Part shown: positions 1 through 64,000 of the stretch, piece after piece
Numbering within the stretch: position 1 is the first letter of the stretch
How the letters are laid out: each line of letters begins with the position of its first letter
DNA from: Clarkia xantiana subsp. parviflora
Taxonomy: Eukaryota; Streptophyta; Magnoliopsida; Myrtales; Onagraceae
DNA length: 64,000 bases
Reading direction: 5' to 3'
Assembly (NCBI GenBank): GCA_036873135.1
Contig: JAPTYO010000010.1
Span: 18,407,772-18,471,771 of the forward strand
The notes under the pieces: model-generated
Database searches by the model: none
What the model was told of the DNA's origin: nothing
What the model saw: the letters and a program-made list of their open reading frames with translations, nothing else
Translations under genes and position numbers: made by a program

Positions 1-610
1 TTATATTAGTTTTAATTAGGTGATTTAGATATAGTTTAAGTAAATCTTAATATTTATTTTATTATATTTTTATTTATTATTATATTAGATTTAATTAGGT
101 AATTTAAATATAATTGGTTAAATTTAATTTGGTTGAATATTTAAGTGTTCAAATAATTATGTATATGTTGAATATATATTAGGTTGTGTATATATCATGT
201 TAGGTAATTTTGGGTTCTAAATTTCGTGTTAATTATGAGTTATAGATCACAATTAGTTTTAGACTTATGTTTATAGTTGATAATAATTTTTGCATATGAA
301 AGTAATTAAATTTTGACATCGTTAGATTAATTTGAATAATATATATATATATATATATAAAATATAAAGTTGGCAAATAAGTAAATTGAATACCGAAATT
401 GCGTAATAAGAAAATTGTTTTTTTTTTAAACTCGTAATAGAACCTTCAAACTCAAATTTCTAATCGTAGACCGATTCAAAACCTAAGTGTTTAATTTTTT
501 ATTTTCTTAGGTAATTTAGAATTCTAGTTAGCCTTAATTAACTAGTGGCGACTCTTTCAAAATTCACGTTTTCAAAACGTAATCGCCGTAGGTCAAATTT
601 ATGTCTGACA
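1..610 (+). mobile_element. 3' part of an Ogre/TatIV-like LTR
   Basis: The sequence is A+T rich up to position 610, where it ends in CA directly before a primer-binding-site-like motif. A short internal echo of that motif, TGGCGACTC, lies about 65 bases earlier (546-555), an arrangement I recall from Ogre-type LTRs. The left end of the LTR lies outside the window, so start and target duplication cannot be checked. No protein is encoded. The Ogre/TatIV label is inferred from the LTR-PBS junction only; another Tat lineage is possible. Confidence 0.5.
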
Positions 611-1035
611 ATTTGGCGACTCTGTTGGGATATTGAGGGTTCAGACTCTTTATATTTGCTTATTTTCCATATTTTAATTTTTTTATATTTGAATTTTTTA
701 TTCTAACTTGGTTTTTTTTTTGTTTGTGATTTCACGTGTGTAATTAATTTTTTTATTATGACTGACTATTTTTCTTTCTTGATAAGTATTATTTGAATTC
801 GCACACACATACACACACTTTAGTCTAATTCCCAAAATGCCTAAAACCCAGGGGGACTAGGAATCCCGGAGGTTTAGTACGGTACGACCGGAGCGGCTGG
901 GCCGCCGGTTCGACTCCGAAAAACTCCACTCGCTTGTGAAGGTCTTGTGATCCTTATGATGAGGGGAGGAAACCACCTTGTCGGGAGCCTATCAGTGGAA
1001 CCTACCTTGTAGAGCAAAGCCACACTTTTTTTAGA
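611..1035 (+). other. tRNA-Arg-type primer-binding site and leader of the Ogre-like element
   Basis: Positions 613-630 read TGGCGACTCTGTTGGGA, the type of motif that in Ogre elements pairs with the 3' end of tRNA-Arg to prime minus-strand DNA synthesis. From about 850 to 1020 lies a markedly more G+C-rich block without a long reading frame, as expected for a 5' leader. No gag or pol sequence follows before other repeats begin, so this is the head of a truncated or rearranged element. Confidence 0.5.
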
Positions 1036-1045
1036 CCCCTAACAT

Positions 1046-1985
1046 GTCATTTTTATCCATGTTTTTGTAAAAAGATTATCAGGTAAACTGTAGGTTTTTT
1101 TTCTAACTGTGTAACTTTTATTTCTAAGCATGCATCCTGCATTTAAAAAAAAATCATATTTGCAGCATGTCTCTTATGTAGAATTTTCATTTTCGATTAC
1201 CTAAATTTTTGTTCTAAACATGCGTTTCATGGACATTATTTTAAAAAACTCTTTTAGGTAAGTTGTAACTTTTGTTAGTGCATCATACATGCATTACTTA
1301 ATAAAAAAAAATATTTTAGAAAAAATTGTGACTCCTCTTTAGCTATTAGAGCTTCTAATTATGAACGTGCATTCCATATGCATCATTTCAAAAACTCTTT
1401 ACCTGAATTATTTTATTTTTAATAATGCATCCAATATGAATTAATTAAAAAAATTAGATAAATCGTAAGCTCTCTTAGTTTTAGGGCTATTTTGTTTAAA
1501 AAAAACATTTTACCTGAATTTTTTAATCAAAGACATGCATCTCATATGCATTATTTTTTAAAAATACCTTTCAGGTAAATTGTAATTTTTCTTAGTCGTA
1601 AACTTTTATTTTTAAGTTTGCATCTTATTTTTGTGCTTCTCATATGCATTATTTTCAACAAAAAAAAAATCTTTTCATCTTAATTTTAATTTTGAGCAAG
1701 CAATATGCATTTTTTCCCTCGTTAAAAATAATAATAATAATAATAAACTTTTCAGGTAATTTGTTAGCTTTCTTAACTGTAGAACTTTCATTTCAAGTAT
1801 GCATCTCATGAGCATTATTTTAGGAAAAATGATTTGTACATAGATTGTACACATTCTTAGTCGTAGAACTTTTAATTTTAAACATGCATCGCATTTGCAT
1901 TATTTTTTTAAAAAATTCACCTGAAATCATAAGTTCACCCCTAAAAACAAAACTTACATTTTTCCAAAGCTTCTGATACCGCTAT
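1046..1985 (+). repeat. degenerate tandem repeats, unit about 85-100 bp
   Basis: A core of the form CATGCATCTCATATGCATTA recurs about ten times, each time followed by a run of A or T, an AGGTAAATTGTAA-like segment and TTAGTCGTAGAACTTTTA-like text. Clear cores lie near 1131, 1220, 1285, 1365, 1425, 1533, 1638, 1700, 1798 and 1883. Copies are diverged, with many length changes in homopolymers. The array lies where the coding part of the Ogre-like element would be expected. No coding potential is seen. Confidence 0.7.
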
Positions 1986-2079
1986 AGTATTTGTAGACTG
2001 GACTGGCAAAAGTCCAGAAACAAAAAATCAATTTTAAAGTTTGAAATTTTTGCACTTCTATATATATATATATAGTACT

Positions 2080-2749
2080 TAGGGCGGAGCATAAGACCTG
2101 ACTAACCCGAAGTCCCGAGGAACCCGTCCCGAGCCCGTCTCGAAAAGTCCGTCCCGAAGTTGTGCCCGAGCCCGTATTGGAGGGACTTTTACTCCCAACT
2201 AGGGATCGGGCTACGGCTAGGGATTTAAAAAAAAAAAAAGTCCTGTAAGTCCCGAATTTCCCTAGTTACTTACCCTAATTCAACATTTTATAACTTAAAT
2301 AAATAATCTAACTATACTTAAACTAAAGGAATATAAAATAAAATAAAACGCACATTGCCTAATAGCTAGTAAGTAGTAACTGTAAGTATTAGTATTACTA
2401 TCGTAGCCACAGCCCACAACTGGAATGCTAGTGTTAGTGTTGTAGAACTTGATCTACGTGTGTGAACTTGATGAATGTATTTGTGAACTTGATGTATGTG
2501 TTCGTTAACTTGATGAATGTTTGAACTTGAACTTGTATTTTGAGTTTGAACTAGATTTATTATCAAACTTATATGTAAACGGGTTGTCCCTATCCCGTCC
2601 CGAATTAGAAAAGTTCCGACCAAGTCGAGACATTTTCAGATGTTTAACTTAGGACTAGGGCTAGGAACAGTAGTAGAAAATCCCGAAAACTAGGGCTAGG
2701 GACATTTCCTGAAAAAAAATCCCGCCCGTTTATCCCGCGCTCACCCCTA
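2080..2749. mobile_element. Non-autonomous hAT-type DNA transposon with intact 8-bp target duplication
   Basis: The left end reads TAGGGCGGAGC and the right end, read inward on the other strand, TAGGGGTGAGC, giving imperfect 11-bp terminal inverted repeats (9 of 11 match). Both ends are flanked by the identical 8-bp sequence ATAGTACT (2072-2079 and 2750-2757), the duplication length made by hAT transposases. Subterminal regions contain repeated CCCG and GTCCCGA motifs in opposite orientations, typical of hAT transposase-binding regions. The interior holds four or five short GAACTTGATGAATGT-like repeats (about 2445-2545). No transposase domain is recognisable, so at 670 bp this copy would need a transposase in trans. 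Confidence 0.85.
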
Positions 2750-2757
2750 ATAGTACT

Positions 2758-3060
2758 TAAGCCCTTACATGAACCAGCCATTTCCGTCAACGATATTTCG
2801 AATTGCTTTGAGGCAGCCAGCACTGAAATTCCGAAAAATGAAGAACTAAGTGGAAAATTGTTAGTATTGCACGAATGATACTAAATTTTTAAAGTTTCAC
2901 GAACCAAAAATAACGGGGGTAAAAACCACATCATTGATTATAATGCAAGCACCAAATAGTGCCAAGAAAAGCATGAGATAGTGACTGCTTCAGTGCTTTT
3001 CAAGGGTTCTCATGGCTAGTGACGATTCGACCTTGTCTTTAGAAGGGCTCGGGGGCTCTA
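2758..3060. other. unassigned intergenic sequence
   Basis: Ordinary A+T-rich sequence between the hAT element and the CACTA end. No reading frame, RNA gene or repeat was recognised. Confidence 0.5.
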
Positions 3061-3260
3061 CACTATTGGAGATAAGGCAATTACCGATAAAAATAATTTT
3101 CGTCGGTAAAATTTGTGTCGGTAAATGTTACATATACCGAAAAAAAATTATTATTCATCGGAAATTCAAATTATTACCGACGTAATTTGTTTTCCTCGGT
3201 ATTATTAAATTTTACCGACGAAAATTTAATTTTTGTCGGTGAAAACAATATGTATTACCC
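3061..3260 (+). mobile_element. one terminus of a CACTA (EnSpm/CMC) transposon
   Basis: The sequence opens with CACTATTGGAGATAAGGC, a typical CACTA terminal inverted repeat. It is followed by at least eight copies, in both orientations, of a subterminal motif ACCGACGAAAA or its complement TCGTCGGTAA. Such alternating subterminal repeats bind the TnpA/TnpD-type transposase in this superfamily. No matching opposite end could be paired within the window and no transposase is visible, so this is a truncated or one-ended remnant. The bases before it (CTA, 3058-3060) could be one copy of the 3-bp duplication. Confidence 0.75.
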
Positions 3261-3924
3261 TAAACCCTAATTTGAGACTTACCGCATAAATAATCATGCA
3301 ATAAGCGAGATATACGAAATATTACATTTTATTCATATATGAAAAACTATTGCACTAACCTTTTAGTAGCACTCTTTTATGCATGGTTGACATGTGAATT
3401 TCTTGTTATTCAAAACATACGAGCTAACTCAATATCACTTAATGAACACTTTAAAGTAGTCTCATAAATATTGAGTTATCTCTATTCATCCTTCAGGTCT
3501 TTAATCTTGCTCCAAAAATTAGCCAACTCAAACTTCTACAAACTCTACAGCTCAAATCTTAATGGTTGTAGGTTTGTACATACGAGTGACTTATTACATA
3601 ATCATCCACAAAACTTCATAATTTTCTTTCTTTACTGTTTGTGGAATAAGACAATATTATTCGCATAAACTTAATATTTCCTCTATTATATTGTGTTTAT
3701 ACTTTATGATTTGACTTTCTACTTAAGTTTTGTACCCGTAAGGATATTATTTAATTGTGTTAAGTCAGAACCTAGCAACTTCAGTGGAACCTGACTTACA
3801 CGGTTTAGAAAGTCAATTTTATTAAACACAATAACAGAACATACATGTGAATTAACTATAATATCTGCAAATTACATACTTCCTCATTCATAAAATAAGC
3901 TAATATACATTCAGCTAATCATTT
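3261..3924. other. unassigned A+T-rich sequence
   Basis: No gene recognised. A 65-codon plus-strand frame at 3471-3668 has no family resemblance and A+T-biased composition, and I treat it as chance. The segment may be interior sequence of the CACTA remnant or distal leader of the minus-strand copia element further right. Confidence 0.4.
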
Positions 3925-4190
3925 AAAGTATATCATAATCGACCTTTGGGCAACAACTATAATATACTATCATTAAGTAAATGCCAATTAGTAAATAAAC
4001 TGTTATAGATTCATATAATCAATAAGAGTGTATTATAAACGACATTTGGGCAACGACTATAATACACTAATCTTAATTAAATGCCATAACATTATTTGGA
4101 AATCATCAAAGTATACTATAACCGGCATTTGGACAACAGCTATAATACACGAATCTTAATTCAATTCCATAACATTATTGGACAATTAAA
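3925..4190. repeat. three tandem copies, unit about 80-100 bp, core with TTTGGGCAAC
   Basis: Units begin near 3925, 4025 and 4108. Each contains GTATAYTATAAYCG, then CATTTGGGCAAC, CTATAATACACTAAT and AATGCCATAACATTATT. A partial fourth core lies near 4295. Together with the second repeat family just to the right they form a noncoding zone. I interpret this as leader of the minus-strand copia-type element whose PBS is at 7547-7559. Confidence 0.65.
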
Positions 4191-4398
4191 GAAAATCTCT
4201 GGTTAAATATATAAGTTATCTTTGGATATACAAATATATAGAACCAAAAGATCTTAATTATCCCATCATGTTTACTGGTTATAGAAAGCGATTCACATTT
4301 GGGCAAATCCTAAAATTCTAGTAACTAGTAAATGTCAATTTATCCAATCATGTATACAGTAGTAGACATTTCATTATAATCATGGATAAATGACAATT

Positions 4399-4849
4399 GT
4401 ATTATATGCATGAAATAAATAAACATTCTAGATTAGCCACTTTGGTGACAATAATCTACTTAAAATACAAGTTCATGCATATAATTATTGATCTTTCTTT
4501 AGACATTACTATTGTATTATACGCAAGAAGCAGATAAACATTATAGATTAGCCACTTTGGTGACAATAACCTACTTAAAATACATGTTCATGCATAATTG
4601 ATTTTCTTTAGGCATGACAACACATTATAGTTCTGTAACTTTGGTGACTAGAAACTAACCATAAAGTCATGTTGATAGTAATGTCCCACTAAACCATAAC
4701 CTTATCATTCTAGTTCAATCACTTTGGTGATTAGAAACTAACTATAAAGTCATGATGACCGTAAATGCCTCATTCATGCATAACATTATCATTCTAGTTA
4801 AATCATGTTGGTGATTATAACCAATTTTAAAGTCATGCATATGGCCTTA
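4399..4849. repeat. five tandem copies, unit about 60-110 bp, core with CACTTTGGTGA
   Basis: Units begin near 4399, 4515, 4623, 4705 and 4789. The shared order is ATTCTAGTT or ATTCTAGATTAGC, then CACTTTGGTGA, a stretch with ACTTAAAAT or CTAACTATAAAGTC, and TTCATGCATAA. The first two units are longer and most alike. On the minus strand the core reads TCACCAAAGTG. No coding potential is seen. Confidence 0.7.
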
Positions 4850-6489
4850 AAGAAATATTTCAATAACTAAATATAACCCGATCTCATAATGGTTATCATG
4901 ATAGTATTGAAACATCACTAGAAAACATTAGGTTTAGCTAAAATAAAATATTTTAACCGATAAAGTTTATGGTTTTACACCATAAAACTATAATTTTCAT
5001 TAGTGATTAGCGGAAGCAATTATCAAGGAAAACTTATATCCTCCATCATGATTGATAATCCAATTAAAACTTTACGTTCATAAAAAGAAACACTAATTTC
5101 AATCAAAACTGAAAACTTAATTCAGATTCTTAGCTAAACTAATAGCTTATACATCATTATTGAAACATAATCAACCCTTAATTTCAAATTAGAATCACAT
5201 AATCTAATATGCTATTCATTCATCACTCATGCATAAATAACAACATCATCATGCTTTAGAATTCATAAACACATGCATGGGAGTAATTTTACAGTATCAT
5301 TAACATACCTCAAATTTATCATTCATGTGTTTGTTTAGACTATTATAACCATAAGATTCTAATCACCACTAAAGCACGTGATGAACAAAATAGTAAGCTC
5401 TGAATTGATCACTTTAGCAACCATTATCAAGATACTATACATGCTAGTACGAGTTGTTCTTAAGATTTGCAAACAACGTAATTGCAAACTTAAACAACAT
5501 AATTAAAATGATCTAGCATGCTAATATCATCAGTTATATAAAAGAGGGAGAGTATACATACGTGAAATTCCGGAAGCGCTCCAATCAGCAAATTCTCACA
5601 TACGTACGTGATCATATTCATCCATGTGCAGTTCGTGGACAATAAAGAAAATCAGCTTCAATTCGAACTGCTAGGTAGCCGTCCAATAATCCAAGATCGG
5701 ACCACTCCGGCGATAAATTGGAATGCAACGCCTCGTTCCACCCATTACATAGACAATAATTTGTGCATCAACAAAGATCATAAAAAAGAAAAGAGATCAT
5801 TGTATTAAAGGAGATGGTCAATTCAGTCTGTTTTCAAAATCACAATTCCATGGCTAAACCGGCCGAATTCGATTATGATTGAACACAATTCCATGTAAAG
5901 ACAAATCATTTCATCACCAAAGTATGTGGGTTTAACCAATTCCACAGCAAGATACAAATTACAGATTAAATCACGTGACTTGAATTAAAATCCATTGGGT
6001 GGTTCCATTAGGCGGTTCCAAGTCCATAAGCAGTTTAAATTCCCACTGATTGATAATCGGCTAACAATTCTACCGATTGATTAACATATACGGCAGAGCA
6101 GTTATAAAATAAGTAAGAGTGAGTCTACGGTACGGGGCCCCCGTTTTTCTCCATAAAACAGAGTCCAATTAGGAGATTACACATTGGCTGATTCTATCAA
6201 CAGAAAAATGGTTGACTTACACCGTATAAAACTTCTGTATTTTAAGTTATACAGATAGCAGGTTAAGTTTAGTTAAGTTCTTTTTTTCTTTTTTATCAAA
6301 TTTGGTTGGATTGAACACTTCAAAAAAAAAAAAAAACACTTCAAAATTTTCTTTCTTTATTTAAGAAGATTATACAATTGATTAATCCATCTTTTAATTG
6401 GAAAAAAAAATATAAAATCACTCTTTTAAATGTTTTTTTTTGGCAAAAAAAAAGTTTATTTATTTTTATTATATAGATATCTTTATATA
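4850..6489. other. noncoding stretch, probable element leader
   Basis: No gene, RNA gene or repeat family recognised. Short open frames such as 5608-5808 have no recognisable product. If the PBS at 7547-7559 belongs to the same element, this stretch is part of its long untranslated leader on the minus strand. Confidence 0.4.
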
Positions 6490-6985
6490 ATATAATGGTA
6501 ATAAATTGCTACCTGAACTTTCATTTTTTTAAATTGACTTTCTGAACTTTCAATTTTTGAGCAAATTGGTACATCTATTTCAATTTTCGTCGAATTGGAT
6601 AGATATTGAGCATGTTTTCACAACGGGTGGTCTTTTCATGTGTACTCAAGATGAATTCAATTATAAATTGCAAGAATTGCAATAAAATACATTCAATTGG
6701 GTGCTCAATTGAAAAGCACTATTCGAATTGGACGAAAGTCCAATTGAGCATCCAATTGAAGGTATTTCGTTGCAATACTCTTCATTTATGTTCGAAGCCA
6801 TCTTAGGTACAGATGAAAAGACTACATGTTGCGGAAACATGTTTATTTTCTAAGGAAATTAAAATACATATGTAACAATTTGCTCAAAAATTAAAAGTCC
6901 GGGTATCTAATTTTTTTAAAAAAATGAAATTCAGGTAGCAATACATTGGCCAAAGTTGAGGTAGCAGCAATTTGTTTAATTAACC
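6490..6985. mobile_element. foldback MITE with long terminal inverted repeats
   Basis: The left arm (about 6500-6600) reads AAATTGCTACCTGAACTTTC, then a T-run and AATTTTTGAGCAAATTG. The right arm, read on the other strand from about 6980 to 6865, gives the same order: TTGCTACCTGAATTTC, T-run, TTTGAGCAAATTG. The right arm has an extra roughly 30-bp duplicated segment at its outer end. Between the arms are shorter inverted pieces around CAATTGGGTGCTCAATTG. No protein is encoded. Long terminal inverted repeats suggest a MULE-type or foldback MITE; a target duplication could not be fixed, so the ends are approximate. Confidence 0.6.
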
Positions 6986-7546
6986 CTAATATAAATATAT
7001 ACATTATAATCTACGGAAGTATTGCATCAATATTGATCGCTTAGAAATCAGTTCAAAACTATATGAATAGAGGAAGATAGTGTACAATTCGTTTCTTGAC
7101 AATTGTATCACAACCATTTGTGGATAAAAACCTGATATTCAAGAGCAACGGTGCTTGAAAATCTTAGGATAGGTTTAGGGTTAGTTTCCTAGGAAAAGTA
7201 AAGATTACTGCAGTGAAAAGAAAAAGTTAACTAGGGTTAAATTTGAAAAAGAAGAAAAAGAAACGGTTAATGAGAGAATAATGTTATGTATGTCATACCC
7301 ACCAAAATCTTGCAATCATTAATTACGTGTCATCTCCTAAGTGGTCTCCGTTTTTTCATCAAAAAAAGGGGCCTCCTTAGCTAAGTATTTTTCAATAAGT
7401 AATCCATAAACAATTTCATACAACTCTCCACGATTGATCCAATTCACCATAACAAGTGCAATTCGTACGTATCAAACCGATTACGAAGCCAAACTCTAAA
7501 CCACGATGATCAATAATCCCATCATAAATGCATAATCAAGAATACA
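6986..7546. other. noncoding stretch next to a minus-strand primer-binding site
   Basis: No gene recognised. It contains short A-rich runs near 7210-7270. By position it is the start of the untranslated leader (minus strand) of the copia-type element whose LTR begins at 7562. Confidence 0.4.
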
Positions 7547-7559
7547 GGCTCTGATACCA
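7547..7559 (-). other. initiator-tRNA-Met primer-binding site of a copia-type element
   Basis: On the minus strand the sequence reads TGGTATCAGAGCC, the motif used by most plant Ty1/copia elements to pair with the 3' end of initiator tRNA-Met. It sits two bases inside an LTR end (TCTAACA on the minus strand), as expected for a genuine LTR-PBS junction. Confidence 0.85.
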
Positions 7560-7900
7560 CATGTTAGATTTACAAATCCTGATTGCCAGGATCTTGATCA
7601 TGTTTTATGAGGGAAAATGTATAGAGAGGAATGACTTACCCGGTATCGATTTCGATTCCTCCGATCTTCCTAGACTGACGATTCGCTTCTCTATGGAACG
7701 GTTCTACTTCTCTCCCTTGTCCATTCTTTCTGTCATAGACCAGTTGATGGAGAACTGCTATTTCTCCAGTCACCGTCACTGGTAGGGAGAGAGGACCGTT
7801 TATAATATTAACCATTTAATCTGGTACGTCCATCAAATAACTAATTGAACGATCTAGATTAAATACATTCCATAAAGACATAGATTGATATAATATAATA

Positions 7901-9683
7901 CTAGGTGCTGACCCCGCGCTACGCGCGGGGCGCGACGTGTTAAACTACAAACAATAAAATGTATGAAAAAAATTTAAGTTTCTAAGCTCTCTAGTCTCAC
8001 GCACAACGTGGGGTTGTTAGTTAAAAAAAATTGACAAAAAGAAGATAACTATTTAAGTTTGAACTTTATGTAGACACATTTTTTTTTTTTGTATAAATAG
8101 ACAATTTTTTTTTTTAGCTGAAAAGACAATTTACTTATTAGTAGTGATAAAAAAAATAATTAAAGATCAGGTTGTATATCTATTTGTTTGAATTGGATGA
8201 AATAATCATTTGTATGAAATGTTCCACTTTAATTTATATATATTTATTACAATATTTTTCATTCTGAATATTATAGTTTAAAAATTATATCCTTAAAGTA
8301 TTTATGTAAAAATTTTGAAAATATAATATAATACTTTTAATATTCTGAAGTAGGAAGAGACCTAACCAAATGCAATACATATACGTTATTCGATGAAATC
8401 ATTGATATGCAGCAATGTCTGTTTTCAGAACCAGAGCATCTGCATTCTATTTCTCAATTATTAATCTCCCTAAACATAGTGCAACTAACCTCATCTAATC
8501 GACACAGACAAATGACTAACATATGCTGCATCTCTTGACTTCATTTTTTAGTAGAAACTATGGAAATGATTGAGGTCGGTCAGTGAGGCTGCTGAGGCTC
8601 TACCTTTAGCTTCATCTATGGTCTATTCTACATCACGGCGGCAGGCTCTAGCTTCATCTTTAGTCTTTCCCCGGCGAGTTCATCAAGCTCCTCCAACGCT
8701 GCTACAACCACCATTACTCCATCTTCTCCTTGCCACCGACCTCATGGACTCACCCACCACCACCTCCTACATTGCTTCGTAATGCACTGTGGCCTAAATA
8801 TGAGTTTGAACCCCCAGATCTGGGTTTATGAACCGAGATCTAAATCACCAACGTTGGTGGGATCTGGAACCGAGTTGAAGTCTGTCGGAGATGGATCGGC
8901 GGAAGCAGAGGGACCTGGAGAAAGCCTGCAAATTTCAAGTGTCGTAAAGAAAAAAAAGGCGAGAGCTTCGTGACCGATCCCCGGACCTAGAAAACTCATA
9001 TCTTGTCGACTTAACCCATATTTGAGCGCTTTGGGTTCGATCTCGGACCTATAAATCGTAGATCTAGGTCGATTGGGCTCAGATCCAAGGAAGGGGATGA
9101 AGATGAACTTAAAAATGAGTGCATGTATATGACCCGTGCATGTAATGAAGAGGTTTGCCTTACTTCGTAACAAATTGTAGTGTTAATTGCAATTATCTCC
9201 TTTCTCCTTTCATTTGATAATTCTAGATCATGTATACAGGTGGCTAATCTTGATTTGAAGCAAGAAACATCAGTTGAGAATGGAGATATTATATGCTTTA
9301 GTATATATTCTTTCGATGATCTTTTTGTACATCATGAGTTTGCTCTGTGTCTTTATATAATTTTACACGTTCAAAACAACTAAATTAAAGATGTGATTTA
9401 AATATTTCTTAGACGTTAAATATTGAAGATGTAACCGACGATCTGAAATAAAGATCGAAGATGCATATATTAGAGAGATGGAGCGGCACAAAAGAGAGAT
9501 GAGGATGAGAGCTTTAATTTTTTTTTTTTTTTGCTTTTGTGTAAATTGAAAAATTAATGATGTTATGGCAATATCTTATTGGCCACTTATGATTAGGTGT
9601 CAACATCAGAAAACCCTTCCATGTTGATGTGTCATTATCAGAAAAGTCTTTCCTCTCTCCTCTTCCCTTATATATTATATAGA
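7901..9683 (-). mobile_element. Non-autonomous Helitron with complete 5' and 3' termini
   Basis: On the minus strand the element starts with TC followed by TATATAATATATAAGGG (from 9683) and ends with a perfect 8-bp-stem hairpin, CCCCGCGC-TAC-GCGCGGGG (7912-7930). Seven bases later comes the terminal CTAG (7904-7901). The flanking host bases are A on the 5' side and T on the 3' side, the A|T insertion preference of Helitrons. No Rep or helicase domain is present, so at 1783 bp it is non-autonomous. The interior has a G+C-richer block (about 8570-9130) with short open frames on both strands that match nothing I know; it may be a captured host fragment. Confidence 0.88.
8570..9130. other. G+C-richer block inside the Helitron, possible captured fragment
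   Basis: This block stands out from the surrounding A+T-rich Helitron body. It has plus-strand frames of 70 codons (8570-8782) and 63 codons (8782-8973) and a minus-strand frame of 115 codons (8826-9173), none with a recognisable domain. Helitrons often capture host gene pieces, so this could be an exon or promoter fragment, but nothing in the sequence identifies a source. Confidence 0.35.
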
Positions 9684-9763
9684 TAATATAATTAATACAT
9701 TATTCAATATATCTATATTCATTAATATTATCTGGTCACACAATTAGAATATATATTGTAACA

Positions 9764-9999
9764 TTAAATATATATTCTTATTTATACAATAATGATAGAA
9801 CGTGTGTAAACATAAATAAAGAAACCAATCCGGCCAACACGAGACCAAGACCTTACTGGGAAGGAACTAGGAAGCCAATAACAGATGAACCTAAATGGCA
9901 CGTGGGAATTAGGAAATGAAAAAATCATAAAGATGGATGCAAATGCAAGTTTAAATTATTGTCTAGAGAGTGGCACTGGCACAAAGATGTGAGAGCTAG
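9764..9999 (-). other. 3' flank of the cytochrome b5 gene
   Basis: This is 236 bp between the outer end of the copia LTR and the cytochrome b5 stop codon. It probably contains the 3' untranslated region and polyadenylation signals of the gene, since AATAAA-like strings occur on both strands in this A+T-rich DNA. No transposon sequence is recognisable here. Confidence 0.5.
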
Positions 10000-10780
10000 C
10001 TAGTTTTGGGGCTTGGTGAGGACGGTGACGTATCGATAAGCAAAGTAGGACCCAGCAACCAACAACGGCACGATGAATTCTAGGAGGATGCGATAGTGAA
10101 GTGGCATCTCCCTGATCACAAACGCGCTCATCTCCTTCTTCTTCTTATTTTTGGTGACATCATCGTCGTCGTTAATGACATCATGGCCCTGAAGGACACC
10201 GACCTGGTACTTGAGAAGCAGGTCGTGAGCGCCCTTGCTGTGCCCAATGTCATCAAATTCTTTGGTCGCATCTTTCCCTGCAAATTCGATCAATACCTCC
10301 TCTCCTCCTGGGTGTTCTTCCAAAAACCTTGTCACATTCACCACCTGTATTTAATTTAATTAAAAAAAAAACCAGTGGCAGGTTAAAATGTAAATTATGT
10401 TTAAAATATTTATTTTAAAAAAATTAATTCTGTATCAAATAAACGAGATGGTATTACTATTAATTGAGCTATGTGAGTGTAAGGTTTTTTAAAGACGATG
10501 TTAGTAAATTTTAATAATGGAGCCGTTAACAGTTCAGATTCATTGAATCTATCTAATATATATGGATGTGTGCACTAAACTAAGATCATCAATATCTTGA
10601 TCACTGGGTAGAAAAACACATTTTTGAACAAATTAACAACAGGTCAAGAGAGAGAGAGAGAGACATGTATAAGAAGAATAGAGAGAGCATACGTACCCTG
10701 CCGTTGATGACAATCCAACAATCTTTCTTTGTCTTGTGTTGAGAAACTTGGGAGAGGGTAAACGCTTTGTTCGGAGCCAT
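10000..10780 (-). CDS. Cytochrome b5, tail-anchored electron carrier, two exons
   Basis: Cytochrome b5 is a small haem protein on the cytosolic face of the endoplasmic reticulum. It passes electrons from NADH-cytochrome b5 reductase to desaturases, hydroxylases and some P450s. Exon 1 is 10780-10697 (28 codons, ATG at 10780) and exon 2 is 10344-10000. The 352-bp phase-0 intron has GT (10696) and AG (ending 10345) borders. The 142-residue product has the haem-domain order of the family: KDCWIVINGR, VTRFLEEHPGG with the first axial haem His in HPGG (about residue 40), and FDDIGHS with the second axial His (about residue 64). A charged linker (DDDDVTKNKKKKE) precedes a C-terminal hydrophobic anchor (IVPLLVAGSYFAYRYV) and short polar tail. 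Start, splice sites and length (family about 135-145 residues) all fit an intact gene. Which isoform it is cannot be told. Confidence 0.95.
10345..10696 (-). other. intron 1 of the cytochrome b5 gene
   Basis: The minus-strand donor is GTACGTATGC after codon 28 and the acceptor is TTAAATACAG before GTGGTGAATG. The phase is 0. The intron is A+T rich with T-rich tracts, as usual in plants, and holds a (GA)n run at about 10647-10662. It lies between the conserved INGR and VTRF segments of the haem domain. Confidence 0.9.
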
Positions 10781-10825
10781 TTTTATTTTGCAGTTTTCCG
10801 TTTCTCAAGAAAATTATTCTTCTTA

Positions 10826-10834
10826 TTATATATA
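10826..10834 (-). promoter_or_regulatory. candidate TATA box of the cytochrome b5 gene
   Basis: The minus strand reads TATATATAA about 45-55 bases upstream of the start codon. This would imply a short 5' untranslated leader of roughly 20 bases, so the element may be part of a broader A+T-rich core promoter. The upstream flank to about 11056 shows no transposon sequence and is probably the gene's promoter. Confidence 0.4.
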
Positions 10835-11065
10835 TGTATATAGATCATAGATCGATTACAGGAATCATCAGTTTGCCCAGTCCGATCCGGTGGTTGGCGT
10901 GTGGAAGTAGATCGCAGTCTTCTCCACCTACTAGCCCTTTTTTAAGTAAAAAGGAACTAAACCCAACTTGCTAGGTTCATTTGTTTATTTACGAGTCTGT
11001 ATTATATATTCATTTGAATAATTGATTAATCACCACATCCACTTGCACAACATACACTATTCTGC

Positions 11066-11225
11066 TAATTCACATCATTTACTCCACTTTTTATAACTCA
11101 AATCGTGTCTTACTATTACGATCTTGACACATATAGTTAGTGAATTAAATCTAAAAACGCGTGTCAATATCACAACAGTAAAGTACGATCTAGAATAAGA
11201 AAAGTGCGACAAGTAATCTGCATCC
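11066..11225. mobile_element. MULE-type MITE, copy 1, with 9-bp target duplication
   Basis: This is a 160-bp foldback element whose two halves are near inverted copies. The left arm has ACTCAAATCGTGTCTTACTA and GATCTTGACACAT; the right arm repeats these on the other strand. It is bounded by identical 9-bp copies of CTATTCTGC (11057-11065 and 11226-11234), the duplication length of Mutator-like transposases. It has no coding capacity and is the same family as the copies at 11311-17030 and 35888-36118. Confidence 0.8.
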
Positions 11226-11420
11226 CTATTCTGCTAATGTTCATTTGTGTTAATTTACGAATGTATCTTACTTTTATTTAAAGAACCAATCAGCAGGCCT
11301 TCGGAAGAGAGGATGCAGATCCCCTGCCCCACTCTTCATGTCTCAAATCGTGCCTCACCGTTAACATCTTGACACATACATGTCCTGGATGTAATTAAAT
11401 TTTGTGATTTTTTTCTAAAG

Positions 11421-11756
11421 TGTTCAAGTATGGGTTGGATGGTCTGCTACAAGCTGGATTGTTGGTTGTTGGTCTGGTCCGCTGATAGGAGTTGGGCTGC
11501 TGTGTGTTCTGGGCTTTTGTGATTTCTGTTTAGAATTACTTGTTTAATTAGTTGTTTTATTTTGTTCTGGGTAAAGTTCCTTCAGTTGTATAAACTCGAG
11601 GTTGAACCTAAGGATTAATTTCCTAGGGTTCCCTTTTTATAGTGTTAATTAGGTGAACAGTGTCCAGATGAAGGAACACACTGTGATGATCCGCAAGTCT
11701 TTCGATTCTTTCTCTCTACCAGCTTCACCGTGACTTAGGGTTTCAGAAACTTATCA
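11421..11756 (+). repeat. Copia-1 5' LTR
   Basis: A 336-bp LTR running from TGTTCAAG to TTATCA. A TTTTTATAG string near 11632-11640 may serve as TATA box. It is preceded by TAAAG and followed directly by the PBS. Confidence 0.92.
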
Positions 11757-11768
11757 TGGTATCAGAGC
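11757..11768 (+). other. Copia-1 primer-binding site
   Basis: TGGTATCAGAGC, directly after the LTR, matches the 3' end of initiator tRNA-Met by complement, the usual primer of plant copia elements. Confidence 0.9.
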
Positions 11769-12099
11769 AGAGGTTAACCACATCATCTCTTCTCTTCGAT
11801 CCCGTCTTTACCTAACCCCGCTGCTCTTGCTTCATCTTTACTAGTCTCTCGAACCTTTTCTTGTGAAGTTTTGTTTCCGCGACTGTTCACCTTCTCTGCC
11901 ACGATTCGATTCACTTTCAGAATCAATTCGTTTCTTCTGGAGTCTTCCCCAACGACGCTTCTCTGACTCTCCGTGGAGGCGTTTCTTTTGCGAAGCAGTC
12001 TCTTTGTAACTGTTCATCTTCTTACGACGACTCGGCTCTCCTTCTCAGGACCGATTCGTCTTCTTAGATCTTCGATCGACGACGTTTTTCTGATCTACA

Positions 12100-13038
12100 A
12101 TGGGTGATGACTTGAAGGATCTGGATGGCAGTAAGAAAACAATCATTGCAACCGGATCTTCAGGAAATCACGATCTTGGTACAGAGGTTCATTCCTTTCA
12201 CCATCTCTTCTTGCATGGATCAGATAACCCTGGGCAATCTATGCTCTCTGTCAAGTTGATTGGAACAGAAAATTACAGAATATGGAGCCGAGGTATGCAA
12301 GTTATTTTGCTGGGAAAGAATAAATTAGGGTTCGTAACTGGTTCTTGTCGACGTGATTCTTAAGAGGAAAAACTGCACCATCTCTGGGATAGATGTGATG
12401 CAGTTGTGCTGGGCTGGATCATTAATTTTGTTTCTGATAGCATTGCTGATGGAATCATGTACTGTAATAATGCTTCTTTGGCCTGGAATGATCTCAAGGA
12501 GATATTTGATAAAGTCAATGGTTCTCGCATCTATCAATTACATAGGGAAATCATCACCACCAGACAAGGTGTCGATTCTGTCTCTGTGTTCTTCACTAAA
12601 CTGAAGAATCTTTGGAGTGAATATGATTCAGCATGCTCTCTGCCCAGTATTGATCACCCAAACTTTAAGAAGCATGTTGAGCAAAAGATAATGAACGCTT
12701 GTTTGAATTTCTGATGGGTCTTAATGATGCTTTTGCAAATGCAAGGAGCAATCTGCTCTTGTGGACTCCTTTGCCTTCCATTAATCAAGCATATGGTGTC
12801 CTGTTGCAAGAGGAAACCATAAGGATGTTTCTGCTATTATATCCTCTGATAATATGTCTCTGGTTGCTGGCACTAATGCTGTTCCTAATGACCCAAACAG
12901 AGAAGGTATCCTAATCCAAATCTCGAATGTGATTTTTGCAAAAGAAAGGGTCACACTTCTTATAGATGATATGCCAAGGGCTGCAAGTTTTGCAAGAAGA
13001 AAGGGCATTATAAAGAGAATTTCTTCAAATACAAGGAG
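12100..13038 (+). pseudogene. Copia-1 gag (capsid/nucleocapsid), broken
   Basis: The frame opens at ATG 12100, with the early gag motif IGTENYRIWSRGM near residues 58-70, and hits a TAA at 12361. It continues in another frame through FTKLKNLWSEYDSAC (about 12594-12640) and shifts again near 12710. A CCHC zinc knuckle (CDFCKRKGHTSYRCYAKGC type) is legible at about 12930-12990, followed by a second Cys-Lys-His-rich copy (CKFCKKKGHYKENFFKY). The protein would coat genomic RNA in virus-like particles. At least one stop and two frameshifts make this copy nonfunctional. Confidence 0.8.
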
Positions 13039-13467
13039 TTGGTGAAAGCAAAGGCCACCTTGGCCAAAGCCAATGTTGCATCTACTGTGATTGGTGACTT
13101 GGATGATGTTGTTTCTGCTTCCTCAAGCAACACTATTGCTGGTTCCTTATCTCAGAGCATTACCTTGAGTTGCGAACAATTTGATAGGATTCTGAAGAGT
13201 ACTGGAGGTAGTGGCAACTCTGTTGCCACAGCAATCACATCCTCAGATGCCATAGTCCCCGCTGCTGGTATGATTTCCATTGCTTGCTCTGCTAATATTG
13301 CCACTAGTTGGATCATTGATACTGGTGCTAGCAATCATATGACTAACAATCTGAACTGGTTAAAAAATGTTAGAAAAGTTACTGATGTCAGAGTTCATTA
13401 CCAAATGGTCTTTATTCTGATGTTAATGGGATTTGTAACTTTCATTTTTCTGATCAAAATGTGCTGA
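13039..13467 (+). pseudogene. Copia-1 aspartic protease region
   Basis: An open stretch contains the retroviral-type protease active site in SWIIDTGASNHMT (about residues 91-103). In copia elements this enzyme cleaves the Gag-Pol polyprotein and the motif is usually DSGAS; here it is DTGAS. The frame stops at 13465 before the region normally linking protease and integrase, which continues in other frames to about 13690. Confidence 0.8.
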
Positions 13468-13689
13468 GAAACATCTTTTAGCTACCTGATTTTAAATACA
13501 ACTTAATTTCTGTTTCTCAGCTAACTAGAGATTTAAACTGTTCTGCCATTTTTTTATGTGACAATTTGTTTTACAGAACCTCTCAAATGGGAGGGTCTTG
13601 GCAAATGGTAGACAACAATCTGGTTTGTATTTCCTCAATCCTAATACAAGTGATCCTGACAGCTCTATTGCCTTGATTAGTCAGAATAA

Positions 13690-14581
13690 GACCAATATTG
13701 CCTTATGGCACAAACGGTTTGGGCATGCTTCTGTTAAGGCATTGCAACATATAGTTTCCCTGTTTTAGAAATAAATTCCTTGCAATTGATGATATCCTTT
13801 AATTGTTTTAGATATCCTTTCCCTATTTCTCAATCTAAGTCTGATGTTATGTTCGATTTGGTTCACAGTGATGTTTGGGGTCCCTATCATACAGCCACAT
13901 ATGATAACCACAAGTATTTTCTTACTTTAGTTGACGATTACTCAAGAGTGACATGGTTTTTTCTGATGCAATTTAAACACAATGTGGTTGTGCTGTTCAA
14001 TTTTTTTTTATCAAGATGATTAAACTCAATTCAGTAAAACCATTAAATGTTTTCGAACAGATAATGGAGGGGAGTTCTTAAATGAACTGCTCAGTTCTGA
14101 TTTTACTGAAAAGAGAACCATTCATCAAAATAGTTGCTCTTATACACCCCCAACAAAATGGCAGGGCAGAAAGAAAGCACATACATCTTTTGGAAAATGC
14201 TAGGGCACTGAAATTGCAAGGTTTTATTCCAAATAAGTTTTGGGGGATTGTATTCTTACCGCATGCTATCTTATTAATCATATGCCTACAAGTGTTTTGA
14301 ACAATAAGTCTCCTCTTGAAAAGCTGTTGGGAAAACCTCCTGATATTTCTCACTTAAAGGTTTTTGGATGCTTGTGTTATGCTAAAATTATGCCTGTGAC
14401 TGATAAATTTGCTGCCAGAGGCACGCCTTGTGTGTTTCTTGGCTATTCTGAGCTTCAGAAAGGGTACAAACTCTTTGATTTTAAAAACAATAAGATCCTT
14501 GTTAGTCGTGATGTGAAATTTTTCGAGGATGTCTTCCCTTTTGGGTCTAGCAAGCCCACAGTCACACCTTTTTTTCTGTGA
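13690..14581 (+). pseudogene. Copia-1 integrase
   Basis: The pre-integrase zinc-binding region is legible as IALWHKRFGHASVKALQH at about 13690-13750. The catalytic core has its three acidic residues: Asp in HSDVWGP (13864), Asp in RTDNGGEF (about 14056-14080) and Glu in QNGRAERKH (about 14155-14180). The C-terminal part has KVFGCLCYAK and the typical FLGYSELQKGYKLF (about 14357-14490). The parts lie in different frames (breaks near 13775, 14020, 14085 and 14240), so no functional protein can be made. The catalytic residues survive, so decay is by indel and nonsense changes. Confidence 0.85.
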
Positions 14582-15632
14582 GGATTATCAGGATGTTGGA
14601 GAAGTTGATGATGATGTCCCTTATGATGGTACTCATGTTGATGTCCCTGCTACTGAGGTCACTAAGGATCTTCCTGATCAGATTAATGATGCTTATGATG
14701 GGTCAGATGATGATATCCTTAATGAGGATTCTGATGACATTGTTACTCCAGCACATGATGAGACATCTTCAGTTTCTGATGTTGTCCTTCCTTTGAGAAG
14801 GTCTTCTAGGGATAAGAAACCCCCTATACATCTCACTGATTATGTGGTTGGTTCTTCTTCTACTGCTTATCCCTTAAACAACTATCTCTGTTATGATAAC
14901 ATCTATTTAGATTATATATGTTATCTAACTTATGTTTCCAAATTAGAAGAGCCAAGGTCTTTTGCAGATGCAGCTCTTGACCCAGGTTAGATAAAGGCAA
15001 TGGAAGAATAAATTGCTACCCTTGAGGCAAATGGTACTTGGAAATTGGTTCAGCTTCCTAAAGGTAAGAAGCCTATAGGTTGTAAGTGGGTGTATCGTTT
15101 GAAATATAATGTTGATGGTACTCTGGAAAGATATAAAGCTAGGTTGGTTGCTAAAGGTTTTAAAAAAAAGTTTGGTATCGATTATTTTGAAACATTTTCC
15201 CCTGTTGTCAAAATGAGTACTGTTCGAACTGTGTTGTCTTTAGCTGCTATGCAATCTTGGCCCTTGTTTCAAATGGATGTATACAATGTTTTTTTACAAG
15301 GGGACCTAACTGAGGAGGTTTATATGACCTTACCTCAAGGATTTAATAATCAGGGGGAGAATGGTATTGTTTGCAGATTATGTAAATCCTTGTATGGTTT
15401 AAAATAGGCTTCTAGGCAATGGAACTTGAAATTAACTGATGCCTTAGTTAGTTCTGGTTATGACCAATCTCTATATGATTATTCCATTTTCAACAAATAT
15501 GATGGAGATCAGTTAGTTGTTTTGTTGGTTTATGTGGATGACCTCCTTATCACTGGAAACAGTGTTGTTCTAATTGAGGAATTAAACCATGTTTTACAAA
15601 CCAAATTTAAAATGAAAGATTTGGGAGAGTAG
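14582..15632 (+). pseudogene. Copia-1 linker and reverse transcriptase
   Basis: An acidic linker runs to a TAG at 14988. The RT begins near 15010 with [10 protein letters not shown] and [11 protein letters not shown], then [11 protein letters not shown], carrying the first catalytic Asp, and YGLK. A TAG follows at 15405 where the conserved residue is normally Gln. The YVDD catalytic motif sits at 15532-15543 in VLLVYVDDLLITG. Further stops occur at 15009 and 15630. Several stops sit where CAA or CAG is expected, consistent with C-to-T decay of methylated DNA. Confidence 0.85.
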
Positions 15633-16579
15633 CAATTTTTCCTTGGTATTGAGATTGCAAGCTCTGAAAAAGGTTTGGTGTTAAATCAGCGTAAATACGC
15701 ACTTGAATTGATATAAAAGGCAAGCTTAGCTGGTGGTAAACCAGCCAAAACCTCTATTGAAATCAATTCAAAGTTAACTACCAAACACTATGATGATTTT
15801 GTTAACGATAACCAAGAGGACAAAGTTTTGCGTGATGTAACTTCTTTTAGAAGGATGATTGGCAAACTTTTATATCTTACTATCACAAGTCCTGATATTT
15901 CTTATCTGTGCAGCACTTGATTCAGTTTTTAAAGTGTCCAAAAGAATCACATTATTCTGCTGCTTCAAGAGTTTTGAGGTATGTAAAGAAAGAAGTTGGT
16001 AAGGGTCTGTTTTTCCCTGCAACTAATGAGCATTTGTTGGTTGGTTTTTGTGACTCGGATTGGGAAAACTGTCCTGAAACCAGGCGATCTTTAACTGGTT
16101 ATCGTATAAAGCTTGGTGGTTCTGTTATTTCTTGGAAGGTTAAAAAGTATGATACTGTATCAGAATCTTCTGCAGAAGTAGAATATAGAGCAATAGGTCA
16201 TACTGTTGCTGAAATCATTTGGTTGAGAGGTTTGCTCAAAGAGTTGGGTTTTGGACATATTGATTCTACTGTTTTATTTTGTGATAACAAGGATGCCATT
16301 CAAATAGTGTCTAATCATATATTTCATGAGCGTACTAAGCATATCGAGATTGACTGTCATTTCTCTAGACATAAAATGTTGGATGAAACTATTAAACCTG
16401 TTTATGTGAGTACAGGGGAGCAGGTGGCAGACTTGGTTACCAAGCCTTTACCTCTAAGACAACATAACTATCTCACAGGTAAGTTAGGTATGTTAGATAT
16501 TTTTGCTGTGCATCCAGGGATTGGTGAAGAAGCTCTGGAGAAAGAAGATCCAGTGGGAGTTTTGGAGAATCTAGCTTGA
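15633..16579 (+). pseudogene. Copia-1 RNase H (long intact stretch)
   Basis: After a broken connection region (15633-15907, stop at 15714) a 223-codon open stretch holds the copia RNase H. It has GFCDSDWENC with a catalytic Asp, SSAEVEYRA with the Glu, LFCDNKDAI with the second Asp, and the terminal HERTKHIEIDCHF and VADLVTKPL motifs. In the replication cycle it removes genomic RNA from the RNA-DNA hybrid. The stop lies just upstream of the polypurine tract. Confidence 0.88.
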
Positions 16580-16586
16580 GGGGGAG
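16575..16586 (+). other. Copia-1 polypurine tract
   Basis: CTTGAGGGGGAG lies directly before the 3' LTR and is the plus-strand primer region, as in most plant copia elements. Confidence 0.88.
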
Positions 16587-16926
16587 TGTTCAAGTATGGG
16601 CTGGATGGTCTGCTGCAAGCTGGATTGTTGGTTGTTGGGCTAGTCCGCTGATAGGAGTTGGGCTGCTGTGTGTTATGGGCTTTTGTGTTTTCTGTTTAGA
16701 ATTGTTTGAGGACTTGTTTAGTTGTTTTATTTTGTTCCGGGTAAAGTTCCTCCAGTTGTATAAACTCGGGGTTGAACCTAAGGATTAATTTCTCAGGGTT
16801 CCCTTTTTATAATGTTAATTAGGTGAACAGTGTCCAGATAAAGGAACACACTTTGATGATCCGCAAGTCTTTCTCTTCTTTCTCTCTACCAGCTTCACCG
16901 TGACCTAGGGTTTCAGAAACTTATCC
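16587..16926 (+). repeat. Copia-1 3' LTR
   Basis: 340 bp from TGTTCAAG to TTATCC, followed by the TAAAG duplication. The last base differs from the 5' LTR (C instead of A), one of about 20 differences between the pair. Confidence 0.92.
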
Positions 16927-17051
16927 TAAAGCCCTATTGGGTTTGGACCCTAGAAGGGAAATATTAAATCTAATGACACGTGTCAAAATCTTAACTGTGA
17001 GGCACGATATAGGGCAGAAAATCTGAATCCGAAAAGAGAAGGCTTCCCATT

Positions 17052-18000
17052 TGATGGATATACGCCCAATTTGAACCCGTTGACTTCCGAACCGTTGTAT
17101 TTTTATCATCCCATTACCGATTGTAAATCGAAACTTCAACCCGAACACTTCGCGAACACATCAACGGCTCGGACGAGGCCGGAGCGCTCGTCCGGCCGAG
17201 ACAAACTCACCTAGGTGAGGTTGGGTGGCCACACCCGACCTCCCCTAAGAGAGATCGGGTCAGCCAACCCGATCTCTCCTAGGGGAGATCGGGTGGACCA
17301 ACCCGATCTCTCCTAGGAGAGATCGGGTCGGCCAACCCGATCTCTCCTAGGAGAGATCGGGTCGGCCAACCCGATCTCTCCTAGGCCGATCTCTCCTAGG
17401 AGAGATCGGGTCGGCCAACCCGATCTCTCCTAGGAGGGATGAGGTTGGCCAACCCCATCCTCCCTAGGAGGGGTTGGGTGCCCTCACCCAACCCCTACCC
17501 TTGGGGGTCGGACTTCTCCCCCCCCCCCCCAAGGGCCCCTGCGCCATTTTCGGACACCCACACTCGGTTCACATCGCCTACCTTCTCCGTATCCTAAGGT
17601 CTTAATTATGTACTTAAAGGTTAATTAAGTGTGTTTAAAGGTTAACGATGTCATTAAGCCACCTTGATGACACCGTTGCCTATAAATACCCCACCTTCAC
17701 AACTCATTTGATCATCTTGGCAATTGGGATTATTTTGCTCTGACATCTCTCTAGTTTATCTCTCTAAGAAGAATACTGACTTAGGCATCGGAGAGGGTTC
17801 ACCAGGCACCACCCCCCCCCCTCCGTGTCTGGTACTGCCCCTTCTGCAGGGTAGAAGGAGAGAAGAAGCAAAGGAAGGAAGGAAGGAAGGAAAGACATAG
17901 GTTAAGACAGGGCAACTCAGGAATACCGGATCACACACATCCTCAGTAAGGAGCGAGATCAAAGCCGACCACCCGTTGACCTAGATCTCATAACCTAACA
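17052..18000 (+). repeat. Outer Tat 5' LTR (LTR-A), 949 bp
   Basis: It runs from TGATGGATATACG to CCTAACA. It contains a block of interleaved palindromes (17214-17480), a C-run (17519-17530), a CTATAAATA TATA box (17690-17698) likely driving transcription, and a GGAAGGAAGG microsatellite. It is 109 bp longer than its partner LTR-D, mostly from extra palindrome units. Confidence 0.93.
17214..17480. repeat. palindromic tandem repeats in LTR-A
   Basis: Units of about 34-35 bp alternate two perfect palindromes, TCTCCTAGGAGA and CGGGTCGGCCAACCCG or close variants. About six units are present, one of them truncated. Equivalent blocks are at 20453-20600 (LTR-B), 29971-30180 (LTR-C) and 34750-34910 (LTR-D), each with a different unit number. 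Confidence 0.88.
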
Positions 18001-18014
18001 CTTGGCGCCGTCTA

Positions 18015-19526
18015 AATCCAAAAAAATGCGCATTTGGGGTGCAATCAGGGAAATTTTTAGGCTTCATGGTAAGCCAGCGAGGCATAGAGGTAAACCCCGA
18101 AAAACTTCAAGCAATTGAAGAAATGCAGTCACCTACAAAGCACAAAGAGGTTCAACGACTGAACGGGAGGTTGGCAGCCCTTAACAGATTCCTATCCAAA
18201 ATAGGAGACAAGGCATTACCCTTCTTTGAGGTACTAAGGGCAAACAAGAAATTTGAATGGACACCGAGATGTGAGGAAGCCTTCCAGCAACTCAAGCAAC
18301 ACCTAAAAACACTACCGCCCTTAGCAAAGCCTACACCAGGGGAGCCCCTCTACCTCTACATCTCCGTGAGCAATGTGGCAGTAAGCTCAGTGCTAATTAA
18401 AGAAGAAAACGCTGCACAGTTGCCGGTATACTTCGTAAGCAAAACATTGGCAAAGTATGAGATCAACTACTTGCCAATAGAAAAGTACCTCTATGCACTG
18501 ATTATATCAGCGAGAAAGTTGAGACCGTATTTTCATGGGCATGAAGTAACAGTCCTCACAGACCAACCATTGAAACACCTCCTACAGAGACCAGACACAT
18601 CGGGAAGACTGACCAAATGGGCAATTGAGCTAAGTGAGTTTCGCATTCATTTCGCCCCAAGAACAGCCATAAAGGGTCAGGCTCTAGCATATTTTATCGC
18701 CGAATTCACTGGAATTAATCCAGACGAAGACTTGGGAGAAGTCAAAACTACATGCGAGGCAAGTAGTAGTCAGGAGAAACAATCAGAAGAATTATGGGAG
18801 ATGCATACTGATGGGTCATCCAACGGAGGAGGTTCAGGTGCAGGCCTCTTACTATACCCACCAAACAGCGATACACCTATGCGCTATGCCATGGCACTTA
18901 CCTTTAAGGCAACAAACAATGAGGCTGAGTACGAAGCACTAATAACTGGCCTGAGAATAGCCAAAGGAGTAGGGGCAAGGCATTTAAGGGTCAAGTGTGA
19001 TTCTCAACTAGTTGTCAATCAAGTGAAAGGAATCTACACTGCAAAGTCCGAAAACATGCAAAGATACTTACAGCAAGCCAAAGACCTGATAAAGAGCTTC
19101 CAAAGCTTCGACATTGAGTCAGTCCCAAGAGAACAAAACCAAGAGGCAGACGCCTTAAGTAAACTAGCCTTAGGGGCAGAAGCAGGCAAAGAGGTTCACT
19201 TCATAGAGCAAAGAATGCAATCAGTGATAGAACAAATGGAGGTTCTAGCAATAGATGAAGCAGAAGCCTGGATGACACCAATGCGACAATACATCATGGA
19301 AGGAAAGCTCCCAAAAGATAAGGTGGAAGCAGTCAAGATTGAAAGGATGGCTAGGAATTACGCAGTGATGGACAATGAACTCTACAAGAAAGGATACTCC
19401 ACACCTTTCCTCAAATGCATAGCATACCCAGAAACAGAGAGAGTGCTTGCAGAACTCCATGAGGGAGATGCGGGGTGCCATGAAGGAGCACGGTCAATAA
19501 GCCGAAAGGTCTACAACCTAGGATAA
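18015..19526 (+). pseudogene. Outer Tat pol: RT end, RNase H and second RNase H
   Basis: The open frame starts abruptly 14 bases after the LTR with RT codons (NPKKCAFGV, then GFMVSQRGIEVNPEK), so the 5' part of pol has been deleted; there is no natural start codon. Next come the RT thumb/connection (QRLNGRLAALNRF), the first RNase H (LYLYISVSNVAVSSVL; TDQPLKHLL) and the Tat-specific second RNase H. The second RNase H has its acidic residues in HTDGSSNGG, NNEAEYEAL, CDSQLVVNQV and EADALSKL. The integrase zinc-binding region then starts (LHEGDAGCHEGA). The frame ends at TAA 19524-19526, where family members have an aromatic residue before YWP. Otherwise about 500 codons are unbroken. Confidence 0.9.
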
Positions 19527-20276
19527 TATTGGCCATCAATGAGCAAAGAAGTAGCAGACTTGGTACAAAAATGTGATCACTGCCAAAGGTACTCCAGAAA
19601 TATAACAGCCCCACCAGCAAAGCTAAGCTCCATTTCAGGAGCATGGCCTTTCGCGCAATGGGGGATTGATTTGATAGGCCCCCTACCAAAAACAAAAGGT
19701 CAGAAGACTTGCATAATTGTTGCAATAGACTACTTCTCCAAGTGGATAGAAGCAAAGGCAATGGGGAAGACAACAGACGACCAAGTCGTCAATTTCATCC
19801 AATCTCACATTGTCTCGAGGTACGGGGTGCCAAGAGCAATAATAAGTGACAATGGCCCACAATTCAAGAGCAAGAAATTGCAGTGGTATTGCGAAAGACT
19901 GAATATAGACCACCGTTTCGCATCAGTAAAGCACCCTCAGACAAACGGACAGGTAGAATCGGCAAACAAGATAGTGCTAGATGGCCTAAAGAAACGACTC
20001 CACGCCACCAAGGGAAGTTGGGTAGATGAGCTGGAAAATGTTCTATGGGCAGTACGGACAACACCAAAGATATCCACAGGAGAAACGCCATTTGGCCTAG
20101 TGTACGGAACTGAAGCGGTGGCACCAGCAGAAATAGCTATACAATCACTGAGGACCAAGTACTTTGAGGAGCATGAGAACAATAAAGCAAGACTTTTAGA
20201 TTTAGACATGGTGGAGGATAAAAGGTGGAATTCAGAAGAAGCACAGACACGAATGCGCCTTGTCTCAGCAAGATAC
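19527..20276 (+). pseudogene. Outer Tat integrase, 5' part, cut by the inner element
   Basis: The reading frame is the same as the upstream pol frame, separated only by the single TAA. The zinc-finger Cys pair is CDHCQRY. The catalytic core carries all three acidic residues: GIDLIGPLP, ISDNGPQF and TNGQVESAN. After TPFGLVYGTEAV the frame reaches ...VSARY, where the inner element is inserted. It resumes exactly in frame at 30696. Before that insertion the integrase was uninterrupted apart from the stop at 19524. Confidence 0.9.
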
Positions 20277-21100
20277 TGATGGATATACGCCCAATTTGAA
20301 CCCGTTGACTTCCAAACCGTTGTATTTTTATCGTCCCATCGCCAATTATAAATCGAAACTTCAACCCGGACACTTCGCGAGAACATCGACGGCTCGGACG
20401 GGGCCGAAGCGCCCGTCCGACAGAGGCGAACTCACCTAGGTGAGGTTGGGTGGCCACACCCGACCTCCCCTAGGGGAGATCGGGTTGGCCAACCCGATCT
20501 CTCCTAGGAGAGATCGGGTCGGCCAACCCGATCCCTCCTAGGAGGGATGGGGTTGGCCAACCCCACCCTCCCTAGGAGGGGTTGGGTGTCCTCACCCAAC
20601 CCCTACCCTTGGGGGTCGGATTTCTCCCCCCCCAAGGGCCCCGACACCACCTTCGGACTCCCATGCTCGGTCCACTCCGCCTACCTCCTCCGAATCCTAA
20701 GGTCTTAATTATGTGCTTAAAGGTTAATTAATTGTGTTTAAAGGCTAACGATGTCATTAAGCCACCTTAATGACACCGTTGCCTATAAATACCCCACCTT
20801 CACATCTCATTTGATCATCTTGGCCATTTGGACATTTTAGCTCTGACATCTCTCTAGCTTTATCTCTCTAGAAAAATACTGACTTAGGCATCGGAGAGGG
20901 TTCACCAGGCACCACCCCCCCCTCCGTGTCTGGTATTGCCCCTTCTGCAGGGTAGAAGGAGAGAAGGAGCAAAGGAAGGAAGGAAGGAAAGAAGAAGATA
21001 AGTTAAGGCAGAGCAGCTCAGGAACATCGGATCACACACATCCCCCGTAAGGAGTGAGATCAAAGCCGACCCCCGTTGACCTAAATCTCATAACCTAACA
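20277..21100 (+). repeat. Inner Tat 5' LTR (LTR-B), 824 bp
   Basis: TGATGGATATACG to CCTAACA, with GCCTATAAAT TATA box at 20781-20790, about three palindrome units (20453-20600) and a GGAAGGAAGG tract. It is nearly identical to LTR-C except for two missing palindrome units. Confidence 0.93.
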
Positions 21101-21118
21101 CTTGGCGCCGTCAGTGGG
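21101..21118 (+). other. Inner Tat primer-binding site
   Basis: CTTGGCGCCGTCAGTGGG follows the LTR directly; TTGGCGCCGTC is a primer-site type common in plant Tat and Athila elements. The outer element keeps only the first 12 bases of this motif (18001-18012) before its internal deletion. Confidence 0.75.
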
Positions 21119-21151
21119 CTTCGAACAGAAAGCCTGGCTATTACACGAGCT

Positions 21152-21829
21152 ATGACGAACAGTAGGGTGTCCAGGCCCCAACACCCACCCGGGGGCAATG
21201 GGCGGAGAAGAGAACCCATACCCCCAGGGAGGCGGCCTAACCCTGGGAAGCAGCCAATGCATCCAGAGCCCCAAGAAATACCACAACCTCCTCAGCAACA
21301 GAACAACCAGGAGGGAGGACCTTCACGCCCAGCTGGGGCTGAGTCCTCCACAGCCTCCACCCCCCGGGCAAGAAGGCCACAGAGAGCAAGAGGACAACAG
21401 GGAGTGCCTTCCCACAACACAGCACCCCCTGAGGGATACTATTATGAGGAGCAACCCCAAAGGTACCCATATGGGATGCCGGCACAAAGAGATGATAACC
21501 GCGCCCACACAGCATATGCAAGGCCGGCATACACCCAAGGGACTTACACTGAAGCTCATGAGGAGGAGCAGATCCCGACAGAAGAGCACTACTCGCACCC
21601 TCGAGCAGGGCAGCGAGAGGAACAAAGAAGATATTACCAGGAGCCACCCCCAGAGGGAAGGCAACAGTTCGTGCCTCCTAGGCAACAGCAGAACAACAGG
21701 CTTACACCCCGCTTGGGGAGGAAAGACAAGCAAGACCCCCAAGGAGGCAGGACTTCTATGAAGCACCCCAGCAGGCGTATCAAGAGTACACCTACAGTCC
21801 ATACCAGCAGGGACAAGGGAACCCAGTAA
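21152..21829 (+). pseudogene. Inner Tat gag N-terminal region, proline/glutamine-rich
   Basis: ATG at 21152 opens a 225-codon frame rich in Pro, Gln, Arg and Gly (low-complexity N-terminal gag). Near 21715-21760 the homologous reading continues in the frame used by the next ORF (FYEAPQQAYQEYTYSP at about 21750-21800), so a one-base indel separates the gag head from the gag body. Without it the gag would run continuously into 21880-24405. This could be a decay mutation in this copy or a programmed frameshift; nothing in the sequence argues specifically for the latter. Confidence 0.7.
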
Positions 21830-21879
21830 GCCCAGTCTACAACTACAATGGATATCAGAGGGATTATACTCCGGCACAG

Positions 21880-24405
21880 GTGATGATCACCCCGGAGGAG
21901 ATAGAAGCCATGATAACCCGGAAATTGAATGAGTCAAAGAAACCCAGCCTGCATTGTCTAAGTGACAAGACGAACCACCCTTTCACAAGGGAGCTGGAGA
22001 TGAACAGGGTGCCAGACTCCCTGCACACTGTGCAAATTGCAAAGTACAATGGGAAGGGAGACCCCCTAGAGCATATCCAACAGCATGAGGCCTCTCTATT
22101 CGGGAGGACAACTGATGAAAGATACAAGGCACTCCTTTTCCCAAACACCCTATCAGGGGTGGCCTCACATTGGTTCTTCAGCCTGCCCTCTGAGAGCATC
22201 CACTCATGGAAGCAGCTAAAAGCTAAGTTTCTGCAGAGATACCTAGGGGAGAGGAAACTCCTCAAGGGAACAGGCTCCATTGATGACGTAAAACAAGAAT
22301 ACGATGAATCCCTGGCCAGCTACTATACTAGGTTCAACCAGAATATTGCAGACATCCAGGGAGACATCACTGAAGGGGAGATAATCCGAGCCTTTATCAG
22401 AAACTTAGGTCGCTTTGGGTCAACATTGGCTGAAAAGATGGCCAAAAAGCCAGCAAGCACCTTGGAGGAGCTTGCAGGGAGAGTTAAAACGCATATTGAC
22501 CTTGAGAGGCACAGGGCAAGCAAGAAGGCCAAAATTCAGGCAACCAAGGAGGATACTCAAAGGCCAAACAAAGGAAAGCCACCCCAGGCACCACAGCATG
22601 CAAGGCAGCAGGAATGGCGTCCGCCACAGCAAAGAAACCAAATGGGTGAACCCTTAAAGGCTAGAGAAATAAACGTCATTAAGTTCATCCCACTAAACGC
22701 CACTCCAGCCACCGTACTTAGAGAGATGCGGAACCAAAAGCTTTGGTCACCCCCTGCAAGGTGGAGAGCCCCAATGGTAGGAAATCACAAAGATAGATGG
22801 TGTGACAACCATGAGGCTTATGGTCACGACACAAATGAATGCTTTAGCCTAAAGTTAAGCATAAACAACATCGTCCAGAGGGGAGAACTGAAGCAATTCG
22901 TAGACCATGGGGGCAACAATATGCAACTAGGGCCATCACAGAAGGACAAGGACAAGGGCAAGGGAAAGATAGACTACAACCCTCCACCCAACAAAAGAGG
23001 AGTCATAAATATGATACATGGGGGAGTAGCATCGGGTGGCCCAACTGCTAATGCAAGAGAGGTCTATGCATCCAAGCTAAGCTCAGTGCCAAGGTGGAGA
23101 AAAAGGCCAAGAGAAGGAGAAGAAGTGAAGATCGAGTTCTCGGAGAAGGACAAGAGCCACATCGTCTTTCCACATGACGATGCTCTAGTTATTACTTTAG
23201 ATATAGACAATTTTGATGTAAAGAGAATTTTGGTGGATGGGGGCAGCTCAGCTGACCTCCTAAGCCTGAGAGTGTTGGAAGAGATAGGGAAAACCAAAGC
23301 AGACATCAAACCGGTCAACTTCCCTCTAGTTGGCTTCTCAGGGGCAACAAGTTACCCCCTGGGAATGATAACCCTACCAGTGACCATGGGCCAAGGATGG
23401 ACCCAGCTGAAGGTAAATGTCAATTTCTTGGTGGTTGAAACCCTGGGAGCCTACAATGGGATCCTAGGAAGGACAACCATAAACCCATATGAAATAGTGC
23501 CATCCACTGTTCACCAGAAGTTGAAGTATATCACGGAGAACGGGGTTGGAGAGGTCCTGGGTGATCAACGCACCGCAAGGCAATGCTACGTCAACTCAAT
23601 GAGACGTGGATCACACGGGACAGATACAGTGGCTGTAGTCATGGTACGGGCCAACCAGGACAGAAGAAGGAGGGGAAAGAGACAAAGGCAAAGAAGGAGG
23701 AGGAGTGGAATAACACTCCGTTTGAGCAGGCAGTTTTTTCAAACAGTGCCTACAAGGAGACACAGGAGCAAGGCTGTGAAGGTGACATCCATACCTTGGC
23801 AGCCAGACACCATAGTAGGGAACAGGACAAGGAACTCCATCCTAAAAGGTTTCCGCTACATAGATGATATCAAGCAAATGCCGCAGGAGTCTATATCAAG
23901 CTATTTCCAGAGATTCTTTGATTATGGTGCCAACATGGACATCACAAGGGGAGAAGCAGTCAGAGCATTCATCAGAAACATGCATCCAAGTTCATTCGAG
24001 GCCTATGGAGGGCTCTATGAAATGGTCATGACGAGCACAATGAGAGAGCTCAAGACAAAGCTGGACAGGGCATTTGAACAAGAGGCGGAACAGTTGGATG
24101 AAGTTCCAGAAAGAGGAAGAGAAACAGACACATTGGGAGGAGGTGTCAATTTCACATTCACACCCCTCACACTCAGCATAGAAGAAATTTTCCACAAGCA
24201 CCTCAAGCAAGAGCTACCAACATGCAGGGAGGAAGGCAAGGCCTTCCTAGGAAGAGATGCACAGGGTTGGTGTGAATACCATGGGACCTGGGGGCATCAA
24301 ACCAATGACTGCATGGTGTTGAAGGTGGAAGTGGAAGAAGTAATTTACAATGGAGGCTTCAAGGAGTACGTGGCAACAGACACAATGGCCACCCCATATC
24401 CTTAG
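21880..24405 (+). CDS. Inner Tat Gag-protease-Gag' fusion polyprotein
   Basis: This is one open frame of 841 codons. Residues about 20-230 hold the retrotransposon gag domain (SGVASHWFFSLPSESIHSWK; FNQNIADIQGDITEGEIIRA). A Cys-His knuckle WCDNHEAYGHDTNEC is near residue 307. An aspartic protease domain covers residues about 435-560, with active-site LVDGGSSADLL (near 450) and LGAYNGILGRT (near 527); DGGSS replaces the usual D-S/T-G triad. After a basic linker (about 590-640) comes a second, shorter gag-like region: LKGFRYIDDIKQ (near 655), EAVRAFIRNM, and a second knuckle WCEYHGTWGHQTNDC (near 797). RT, RNase H and integrase, which normally follow protease, are missing. The upstream gag head is in another frame, so the true start is uncertain. 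Confidence 0.85.
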   Translation: MMITPEEIEAMITRKLNESKKPSLHCLSDKTNHPFTRELEMNRVPDSLHTVQIAKYNGKGDPLEHIQQHEASLFGRTTDERYKALLFPNTLSGVASHWFFSLPSESIHSWKQLKAKFLQRYLGERKLLKGTGSIDDVKQEYDESLASYYTRFNQNIADIQGDITEGEIIRAFIRNLGRFGSTLAEKMAKKPASTLEELAGRVKTHIDLERHRASKKAKIQATKEDTQRPNKGKPPQAPQHARQQEWRPPQQRNQMGEPLKAREINVIKFIPLNATPATVLREMRNQKLWSPPARWRAPMVGNHKDRWCDNHEAYGHDTNECFSLKLSINNIVQRGELKQFVDHGGNNMQLGPSQKDKDKGKGKIDYNPPPNKRGVINMIHGGVASGGPTANAREVYASKLSSVPRWRKRPREGEEVKIEFSEKDKSHIVFPHDDALVITLDIDNFDVKRILVDGGSSADLLSLRVLEEIGKTKADIKPVNFPLVGFSGATSYPLGMITLPVTMGQGWTQLKVNVNFLVVETLGAYNGILGRTTINPYEIVPSTVHQKLKYITENGVGEVLGDQRTARQCYVNSMRRGSHGTDTVAVVMVRANQDRRRRGKRQRQRRRRSGITLRLSRQFFQTVPTRRHRSKAVKVTSIPWQPDTIVGNRTRNSILKGFRYIDDIKQMPQESISSYFQRFFDYGANMDITRGEAVRAFIRNMHPSSFEAYGGLYEMVMTSTMRELKTKLDRAFEQEAEQLDEVPERGRETDTLGGGVNFTFTPLTLSIEEIFHKHLKQELPTCREEGKAFLGRDAQGWCEYHGTWGHQTNDCMVLKVEVEEVIYNGGFKEYVATDTMATPYP

Positions 24406-24669
24406 TTTCATATCTAGCACTTTGCATGTTTCACCTTTACAAGCTTTTCAAAAACAACTTTGGAGAAGGAGAACTCACGAAGTTACTCCAACTCTACAAC
24501 TATCTTTCATTCCTACAAAGGATGTCTTGGTGCACCAAGGCATCCCAAGTGTACAAAAACATGAATGCTCCTAAGGGAGTAGTAGTTACTCAAAAGTATT
24601 TTCCAGTGAATGCAGTGGTATAACCACGAAGTTATCCTTACACAGATATGACTTCAAGTCAATGACAGG
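24406..24669 (+). other. noncoding segment shared with the outer element
   Basis: Starting CCATATCCTTAGTTTCATAT, this segment matches 30945-31217 of the outer element at most positions, including GAGAAGGAGAACTCACGAAG and the stretch before the hairpin array. In the outer element it follows the integrase stop codon. It therefore marks the junction where pol has been lost from the inner element. Confidence 0.75.
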
Positions 24670-25230
24670 TTCGACGCCCCCAAGAGCGTATCTTGAGAGT
24701 AGTTTTCATACTACGACATTCGACGCCCCCAAGAGCGTATCTTGAGAGTAGTTTTCATACTACGACATTCGACGCCCCCAAGAGCGTATCTTGAGAGTAG
24801 TGTTCATACTACGACCTTCGACGCCCCCAAGAGCGTATCTTGAGAGTAGTTATTACACTACGACCTTCGACGCACCAAGAGCGTATCTTGAGAGTGGTTT
24901 CCAAAAACTACGAACTTCGACGCCCCCAGGAGCGTATCTTGAGAGTAGTATTCATACTACGACCTTCGACGCCCCCAAGAGCGTATCTTGAGAGTAGTTA
25001 TTACACTACGAATTCGACGCACCAAGAGCGTATCTTGAGAGTGGTTTCCAAAAACTACGATTTCGACGCCCCCAGGAGCGTATCTTGAGGTAGATTTGCA
25101 ACCTACCAGATTCGACGCCCCCAAGAGCGTATCTTGAGGTAGAAAAAACACTACCAGTTCGACGCCCCCAAGAGCGTATCTTGAGGTAGATTTCAAACTA
25201 CCAGTTCGACGCCTACCAGGAGCGTATCTT
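24670..25230 (+). repeat. tandem array of about 12 x 48-bp hairpin repeats (inner Tat)
   Basis: Each unit contains TTCGACGCCCCCAAGAGCGT and ATCTTGAG, followed by a variable short inverted repeat such as GTAGT-TTTCAT-ACTAC. In the last units the hairpin changes to GGTAG-...-CTACC. The array ends in a longer unit with TTTGGTCTAAC. It lies between the sense coding region and the 3' end of the antisense gene. The outer element carries a collinear array with the same number and order of units (31218-31780). Confidence 0.9.
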
Positions 25231-25450
25231 TGGTCTAACCTGAGCCCTCCGGGAGCCTATCCTGTGAAACGTTAAGTGCCGTCCGAGAGCCTGTCTCGTG
25301 AACAGATTTTGACACCCGTCAAGAACGTATCGGTGGACTAACCTGTGCCCTCCGGGAGCCTATCCTGTGAAACGTTAAGTGCCGTCCGAGAGCCTGTCTC
25401 GTGAACAGATTTCGACGCCCACCAAGAGCGTATCTTTGGTCTAACAGTAC
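25231..25450 (+). repeat. two longer repeats following the hairpin array (inner Tat)
   Basis: A roughly 104-bp segment (CTAACCTGWGCCCTCCGGGA ... CGTGAACAGATTT) occurs twice in a row, near 25234 and 25338. The outer element has it once (about 31786-31860). The motif 'preposition-like' GAGCCTRTCYYGTGAA appears twice within each copy. Confidence 0.8.
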
Positions 25451-25864
25451 AACGTATACCGTATAAGGGGTATCAGAAGAGGTCATCATACCATGCTTAG
25501 AAGGATACCATGAGAAAGAAATTTCTAAGTAAAGTAATGTGAAGAACAAGTAATGTTTTTTCTTTATGAAATGACAGGTATGACATGAAGGAAACCACAA
25601 AAGAAGGATAAGTAAAGGAAATATACCAAGGGAAGGGTCCATACCCAAAAAGCCATACACAAGGCATAGGGAGGCATCATGAGAAGAGATATATACAAAA
25701 GCATGAGAAGCACTAATATAAAGGCAAACAAACCACGCAGTCAACAACACAATGCGGCAAAGGAAAGTAACAACAAACACCATCACAATCTCAAGAGACA
25801 CTCAACCCATACAAGGGGAAAAGGAGTGTAGTTATATATACAAGGATAGTATGAGATAAACAAG

Positions 25865-28261
25865 TCAGTCAGAACCTTCGGGGGAGTCACCCTCACCCCC
25901 TGAAGCTGAACCGCCAGCGGAAATAGATGAGGAAGAGGAGTCTGAGGTACCAATCTCCACAGGTGTAGCATCCACCTGGGCTGGGGCAGCCTCGTCTGCA
26001 ACAGCAGCCTGGCCCATCAGAACAGTCGCGTAGCCAGTTGCATATGGCCCAAAGTCACCAAGGTCACCAAACGGGAACTGAGGATCAATCCGGTATATGT
26101 GATCAACCAAATACTCACCGAATTGGTTCATCTCCTGAGTGAGACGCGTGCTATAATCGGCGGTGAAGGCAGAGGAGGCCTTGTACTCAGATACCGCGAC
26201 AGCCCTCTCCTCCGCCCGACACTTAGTCTCCAACCTCCGCAGCTCCTCAGAATGAAGCGACGCAGCAACCTCAGCTTCCCGACGCAAACTGCCCACAGTG
26301 GCTTCAAGCAAGGACACCTGGCCCTGGAGCTCCTGCAGCCTCAAATCAGATATACGCGCCTTCTCAGCAGCAGTGGCGACCTCCGCCTTGAGAGAGACCT
26401 GGCTGTCCTCAAGGGTCTTCCTCTCGTCAGATAACTCGAGAACGAGCGAGGACATGTTCACCATGTCAGACATACCCTAACAATACAAACAAGGGATGAG
26501 TAACCGAAAGATAGCCATTATGAAAGTAATGAAAGGAAAGCAAGGAACAACTCACAGGTGCATAACGAGAGAGTACCCCCTGAACAAAGCGCCGAGTCTC
26601 CCCAGGAGACTTGGGCGGAGCAACACGATCGCCAGGGGGGATGGCGCCGCGGAGTACGCGGACGCCAACCTCAGGAGTCCGCAAAGAGGAGGTGCTATCG
26701 AGGTGGAACTCCTTCAGACCAGCGAAGGGAGTCCACTCAGACCCAATAACATCTTCATCAGTGAGCCGTTCGAAATCCTTCCGACTTAAAGTCGGAGGCC
26801 CACCTACACAAGCAAAGCAAGTCAAAGGATAATATAAACATAGAAGGATCAGCAACAAGGTAGAGATCATACCTGAGGACCGTGCCCTCGGCTGGGGGGC
26901 AGGGGAACCACCACCAGCAGGTCGCTTCCCTTTGTCAGCCAGGGAAGGCACCTCTTCGACCACCATCTCCTTATCACGAGATAGGGTCGGAGGACGAGCA
27001 GTAGGCGAAGCAGGATCCACAGCCTTCTTTCTCTTAGCAGCCAAGGCCCCGGCCTCAGAATCAGATCTCCGCGGCTTGGACTTGGAAGGTCCAGAATCTC
27101 TGCCGACGGAGACGACCCTCTCAGTCACCAAGGGGGAGCGCCCTAGTAAGGTAAGAAAAACAAGATAAGGAAAACATAAGTTACACCATAAAGAAGCAAA
27201 TAGGAGAAAGCATACCAGAGGCCCCAGCCTTCTTCCCAGGCAGGGGGGATTTCTTCAAAGCAGAACTAGAAGGAGCCTTCCTCTTGCTCAGATCAACAGG
27301 GGCTCCCTGCACGTTATAGGTTTTTCCATGAAACCAACCTACAAAGGAAGAGCAGAAGGTAAATAAAGATGGAAAGACCAAGTGACATACCGAACCCCCG
27401 GAGTCAGGAGTCAGACTGATCCCGACCTCGTAAAGATCCGTCTCAGTCACTAAGGACACGGGACAGTAAGACCGGGTCCTGTTGCTCTCGTGAATGATCT
27501 TCATAGTCTTCAAATCAACCGAAGAGAACTCTCCAAAAGCAGGCCAACCATCGGACCGATCCTCATTCAAGACCGACCAAGTGACGTATCGGTCCGTAAT
27601 GAAGAAGTAATGCTTAGCCCAGTGACTGGCCGAATTGTCAATCTGGGTCACGAAACGGAGGGAGGTATCCCACTCGATCCCACTCAACCCGAAATCAGAA
27701 AATCGGGGATCTTTGAAGGTCGGATGGCGAGTCACGAAACTCGCAAACCCCACCCTCGTCCGGTACTGGAACCGATAGAAGCATCGGAATAGAACGAGAG
27801 AGTACTTCCAGGAGTACCAATGGCACAATACCCGGAAGCCCACCCAGACACGGAGGGCACTGGGGGCAAGGTTCACAGGAGAAATCCTGAAGAACCTGCT
27901 CAACTCTATAAGCTCGTCACAGTAAGGAAGCCTCAGCCCGAATCGGATCTGAGAGGGGTACACGGCGACCTTCCCTATAGGAGGCTCCGTCACCGTCTCG
28001 CGAGTATTCCCCAAGGAGGGGAGAAAAGGATACAGAGGTTCATCTAGGGGACTGATATCTCCTAGGGTAACATGTTCGTTGTAATCGGACCTAGTGATAT
28101 GGTTCTCTGACAGAATATCAAGACCTAAGGCAAAGATAGCAAGAAACCCCAAAGCACGAATCAAATTTCGACTAACACCCCAATGAAGGCCACGATACTA
28201 AGCTAGCAATAGGAAAGGAAGTAACGCGACCGAAAAGGAAGAGAAAAAGGAACTCACTCAT
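25865..28261 (-). CDS. Antisense gene of the inner Tat element: five exons, PF04195-like domain plus coiled coil
   Basis: Transcribed opposite to gag. Proposed exons are 28261-28258 (if the ATG at 28261 is the start), 28124-27216, 27142-26873, 26803-26556 and 26476-25865 (stop). Introns of 133, 73, 69 and 79 bp all have GT-AG ends, and every junction keeps the frame (phases 1, 1, 1, 0), predicting about 680 residues. Exon 2 carries VYPSQIRFGLRLPYCDELIE and NLAPSALRVWVGFRVLCHWY, resembling the plant 'putative gypsy-type transposon' family (PF04195). Exons 3-4 are basic and low-complexity (KPRRSDSEAGALAAKRKK). Exon 5 is a long Leu/Glu/Arg-rich coiled coil ending in an acidic Ser/Gly tail. Antisense ORFs are known in Tat-clade elements but their function is not. 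The start is uncertain: the frame is open upstream to 28405. Confidence 0.78.
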
Positions 28262-28405
28262 CCTTCGGAGAATACGGCGTCTCTGAAGAGTCTGCGTACG
28301 TGGACACCACCAGGAGTATAGTACCTGCCACGACACGACAAATATCAAGACAAGGAAAATTTCCGAAGAACCGGAAATACTCCGACACCCGACCAACGAC
28401 AACAA

Positions 28406-29230
28406 TCAAAGATCCAAAGACACCCAGCAAAGATAGTCAACATGAGTCAAGCACACCACGACAACCAAGTTGAATAATTTTATCCGAGCCTAAGGTCGGG
28501 TCTTGGAAAAAATTACCATTATACCCTCCAACAAGGATTAATACACCAACGGCAATACGACATCAAATTCAAGACCGGAATAGCCCAATCGGACAAGAAA
28601 CCATATCCGGACGACCGACAAACATTTTTCCCCAAAATCCACAACTACCAACGGCTATCTACGGCAATCCCACATTTAATTAAATTTCGACAATCGGCAA
28701 TCAAGCATCGGCAATCAAATATCAACGATTCAAAAATCGACGTTTTACGCGGTAATGAAAAGGAAAAGAGCGGACCTTCGGAAAACCCGACCCGATATGG
28801 TAAACGGGTCCGGATTTCGAATTTAAAGACGCCCGAAAATCAGTCCCTCGCCGGAATTTGGGCCTTGCCGTCGCCGGAGATGATCTCGCCCGCCCCACCG
28901 TCGCCGGAGAGCCCTGCACGTCACACCGGAATCGTCCCCCTTCACCGTCGACTGCCCTCGATGGACCAGCTGCCGTCCTCGCCGGCAGCGACCTCGCCGT
29001 CGCCTGGCCGTCCCTCCGCGCCGCTGGTGGTTGGGCTGCCGTCCCAGCCAGCTGCCGCCTCTGTCCGACGCCGGGGTCCCCTTTTCTTGGCCGGTCGGAA
29101 TTTCTGGTTCACCACTAAAAATTCTGGCCGGTCCTCCTCCTTGGGGGTGCTCTCCAACCTTTCTTGCTCTCCAAGGGTAAGTGAAGAAGGAAGATGGTGG
29201 CTAGGGTGACTCTTGGAGGTATTTTTCTAA
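28406..29230 (-). other. 5' flank of the antisense gene with a G+C-rich block
   Basis: Positions 28850-29200 are strongly G+C rich, with repeated GTCGCCGG motifs and a 114-codon plus-strand open frame (28865-29209) of Pro, Ser and Ala-rich composition. I see no known domain. The block is absent from the outer element. It could be the promoter and leader of the antisense gene, or a captured host segment. Confidence 0.4.
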
Positions 29231-29797
29231 CTCTCCTTTTTTATGATAAAAGGATGATAGGGTTTTTTAGAGGGTTTTAATCACCACCATCCATCTAGCC
29301 TTAAATAAAATCTAAGGGCCAAGGAAAAACCATCATTTTTATCCATTTCACCTATAGCTAAGTATATATTCCCATACTTAGAAAAATTATCAAGATAGTT
29401 TTATTTTTGAGCATTCCATACTTAGGAAAATTTTTGGCCAAAATTAAATTTCTCCTCATTTAGATGGAATCCCGGCATGAAATTGAAGCGTAAGTTATTT
29501 AGTTGCATTCGTATCGCACCCCTGTGCAAGTTTGTGTTTTTTGAATATACACCTGTAGCAGAGATAAGTTTATTACTCCCGCCTCAGACGGACGCGTGCC
29601 TAGGCACACGTCCGTGCTACTCTGACGTTTACAATTCCTCTATCTCATTAGACAGGGGGGCAGAGTCAGAGGCACGCATCCATGGGTAAGCAGGCATTCA
29701 GACAAGAAGGTAAAATCCCGGTTTCAAATTGCGCGTGTCATACCATCCTGAAATAGAGTCAATCAAGGGTTAAGCCATTGGTTGACTCGGGGGCATG
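29231..29797 (+). other. 3' untranslated region and polypurine-like tract of the inner Tat
   Basis: From about 29430 the sequence is nearly identical to 34195-34586 of the outer element, ending in GACTCGGGGGCATG directly before the LTR. It includes a near-perfect palindrome (29589-29613). No coding potential. The shared 3' end probably carries plus-strand priming and packaging functions. Confidence 0.7.
29589..29613. repeat. 12-bp-arm inverted repeat near the 3' LTR
   Basis: CGGACGCGTGCC and GGCACACGTCCG form a hairpin with one mismatch and a two-base (TA) loop, about 185 bp before LTR-C. The outer element has the identical hairpin (about 34379-34404) at the same distance from its LTR. Confidence 0.75.
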
Positions 29798-30690
29798 TGA
29801 TGGATATACGCCCAATTTGAACCCGTTGACTTCCAAACCGTTGTATTTTTATCGTCCCATCGCCAATTATAAATCGAAACTTCAACCCGGACACTTCGCG
29901 AGAACATCGACGGCTCGGACGGGGCCGAAGCGCCCGTCCGACAGAGGCGAACTCACCTAGGTGAGGTTGGGTGGCCACACCCGACCTCCCCTAGGGGAGA
30001 TCGGGTCAGCCGACCCGATCTCCCCTAAGAGAGATCGGGTTGGCCAACCCGATCTCTCCTAGGAGAGATCGGGTCGGCCAACCCGATCTCTCCTAGGAGA
30101 GATCGGGTCGGCCAACCCGATCCCTCCTAGGAGGGATGGGGTTGGCCAACCCCACCCTCCCTAGGAGGGGTTGGGTGTCCTCACCCAACCCCTACCCTTT
30201 GGGGTCGGATTTCTCCCCCCCCAAGGGCCCCGACACCACCTTCGGACTCCCATGCTCGGTCCACTCCGCCTACCTCCTCCGAATCCTAAGGTCTTAATTA
30301 TGTGCTTAAAGGTTAATTAATTGTGTTTAAAGGCTAACGATGTCATTAAGCCACCTTAATGACACCGTTGCCTATAAATACCCCACCTTCACATCTCATT
30401 TGATCATCTTGGCCATTTGGACATTTTAGCTCTGACATCTCTCTAGCTTTATCTCTCTAGAAAAATACTGACTTAGGCATCGGAGAGGGTTCACCAGGCA
30501 CCACCCCCCCCTCCGTGTCTGGTATTGCCCCTTCTGCAGGGTAGAAGGAGAGAAGGAGCAAAGGAAGGAAGGAAGGAAAGAAGAAGATAAGTTAAGGCAG
30601 AGCAGCTCAGGAACATCGGATCACACACATCCCCCGTAAGGAGTGAGATCAAAGCCGACCCCCCGTTGACCTAAATCTCATAACCTAACA
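29798..30690 (+). repeat. Inner Tat 3' LTR (LTR-C), 893 bp
   Basis: Same ends as LTR-B and TATA box CTATAAATA at 30371-30379. It has two more palindrome units than LTR-B (69 bp). It is followed by GATAC, the second copy of the target duplication, then by resumed integrase codons of the outer element. Confidence 0.93.
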
Positions 30691-30695
30691 GATAC

Positions 30696-30920
30696 TACAA
30701 CCGCCAAGTCAAGGAGAGACAATTCCACGTAGGAGAACTGGTACTAAGAAGGAATGAGTTCTCACACTTAGACCAAGTCAGAAAATTATCTCCGAAGTGG
30801 GAAGGACCATACAAGATAGCGTCAGTTCCCTACATAAACGCTTACCGCCTCGAAGATGGGGAGGGGTATATCTCCACAAACACCTTCAGTGGAGAGCACC
30901 TAAAGAAGTACTACGTATAA
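30696..30920 (+). pseudogene. Outer Tat integrase, C-terminal part
   Basis: Resumes in the frame left at 20276 (codons for YNRQVKERQFHVGELVLRR) and ends with KLSPKWEGPYKI and EHLKKYYV before TAA at 30918-30920. PKWEGPY is the usual end-of-integrase GPY-type motif in gypsy elements. No chromodomain follows, as expected for Tat elements. Confidence 0.9.
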
Positions 30921-31217
30921 GAAGAAAGCACAAGCAAAAGACCATATCCTTAGTTTCATATTTCATATTTTGCATGTTCCAGCTTTCCAAATTTTCAAAA
31001 AACAACTTTTGAGAAGGAGAACTCACGAAGTTACTCCAACTCTACAACTATCTTTGATTCCTACAAAGGATGTCTTGGTGCACCAAGGCATCCCACGTGT
31101 ACAAAAACATGAATGCTCCTAAGGGAGTACAAGTTACTCAAAAGTATTTTCCAGTGAATGTAGTGGTATAATCACGAAGTTATCCTTACACAAATATAAC
31201 TTCAAGTCAATGACAGG

Positions 31218-31860
31218 TTCGACGCCCCCAAGAGCGTATCTTGAGAGTAGTTTTCATACTACGACATTCGACGCCCCCAAGAGCGTATCTTGAGAGTAGT
31301 TTTCATACTACGACATTCGACGCCCCCAAGAGCGTATCTTGAGAGTAGTGTTCATACTACGACCTTCGACGCCCCCAAGAGCGTATCTTGAGAGTAGTTA
31401 TTACACTACGACATTCGACGCCCCCAAGAGCGTATCTTGAGAGTGGTTTCCAAAAACTACGAACTTCGACGCCCCCAGGAGCGTATCTTGAGAGTAGTGT
31501 TCATACTACGACCTTCGACGCCCCCAAGAGCGTATCTTGAGAGTAGTCATTACACTACGAACTTCGACGCACCAAGAGCGTATCTTGAGAGTGGTTTCCA
31601 AAAACTACGAATTCGACGCCCCCAGGAGCGTATCTTGAGGTAGATTTGCAACCTACCAGATTCGACGCCCCCAAGAGCGTATCTTGAGGTAGAAAAAACA
31701 CTACCAGTTCGACGCCCCCAAGAGCGTATCTTGAGGTAGATTTCAAACTACCAGTTCGACGCCCACCAGGAGCGTATCTTTGGTCTAACCTGAGCCCTCC
31801 GAGAGCCTATCCTGTGAAACGTTAAGTGCCATCCGAGAGCCTGTCTCGTGAACAGTTTTC
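31218..31860 (+). repeat. tandem hairpin array of the outer Tat
   Basis: About 12 units of 47-49 bp (TTCGACGCCCCCAAGAGCGT core), collinear with 24670-25230, followed by a single copy of the longer repeat. Differences between the two arrays include an extra CC in unit 5 and several substitutions. The hairpin in each unit is retained. Confidence 0.9.
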
Positions 31861-32276
31861 GACGCCCACCAAGAGCGTATCTTTGGTCTAACAGTACAAC
31901 GTATACCGTGTAAGGGGTATCAGAAGAGATCATCACACCATGCTCAGAAGGATACCATGAGAAAGAAATTTCTAAGTAAAGTAATGTGAAGAACAAGTAA
32001 TGTTTTTTCTCTAGGAAATGGCAGGTATGACATGAAGGAAAGCACGAAAGAAAGATAAATAAAGGAAACACACCAAGGGAAGGGTCCATAACCAAAGAGC
32101 CATACACAAGGCATAGGGAGACATCATGAGAAGAGATATAAGCACACGGCCATGTATACAACGAGTAGAGACAAGTGTATCAGACAAAGATGGCAACACT
32201 AAGAAAGGTGGAGTTTTAAACTCTAAAGACAACCACAACTCACAAACACACGAGACTACCACAAGAAATAGGGGTA

Positions 32277-33340
32277 CTATCCCCTCATCTTCGCAATATG
32301 CTTAATAGCAAAGTCTGACAAATCACCAAGTCGAGAGAAAGGAAAGTCAGGAGCAATCATGTGAATACGCTCAAGAATTTCCTTCAAAGAAATACGTTTC
32401 GCCACAGAGCAGCGAACGTCGATAGCAGCCTGATAAACGGAGGAGGCCATATACTCAGCAATGGCACACTCCTTCGCCTCCATACGAAACATTTCCTCCA
32501 GAGAGATTAACTCAGCAGCCCGGAGTGTCTCATCACGATAAGACCTTTGTCTCAACGCCTCAACCTCTTCATTGAGAAGAACAATGCGACCCTCCAAGTC
32601 TCGGCACCACAAATCGGTGATGCGACTATGCTCCAAACAGCTAATAAGACTGGATTTAAGGGAGACACAAATGTCCTCGTACACCTTCCTCTCCTCAGCA
32701 AGATCAATAGCAAGGGTGGATAAATTAACAAGGTCGGCCATACCCTGCAACAAAAACAAAAGATGAGACGGATAACGCACGGAGAAGAAATATGCTAAAG
32801 GATAAAACGGTTACATTACAGAAGCATAGCGAGCCAACACATCACGAGCCAACTCATAAGTTGCCTCCGACCCTTTGGACAGGGACACACGATCGGCAGG
32901 AGGAACAGCAGACTGCAGAACACGAACTCCAACCTCAGGAGTTTGCAAAGAAGATTGGTTGTCAAAACGAGCCCCACGCCCATAATAAGGTGCCCACTCA
33001 GACCCAACAATTCCATCAACAGGTGGACGAGACAGCTCCTTCCGACTCAGACGCGGAAGACGAAGTCTACCTATAACAAAGCACAGAGTAAATACCAATG
33101 TACACTAAGGAAACTCAGAGGCTCAAGGACTCACCAAACAAGGAAGAAGGAAAAGATGGCTCCCGGACCTTCGATTGGGGGGCATCAATATAGAAAGAAG
33201 ATGGCACCCTAACGTCACCACCCTTACCTCCAGTTAGAGAACACCTCCCCGCACCATAGAAAACCGATCTTTTTGCAATCGAAGGTCCGGTCCCAGAATT
33301 AACTACTCCCACACGTACTGGCCTCTTACTCCTCATCAAT
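32277..33340 (-). CDS. Antisense gene of the outer Tat element, 3' exons
   Basis: Three exons match the last three of the inner antisense gene. Exon 3' (to about 33133) has SKRPVRVGVVNSGTGPSIAK. Exon 4 (about 33072-32822) has EVGVRVLQSAVPPADRVSLS, matching EVGVRVLRGAIPPGDRVAPP in the inner copy. Exon 5 (about 32742-32277) is the coiled coil starting GMADLVNLSTLAIDLAEER. Donor GTGAGT, acceptor TTATAG, donor GTAATG and acceptor GTTGCAG keep the frame at the same relative positions. The acidic Ser/Gly tail of the inner protein is missing (stop after HIAKMRG). The PF04195-like exon is not found; upstream lies a 67-bp tandem repeat instead. The real 5' end is unknown. Confidence 0.65.
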
Positions 33341-33487
33341 CACCGGAGAGTTCTGCTGATCGAAAAAAAAAAACACAGGCTTAGCCTAAAGAAAACAGAA
33401 AGCGAACAGTGGAAAAGAGATACAAACTCATTCCCCTAAAAAGATGGACACAAGGTCAAAAGACAAGAATAGAAAGACGACAAGAAA

Positions 33488-33755
33488 GACCCCACCAGCC
33501 AACAGCCAGAGGCAGGGGGGCAGGGGGAGATAGTAATAACCCCCAGCATAAGGAGACCCCACCAGCCAACAGGCAGAGGCAGGGGGGCAGGGGGAGATAG
33601 TAATAACCCCCAGCATAAGGAGACCCCACCAGCCAACAGGCAGAGGCAGGGGGCAGGGGGAGATAGTAATAACCCCCAGCATAAGGAGAGAGACACCACT
33701 GGCCAACTAGCAGAGACAGGGGGCAAAAGGAGATAATTATAATCCCAATAGGGAG
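33488..33755. repeat. 67-bp tandem repeats, about 3.9 copies
   Basis: Units start at 33488, 33555, 33622 and 33692. The core is CCCCACCAGCCAACAGGCAG, AGGCAGGGGG, AGATAGTAATAACCCCCAGC. The first three are nearly identical and the fourth is diverged. This gives artificial long open frames on the minus strand. The array sits upstream of the retained exons of the outer antisense gene. Confidence 0.9.
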
Positions 33756-34586
33756 GACTTCGCCCGCCAGTAAGCGGAAACATGAAGATAAAAAGATGAA
33801 AAATGACGAACCAAATAGGACTACATTACCAGGAAGACATACAAATCAAGAACGAGACAAGTAAGGAAACGATTGAAGGAGAAGCAGAATTAAGTCCCTC
33901 AAGAGCAATGCTTACACAAGAGAAGAAACACGTACCTCAACACAACACCCGCCCCGAGAAGTAAGTCCGACTGGAAATTCCACCGTCAAAAAGAAAAGAA
34001 GGGAAAAGAACAACGAGAATGAGGTAATCACTTGCCCTTTTATAGCACAAAGGATTAGGGTTTTTCTAAAGTCGCTAAATCAACACCGTTGAATTTTAGA
34101 AAAGAAAATTTCAAGGGACAAGATTCAAAAACTAGTTCCCGTTAACCACGGTTAAACTCATACTCACCATAGTTAACATCCCCTAAGGTTTATTTCCTAG
34201 TATTCCATACTTAGAAAAAAATTTGGCCAAAATTAAAATTTTCCCTCACTTAGATAGAATCCCGGCACGAAATTGAAGCATAAGTTATTTAGTTGCATTC
34301 GTATCACACCCCTGTGCAAGTGTGTATTTTTTGAGTATGCACCTGTAGCAAAGATAAGTTTATTACTCCTACCTCAGACGGACGCGTGCCTAGGCACACG
34401 TCCGTGCTACTCTGACGTTTACGATTCCTCTATCTCATAAGGCAGGGGGCAGAGTCAAAGGCACGCATCTATGGGTAAGCGAGCATTCAGACAAGAAGGT
34501 AAAATCCCGGTTTCAAATTGCGCGTGTCATACCATCCTAAAATAGAGTCAATCAAGGGTTAGGCCATTGGTTGACTCGGGGGCATG
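33756..34586 (+). other. 3' untranslated region of the outer Tat
   Basis: No coding sequence. From about 34195 to 34586 it matches the inner element's 3' end (29430-29797), including the inverted repeat at 34379-34404 and GACTCGGGGGCATG before the LTR. Confidence 0.7.
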
Positions 34587-35426
34587 TGATGGATATACGC
34601 CCAATTTGAACCCGTTGACTTCCGAACCGTTGTATTTTTATCATCCCATTACCGATTGTAAATCGAAACTTCAACCCGAACACTTCGCGAACACATCAAC
34701 GGCTCGGACGAGGCCGGAGCGCTCGTCCGGCCGAGACAAACTCACCTAGGTGAGGTTGGGTGGCCACACCCGACCTCCCCTAAGAGAGATCGGGTCAGCC
34801 AACCCGATCTCTCCTAGGGGAGATCGGGTCGGCCAACCCGATCTCTCCTAGGAGGGATGGGGTTGGCCAACCCCATCCTCCCTAGGAGGGGTTGGGTGCC
34901 CTCACCCAACCCCTACCCTTGGGGGTCGGACTTCTCCCCCCCCCCCCCCCCCCCCAAGGGCCCCTGCGCCATTTTCGGACACCCACACTCGGTTCACATC
35001 GCCTACCTTCTCCGTATCCTAAGGTCTTAATTATGTACTTAAATGTTAATTAAGTGTGTTTAAAGGTTAACGATGTCATTAAGCCACCTTGATGACACCG
35101 TTGCCTATAAATACCCCACCTTCACAACTCATTTGATCATCTTGGCAATTGGGATTATTTTGCTCTGACATCTCTCTAGTTTATCTCTCTAAGAAGAATA
35201 CTGACTTAGGCATCAGAGAGGGTTCACCAGGCACCACCCCCCCTCCGTGTCTGGTACTGCCCCTTCTGCAGGGTAGAAGGAGAGAAGAAGCAAAGGAAGG
35301 AAGGAAGGAAGGAAGGAAAGACATAGGTTAAGACAAGGCAACTCAGGAATACCGGATCACACACATCCTCAGTAAGGAGCGAGATCAAAGCCAACCACCC
35401 GTTGACCTAGATCTCATAACCTAACA
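34587..35426 (+). repeat. Outer Tat 3' LTR (LTR-D), 840 bp
   Basis: Same ends as LTR-A, with TATA box near 35104-35112 and a C-run of about 20 (34937-34956) that is about 12 in LTR-A. Only two to three palindrome units are present. It is followed by the CCATT duplication. Confidence 0.93.
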
Positions 35427-35431
35427 CCATT

Positions 35432-35878
35432 AATTGTCATCCCTAGTTACTTTGATTTAGTGAGAGAATGAAATAAATCCATTAATTAATTTTAATGAGA
35501 TACTGTTATTAGTTTTCTTTTGGCTTTAATCCTATTAGTTTTAATTTTTGGCCGCGGGGTTGTTCTAGGAGGAGCCCTGTCAGGAGATAGTACATGTATT
35601 ATGATTGTTCTGAACCTAGATTAATATCTACTCAAGTTTGGTTAGCCCACAAGGGGTCAGCCCATAAAGAATAAAGTCAGCCATAAAATGTAAAGTCAAT
35701 CATAAAAGGTAAAGTGCTGACCATGAATATTTTTCCATTTACATGGTTGCTAGTGAAGTCTAAACCCACACTATATCACGTGGTTAATACTAGAGTTAAT
35801 TTCTTAGCTATTCGACCAAAAAAGTACCTTAACTATTGGTGTTAATTAATTTGGCCATAACTATTTTCCTGTTTGACC
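35432..35878. other. unassigned intergenic sequence
   Basis: A+T-rich; no gene or known repeat seen. A short run of AAAGTCAGCCATAAA and AAAGTCAATCATAAA (about 35680-35710) is a minor internal duplication. Confidence 0.5.
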
Positions 35879-35887
35879 ATTCAAAAC

Positions 35888-36118
35888 GGATTCAGATCTC
35901 TTGCCCCACTTTTTCTGTTCCAGATCCTGCCTCGCCGTTAAGATTTTGACACGTGTTCTTAGATTTAATATTTTCTTTTTAGGGTTCACCAATTCCAATA
36001 GGGTTTTAGAAGAAAAAAACCACAAAATTAATTACACCCAGGACAACGTCAAGATCTTTACAGTAAGATCCGACCTGGAACAAGAAAAATGGGGCAGGGG
36101 ATCTACATCCATACATCC
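35888..36118. mobile_element. MULE-type MITE, copy 3, with 9-bp target duplication
   Basis: 231-bp foldback element. Left arm GGATTCAGATCTCTTGCCCC ... GATTTTGACACGTGT; the right arm is its inverted counterpart, ending GGGGCAGGGGATCTACATCC ATACATCC. Identical 9-mers ATTCAAAAC flank it (35879-35887 and 36119-36127). Relative to copy 2 it lies in the opposite orientation and is intact, so it shows what copy 2 looked like before Copia-1 entered. Confidence 0.82.
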
Positions 36119-36127
36119 ATTCAAAAC

Positions 36128-36724
36128 ATAACTTTTACTTTCTAAGTCTACAAAAGTTTTATTAGTTATCAACGACGTATTTATTATACAAGTCTTTAAC
36201 TTTCTTTATTAATAATAAATAATTTATTTTAAATTATTCAAAAATTCCAAATTATACTCTTATATTTGTTTTCCTAGAATACGTCATATTTTACATTTTT
36301 ATTACCGCCATAATACAACATTTTTACAGTTTAATAAATACTTTCAAATATTTGAGTTTAGGGTTCCCTTGATTTTAAATATATTGATATATTTTTCTAA
36401 CATTATGTTTAAATTTATATATCACTTATTTCATTTTATAATAGTTTTTTTTTTTTATAAGAAATTCAATCCATCTAACAAAACTCAAATAATTTCTATA
36501 ATTGTTTTTTAACTTAAAATATATTTTCTAAATATGATATAATTTCTAATTTTTTTAAGAAAATAAGTGAATTAGTTAAAATTTCAATTGAAAAAAATAA
36601 AAAAATATATATTAAATTTTATTAGTAGTTTATTTGAAAAAAAAATTAGAAAGTAAATAAATATATATTATTCATAATTTTATTTAAAAATAAAGTTTAC
36701 AAGCTAAATTCAACTTTACACTCT
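36128..36724. other. very A+T-rich intergenic sequence
   Basis: Long A and T runs. No gene, RNA gene or transposon end recognised. Confidence 0.5.
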
Positions 36725-36940
36725 AAAATTTTGTCTATACGACCCTACAATAAGGGCATGCAACATAGCACAGAAGTCTAGTATAGTCAAAAGAGGCGGC
36801 TGTTATGCTCAGAGTGTACATTTCATCTAGGAAATAGATTTAGTCAAGTCACTTGGGGAATTCGAACTTGTGACGCGGAGCTAAACTATATAGGAGTAAG
36901 CGTTATGAACCATTAGACTACCATTGTCCATGGTCACTCA
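36725..36940 (-). mobile_element. tRNA-derived SINE
   Basis: On the minus strand, TAGTCTAATGG (36920-36910) matches the A box of the RNA polymerase III promoter and AAGTTCGAATTCC (36869-36857) the B box, about 40 bases apart as in tRNA genes. The segment does not fold into a complete tRNA (no acceptor-stem pairing), and a tRNA-unrelated tail of about 130 bases follows. This is the organisation of plant SINEs. Ends are approximate and no target duplication could be fixed. Confidence 0.6.
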
Positions 36941-38014
36941 ATTCATCACTATTATTTCTACTTGGGAACATTTTTTTAAATACTGTTTAAAAATTTGATG
37001 TATACTCTTTTTTTTTTTAACATTTTTTTGGCTACCTGAGAAAGCACTGTTTGACAAAATTGACAAAAATTGTACATTTTTTTTTTTACTTTTAAGTATC
37101 TCATTTTTTTATGGTTGCAATCTAGTAACTACCTTGTTGTATGTTGTTGCAATGGGCTTTTCTTGTATGTTTGTGAAGCACCATGCTTATGCTCTTTTTA
37201 CTACTACATTGGATTTAATTGTAACTAATGTAAAACTTTAATAGTATGAATATTTTTAACTACACATAATATTTGTATCATAACATTAATAATGTCTATT
37301 TTCCCGTGCGTTTCACATTTAAGGTAATAGAAAAATATAAATGAAAAAGTATCACAAGCTTGATGTTTGTGAAGCATAGTAGAAAGACTCTGCAATCAAA
37401 TTTGTTACTAAATTGCAATCATTTTAAAATTGAATATCTAAAAGTAACAAAAAAAAAAAATTAGATACACATGTGTGTGTTTTCTCAATACGTAAAAGTT
37501 AAAAAAAAATATTAAAAAAAATTGTTACTAATTTGTTATTTTCTCAAGTACCTGAATTTTTTAATTCATTTATGTTTTAATCCTAAAAAACTATTATTTT
37601 TGTTTTGAATAAAAGTATAAAGTCTATTAATACTTGTCTTATACAAGAAAAAAATTGTTTTATTATAATTAGCAAATTAAAATCTCACCACCTGTCTTCA
37701 AAAATCTATAAACTAAAACAGAATAATTAAATATCTAAACAAATTCCTGACTTCTTGTGGGTTTAGGTTAGACCAATCAGCCCAACTACTTCCAATATGC
37801 CATGACCCTATCCATACATCATCTATAGTTGGGTTGTATATGGTCCTCTAAATTTTTCTTTTGTTTTTTTTCCCCAAAATATGGGTCAACTTTTTTTGGC
37901 CTAGAAAATATGGGTCAATTCACTCTTAGGTTATCTATCAAGTAGCAAGCTTAAGTTTTAACAGTCGAACAAAATTGCTAGATGGAGTTTTTCCAAACAT
38001 TTTGCTAGATTGGT
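36941..38014. other. A+T-rich intergenic sequence
   Basis: No gene or repeat family recognised. Contains several A/T homopolymers and a short (TG)n near 37471-37480. Confidence 0.5.
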
Positions 38015-38122
38015 TTTTTTTTGTTTTTTTTAGTAAAAGACGCCCATTTTATAAACCCAACAGACAAGCACCACACATACAAGCAATAAAGAAAAGTTCA
38101 AACCCCATTCAAACAATCAAAC

Positions 38123-39600
38123 CTAAGGGTAATCCGGAAAGAACCAGCATCCAAAGCTATTTAGCAAAAGGGATCTCTTAGCAAGATTATGTGCTGGGCT
38201 AACAACTGACCTAGATACTTTAGATAAAGACAAAGCATTGAATGAAAATAAAAGAAACAAAATATCCGATAAAACACCATGAAGTACTGCTGGAGAGTTC
38301 CTCAGGTCCTTTGTAGCCTTCACCAAAAGAGCTGAGTCCGTAAACATCGATATTGGAATGGAAGCAAAACGTTGGGCCATCACAAGACCAGGCCTAACAG
38401 CCACCGCCTCTTCCAGTAAAGGGTCAGACCCAGCAACTCGAACTACAGACACCCCCTGAAAACACCCCACATCATCAATCAAAATTGCAGCACCTATGAT
38501 GGTAGAGGACTCACTATCTACAACACCATTTATGATGAGCCTCCATAGATGGTGTGTTGGTACGTCTTCTACTGGAGGGGAGGTGGAGGAGGAGGCATGG
38601 AGGATGGACATCCCTGTTCTGGCACCTGCAGTATTAGAATATAGAGTATCCAAATCAGCAAAGAGATATATCATTGAGGAGACAATATGTTGAATACCAA
38701 GCTTCATTGATCTGAACACCAAACTATTCCTAGCAAGCCAAATTTTCCATAACACTAAGCACTTCTGGGATAGCATCCTCTTCCTCTGATGCTTGGAATC
38801 AGATAGATTATCCTCCCATAAAAGTCAATCCAACACAGATGATATAGGTAAAACCGATGAAACAACACCTAATGGGCTATCAAACCAAAATTCTATCAGC
38901 AAAAGAACACTTCCACATAACATGGTTCCAAGATTCCAACTTAGTATGACAAAAGAGGCAGATAGGGTCAATTGTGGAAATGCGTCTTTGAAGGTTTAGC
39001 CAAAGGGCTAGGCCTCCATTGCAACCCTTCCAAACGAACATCTCAATTTTTGGAGGCAATAGCAGGGACAAAAAAAAAAACACTCCAGAAAATAGGACTA
39101 ACAGCTATAGGAGGAGCAGAGGTAGAGCCATGAATTTGAGAGTGAAACAGGTGACTGAGTAAATGGTATCCTGATTTTATAGTGTAATTTCCTGATCTAT
39201 GATGTAACCAAACAAGCCTATCAGACCCTATTTCCACAATAGATTGAGTGATAAATGGATGAAATATCTCATTCAGTTGACTAATCCTCCATGTTCTGGT
39301 ATCTGAATCAATAAGAGAAGCAACTAGAGTAGGATTGTCATTATCGACACCAATTCCCCATTGTAACAGAGAAGAAACATTAGGCACCAATGGATCAGTC
39401 CACAGATTAATAGATTGACCAGATCCTATCATCCATCTTCTAGCCAAGAATAAAAGGGGCCTAAGAACAATCAGGTTTTTCCAAACAGTTGAGTGATTTG
39501 CAGAACAGTTAGCTACAAAGAAAGACGATGAGGGGAAATATATCTGCTTTAGGGTTGAAACCCATAAAGACTCCCATAGAGACTCCCTAAACCAAGTAAA
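38123..39600 (-). pseudogene. LINE-A ORF2 C-terminal part: post-RT region, zf-RVT and RNase H
   Basis: After the deletion junction, SLWVSTLKQIYFPSSSFF and RRWMIGSGQSINLWTDPLVP match the conserved post-RT part of plant L1 ORF2. The zinc-binding module is ICLFCHTKLESWNHVMWKC (about 38960-38905). It is followed, after a frame change, by the L1-type RNase H: WRLIINGVVDSES, GAAILIDDVG, EEAVAVRPGL and FTDSALLVKA (38123-38600). The first catalytic Asp position reads N (IINGVVD), so this RNase H looks degenerate. Confidence 0.82.
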
Positions 39601-40140
39601 AGGGGCACCATGAAATCCTAGGTCAATGAGGTCCAATGAACTTGACCAAAAGTGAGATTGCAGCAACCTAGCAGCTGACCTAGTGTTACCCCATTTTTTT
39701 CCCGGACAGACCACACATCATTGAAGTCACCCAGAAGAACCCAAGGGCAACCAGGTTCAAGATCAATACTACACAAAGAGGACCAGAAACCAAATCTATC
39801 AGCAAATGTGGAAGGGGCATAAACAAAAGTAAATGCCCATGGTTGAGCCACTGGATTTGTAAGAACAGAGCAATGTATGAACATTGAGTTAGCCACTAAC
39901 ACAGAAAACACAGTCACAGATCTCCAAGCAATAATCAAACCACCTCTAATATCTTCAGGGGGCACAGAAAAAACAGTAGAGAACCCTAGATTGTCAATAC
40001 AGATTCCAATCTATCAGGTTTGAACTTAATTTCAGAGAGACACACTATATGGGGATTCCACTGCGCCGCCAAATGGCGCAAATGCTGAATTGTCAGGGAA
40101 TTCCCACAACCCTAACAATTCCAACCTAAGATATTCATTA
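39601..40140 (-). pseudogene. LINE-A ORF2 endonuclease (APE-type), truncated
   Basis: The start is at 40139 (MNILGWNC, then an in-frame TAG where plant L1s have Gln or Arg before GLG). Next come TIQHLRHLAAQ and CLSEIKF, with the catalytic Glu. FTFVYAPSTFADR, WVLLGDFNDVWS with the catalytic Asp-Asn pair, and DLGFHGAPFTWF follow. The sequence then jumps into post-RT sequence. A frame change occurs near 39965 and another near 39620. The endonuclease would nick target DNA for target-primed reverse transcription. Confidence 0.85.
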
Positions 40141-40351
40141 TGATTGCGGGAACTGCAAAAGCAGATGCGCCAACTCTGATGTAACAAGCAAACCATAACG
40201 AAAAATGTGCCATTTTTGAAATAAAAACGAAACCTGATATAAGGTCGAGGGCAAATCCACCATCTCCTGATCCATATCCGAAGACTTCGTGGAAGATTGT
40301 GAGTCGATATCCAGGATTATACGTTGACAGGTTCTTCTGGGGGTTGCTTCA

Positions 40352-40947
40352 TGTAAGATATGGTGATGGGCGCCGTAAATGGTAGCCCATTATATGTATA
40401 GGTTACCTAAGTAAATTGGGTATATGTCACATTAGGACATTGGGTCAGACCCAAACATAATTGACATGAGAGGCCCAAAATTGGGCCTCCCTATACTAGT
40501 AGGCCGGTCGAATTTTAGGAGGGAATAAAGTGGACTTTTGTCCACTTTACTCCTCATATATATATGGGGAGTTAGAGGTTTTATCAGGGTTAATCACAAT
40601 TCCCTTTAAGTGGTGTTTTGAGAGAAAACCCTTCCCCCAGAAACACCTACATCAGCCGAACCTAGCATTCACCAAGGGTGTGCCAATTTGCTTTCTAGCA
40701 AACACTCCAGAGATCTGTCCCTTGCCAAGAATCGATCAGAGGCTTTGCTGTGGAGAATATACCACGTAGGGCTTCCTTAACAAGAACCCCTAAGGGTGCC
40801 GACCGGAGGATCGTGAACTCCCTCCTGCAAGGATCTTGGGTCGACGGACAACTGTAGATGTATGTGTGAATCTTCCGCTGCGTAATTTCGATTACTAGCA
40901 TCTACCATGATTTAGTTTCCGCAGTCATTACTCCCCGTAATCTAACA
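40352..40947 (+). repeat. Copia-2a 5' LTR
   Basis: 596 bp, TGTAAGATATGG to ATCTAACA, with CTCATATATATATGGGG (about 40553-40568) as likely TATA region. The same family of LTRs is at 48365, 51558 and 59405. Confidence 0.9.
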
Positions 40948-40948
40948 G

Positions 40949-40961
40949 TGGTATCATAGCC
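40949..40961 (+). other. Copia-2a primer-binding site with one mismatch
   Basis: TGGTATCATAGCC, one base different (T for G) from the tRNA-Met-complementary TGGTATCAGAGCC that Copia-2b has. Confidence 0.85.
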
Positions 40962-43100
40962 TGTGTTAGGAGTTCATGATTTTGATATATTGGTGTTCTT
41001 GAAAATTTATAATATAGGACCGAATTTTTTAAAAGGGATTTTAAAATTTTGAATTTTAGGGTTTATGATGGTCCGAAATTTTCATGATGTTCTTAGGTAA
41101 TTTGATGTTCATGATCTTCAAGAAAATATGAAATTTATCAAAATCAAACATAGGAATGCATATCTTATTAAAATTTAATCTTAAAATTTGACCACTTGTT
41201 CCCAATTTTGTGTTTTTGGCTGAAAACCCTAGTAATTTACAAGGTAAATTTTTTAATTTCTTGGTCACCAAGTAAGAAATTTTGGCCGAAATTTGTAAAA
41301 TATTATTGTTTGCCATATTTTAATTTTAAACTAGGTAACAAATTATCTATAATTGGGAACATTAGGATAGATTCACATCAATATATAAAATATATATATA
41401 TATATAAATAACCATCAATATATCTAAATATTTAAATAGGTTAAATATATTATTGATAGATTTTAGTTACCTAAAAGATTGAGAAAATATATTGTTAATA
41501 TATATTTTCCTATTTAAGATATTGACAATAAATAAAATATATATTTATATGTGGACAGCCTATATATATTGTTGATTGATTTAATCATAGAGATAGAATT
41601 TTGGCAATAAATATATATATGTTTACATGTTGGCCGAAATATATATGTATATTATTAATATTGGAAATTATTTTATATAGTTAATGTTACTTGGTGGCCA
41701 AGTTAAATATTTTTGGACTTTAAAACCTTACTTGGGCCACAAGTAAACATTTCGGCCCAACCTTTCAAATTTTAATTATTGGGCCGGTCCAATATGTCAA
41801 ACCGGGACGAATTTAAATCGAACCGGATTTTCTCAATCGATTCGACCTAATCGGGTCGGGTCAGGTAGAACTAGTGTAACTAAGTGGATCTAACTGAACC
41901 GGTTTTGAGTGTTGAACCGAACTGAACCCTATTTTTATTGGACCGGTTCAAATCGAACGAGATTTTAAAATTAAAACCGAACTGAACCGAACTTGTTTTT
42001 TACCAGACCGAACCGGATTTTCTAGACCGAACCGGACCGAAATCGACTGAACCGAACCGTATTTTTAAAACCGAATTCAGGTCAATTAAAATAGGGAGGT
42101 CAAGTTTTAAAATCCAAATGTTTTGAACCTTAATAAGCCTACACAGTGCTCAAGGTTTGCTAACCTTTAATGCCTTGTTTCGATTATGGGGATGGATCTC
42201 GGAGATACATGTTTTTGGGACTGGTTAAATTAGTGGGCTGAATTGCAGTTGTTTATTATTCAATATATATTTATGCATGATTAGAAATGTTGTCTTGACT
42301 GAGTCAATAGCTGGATATTGCATATTGTGGGCGGAGCCCTGGTTAAATATATGGAATGAGCACTAGGATAAACATGCTGTGATGGTTGGAAATGCCTAGG
42401 ATTCATGTCTAGAATGTTGCGTGATTGAATATAAGCATGAATTGCAAATCAGCCCCTAATGTTTAAAATTATTTTAAAATTGAAAACCAGTCGCCAAATG
42501 TGTATGATGGATGTGAATGATACATGTTTGACACGTATGCTAGAATGTTGAGGATGTAGCCTTATTTGATAATTTACTTGGAAGTAGAATTATATATGAA
42601 AGCATGAGTTCCTCGGAACATTAGACGCATGACGTGTAAGCATGAGTGTGGTTTGTATGATGAATGTTACCGGCGTATGATAATTTACATGGATAGTAGA
42701 ATTATATATGCATGAGTGAATTCATCGGAATATTTTTCCAAAATAAAAAGGGCCTTGGGAAAGCCAAGATAGGGTATGCTTATTTTAAAATTCCCATTCC
42801 GGTAATTTGCGATTAAAACCTTTTTAAGAGACTGATCTATTGGATAGAAGACGAAGGTAATGTGAACTCTTTCACAGCCATCTTCCATTGGTTTACTGGT
42901 GGTCGGTTGGTTTAGATGACCGATGAATCATTATTTTTCGGATTCCATCTTAATAGATATTTGATGTACGCAATTCTTTCTCAAAATTTTATTGTCACTC
43001 TGATTATGCGTGATTATCAACGTGTTTTAGTAACGAATTACAACATAGATGACATCATCTTGTGCTAATGAGCTTTTGATTGAGAACAACTACGACTCGT
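40962..43100 (+). other. Copia-2a long untranslated leader
   Basis: No coding sequence for 2.1 kb between PBS and gag. It is A+T rich, with a stretch of degenerate GAACCGGA-type repeats at 41800-42070 and (TA)n runs. It is largely collinear with the leader of Copia-2b (57300-59390, minus strand), so the long leader is a family trait. Confidence 0.7.
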
Positions 43101-43620
43101 GAAGCAAGCGCGTCAGTGCACTGTTGGAGGATAATGGCCTTATAGGTCACATTCAGAAGTCCATGAGCTGCCCAGATACTGGTCTAACCAAAGACCTAGC
43201 ATTTGCCCATTTTCAATGGGAGCAAGATTATAAGAAAGCAAATGAGATATTGGTGACTGAGATGTCTCAGGAATTTCATGATAAGTATAAGGATGTTCCG
43301 ATTACTAAAGACATTTGGGATGCCCTCTTCCTGAGATATGGAAACGGCATGGCAGCAATTCTGCACCCACTTGTACCATCAATGGAAGAAAGCTTAAACA
43401 GCTACAGCAAGAGTGTACTTGAAAAGGTATACGATCTCCTTGCCATGTTGAAACCACTGGAAGAAGAGGGTCAGGTGGGTGAAAGGGATAAAATTTAAGC
43501 CATCATCGGGGTCCTCCCGAAGTCTTGGAGAGCAGGCAAGGCTTTACTTACTGCCAGTGGTTCTGTGTAAGATCTTGACTGAAACCAGTACCGGGATGAG
43601 CTGGGCAAGTAAAGAGAAAG
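43101..43620 (+). pseudogene. Copia-2a gag
   Basis: The open part from 43124 has FQWEQDYKKANEILVTEMS, DIWDALFLRYGNGM and LAMLKPLEEE, a helical copia gag with the usual W in a central helix. It stops at 43496 and continues out of frame. No zinc knuckle is clearly legible. Upstream codons in the same frame are open, so the real start may be further left. Confidence 0.7.
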
Positions 43621-43623
43621 AGG

Positions 43624-45180
43624 ATGAACAAAGGAAAGAAACAACAGGCTGTCGACGGTAAAATGTTGACAAAGCCTAAACCAGGAAATCTCCGACTAAA
43701 ATCAGAGATAGTCCGTGGGAACTCCAGTCCACGCCGAATAGGCGAAGGTACCGGGTCCAATAAATCGCATCCTGAAAAGGTATGCGACATTGTTTGTGTA
43801 ATGGAAGCTCTAGTTTCTTCTACTGTCATGCTAACTGACTCAAATTCTTCTTGGATTCTTGACTCAGGTGCGACGGACCACATAGCCAACGACAAAGGAC
43901 TGGTCGCCAAGTTTAGACGATTGCCAAAAGATTCTAAGAGGATATACTTTGGCGACAACTCACAAGTTGAAGTCATAGGAGTAGGGAACTACAAGTTGTC
44001 TTTGAGCAATGGCAGGACTATGCTACTTGAGAATGTCCTTTTTGCTCCTAGAATCCGTAGAAATGTTGTTTCTGTTTTCGCTCTTATGAACAATAATTAC
44101 ATTTTATCATTTGAGAAGAACTTTGTTCGCATTAATAAAGGCGATGTATTCTTTGGGCATGCCTATTCCTCTTATGGTCTCTTTATCATGAATTTGAATG
44201 GTAGCATAGATACAAATAGAATGTATGCATTATCCTCCAGGGAAGCAGAGACTGATGCAGCCGAATGGCATGCGAGGCTGGGACATATAAACTATGATAG
44301 GGTCCATTCATTAGCCCGGAGAGAGATTTTTCCTGGTACCAACAATGTGACTAAACTCACTTGCCATGATTGTCTAGCTGGAAAGTCCACCCGCAAACCA
44401 TTTGGAGAAGCTCAACGAGCCGAGTATCCACTGCAGTTGATTCAATCCGACGTCTGTGGACCAATGAGTGTAACCGCTAGGAATGGGAAGCGATACTTCG
44501 TAACTTTCATTGACGACTTTACCCGTTATGGGTTTACTCATTTGATTACTCGTAAATCCGAGGGAATAGATTGCTTTAGAAACTTTCTAAACCTCGTAGA
44601 GAATCAACAGGAGCAAAAGGTGAAAACCCTACGCACTGGTAGAGGTGGAGAATATCTCTCTAATGAGTTTGATAAGTTGTGCAACGAAAGAGGGATAGAC
44701 CGTCAATTGACAATCCCCAACACACCACAGCAGAATGGTGTGGTTGAACGTCGTAATCGAACACTCCTAGACATAGTCAGAACCATGATGTCGCAGGCAC
44801 AGTTACCAATCTCCTATTGGAGTGATGCATTATTGACTGCCACTTATGTAGTAAACCTTGTCTCAACTAAAGCGGTAGACACAACATCATATGAGCTGTG
44901 ACATCGAAGAGAATTAGATCTCACCAGATTGCGACCTTGGGGTTGCGCTGCCTATACACATACTACTAATAGCCGTTTCGGCAAGTTGGGACCCAGATGA
45001 CTAAAGAGTATCTTTACCAGGTATTCAGAGAACTCTAAGGGTTACGTATTCGTGTCAGCTCAATAAAATGGTGGCGTGGTCGAACATGGATCCAGAGACG
45101 TAACTTTACTTAAGGACGAATTTTCAACACTTGGAGAGATTAAAATAGATGAGGTATTGACTGAACTGGAGAAGGATAAC
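43624..45180 (+). pseudogene. Copia-2a protease and integrase
   Basis: A 425-codon frame (43624-44901) holds the protease motif SWILDSGATDHIAND near residue 80. The pre-integrase region has AEWHARLGHINYDRVHS and CHDCLAGKSTRKPFG. The integrase core has QSDVCGPMSVTARNGKRYF and QNGVVERRNRT. The middle catalytic Asp is replaced by Gly: RTGRGGEYL instead of RTDRGGEYL (about 44633-44660). After TAA-type breaks from 44899 the C-terminal part (RPWGCAAYTHT, NSKGYVFVSA, VVEHGSRDVTLL) continues to about 45180 with stops at 45000 and 45063. Confidence 0.85.
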
Positions 45181-46440
45181 ATCGATGATCAGGTCCCACT
45201 TATTTCGAGTGGGAGTTAAACCGGCAACTCAAGTGAATGACATGGTTAATGATAATGGAAACATTTTCATAGTAAATCCAGTGGGGGGACCAAACCCTAC
45301 CACAATCACTGTTGCCGCAGAGACGAATCAAGTTGAACCTGATAATCATGTTGCCGAACCAATACCACAACCACCGCTACTACCCATTGTTTCCAGTGGG
45401 AGTGTAGCGACCAACTTGGTTCCAGGTCCTAGTGATCAAGGAATTCATCTCGGAGATAGGATCCCGAGACCAAGAGGTCGACCTAGGAAGGTTGTAGGTG
45501 AAGGTTCGAGCACTTCACTTGTTCCCAGTGGGAGTGATGCTCCGATCAGAAGCATTTTTCCGAGTGGGAGTAATGTTCACAGTCAAGATGGGGGCAACGA
45601 GCCTAGATTCATAGAACTTCTCCTCAAAAGTATCCCATCGAGAGAGGAGAAATCTTCACTCTAACATCTATTGACGAACCAGTTACGGCTCAACAAGCGT
45701 TGGAAGGACCTCAAGCGAAGGAAAGTAGAAATGCAATGGAAGAAGAGATCTCATCAATGAAAACCAATTCGGTATGGTCTTTAGTTAATTTACCTGCTGA
45801 CCGCAGGGCCACAGGAGCAAAGTGGGTTCTTAAATTAAAACTCACTGCTGATAGAAAGGTCGATCGCTACAAAGCCCGACTTGTTGCGAAAGGATATACC
45901 CAACTTCACGGAGTGGACTATGACGAAACATACTCACCAACTGTGCGTTACACCACAGTACGATCCATTTTGACCTTGGTCGCAAGTCTCGATCTCGAGT
46001 TGCACCAAATGGATGTTAAGACCGCATTCCTCCACGGAAACCTGGAGGAAGAGATCTACATGGAGCAGCCGGAGGGTTTCATACTCCTTGTAACGAATGT
46101 AAAGTTTGTAGACTCCAAAGGTCCATCTACGGTCTTAAACAGTCGTCACGACAATGGTACCGTAGATTCCACGAGGAAATCGTAAGAAATGGATTCGTGA
46201 ATCCTCACGAGGATCCGTGCGTGTATTATAAGACCTCCGGGTCTAAGTATGTCATCTTAACCTTATACGTGGACGACATACTCATTGCTGCAAACGACGT
46301 GAGTTTCATGAATAAGTCAAAGTCCTGGTTAGTATTTGTATTTGAGATGAAAGACATGGGAGAGGCCACGTATATCTTAGGCATTAAGATTGCTAGAGAT
46401 CGGGCTACCCGGAAATTGTGTCTGTCTCAAGAAACCTAAA
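45181..46440 (+). pseudogene. Copia-2a linker and reverse transcriptase
   Basis: The Pro/Ser-rich linker has repeated PSGS motifs (45185-45664). The RT shows KWVLKLKLTADRKVDRYKAR, GVDYDETYSPTV and HQMDVKTAFLHG with a catalytic Asp (45700-46185). In the next frame comes LTLYVDDILIAAND with the YVDD active site (46260-46300). It ends at a TAA at 46438. Confidence 0.87.
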
Positions 46441-47240
46441 TTAACAAGCTGTTGAAAAGGTTCCGATTACAGGATGCCAAACTCGCGGATACGCCGGTGG
46501 TATTATTGTGTGCACTGTCAAAACGTGACGGCCCCAAGAACCTGGCAAAGCGCGAACAGATGAAGGGTGCAGAGTATTTAGGCATGGTTGGTAGTTTGAT
46601 GTACGCCATGCAATGCACCCGTCCGGATATCTGTTACGCCGTAGGCCTAGTAGCACGTTTCCAATCAGATCCTGGCTATCAACATTTAAAGGCTGTATAA
46701 CAAATAATTCGTTATCTGAAAGGTACTGGCGACTATGCGCTGTGCTATGAGGGCGGGAAGTTAGAATTGACCAGTTACAATGACGCCGACCATGGTGGCG
46801 ATCCGGATAATCGTAAGTCCGCCACAGGAGGAGTGTTTCTCCTTGCTAATGCCGCCATTTCATGGACGAGCAAGAAGCAAACCTGTGTCGCGCTGTCAAC
46901 GATGGAATCGAAATTCGTAGCTCTCTCTAAGAACACATAGGAAGCGGTCTGGCTGAAAAGGCTTCTTACTGCGCTGCGAGATGGTGACGTTGAGAGTAAA
47001 CCTGTGAAGGTGTTCTCTGACAATCAAACAGCCATTGCGGTAGTAAAGATTCCGAAGTACCATAGTAGGACCAAACACATTGATGTGAAATACTTTTATG
47101 CTAAATCTATGGTAGAAGACAATATAATCACTATGGAATACTTGTCCACTGATAATATGATTGCGAACCCATTAACTAAACCACTACACAGGGAGATATT
47201 CGAAAAGCATGTAAAACTGCTTGGATTGCATAGGGTTTAG
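46441..47240 (+). pseudogene. Copia-2a RNase H
   Basis: CTRPDICYAVGLVARFQSDP precedes a stop at 46698. Then DYALCYEGGKLELTSYNDAD, STMESKFVALS (Glu retained) followed by a TAG at 46938, and FSDNQTAIAVVKIPKYHSRT. The end, DNMIANPLTKPLHREIFEKH, is typical of copia RNase H. Two stops interrupt it. Confidence 0.85.
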
Positions 47241-48364
47241 ATATGGCATGTATCTGTGATAACATTTTGATAATTGGAAGTTACATTTTTGAAACGAAAG
47301 AATTGCAATTGTGTTTATGATCAATCGACGTCATAATGTTTTGTTTACATCAAAATTTCGTTCTACAAACCAAGTCATTGGAGGACGCAATCCTCTGCCA
47401 AAACTATGTCGAACGTGGGCCTTACCTCGTCACACAGGTACGGTCGTCTTCTGTGGAGGGAGGGCTCTACTAAGCAAGGCTGGCTAAGAATCAGGGGGAT
47501 AAACTTGATTACGCAAAACGATCATCTAGTCAAAGTAACTCGATATGATCTTCGTTTTGCAGATCGTCGTGATGGACATCGTTCGTCATTAATCCACATT
47601 CTGGGCCAGAGGAGAATCTGCGATATCATGATTTGACATATCCCATTCCTTTGAACTTAAACGTTCAGGTATGCTATCGACGCGTGTTTCATACTACGCG
47701 TGCCACGTTCGACCACGGGGTCACAGCTCGGTTGTGCTAGGAAAGAATCCTCGTGATTCTGGCGGGCGCAAACTTCTTCACCTTGAGCGTGTGATTGATC
47801 CCCGGAGCCTTATGAAGAGGCACCCAAAGTATCCTCATGGACTCAGAAATCATACCTAAGTTCAGGCCCAATGTTCGCTTCCCGGAGTACGAGCGTAGTA
47901 CTGAACAAAAAGGCCCAGTGAACACATCTTTGGAAACTGGTATGGTTTGACTAAGGGTATGAGCGATGGGGATAGTCAAGTTCACCTGTAATTCATCGAC
48001 TCTTGTATTCACTAAGGTGGCCACCAACCGGATATTAGTTGAAGGTTGTGAATACTTGTACGGATGCCTTAGAGAAGTGTTCGTAAGTGGAAACTAGGCA
48101 AATGGAGAATTATCAGTTGACCTAGGATACAGCGCGACACTATATAAATGTTGTTTATAACAGGTAAAAAGGGAATCAATGTTCCACGGGCGCTACAACA
48201 ATCATAACAGATGAGTAGCACGATGCCCGTCGTGTCCACTTGTAGCACTGCAAACCTCGTATGAACTATTCGAAAGTAAATGACGAAATCGAAAGAGTGA
48301 AATTTGATGCAGATTTGGACGACAATACATTAACGGGCACCCTCCCATTCCGACGAGTGGGAGC
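47241..48364 (+). other. Copia-2a 3' region and polypurine tract
   Basis: 1.1 kb between the RNase H stop and the 3' LTR, conserved in Copia-2b (52159-53289). It contains a 62-codon frame (47671-47859) also open in Copia-2b, but differences between copies are mostly amino-acid-changing, so coding is doubtful. It ends in GACGAGTGGGAGC (48352-48364), the likely plus-strand primer. Confidence 0.65.
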
Positions 48365-48961
48365 TGTAAACATATGGTGATGGGAGCCGTAAATGGTAGC
48401 CCATTATATGTATAGGTTACCTAAGTAAATTGGGTATATGTCACATTAGAATATTGGGCCAGACCCAAATCCCAATTGACATGAGAGGCCCAAAATTGGG
48501 CCTCGCTATACTAGTAGGCCGGCCGAATTTTAGGAGGAAATAAAGTGGACTTTTGTCCACTTTACTACTCCTATATATATGGGGAGTTAGGGGTTTTATC
48601 AGGGTTAATCACAATTCCCTTTAAGTGGTTTTTGAGAGAAAACCCTTCCCCCAGAAACACCTACATCGGCCGAACCTAGCATTCACCAAGGGTGTGCCAA
48701 TTTGCTTTCTAGCAAACACTCCAGAGATCTGTCCCTTGCCAAGAATCGATCAGAGGATTTGATGTGGAGAATATATCACGTAGGCTTTCCTTCACAAGAA
48801 CCCCTACGGGTGCCGACCGGAGAATCGTGAACTCTCTCCTGCAAGGATCTTGGGTCTACGAACAACTGTAGAGGTATGTGCGAAACTTCCGCTGCGTAAT
48901 TTCGATTACTAGCATGTACCATGATTTAGTTTCTGTAGTCATTACTCCCCGTAATCTAACA
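48365..48961 (+). repeat. Copia-2a 3' LTR
   Basis: 597 bp, TGTAAACATATGG to ATCTAACA, followed by CTTCA. Confidence 0.9.
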
Positions 48962-50960
48962 CTTCAGGCATGGGGGTGTCTCGAATGTGAATTCCTGGCT
49001 GGCGAATAGCATCAAACGATCGTTTCCTCGAATCAGACAAGCTTGAAGGACCATTTTCTCTAATCGGTTCCTTCCCGTTCCGATGCTCACCATGCACTTC
49101 CTGATTCATCAACGAGAGCCATTAGCTTGAGGAGGCGGCGGTGAGCGATTATAAGGGCATGCCTCAAAGTTGTTGGCCGGTTGGGCCTCAGGGCTAAAAT
49201 TCTCCATCCAAAACAGTTGCTCTGCCAAGGCCTGCTCCCCACTATGAGGCCCAAAACGCTGGCCCGTCACAGGAAAGAAAATTCCAGCCTGGTTATAATC
49301 CTCCACAGATTCAAGCAGCATGGTCGTCTCCGGCAGTGAAATCACAAAATTAGGCAACTGATTCGTCATCTACGTTTCCTCAACAAATCTGCTAAGTGGC
49401 GGCTCTGGGATATTAGACACCGTGAAAGGTTCAGAGAAAGGCAGATAGGCTGATTCCCAAGCTGGTGTTGGGTGCTGAGAAATGATGTTGAGAAGTAGCC
49501 CACAAGTAATTCCAGTGTTGGTAAACCGGCATGAAGATATTGAGAGGGAAGGCACTATGAGCTTGACCAATATTTTGAAGGGGGTGGGGGTATAAGGGGA
49601 AGTGGGAAATTTGACGGTCGAACTGGAGGGAAAGAGGGGGTGGGAACCATCTAAATCCTGGAGCTAGGACGAAAGAGAATGTGGTGGAAAGTTTGCAGGT
49701 GGAAAAGCTGAAATAGGTACTGCCTCAATATGCCCAGTATGAGCAGATGGAGCAGACCTAACCTGAGAAGCTGTTGATGGGTGGTGAGGAGGTTGCCCAA
49801 ATCTCTGGGGAGGCACTGCATGTTCCCTCCATGATGACCTGAAACAACCTCTGCTAGGTGTATTCAAATTAGGGTTTGGATCAAGAGGGATCCAATTTGC
49901 AAGTCTCCCAGAACCATGATTTCCATAAGTAAACATATCATGCGCAGAGGAAGAAAATTGAGTAACCATGGGATCCTCCGCAACTCTAGCCAAGCGAGCC
50001 GTAAGATCATTGAGAACAATCGAACCTGGAGCCCTACACTCTTCAAGATTATGGCCAAAACGATCACATCTGCGGCACGTGAGTCCCAATCGATATGAGA
50101 TGAGGATCTCATGAGTTCTTGAACCATCAGTAAGGCCTACGGAAGGAAGAACTGGTTCCAATGAATTCAGACGAACCCTAATTCTTGGATAAGCAGTAAT
50201 CCAAGTACGATCAGAAGCCACCTCCGTCTGAATATTTGATCCAACTTGTGAGGCTGATGTTCTCATCGGTCATTAAGCTCATCGGGATACCTCGAAGCTC
50301 AATCCAAGTCTATACCCTGGAGAAATCAGCTTCAGTGCTAGGAAGGTCTGGATCAGGTCTCCACAGCTGGAGGATCATGCCCTGAACGTTGAAGGCTCTA
50401 TTTTGTAACACCTCCAAGGCTTGATTTTCCGAAGAGAAAATAAAGATCCACAATCCATCTTCCCGGCGAATAACTTCAGGTGCTTCAGCGACTCTCCAAT
50501 TGGTTGCCATAAAATGACGCACGACGTCCTCCCGCACACCACGGAGAGACAAGAAACGGTCAAACAAAGTTCTTCGCAGGATTTCCATGGAGATAATTCT
50601 TGACGAGATTGGTGGAAGATTAATGACATGCAAAGAAATAAATGTTCTTCGGAGAAGAGGAGCAGACGGAGGTTTTCTGTAAGGAAGCAGGGTGGATTTA
50701 ATTGAAGCTTTCATAGCTTGAAGTAGGGTTATGATGGGCTAGGGGTAGATTTAACAGCGCAAGCACGAAAGTCAGGCATGCAAAAATTAGTAATTAACAC
50801 CTCAGCTGAAGAGAGAAACAGAAAATCTCAGTAATTGAAACGACCAGGGATCAACTCAGGCGTGAGAGGGGGTGGCGGTTCAAATTCTGGCGAGCAAACC
50901 TTAAGGAGAGGGAGAGGAAACAGAGGGTTGAAAAACCCTTGCAATTCCGATGGTTGAAAA
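48962..50960 (-). mobile_element. LINE-A, 5' part with ORF1
   Basis: Continuation of LINE-A on the far side of Copia-2a. It contains ORF1 and, at the right end (about 50730-50960), a leader with GGAGAGGGAGAGGAAACAGA text. The 5' end is approximate; no LINE target duplication was identified. Confidence 0.8.
49109..50714 (-). pseudogene. LINE-A ORF1 (DUF4283-type, CCHC RNA-binding protein)
   Basis: The first part (50714-50310) resembles DUF4283 of plant L1 ORF1: DRFLSLRGVREDVVRHFMAT, GLWIFIFSSENQALEVLQN, RAFNVQGMILQLWRPD. After a frame break at 50267-50309 the second part holds VRLNSLEPVLP, the zinc knuckle CRRCDRFGHNLEEC (about 50070-50030) and a Pro/Ser-rich tail (to 49664). Further pieces lie in other frames to 49109. 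ORF1 proteins bind the LINE transcript and form the transport particle. Confidence 0.82.
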
Positions 50961-51099
50961 CTTAAAAGTTTGGATTTTCTACATGTACACATTGCTTTTG
51001 TGAACAAAATTACATATGTATTGGACCCGCCATGAATAAAATGAATAGTAATTTATTCAACTACTGAAACATTAATTAACAATTTTTGTTCATTTGTCC

Positions 51100-51557
51100 A
51101 AATCTTAGTAAGAAAAAAAAAAGTAATTGCAACTAAAGTCTAAAGTCGCCTTCCTCCTGTGAAGGATTATCGCCTCTCCATGAGTGTTGTCTTCTCTTCC
51201 ATTTGGGGAACAATTCCAGCAAGCTTGAGTTGTCGTGGATCGAATTATGCTCTATATCGAGTGTGCTTTGGATTGCCGATTAACTTAATATTTTCTTTAC
51301 GTATCTCCACAAACCCTAATTTTCTAAGCCGTCCGTCTCATTAACCACCCGTCATCTCTTATCCATAATCCCTCTCGTCCATCCATGTCTTCTACCTAGT
51401 ATTAATTTGTCTTTGTCCCATAATCATAGCCGAATATAATCCAATCCACCTTTGTTTCCTATGCCATTGTCTTCTTCCATCTATTTAACCTTTATATTCC
51501 CATAAATCCTAATTTAGTATTATCTGTTGTTTCTTTGCAGAGTCTGATCGAATGAAC
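51100..51557 (+). other. LINE-B 5' untranslated region
   Basis: Lies immediately left of Copia-2b and ends with GATCGAATGAAC, the target site at the LINE-B ORF1 start. It includes an intron-like TTTCTTTGCAG at 51530-51540. No protein. The 5' boundary near 51100 is approximate. LINE-A and LINE-B lie head to head here. Confidence 0.6.
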
Positions 51558-52158
51558 TGTTAGATTACGGGGAGTAATCACTGCGGATACTATAACAAGG
51601 AACATGCTAGTAATCAGAATTACACAACGGAAGATTCACACATACCTTTAGGATGATCCGTAGACCCAAGATCTTCTCAAGAGGGAGTTCGCAATCCTCC
51701 GGTCGCGACCCGTAGAGGTTCTTGTTAGAGAAGCCCTACGTGGTGCAAGCTCCACAGCAAAGCCTCAGATCGATTCTCGGCACGGGACAGGTCTCTGGAG
51801 AGTTTGCTCGAAGGCAATTTGGCACACCCTTAGTGAGGGCTATGGTTCGGCCGAAACTAGGTATTAAGGGGAAGGGTTTTTCTCTTTAAAACACTCTAAT
51901 GAAGGAATTGTGATTAACCCTAAAAATCCTCTAACACCTCTTATTTATAGGAGGACTAAAGTGGACAAAAGTCCACTTTACCCCACCTAGTAATTTCGGC
52001 CGGCCTATGTAATTGGGGAGGCCCAGTTTTGGGCCTCCCATGTCAATTGGGATTTGGGTCTAGCCCAATTACCCTAATGTGACATTTACCCAAGTTCATT
52101 AGGTAAACTATACATATTATGGACTACCAATTACGGCGCTCATTAGCATATGCTTACA
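51558..52158 (-). repeat. Copia-2b 3' LTR
   Basis: 601 bp. Adjacent on the right is GCTCCCACTCGCC (52159-52171), the complement of a GAGTGGGAGC plus-strand primer tract as in Copia-2a. Confidence 0.9.
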
Positions 52159-53289
52159 GCTCCCACTCGCCGGAATGGGAGGGTGCCTGTTAATGTATTG
52201 TCGTCCAAATCTGCATCAACATTTCTCTCCTTTGATCCGCTCCTTGCTTCTGAATAGTTCATACGAGGTTTGCCGTGTGACTGGCGGATACGACGGGCAT
52301 CATGCTACTCATCTGTTAGGAGTATTGTATCGCCCGCGGAACGTTGATTCCCTTTTCTCCAATCAACCTGTTATAAAAAACATTTATATTGTACCGCGAT
52401 GTATCCTAGGTCAACTGATAATTCTCCATTTGCCTAGTTTCCTCATAGGAACACTTCTTCAAGGCATCCGTACAAGTATTCACAACCTTCAACTAATATC
52501 TGGTTGGTGGCCACCTAGTGAATACAAGAGTCGGTGAATTACAGGTGAACTTGACCATCCCTATTGCTCATATCCTTAGTCAGACCCAACCGGTTTTCAA
52601 AGAAGTGGTCACTAGGCCTTTTTGTTCAGCACTACGCTCGTACGCCGGGAAGCGAGCATTGAGCCTGACCTTAGATATGAGTTCTGACTCTGTGAGGATA
52701 CTTTAGGTGCCTCTTCATAAGGTTCCTGGGATCAATCACACGCTCGAGTTGAAGAAGTTTGCGCCCGCCAGAATCACGTGGATTCCTTCCTAGCACAACC
52801 GAGTTGTGACCCCGTGGTCGAACGTGGCACGCGTAGTATGAAGCACGCGTTGATAGCATACCTGAACCTTTTGGGTTGACAGGAAAGGGATATGTCAATC
52901 ATGCTATCACAGATTCTCATCTGGCCCAGAATGTGGTTAAATGACGAACGAAGTTCATCACGACGATATGCAAAACAAAGATCATGTCGAGTTACTTCGA
53001 AACTAGATAATCTTCTTGCTTAATCAGGTTTATCCCCCTGACTCTTAGCCATTCTTGTTTGGTGTAGGCCTCCCTCCATCGCAAGACGACCGTACCTGTG
53101 TGACTAGGTAAGGCCTACATTCGACATAGTTTGGCAGAGGATTGCTTCCTCCTACGACTTAGTTTATAGACCGTAAATCTGATGTAATCAAAACATTATG
53201 ACATCGATTGATCATAAACTCAGGCAATTCTTTCTCTTACAAAATGTAACTATCTAATATCAAAATGCTATCACAGATACATTCCATTT
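52159..53289 (-). other. Copia-2b 3' region
   Basis: Noncoding counterpart of 47241-48364 in the opposite orientation, about 85-90 percent alike by eye where compared. No recognisable domain. Confidence 0.65.
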
Positions 53290-53947
53290 CTAGACCCTAC
53301 GCAATCCAAGGAATTTTACATGCTTTTCGAATATGTCTCTGCGTAGTGGTTTAGTTAATGGGTCCGCTAACATATTATCAGTGGACAAGTATTCCATAGT
53401 GATTGTATTGTCTTCAACCATAGATTTAGCATAGAAATATTTCACATCAATGTGTTTGGTCCTACTATGGTACTTCGGATTCTTAACTGCCGCAATGGCT
53501 GCTTGACTGTCAGAGAACACCTTCACAGGTTTATTCTCAACATCACCACCAAGCAGTGCAGTTAGAAGCCTTTTGAGTCAAACCGCTTCTTGTGCATTCT
53601 TAGAGAGAGCTACGAATTCCGATTCCATTGTGGACAGCGCGACACAGGTTTTCTTTTTTGCTCGTCCATGAAATGGCGGCATTAGCAAGGAGGAACACTC
53701 CCCCTGTAGTGGACTTACGATCATCCGGATTGCCACCATGGTCGGCGTCACTGTAACCGATCAATTCTAACTTTTTACCCTCATAGCACAGCGCGTAGTC
53801 GGCAGTACCTTTCAGATAACGAATTATTCGTTTTATAGTCTTTAAATGTTGATGACCAGGATCTGATAGGAAACGTGCTACTAGGCCCACGGCGTAACAG
53901 ATATCCGGACGGGTGCACTGCATGGCATAGAACAAACTACCGACCAT
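53290..53947 (-). pseudogene. Copia-2b RNase H
   Basis: CTRPDICYAVGLVARFLSDP, ELIGYSDADHGGNPDDRKST and WTSKKENLCRAVHNG (frame lost near 53600), then FSDSQAAIAAVKNPKYHSRT and DNMLADPLTKPLRRDIFEKH. One frameshift separates the halves. It is somewhat better preserved than in Copia-2a (reads MLADP rather than MIANP). Confidence 0.85.
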
Positions 53948-54002
53948 GCTAAAACATCATGCACCCTTCATATGTTCACGCTCTGCCAGGTTCTTGGGGC
54001 CG

Positions 54003-54850
54003 TCACGTTTTAACAGTGCACCCAAACACCACCGGTGTATCCACGGGTTTGGCATCCTGTAATCTGAATCTTTTCAACAGTTTGTTGATATAAGCTTCTT
54101 GAGACAGACACAATTTCCGGGTAGCCCGATCTCTAGCAATTTTAATGCCTAAGATGTACGTGGCCTCTCCCATGTCCTTCATCTCAAATACAGATGTCAA
54201 CCAGGACTTTGACTTGTTCATAAAACTCATGTCGTTTGCGGCAATGAGTTTGTCATCCACGTATAAAGTTAAGATGACATATTTAGACCTGGAGGTCTTA
54301 TAATACACGCACGGATTCTCATGAAGATTCACAAATCTGTTTCCTATGATTTCCTCGTGGAACTTGCGGTATCATTGCCGAGACGATTGTTCAAGACCGT
54401 AGATGGACCTTATGGAGTCGAAAAACTTTTACGTTCGTTACCAGGAGTAATAAAACCCTCTGGTTGCTCCATGTATATCTCTTCATCCAAGTTTCCGAGG
54501 AGGAATTCGGTCTTTATAGTCATTTGGTGAGGTTCGTAATGGAAACCTGCAACCAGGACCATGAATAGCCATTCACCGTGGTTTTACGCACAGGTGGTGA
54601 GTATGTTTCGTCAAAGTCCACTCCGTGAAGTTGAGTATAGCCTTTCGCAACAAGTCGAGCTTTGTATCGCTCGACCTTTTCCATCAGTGGTGAGCCTTCT
54701 TTTAGGACTCACCATATCCTTATGCCCATGTGGTTAGCAGGTAAATCAACTATAGACTTTAATGGCTTTCATTTAGGCGATCTCTCTCATTTATTATTTT
54801 CTTCCATTTCTCCACTTGAGGTCTTTCCAATGCATGTCGAATGTCGATAG
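54003..54850 (-). pseudogene. Copia-2b reverse transcriptase
   Basis: [19 protein letters not shown] is legible at about 54660-54600. After frame changes come ENPCVYYKTSRSKYVILTL and YVDDKLIAAND (about 54260) with the catalytic Asp pair, and the connection EMKDMGEATYILGIKIARDR. Stops and frameshifts near 54330-54600 disrupt the fingers and palm. Confidence 0.82.
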
Positions 54851-55500
54851 AGTGAGGCTATCGCTCTTCCAGATGGGATACTTCTTTGGAGAATTTTGAT
54901 GCATTTGACTCTCGTCAAGGCTTGATTATCCCGTCTTTGAGTCTTAACGTCTCTCCCACTCGGAATAATGCCTCTTATCGGAGCATTTCTTCCAATCGGG
55001 ATCAATTCTCCCACTTGAGATGATGCTTCTTATCAGAGCATCACTTCTATTGGGTACAAGAGGAGTGCTTGAACCATAACCAACAACTTTCCTTGGACAA
55101 CTTCTCGGTTTCGGAGTTTTACTTCCAAGGTGAATTCCTTGATCACTAGGATCTGGAACCAAGTTTGTCGGATTACTCCCACTGGGAACAATGGGTAGTT
55201 TAGGTAGTTGTGGTATTCTTGGTTCAGCATTACGATAATCAAGTTCAACTTGAATCGTCTCAACAGCAACAGTGATTTCTTGTGGAAGGAGTTTATTCCT
55301 CCCACTGGATTTACAATGAAAAAATGTTTCAATTATCATTTACCATGTCATTCACTTGAGTTGCTGGTTCAAATCTCTCCCACTCGAATTAAGTGGAACC
55401 TGATGTCAGTAATATCCTCTTCTGTCTGATTAAGACTCATGTTAATGCATCGGAAAATTTGGCCTCAAGTATGTAATGTCACATGTTCGACCACGATACC
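54851..55500 (-). pseudogene. Copia-2b integrase-RT linker
   Basis: Pro/Ser-rich linker parallel to 45185-45664 of Copia-2a: NLVPDPSDQGIHLGSKTPKP and several PSG or SSG repeats. The right end (55440-55500) retains the last integrase codons, including the VVEHVTLHT-like counterpart of VVEHGSRDVTLL. Confidence 0.65.
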
Positions 55501-56640
55501 ATGTCTTTTAAGCTGTAAACATGTATTTTCAAAGAGTAGTAACATGCTCTTGTCCTAAATATGTGTTAATGCACAAATTAACGCCGCATGGTGATATGAG
55601 TAGATCATTATCATTCTTCAGCTTTTTTTTATGGCGGCGTGTCTTACCGATTATAATGGAACATAGTTTTATATTAATGTGAATCATTTTCTTACATCCC
55701 AAAGGGAACGTGTGAAGAAGTGACTACAACATTTATGTTTACAAACTATGCTTATAGAAGTGTGTCTTTTGATTTAAATGCTAGCCTGACTTATCGTTCA
55801 AGGCGTATGGATGGAAAATCGTTTAACCGACTTAATCCTTCTTCTTTTGCTAACTTATTTCAGAGATTTTATCATATCTCCGAACTGAGCATTTTAGGTT
55901 TTCACCTTATGCGTCATTCGATACTTTTACAAGGTCGTAGTAGCTTTCGAAGCCTACTTCCTACCGATGTAAATGTTATCAATAAGTTATTTCAGAAGGA
56001 ATGCAAACGAAAATTCAGCACATCATCATTTTAAACACTTATGTATTAAAATCATACTTTGAAACGATGTAATCCTCTTTTGAGGTCCACTTGCGCGAGG
56101 CGCAACTTACCCCAGTTTAACCTTTGGTTAAATCGTTTCATTTCTGAATTTAATACAATTTAATCCTATCGATTTCGCATATGATTATCATTACATGTTT
56201 ATTTCATTCAATGGAGTAATGATAATAATAAAGAAAGATTTTTAATCGGTTAATTCTTAGAACGACGCAATCAATGGGTTTAATGGCATGATCTAGTCAA
56301 TAGACTTAGATGTAGGAGGAAATATATGGATTTTCTTGATTCTGTCATTTATGATGTCAAATTCGTTTTGGTTATTTACTTATTTCGGATCGATCCCGTT
56401 TTTAACTGAGTCGATTAACCTTGATAAGCAGAACACTTTTCGAATCAAAAGGTAACTACTTTATTCAATGAAACCGAAACAATGTATTCCAAATTCATAA
56501 ATTAAACAAATAGAAAAACCAACATCGAACAATACTGGGGTCTCAGATCTCAAATTCGAAGCAGTCATGAAGAGGCTTTATGGACTAGATGTCTTAACCG
56601 AAATGTACCAAAAAGGTGCTGATATCATGGTGAGTAAAGC
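55501..56640 (-). other. Copia-2b segment without recognisable protease or integrase
   Basis: At the place where Copia-2a has protease and integrase, Copia-2b has 1.1 kb with no DSGA, QNG or zinc-binding motif in any frame I could read. A 104-codon plus-strand frame (55720-56034) is antisense to the element and matches nothing known. This is replacement or extreme decay rather than simple deletion. Confidence 0.5.
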
Positions 56641-56646
56641 ACCGGA

Positions 56647-57291
56647 TCATCGTTTAGACTTCTTTTTGCTGAGGGTTGCCAAGCATTTCAGCATACCGAT
56701 GAATCTTTCATCGAATGCCTCGGGCTCTTTTGGAAAATTTCCTTCTTTCTCATCTGTTTCGAATAGGTCTATCGTCGTCTTGATCGATTTGATCAAACGC
56801 GTTAGGCCTTTCTCGTTAACAAACCATGAAAGAGGAAACATTCTCATTACCTTCTGAGCCCGAGTCCATACGTCCAACTCATCGGCGGGATCCTGATAGG
56901 CTATTATGCCGTCATCACTGCATAGAACACTAAAGTATTCCGCCATTAAGGCTCTAGCTTCGGCGGCCTTACCCTTACCGAAGCGAAGGTATATGGCATA
57001 CCAAAGATGCAATGCGCTGGGTTGCGTAAACTCTTCTTCTACTTCAGTTGACAGCCGCGAGAGGATCAACTCTCGTGTATTTCGATCATTCCTCAACATT
57101 TTCTTGCTGTTGTTTTCATGTGGGTTTTTATATCCGTCCAAGCTCAGCCTATCCGCCGTCGGATTGACCTGATCGTCAAGATCCGTAGCGATCAGAAGAT
57201 CCATAACATTATCTCTACATGCATCGTAATCCATGCCGTCCAGATTGCATGGCGCGTAGAACTGTACCTGGTAAGCCATGAAAACTAACAC
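56647..57291 (-). pseudogene. Copia-2b gag-like protein
   Basis: 214 open codons: YQVQFYAPCNLDGMDYDACR, LIATDLDDQVNPTADRLSLD, ELILSRLSTEVEEEFTQPSA, LHLWYAIYLRFGKGKAAEAR and KVMRMFPLSWFVNEKG. The LWYAIYLRFGKG segment parallels DIWDALFLRYGNG of the Copia-2a gag, so it is a copia-type gag, but most of the rest is not alignable. It lacks a zinc knuckle and ends in KKKSKR. Confidence 0.7.
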
Positions 57292-57299
57292 AATCGATG

Positions 57300-58752
57300 G
57301 TTATGCAAAAAATTAGGTAGACAATAACATTTTGAGAAAGAAATGCATACATCAGATATCTATTAAGATTGAATCCGACAAATAATGATTCCTCAGTCAT
57401 CTAAACCAACCGACTACCAGTAAACCAACGGAAGATGGCTGTGAAAGAGTTCACATTATCGTCGTTTTCAATCCAATAGATCAGTTTTTTAAAACGGTTT
57501 TAATCGCAAATTACCGGAACAGGAATTTTAAAACAAGCATACCCGATCTTGGCTTTCCCAAGGCCCTTTGTATTTTGGAAAATATTCCGATGAATTTACT
57601 CATGCATATGTAATTCTACTAACCATGTAAATTAACATACGTAAGTAACATTCATCAAACGAATCACACTCATGCTTACGCGTCATGCGTCTAATGTTCC
57701 GAGGAACTCATGTTTGCATGTATAATTCTACTTCCATGTAAATTATCAAATGCAACTACATCTTCAACATTCTAGCATACGTGCCAAACATGTAAATTCC
57801 ACAACAATCATACATATTTGACGACTGATTTCGGTTTTAAAATAATTTTAAACATTAGGGGCTGATTTGCAATTCATGCTTATATTCAATTACGCAACAT
57901 TCTAGACATGAATTATAGGCATTTAAAACCATCACAACATGTCTATCCTAGTGCGCATTCCATATATTTAACCAGCGCTCCGCCCACAACATGTAATGTC
58001 CAGCTAGATTGACTATGTCAAGACAACATTTTTAATCATGCATTAATATATATTGAATAATAAATAATTGTAATTAAGCCCTCTAATTAATTCAGTCCCA
58101 AAAACATGTATCTCTGAGATCCATCCCCATAATCGAAACAAGGCATTAATGTTAGCAACCCTATGAGCACTGTGTAGTACATTTAGAGGTTCAAAAACAT
58201 TTGGATTTAAAACTTGACCACCCTATTTTATTTAATTGACGTGGATTCGGTTTTGAAAATCATTTCGGTTCAGTCAATTTCGGTCCGGTTTGGTCAGGTT
58301 CGGTCCGGTTCAGAAAATCTGGTTCGGTCCGGCAAATCCGGTTCGGTCTGGTAAATCCGGTTCGGTTCGGTCCGGTAAATACTGCTCGGTTCGGTCCGGT
58401 TTTAAATTTTAAAATCTGGTTCGGTCCGAACCGGTCCAATAAAATAGGGTTTGGTTTGGTTCAACACTCAAAACTGGTTCGGTTAGATCCACTTAATCAA
58501 CCCGGTTCGACCCGACCCGATTAAGTCGAACCGATTGAGAAAACCCGGTTCGATTTAAATCCGTCCCGGTTTAATATATTGGACCGGCCCAATAATTTAA
58601 ATTTTAAAGGTTGGGCCGAAATGTTTACTTGTGGCCCAAGTAAGGTTTTAAAGTCCAAAAAATAATTAACTTAACAACCAAGTAACATTAATTATATAAA
58701 ATAATTTCCAATATTAAATATATATATATATATATATTTCGGCCCATATAAA

Positions 58753-58793
<41 letters not shown>

Positions 58794-59390
58794 AAAAATC
58801 GTATACTATATATAATATATATTTATTTATTAACAATATCTTTAATAGGGTAACAAATATACTTACAATATATTTTTTCAATCTTTTAGGCAATAAAATC
58901 TATCAATAATATTTTTAACCCTATTAAATATTTAGATATATTGATAGTGATATATATTTCTATATATTATTATGAATCTATCTTAATGTTCCCAATTATA
59001 GATATATTGTTACGTTAATTAAAAATTAAAATATGGTAAACAATATAATTTTAAAATAGTGGCAGAAAATTCTGTCCCTTGGTGCTAAAAAAGTTTAAAA
59101 TTTTACCTTGTAATTTACCTAGGGTTTTCGGCCAAAACACCAAAATTGGGAACAAGTGGTCAAATTTTAAGATCAAATTTTAATAAGATCTACAATCCAA
59201 TGTTTGATTTTGATAAATATTACACTTTTCTTGAAGATCACGAACATCAATTTTACCAAGAACATCATGAATTTTGGTTTCACCAACAACCCTAAATATC
59301 GAAAATTTAAAATTTCCTTTTTAAAATTTTCGGTTTTTAATCTTAAATTTCAAGAACATCAATTTATAAAAATCACGAACTCCTAACACA
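57300..59390 (-). other. Copia-2b long leader
   Basis: Counterpart of 40962-43100, with degenerate CCGGTTCGGTCC-type repeats at 58230-58590 and long (TA)n runs at 58715-58790. No coding sequence. Confidence 0.7.
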
Positions 59391-59403
59391 GGCTCTGATA
59401 CCA
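59391..59403 (-). other. Copia-2b primer-binding site
   Basis: Minus strand TGGTATCAGAGCC, perfect tRNA-Met-type site, one base from the LTR end. Confidence 0.9.
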
Positions 59404-59404
59404 C

Positions 59405-60004
59405 TGTTAGATTACGGGGAGTAATCACTACGGATACTAAAACAAGGTATATGATAGTAATCGGAATTACGTAGCGGAAGATTCACACATACCTTTAGGG
59501 TGATCCGTAGACCCAAGATCTTCTCAAAAGGGAGTTCGCAATCCTCCGGTCGGGACCCGTAGAGGCTCTTGTTAGAGAAGCCCTACGTGGTGCAAGCTCC
59601 ACAGCAAAGCCTCTGATCGATTCTCGGCACGGGACAGATCTCTGGAGAGTTTGCTCGAAGGCAATTTGGCATACCCTTAGTGAGGGCTATGGTTCGGCCG
59701 AAACTAGGTATTAAGGGGGAGGGTTTTTCTCTCTAAAACACTCTAATGAGGGACTTATGATTAACCCTAAAAATCCCCTAACACCTCTTATTTATAGGAG
59801 GAGTAAAGTGGATAAAAGTCCACTTTACCCCACCTAGTAATTTCGGCCGGCCTATGTAACTGGGGAGGCCCAATTTTGGGCCTGCCATCTCAATTGGGAT
59901 TTGGGTTTAGCCCAATTACCCTAATGTGACATTTACCCAAGTTCATTAGGTAAACTATACATATTATGGACTACCAATTACGGCGCCCATTACCATATGT
60001 TACA
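59405..60004 (-). repeat. Copia-2b 5' LTR
   Basis: 600 bp. The outer end TTACA (60000-60004) abuts the LINE-B target site TGAAG. Confidence 0.9.
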
Positions 60005-61555
60005 TGAAGAACCATCACGGGCAGCAGCTTAATCATGAACGGCCCCAAGCAGATGATAGAACAACTCTGGGCAGATCGATTCTGAACTTAAGAGACTCTT
60101 CAGGCCCCGAGTGGGAGCTTCGATGTGTGGGGAAAGTCTTGAGCGATAAAGTTGTTCGTACGGTAGCTATCCATAACATACTGCAGAAAGCCTGGAGTCG
60201 TTATGATGAGATACGAATCAAGGACGTTGCTAATGATGTTATTCTAATAGAATTCACCAAGGAGAGCGACTTCGAAGATGCGATGGACTTTAAACCTTGG
60301 GCAATTCAGGGATATTGTTTGTCGTTAAAGCGATGGATGATGGGATCTCGACTGGAGGATATGAACTTCTATTCTATCCAATTTTGGGTTCAAGTTCAAG
60401 GACTCGAATTGGGTAAGTTAGGAAAATCAAATGCGAATGTGATTGGAGGCTTTATTGGCACTTTTGTTGATGTGGATGACTCTTGTGATGAAGATGGGGG
60501 TTGCCTCTATCTACGTACTAAGGTAGAGGTTGACTCAAAAAAACCATTAGTTCCGGGATTTTGGTACACTCGAAGGAATGGGGAACTTGCTTGGGCTAAG
60601 GTGCGCTATGAACGTCTTCCCGATGTGTGTTTTCAATGTGGTTTGCTTGGCCATACTGAAAGAACATGCAAATCGGAACTAGCTATGTCGGAAGTTGATC
60701 CGGCGGAACCTAAGTTTGGTCCATGGTTACAAGTGGAACGACCCCGGAAGAAGGAGAATACATGGAGATACATTGGAAAGGAAGTAATGAAGGAGATGAG
60801 AGAAGACGGAGGTTCCAAACCTCATTCCGGATCTATAACTAATTACAAGCCTGGCCTAAACCGTCCTATACCACCACAAACCAACCCATCCCATAAACAA
60901 CATATTCAGCCACCCACCAACTTTAACCCATCCCCACACACTATCACCCGTACCATTACTGATGACCATCCCTCTCCTAGAATGACCCCTCCTACACCAA
61001 GCACTATAACCATATGCCACCCTCCAACTTCCCCCTCCCATCACCATGGAGATAGGTATTTCTCCAAGCCTAGTCCCTACTGAGCTACAAAAGAATGCCC
61101 TAAACCCACCCAAAGCCAAACACCTTAAGTACAAACCCATCATCCATCATAGAAACCCCTTACAAGCCACTAGCTCGACCAAATTCCCGATCATCTTACC
61201 TAAGGAGACGCTCGAAAGTTTCCCAACAAGTGTGCCTTACATAGTGGAGGTGCCCGATGATAATGAGTCTCCAATCATGGGTCAGCTTTCCTTTAAAAGG
61301 AAGACTTGGCATGAGGAGGAAGAGGATACGATGCATGAGGTTGAAGGAAGGAGGAAGATGTTGAAGTTTGATGAACTAGCTATGATAGAACAGAAGGCCC
61401 AGGGCTCTAGTACATCAAGTGGGCGTGTGAAGTTGAAGGCCATGGCTCGGACACGGGGTAGTTCGACTAGGCGTGTGGCCCAAGGTAGTAGGGCATCTGT
61501 GCTATCTCAAAAGGGTTCTGGTGGCTGTCCCAACACAGCCACACGGCCCCAATGA
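60004..61555 (+). pseudogene. LINE-B ORF1 (DUF4283 and CCHC zinc knuckle)
   Basis: Opens at ATG 60004-60006, whose A is the last base of the Copia-2b LTR. The DUF4283-like domain (residues about 35-190) includes GPEWELRCVGKVLSDKVV, AWSRYDEIRIKDVANDVI and FKPWAIQGYCLSLKRW. The zinc knuckle CFQCGLLGHTERTC is near residue 212, followed by a long Pro/Ser/His-rich tail. The frame stops at 61081; the likely remainder of ORF1 continues in the next frame (61046-61555), so a frameshift lies in the low-complexity tail. The final TGA (61553-61555) overlaps the start of ORF2. Confidence 0.85.
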
Positions 61556-62562
61556 GTCTAATCTCATGGAACTGTCAGGGTTTGAGATCGGAACTGACAG
61601 TTCCCACCCTAACCGATCTCGGGAGGAGGCGCCAACCAGAGATGGTGTTTCTAATGGAGACTCAAAACAAAGAGGAGTTTTGTGAGATTGCAAGGAGGGC
61701 ACTTCGTATGAAAGAGGCGTGTTACGTTGAGCCTCGAGGCATTTCGGGGGGCTTAGCGTTATGGTGGCATCAAGGTGTGGATTTACATGTTCTGTTTAAA
61801 TAATGTTATTGATACAAAAATTCAGCATGGTTGTGTCGGAGGAGAAGTTTATATTACTTGGATTTATGCTCATTCGAAGTGGGGGGAGCAGATTAAGACA
61901 TGGTACCAATAGCCTTGACAAGAAGGAGCCCGTGGCTTTGCATCAGAGATTTCAACGACATTTGTTTCAACTTTGAGAAGGATGGTGGTAATTTGAAAAA
62001 TCCTAGATATATGGAGGCTTTTAATGCGATGTTAATGGATACCGGTCTTGTTGATGTGGGATTCAAAGGCCAAAGTTTCACTTGGTGTAATAATAAAGAT
62101 GGGAAGAATAGAGTTCGTGAACGCCTTGATCGGGGCTTAGCGAATGACATGTGGGTTGAGGCATTTCCGAATACTACTATTTTTCATAAACCGGCGACGG
62201 GATCGGATCATTGCCCTTTGTTGCTCCATCTTGATTATAGGGATGGTCGTGGCCGACGTGATTTTAAATTCGAAGTTATGTGGTTGATTGATGAGAGTTG
62301 TGCGGAGACGATCAAACACTCGTGGGAGGTGAGTGCGGACGGCCAAGGGAGGGGTGCCCTTTCTAAACGGCTAGGAAAGTGTCGCCAGGAGTTACAAAAG
62401 TGGAGTAAAGCCAAGTTTTCTAACAACAAAGTCAAAATTTCTGAATTACAAGAGAGGTTGGTTTTAATCCAAAACTTATCCAACGATGATTATAACAAAG
62501 ATGAGGAGACTAGACATAAGGCGGAGCTAGCTGAATTTTGGCGTCGCGAGGAGGTGTATTAG
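61552..62562 (+). pseudogene. LINE-B ORF2 endonuclease and N-terminal region
   Basis: Starts ATG 61552 with SLISWNCQGLRSELTVPTL (catalytic Asn), then VFLMETQNK (catalytic Glu) and GISGGLALWW. After a break at 61801 it resumes at 61900 with LCIRDFNDICFNFEKDGG (Asp-Asn), FTWCNNKDGKNRVRERLDR and the active-site SDHCPLLLHL near 62205. It runs to TAG 62560. The order matches the APE-type endonuclease of plant L1 elements. Confidence 0.88.
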
Positions 62563-64000
62563 AGGCAAAGATCGAGAATTCAATGGCTATCTGATAGGGA
62601 TCGTAATACAAAAAAATTTCATCAATCCACTATTTCTCAACGGAGGAGGAACAAAATTCTTAAGCTCCAAAGGCATGATGGTAGTTTGACCGAGAACGAA
62701 GATGCTATTATGAACAAATGTAGTGGCTACTACCAGAATCTTTTCAGCTCGGAGCAGACAAGTGACTGGGAACAGGTTTTGAGCTGCGTTCCTAACCTTA
62801 TCTCAGCTGAGATGAACCAATCCCTCCTAAGGCGGGTGAGTGATGAATAAGTGATGGATGCGACTTTCCAACATGGTGGCTCAAAAGCTCCTGGTCCGGA
62901 CGACTTTCCTGGGTTGTTCTATCAGAAGTTTTGGGACGTGATTGGTCGTGATGTTATACAGGAGGTCAGATCTTTCTTTGAAACGGGTAATATTAACCCT
63001 TCCCTTTTCTTTACTGATATTGTCTTGATCCCTAAAGTGCCTAACCCAGTTAATACTACCCAATTTCGTCCAATTAGCCTTTGCAATTTTAGCTACAAAA
63101 TAATTTCTAAGGTTATTGTTATCGGTTGAAGTCTATTCTACCTAATGTCATATCTCCTTTCCAAAGTGCATTTGTGTCTGGCAGACTAATCCATGACAAT
63201 ATCATAATTGCTCACGAGGCGTTCCACCATTTGCGAATGAAAGATGGCAGGGTGAGGAAAGAAGCGGCGGTAAAAATTGACATGAATAAGGCATACGACC
63301 GGGTGGAGTGGGGTTTTCTCTTCAAGGTTCTCCAAGCCTTTGGCTTTGATGCGAGATGGGTCTCTGGGTAAAACAATGTGTCATGAATGTTCGCTATAGT
63401 GTGGTGGTTAATGGCAAGAAAACATGTCGTTTTTGACCGACTAGAGGAATGAGGCAAAGGGATCCTCTTTCTACTTATCTGTTTATTTTGGTGGCTGATG
63501 TTTTATCTGACAGATCATGCACGCGGCGTAGAGGCATACCCTTACGGGCATGAGTATTAGGCGGGTTTGTCCTCGTTTACACCATCTATTTTTCGCGGAT
63601 GACTCATTGTTCTTTATTAAGGCCGATGAGTGAAATGCGAGGTCTTTAAAGATAATTTTGAACGCTTACAGTAGAGCGTCAGGCCAGAGTATCAATCTTT
63701 CAAAGTCGGAGATTTTATTTTGCTCGAATGTTGATGCGAATACGAAGGAGGTGGTTTCTGGCGTACTGGGCATCCGCCCAGTGGACACGGGGAAGTATTT
63801 GGGATTAGCAACGATATGGGGAAGATCGAAGCGAGAGGCCTTGGGGTTTCTAAAGGATCGGGTAATGGGTGGAAGAACCTTTTCCTCAACAATGCTGGGA
63901 AAGAGGTCCTCATAAAGGCGGTAATTACAGCTATACCAACCTATGCTATGTCACTATTCTCCTTCCCGAATGTGTGGTGTGGTGATATCAATAGAATGGT
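62563..64000 (+). pseudogene. LINE-B ORF2 reverse transcriptase, runs off the window
   Basis: GSKAPGPDDFPGLFYQKFW, then LIPKVPNPVNTTQFRPISLC (RT core), SAFVSGRLIHDNIIIAHE, VKIDMNKAYDRVEW with the first catalytic Asp (63280-63310), and FADDSLFF carrying the catalytic pair (63592-63615). ASGQSINLSKSEILF and VDTGKYLGL follow. Breaks: TAA at 62848, a frameshift near 63125, a break after 63371 and a stop at 63631. The element continues beyond 64000. Confidence 0.88.

What the first reader, a model, noticed from the sequence alone, without database searches (positions are those of the whole stretch)
17052..35426. Two complementary halves of one Tat family, one nested in the other
The outer element has the end of RT, both RNases H and integrase but no gag or protease; the inner element has gag and protease but no RT, RNase H or integrase. 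They share LTR ends, PBS type, 3' hairpin array, antisense gene and 3' region. Exact 5-bp duplications (CCATT outside, GATAC inside) prove two separate insertions. Neither is autonomous as read, so the family may survive partly by complementation, each subtype supplying what the other lacks.
Basis: partly seen in the sequence, partly recalled or inferred. Interest (0 to 1): 0.85.

Follow-up and report, generated by a model that had tools for sequence, protein, structure and literature searches.

The report
Jumping gene split into two halves
In this plant-like genome a large family of jumping genes appears to keep its capsid genes on one kind of copy and its copying-and-inserting enzymes on another, so neither kind seems able to move without a partner; such splits are known from maize, but this one also carries an extra second capsid-like piece.

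Summary
The nested pair is real: exact 5-bp duplications, shared LTRs, complementary coding content. Genome-wide checks change its meaning.

(1) The outer copy's PBS-to-RT junction occurs once in the 695.6-Mb genome. It is a private deletion, at a 6-nt repeat, in a gag-less protease-RT-RNaseH-integrase element.

(2) That gag-less type is not private. An integrase pattern finds 913 sites. Of 40 sampled, 37 lack gag capsid before the protease, 0 show it, 3 are uninformative. In 34 of 35 direct-junction copies an ATG opens the protease frame there.

(3) The inner type is also a large family: 797 gag and 1743 second-gag pattern sites.

(4) No complete copy was seen: of 76 exact gag sites none has an exact integrase site within 58 kb downstream.

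Both halves show purifying selection; a third type with the same LTRs lacks gag and pol frames. Mutual dependence is the best explanation but is untested. Split gag/pol families are published for maize (Cinful/Zeon): a new variant of a known kind.

The parts
17047..17051 (.). outer 5-bp target-site duplication CCATT (5' copy)
35427..35431 (.). outer 5-bp target-site duplication CCATT (3' copy)
17052..18000 (+). outer 5' LTR, with array of 34-bp palindromic units
34587..35426 (+). outer 3' LTR; K2P 0.006 to the 5' LTR
18003..18012 (+). outer PBS (TGGCGCCGTC) fused directly to the RT end; 6-nt repeat CCGTCT at the junction
   Evidence: junction unique in genome; same 6 nt at both sites in L050
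18009..19526 (+). end of RT, RNase H and second (archaeal-type) RNase H; in-frame stop at 19524-19526
19527..20276 (+). integrase, interrupted by the inner insertion (includes one copy of the duplicated target)
30691..30920 (+). C-terminal part of the outer integrase, after the inner element
   Evidence: 98% to L050
30942..31892 (+). outer 3' tandem array (about 49-bp unit)
32277..32780 (-). outer antisense ORF, 167 aa, no Pfam match
20272..20276 (.). inner target-site duplication GATAC (5' copy)
30691..30695 (.). inner target-site duplication GATAC (3' copy)
20277..21100 (+). inner 5' LTR
29798..30690 (+). inner 3' LTR; no substitution to the 5' LTR outside the hairpin array
21152..21829 (+). 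N-terminal gag ORF, in another frame than the capsid frame
21880..23019 (+). first gag (capsid, nucleocapsid); dN/dS 0.07 against L016
23137..23589 (+). protease (motif DGGSSAD from about 23236, recognised by eye)
23800..24390 (+). second gag-like module (capsid C-terminal half and zinc knuckle), same open frame as the protease; stands where RT-RNaseH-integrase would be
24394..25340 (+). inner 3' tandem array, 95.8% to the outer one
25865..28164 (-). inner antisense gene region; Transposase_28 (PF04195) in 27181-28164

Best explanation
The window shows one member of each half of a split Tat/Retand-type LTR retrotransposon family. Type G carries gag, protease and a second gag-like module but no RT, RNase H or integrase. 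Type P carries protease, RT, two RNases H and integrase but no gag; its reading frame starts at an ATG placed right after the 5' leader. Both use closely related LTRs, PBS, leader start and 3' region. Shown: architecture, copy numbers by pattern, recent insertion of members of both, purifying selection on both. Inferred: type G RNA supplies the particle protein, type P RNA supplies the enzymes, both RNAs are packaged through shared leader sequence and integrated through shared LTR ends, so each type depends on the other; a third type with the same LTRs and no gag or pol frame rides on both. The outer copy in the window is a dead-end type P copy that lost protease and most of RT by a private deletion between two 6-nt repeats, and a type G copy inserted into its integrase.
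For: Type P: 913 integrase-pattern sites, reversed control 0. Of 40 sampled (two sets of 20 out of the 100 listed places) 33 have PBS-leader-protease directly, 4 have a gag N-terminal leader and then protease (L090 and L095 judged by eye), 3 are uninformative, 0 show gag capsid. ATG at the junction in 34 of 35 direct copies (19 of 19, 15 of 16; L082 has ACG). Protease dN/dS median 0.17 over 193 pairs of 21 copies, max dS 0.44. RT-end/RNase H, second RNase H and integrase dN/dS 0.02, 0.10, 0.05, outer against L018. Type G: 797 gag and 1743 second-gag sites, controls 0. 7 of 7 type G copies read past the protease have the second gag there and no RT match. 28 of 52 exact second-gag sites on C1-C5 have an exact first-gag site 1455-1466 nt upstream; 12 of the other 24 were read: 11 have the first-gag knuckle region about where expected, 1 (L104) shows an earlier part of gag there. 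First gag and protease dN/dS 0.07 and 0.08 against L016; second gag no stop in 8 of 8 copies, median dN/dS 0.32. No complete copy: 0 of 76 exact gag sites has an exact integrase site closer than 58.9 kb downstream on the same strand, about 3.5 kb expected; 0 of 20 elements typed from 31 LTR neighbourhoods is complete. Recent movement: inner LTRs and L050 LTRs have no substitution outside the hairpin array. Each LTR subtype is seen on both types. Eight third-type copies have the same LTRs and no sense frame over 173 aa.
Against: No expression, packaging or transposition data. Elements of other Tat families (56-67% identical in pol) with gag followed by pol and the same PBS core lie in this genome (L017, L025, L020) and could be the real helper; the stretches read carry stops. 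The co-occurrence test used only exact-match sites (100 of 913 and 76 of 797), and 0 of 37 still allows up to about 8% complete copies (own arithmetic). Proteases of the two types are only about 50% identical, so compatibility of the halves is not given. Selection on the second gag is weaker (single pairs 0.16-0.81), one short linker comparison gave 2.14 on four differences, and one of the 8 copies (L055) runs into unrelated sequence before the module ends. Many copies read are broken: stops in the outer copy, L018 and L050, frame changes in the inner copy and L027, and 5 of 19 direct copies have a stop or frame break within 570 nt.
Confidence: 0.55

Rival explanations
1. Both types, and the third one, are parasites of a more complete but distant Tat family in the same genome; their own genes matter little.
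For: Tat elements with gag followed by pol and the same PBS core are present (L017, L025, L020). Parasitism of a Gag-deficient element on a complete relative is documented for BARE2 (PMC3735527, passages).
Against: Coding regions of both types are under purifying selection, while the third type with the same LTRs shows no gag or pol frame. Upstream stretches of those other families share only 23-25-nt matches with this family's LTRs.
Confidence: 0.2
2. Complete members of this family exist but are few or were missed; type P and type G are successful partial derivatives, as in autonomous/semi-autonomous pairs (Cereba/Quinta, BARE1/BARE2).
For: The samples are limited: 40 of 913 integrase sites and exact-match sites only. 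BARE2 outnumbers its complete partner BARE1 (PMC3735527, passages).
Against: 0 of 37 informative integrase copies, 0 of 76 exact gag sites and 0 of 20 typed elements are complete. The two types' proteases differ too much to be simple deletions of one recent element.
Confidence: 0.2
3. The pair in the window is just two unrelated deletion derivatives that happen to be complementary.
For: The outer junction is unique and sits at a 6-nt repeat.
Against: Both underlying architectures recur with shared junctions and spacing.
Confidence: 0.03

Closest known systems
Maize Cinful/Zeon (RLG00001) and the 25 maize families with GAG and POL in separate copies (Stitzer et al. 2021, PMC8547701; section 19 part 1 and passages seen)
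   Same: GAG and POL on different copies of one family with shared LTR signals; under 1% of copies with both in those families; the authors say it approaches a mutualism.
   Different: In the parts I saw no second gag module, no start codon at a gag-less junction and no selection test is described; here the two halves also carry proteases about 50% identical.
Retand elements with missing domains (Vicient 2025, PMC11963269; abstract and sections 3, 11 part 1, 12 seen)
   Same: Lineage features: antisense TRP28 ORF and, in about half, tandem arrays between pol and 3' LTR; gag-less clusters and clusters without RH and INT both listed for Alopecurus.
   Different: In the sections seen the two kinds are not presented as partners and no gag-protease-gag layout is described.
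BARE1/BARE2 of barley (PMC3735527, passages)
   Same: BARE2 cannot make Gag, the rest of its frame may be translatable from a later AUG, and its RNA is found in BARE1 particles.
   Different: BARE1 is a complete helper; here no complete copy was found and gag capsid is absent rather than silenced.
Athila of Arabidopsis (Marco and Marin 2008, PMC2410132, passages)
   Same: Pol-less families whose gag is under purifying selection, linked by recombination; cooperation proposed.
   Different: There all pol-bearing elements also carry gag.
Cereba/Quinta of wheat centromeres (PMC11302176, passages)
   Same: A gag-only partner with shared PBS and LTR ends and an extra domain (DUF1) in its ORF.
   Different: Cereba encodes a full polyprotein with a CR domain; a centromeric family, not Tat (lineage recalled).

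Membership tests
Tat/Retand lineage of plant Ty3/gypsy | antisense ORF with Transposase_28 (TRP28, PF04195) between pol and 3' LTR | tested here: met
   27184-28164 minus strand, E 7.5e-6, 26.5 bits against cut-off 26.2; found only in the inner copy
Tat/Retand lineage of plant Ty3/gypsy | tandem repeats in the long pol-3'LTR region (present in about half of Retand clusters) | tested here: met
   about 49-bp arrays in both copies
Tat/Retand lineage of plant Ty3/gypsy | second RNase H domain besides the RT RNase H (recalled hallmark of Tat) | tested here: met
   RT_RNaseH and RVT_3 in one frame
Tat/Retand lineage of plant Ty3/gypsy | position in an RT tree with Retand references | not tested
   no tree with named references was built
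Split gag/pol family (Cinful/Zeon type) | GAG and POL on separate copies with shared LTRs | tested here: met
Split gag/pol family (Cinful/Zeon type) | fewer than 1% of copies carry both | tested here: inconclusive
   0 of 37 and 0 of 76; samples too small for a 1% bound
Split gag/pol family (Cinful/Zeon type) | each half needs the other's protein to move | not testable with these tools
   needs expression and transposition assays
BARE1/BARE2-type parasite pair | complete helper copies of the same family | tested here: inconclusive
   none found in the samples

The most novel reading that the evidence does not exclude
A truly two-part retrotransposon: no complete element is left, the capsid half and the enzyme half descend from different Tat lineages that captured the same LTR chassis, each half has its own start and stays under selection, and the second gag-like module of the capsid half is a dedicated part of the partnership, for example to bring partner RNA or Pol into the particle.
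Probability: 0.3. Interest if true: 0.8.

Novelty: new variant of a known kind. Interest (0 to 1): 0.62.

Why it matters
Families whose gag and pol live on different copies are a natural test of whether transposable elements can depend on each other rather than only parasitise each other. Here both halves are at high copy number, have recently inserted members and are under purifying selection, and a third type with the same LTRs but no gag or pol frame gives an internal contrast. The gag-protease-gag layout and the ATG at the gag-less junction give concrete molecular predictions. It also suggests that surveys that classify families by RT or by complete elements will miss the capsid half.

Tried and rejected
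Rejected: that the outer form is itself mobile (unique junction); that the inner form is a lone deletion (same layout in L016, L027 and the loci of L051-L055); that L050 has two different LTRs (first seen as 81% against 95%; the full alignment shows 99.2% identity); that extra second-gag sites mean a second kind of element (12 of 24 unpaired exact sites read: 11 have a diverged first gag about where expected, the twelfth shows an earlier part of gag).

Led nowhere: a protein search with the second gag region gave 3374 candidates and no hit at E 0.001 (the collection may hold few plant proteins). Pfam on that region gave only a weak gag match (E 0.07). The gag-less junction pattern and the RT searches did not complete. 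A first dN/dS count for the outer RNase H part used a wrong frame and was redone.

Limits: sampled integrase sites are exact-match sites on contigs C1-C4 only. Of the 41 long LTR hits (one is the window itself) I looked at 31 neighbourhoods holding 34 of them; 6 were not looked at. Eleven were read by 10-kb stretches and 20 by 900-nt leader reads: 11 third type, 7 type G, 2 type P, 11 without a readable type; that sample used the outer LTR as query and is biased to it. L061 is interrupted by a Copia-like insertion (L076, judged by eye); L088 and L096 show unrelated sequence at the expected site and were left as uninformative. The tRNA for this PBS, the rate 1.3e-8 per site per year used, and the protease and knuckle motifs are recalled, not from a call.
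Full report
What is there. The window (C10:18407772-18471771 of an unnamed 695.6-Mb assembly; plant by its element content, inferred) holds one LTR retrotransposon inside another. The outer element has LTRs 17052-18000 and 34587-35426 with duplication CCATT; the inner one has LTRs 20277-21100 and 29798-30690 with duplication GATAC. LTR pairs are nearly identical: K2P 0.006 outer, 0.0024 inner, and no substitution outside the hairpin array for the inner one. Between the two elements LTRs are about 90% alike, while the 3' array region is 95.8% alike, a first sign of exchange between copies.

Coding content. The outer element reads PBS, end of RT, RNase H, second RNase H, integrase; there is one in-frame stop at 19524-19526 and the inner element interrupts the integrase. 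The inner element reads N-terminal gag (21152-21829), then in another frame gag capsid and nucleocapsid, protease, and a second gag-like module up to 24390.

The outer form is private. A 28-nt pattern over its PBS-RT junction, with up to 3 mismatches, has one match in the genome, itself. A close relative, L050, is 98.6% identical in the shared pol part and 98.3% in the 3' region and shows the same 6 nt (CCGTCT) at the PBS and in RT, exactly where the outer copy is fused. The outer copy therefore most likely lost its leader, protease and most of RT in one event between short repeats, by template switching or illegitimate recombination (inference).

The gag-less parent type is not private. L018/L019 (duplication TTATG) and L050 (duplication AAGCT) are LTR-PBS-leader-protease-RT-RNaseH-RNaseH-integrase-array-LTR elements without gag. 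L018 has one in-frame stop near the start and a shortened integrase end; L050 has two stops in pol. An integrase pattern gives 913 sites with none in the reversed control. I read two systematic sets of 20 from the 100 listed places. First set, 1000 nt each: 17 direct leader-protease junctions, 2 with a gag N-terminal leader of about 320 nt before protease, 1 interrupted by a Copia-like element. Second set, 120 nt each: 16 direct, 2 with the longer leader (judged by eye), 2 uninformative. So 37 of 40 lack gag capsid before the protease, 0 of 40 show it, 3 are uninformative. The protease frame begins with ATG at the junction in 34 of 35 direct copies examined: 19 of 19 (17 sampled plus L050 and L018) and 15 of 16 (L082 has ACG). 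Five of the 19 carry a stop or frame break in the first 570 nt. Over 21 protease copies (including the 2 longer-leader ones) the median dN/dS is 0.17 in 193 pairs with at least 5 synonymous differences, and the largest dS is 0.44. Between the outer copy and L018 dN/dS is 0.02, 0.10 and 0.05 for RT-end/RNase H, second RNase H and integrase.

The gag type. Seven copies found through LTR hits (L016, L027 and the loci of L051-L055) were read past the protease; 7 of 7 have the second gag there and none shows RT. Pattern counts are 797 for the first gag and 1743 for the second, reversed controls 0. Of 52 exact second-gag sites on C1-C5, 28 have an exact first gag 1455-1466 nt upstream. Of the other 24, I read 12 at the expected place: 11 show the first-gag knuckle region with 79-98.5% nucleotide and 91-100% protein identity, and the twelfth (L104) shows an earlier part of gag. 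Against L016, dN/dS is 0.07 for the first gag, 0.08 for the protease part and 0.34 for the second gag; against the closer L027 the values are 0.20, 0.10 and 0.32, with 2.14 on four differences in the short linker. Over 8 copies the inner-type protease has median dN/dS 0.11 (two stops in L027, frame breaks in L027 and L053), and the second gag has no stop in any copy, median 0.32 (single pairs 0.16-0.81) and dS up to 0.52; one copy, L055, runs into unrelated sequence before the end of the module, which inflates these upper values.

No complete copy in the samples. Among 76 exact first-gag sites and 100 exact integrase sites on C1-C4, no first-gag site has an integrase site downstream on the same strand closer than 58.9 kb; a complete element would show about 3.5 kb. 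Of 31 LTR neighbourhoods, 20 could be typed: 11 third type, 7 gag type, 2 gag-less type, 0 complete. These samples do not exclude complete copies at a few percent.

The third type. Elements of about 8-9 kb with related LTRs, leader, array and 3' end show no gag or pol frame; the longest frame of 110 aa or more in eight copies is 194 aa on the minus strand, and an antisense frame of 140-180 aa recurs. Seven of these eight keep a weak protease-like match of 32-38% identity. They show what this chassis looks like where gag and pol are not kept. That both coding types keep low dN/dS is therefore informative.

Origin of the halves. Where both types can be compared in protein, at the protease, they are only about 50% identical, while the inner protease is 57-59% identical to proteases of other Tat elements in the same genome. 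LTR subtypes are found on both types: L016 (gag type) carries the outer subtype at about 96%, and sampled gag-less copies L062 and L073 carry inner-type LTR ends at 96%. The halves thus look like mosaics that share cis sequences, as expected if both RNAs are handled by the same proteins and exchange sequence by template switching (inference).

Mechanism. I think it most likely that type G supplies particles and type P supplies enzymes, that both RNAs enter the same particles through shared leader sequence, and that the third type rides along. Shown: anatomy, pattern counts, selection, recent insertion. Inferred: co-packaging and dependence. The main rival is a distant Tat family as helper; such elements with gag followed by pol exist (L017, L025, L020) with the same PBS core, though the stretches read carry stops, and their LTR regions share only 23-25-nt matches with this family.

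Known work. Stitzer et al. 2021 (PMC8547701; section 19 part 1 and passages) describe Cinful (polyprotein) and Zeon (GAG) in maize as one split family and report 25 families with GAG and POL in separate copies. Vicient 2025 (PMC11963269; abstract, sections 3, 11 part 1, 12) lists gag-less Retand clusters and ones without RH and INT. Marco and Marin 2008 (PMC2410132, passages) report pol-less Athila families with gag under selection, with all pol-bearing elements carrying gag. BARE2 (PMC3735527, passages) and Quinta (PMC11302176, passages) are pairs with a complete partner. So the principle is known. What I did not find in the parts seen, nor in the listings of my ten paper searches, is the gag-protease-gag layout with both modules under selection, or a start codon at a gag-less junction; those searches were few, did not target these points one by one, and the library is partial.

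Noticed in passing
17200-17540, 20430-20620, 29950-30200, 34730-34930: Each LTR carries an array of 34-bp palindromic units whose number differs between the two LTRs of one element although they have few or no substitutions (824 against 893 bp inner, 949 against 840 bp outer); the array seems to change length during or soon after transposition.
   Followed up: partly
L011, L013, L015, L021, L022, L023, L026, L029: A third type of about 8-9 kb with the same LTRs, leader, array and 3' end but no gag or pol frame; a recurring antisense frame of 140-180 aa and, in 7 of 8, a weak protease-like match.
   Followed up: partly
L055, about position 868 (minus strand): A gag-type copy whose second gag changes into unrelated sequence before its end: another junction downstream of the second gag.
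   Followed up: no
L060, L066, L090, L095: A second gag-less leader form: part of the gag N-terminal region (about 320 nt in L060 and L066), then protease, with ACG in place of the junction ATG where readable.
   Followed up: partly
L018:1-1237 and L019:1099-3214: The gag-less element L018 sits inside another Tat element of a different family (62-75% identical in pol).
   Followed up: no
14529-16579 and 43624-46185: Frames that look by eye like remnants of Copia-type elements on either side of the nested pair.
   Followed up: no
33487-33686: Three 66-67-bp tandem units with only a few differences in the outer antisense region.
   Followed up: no
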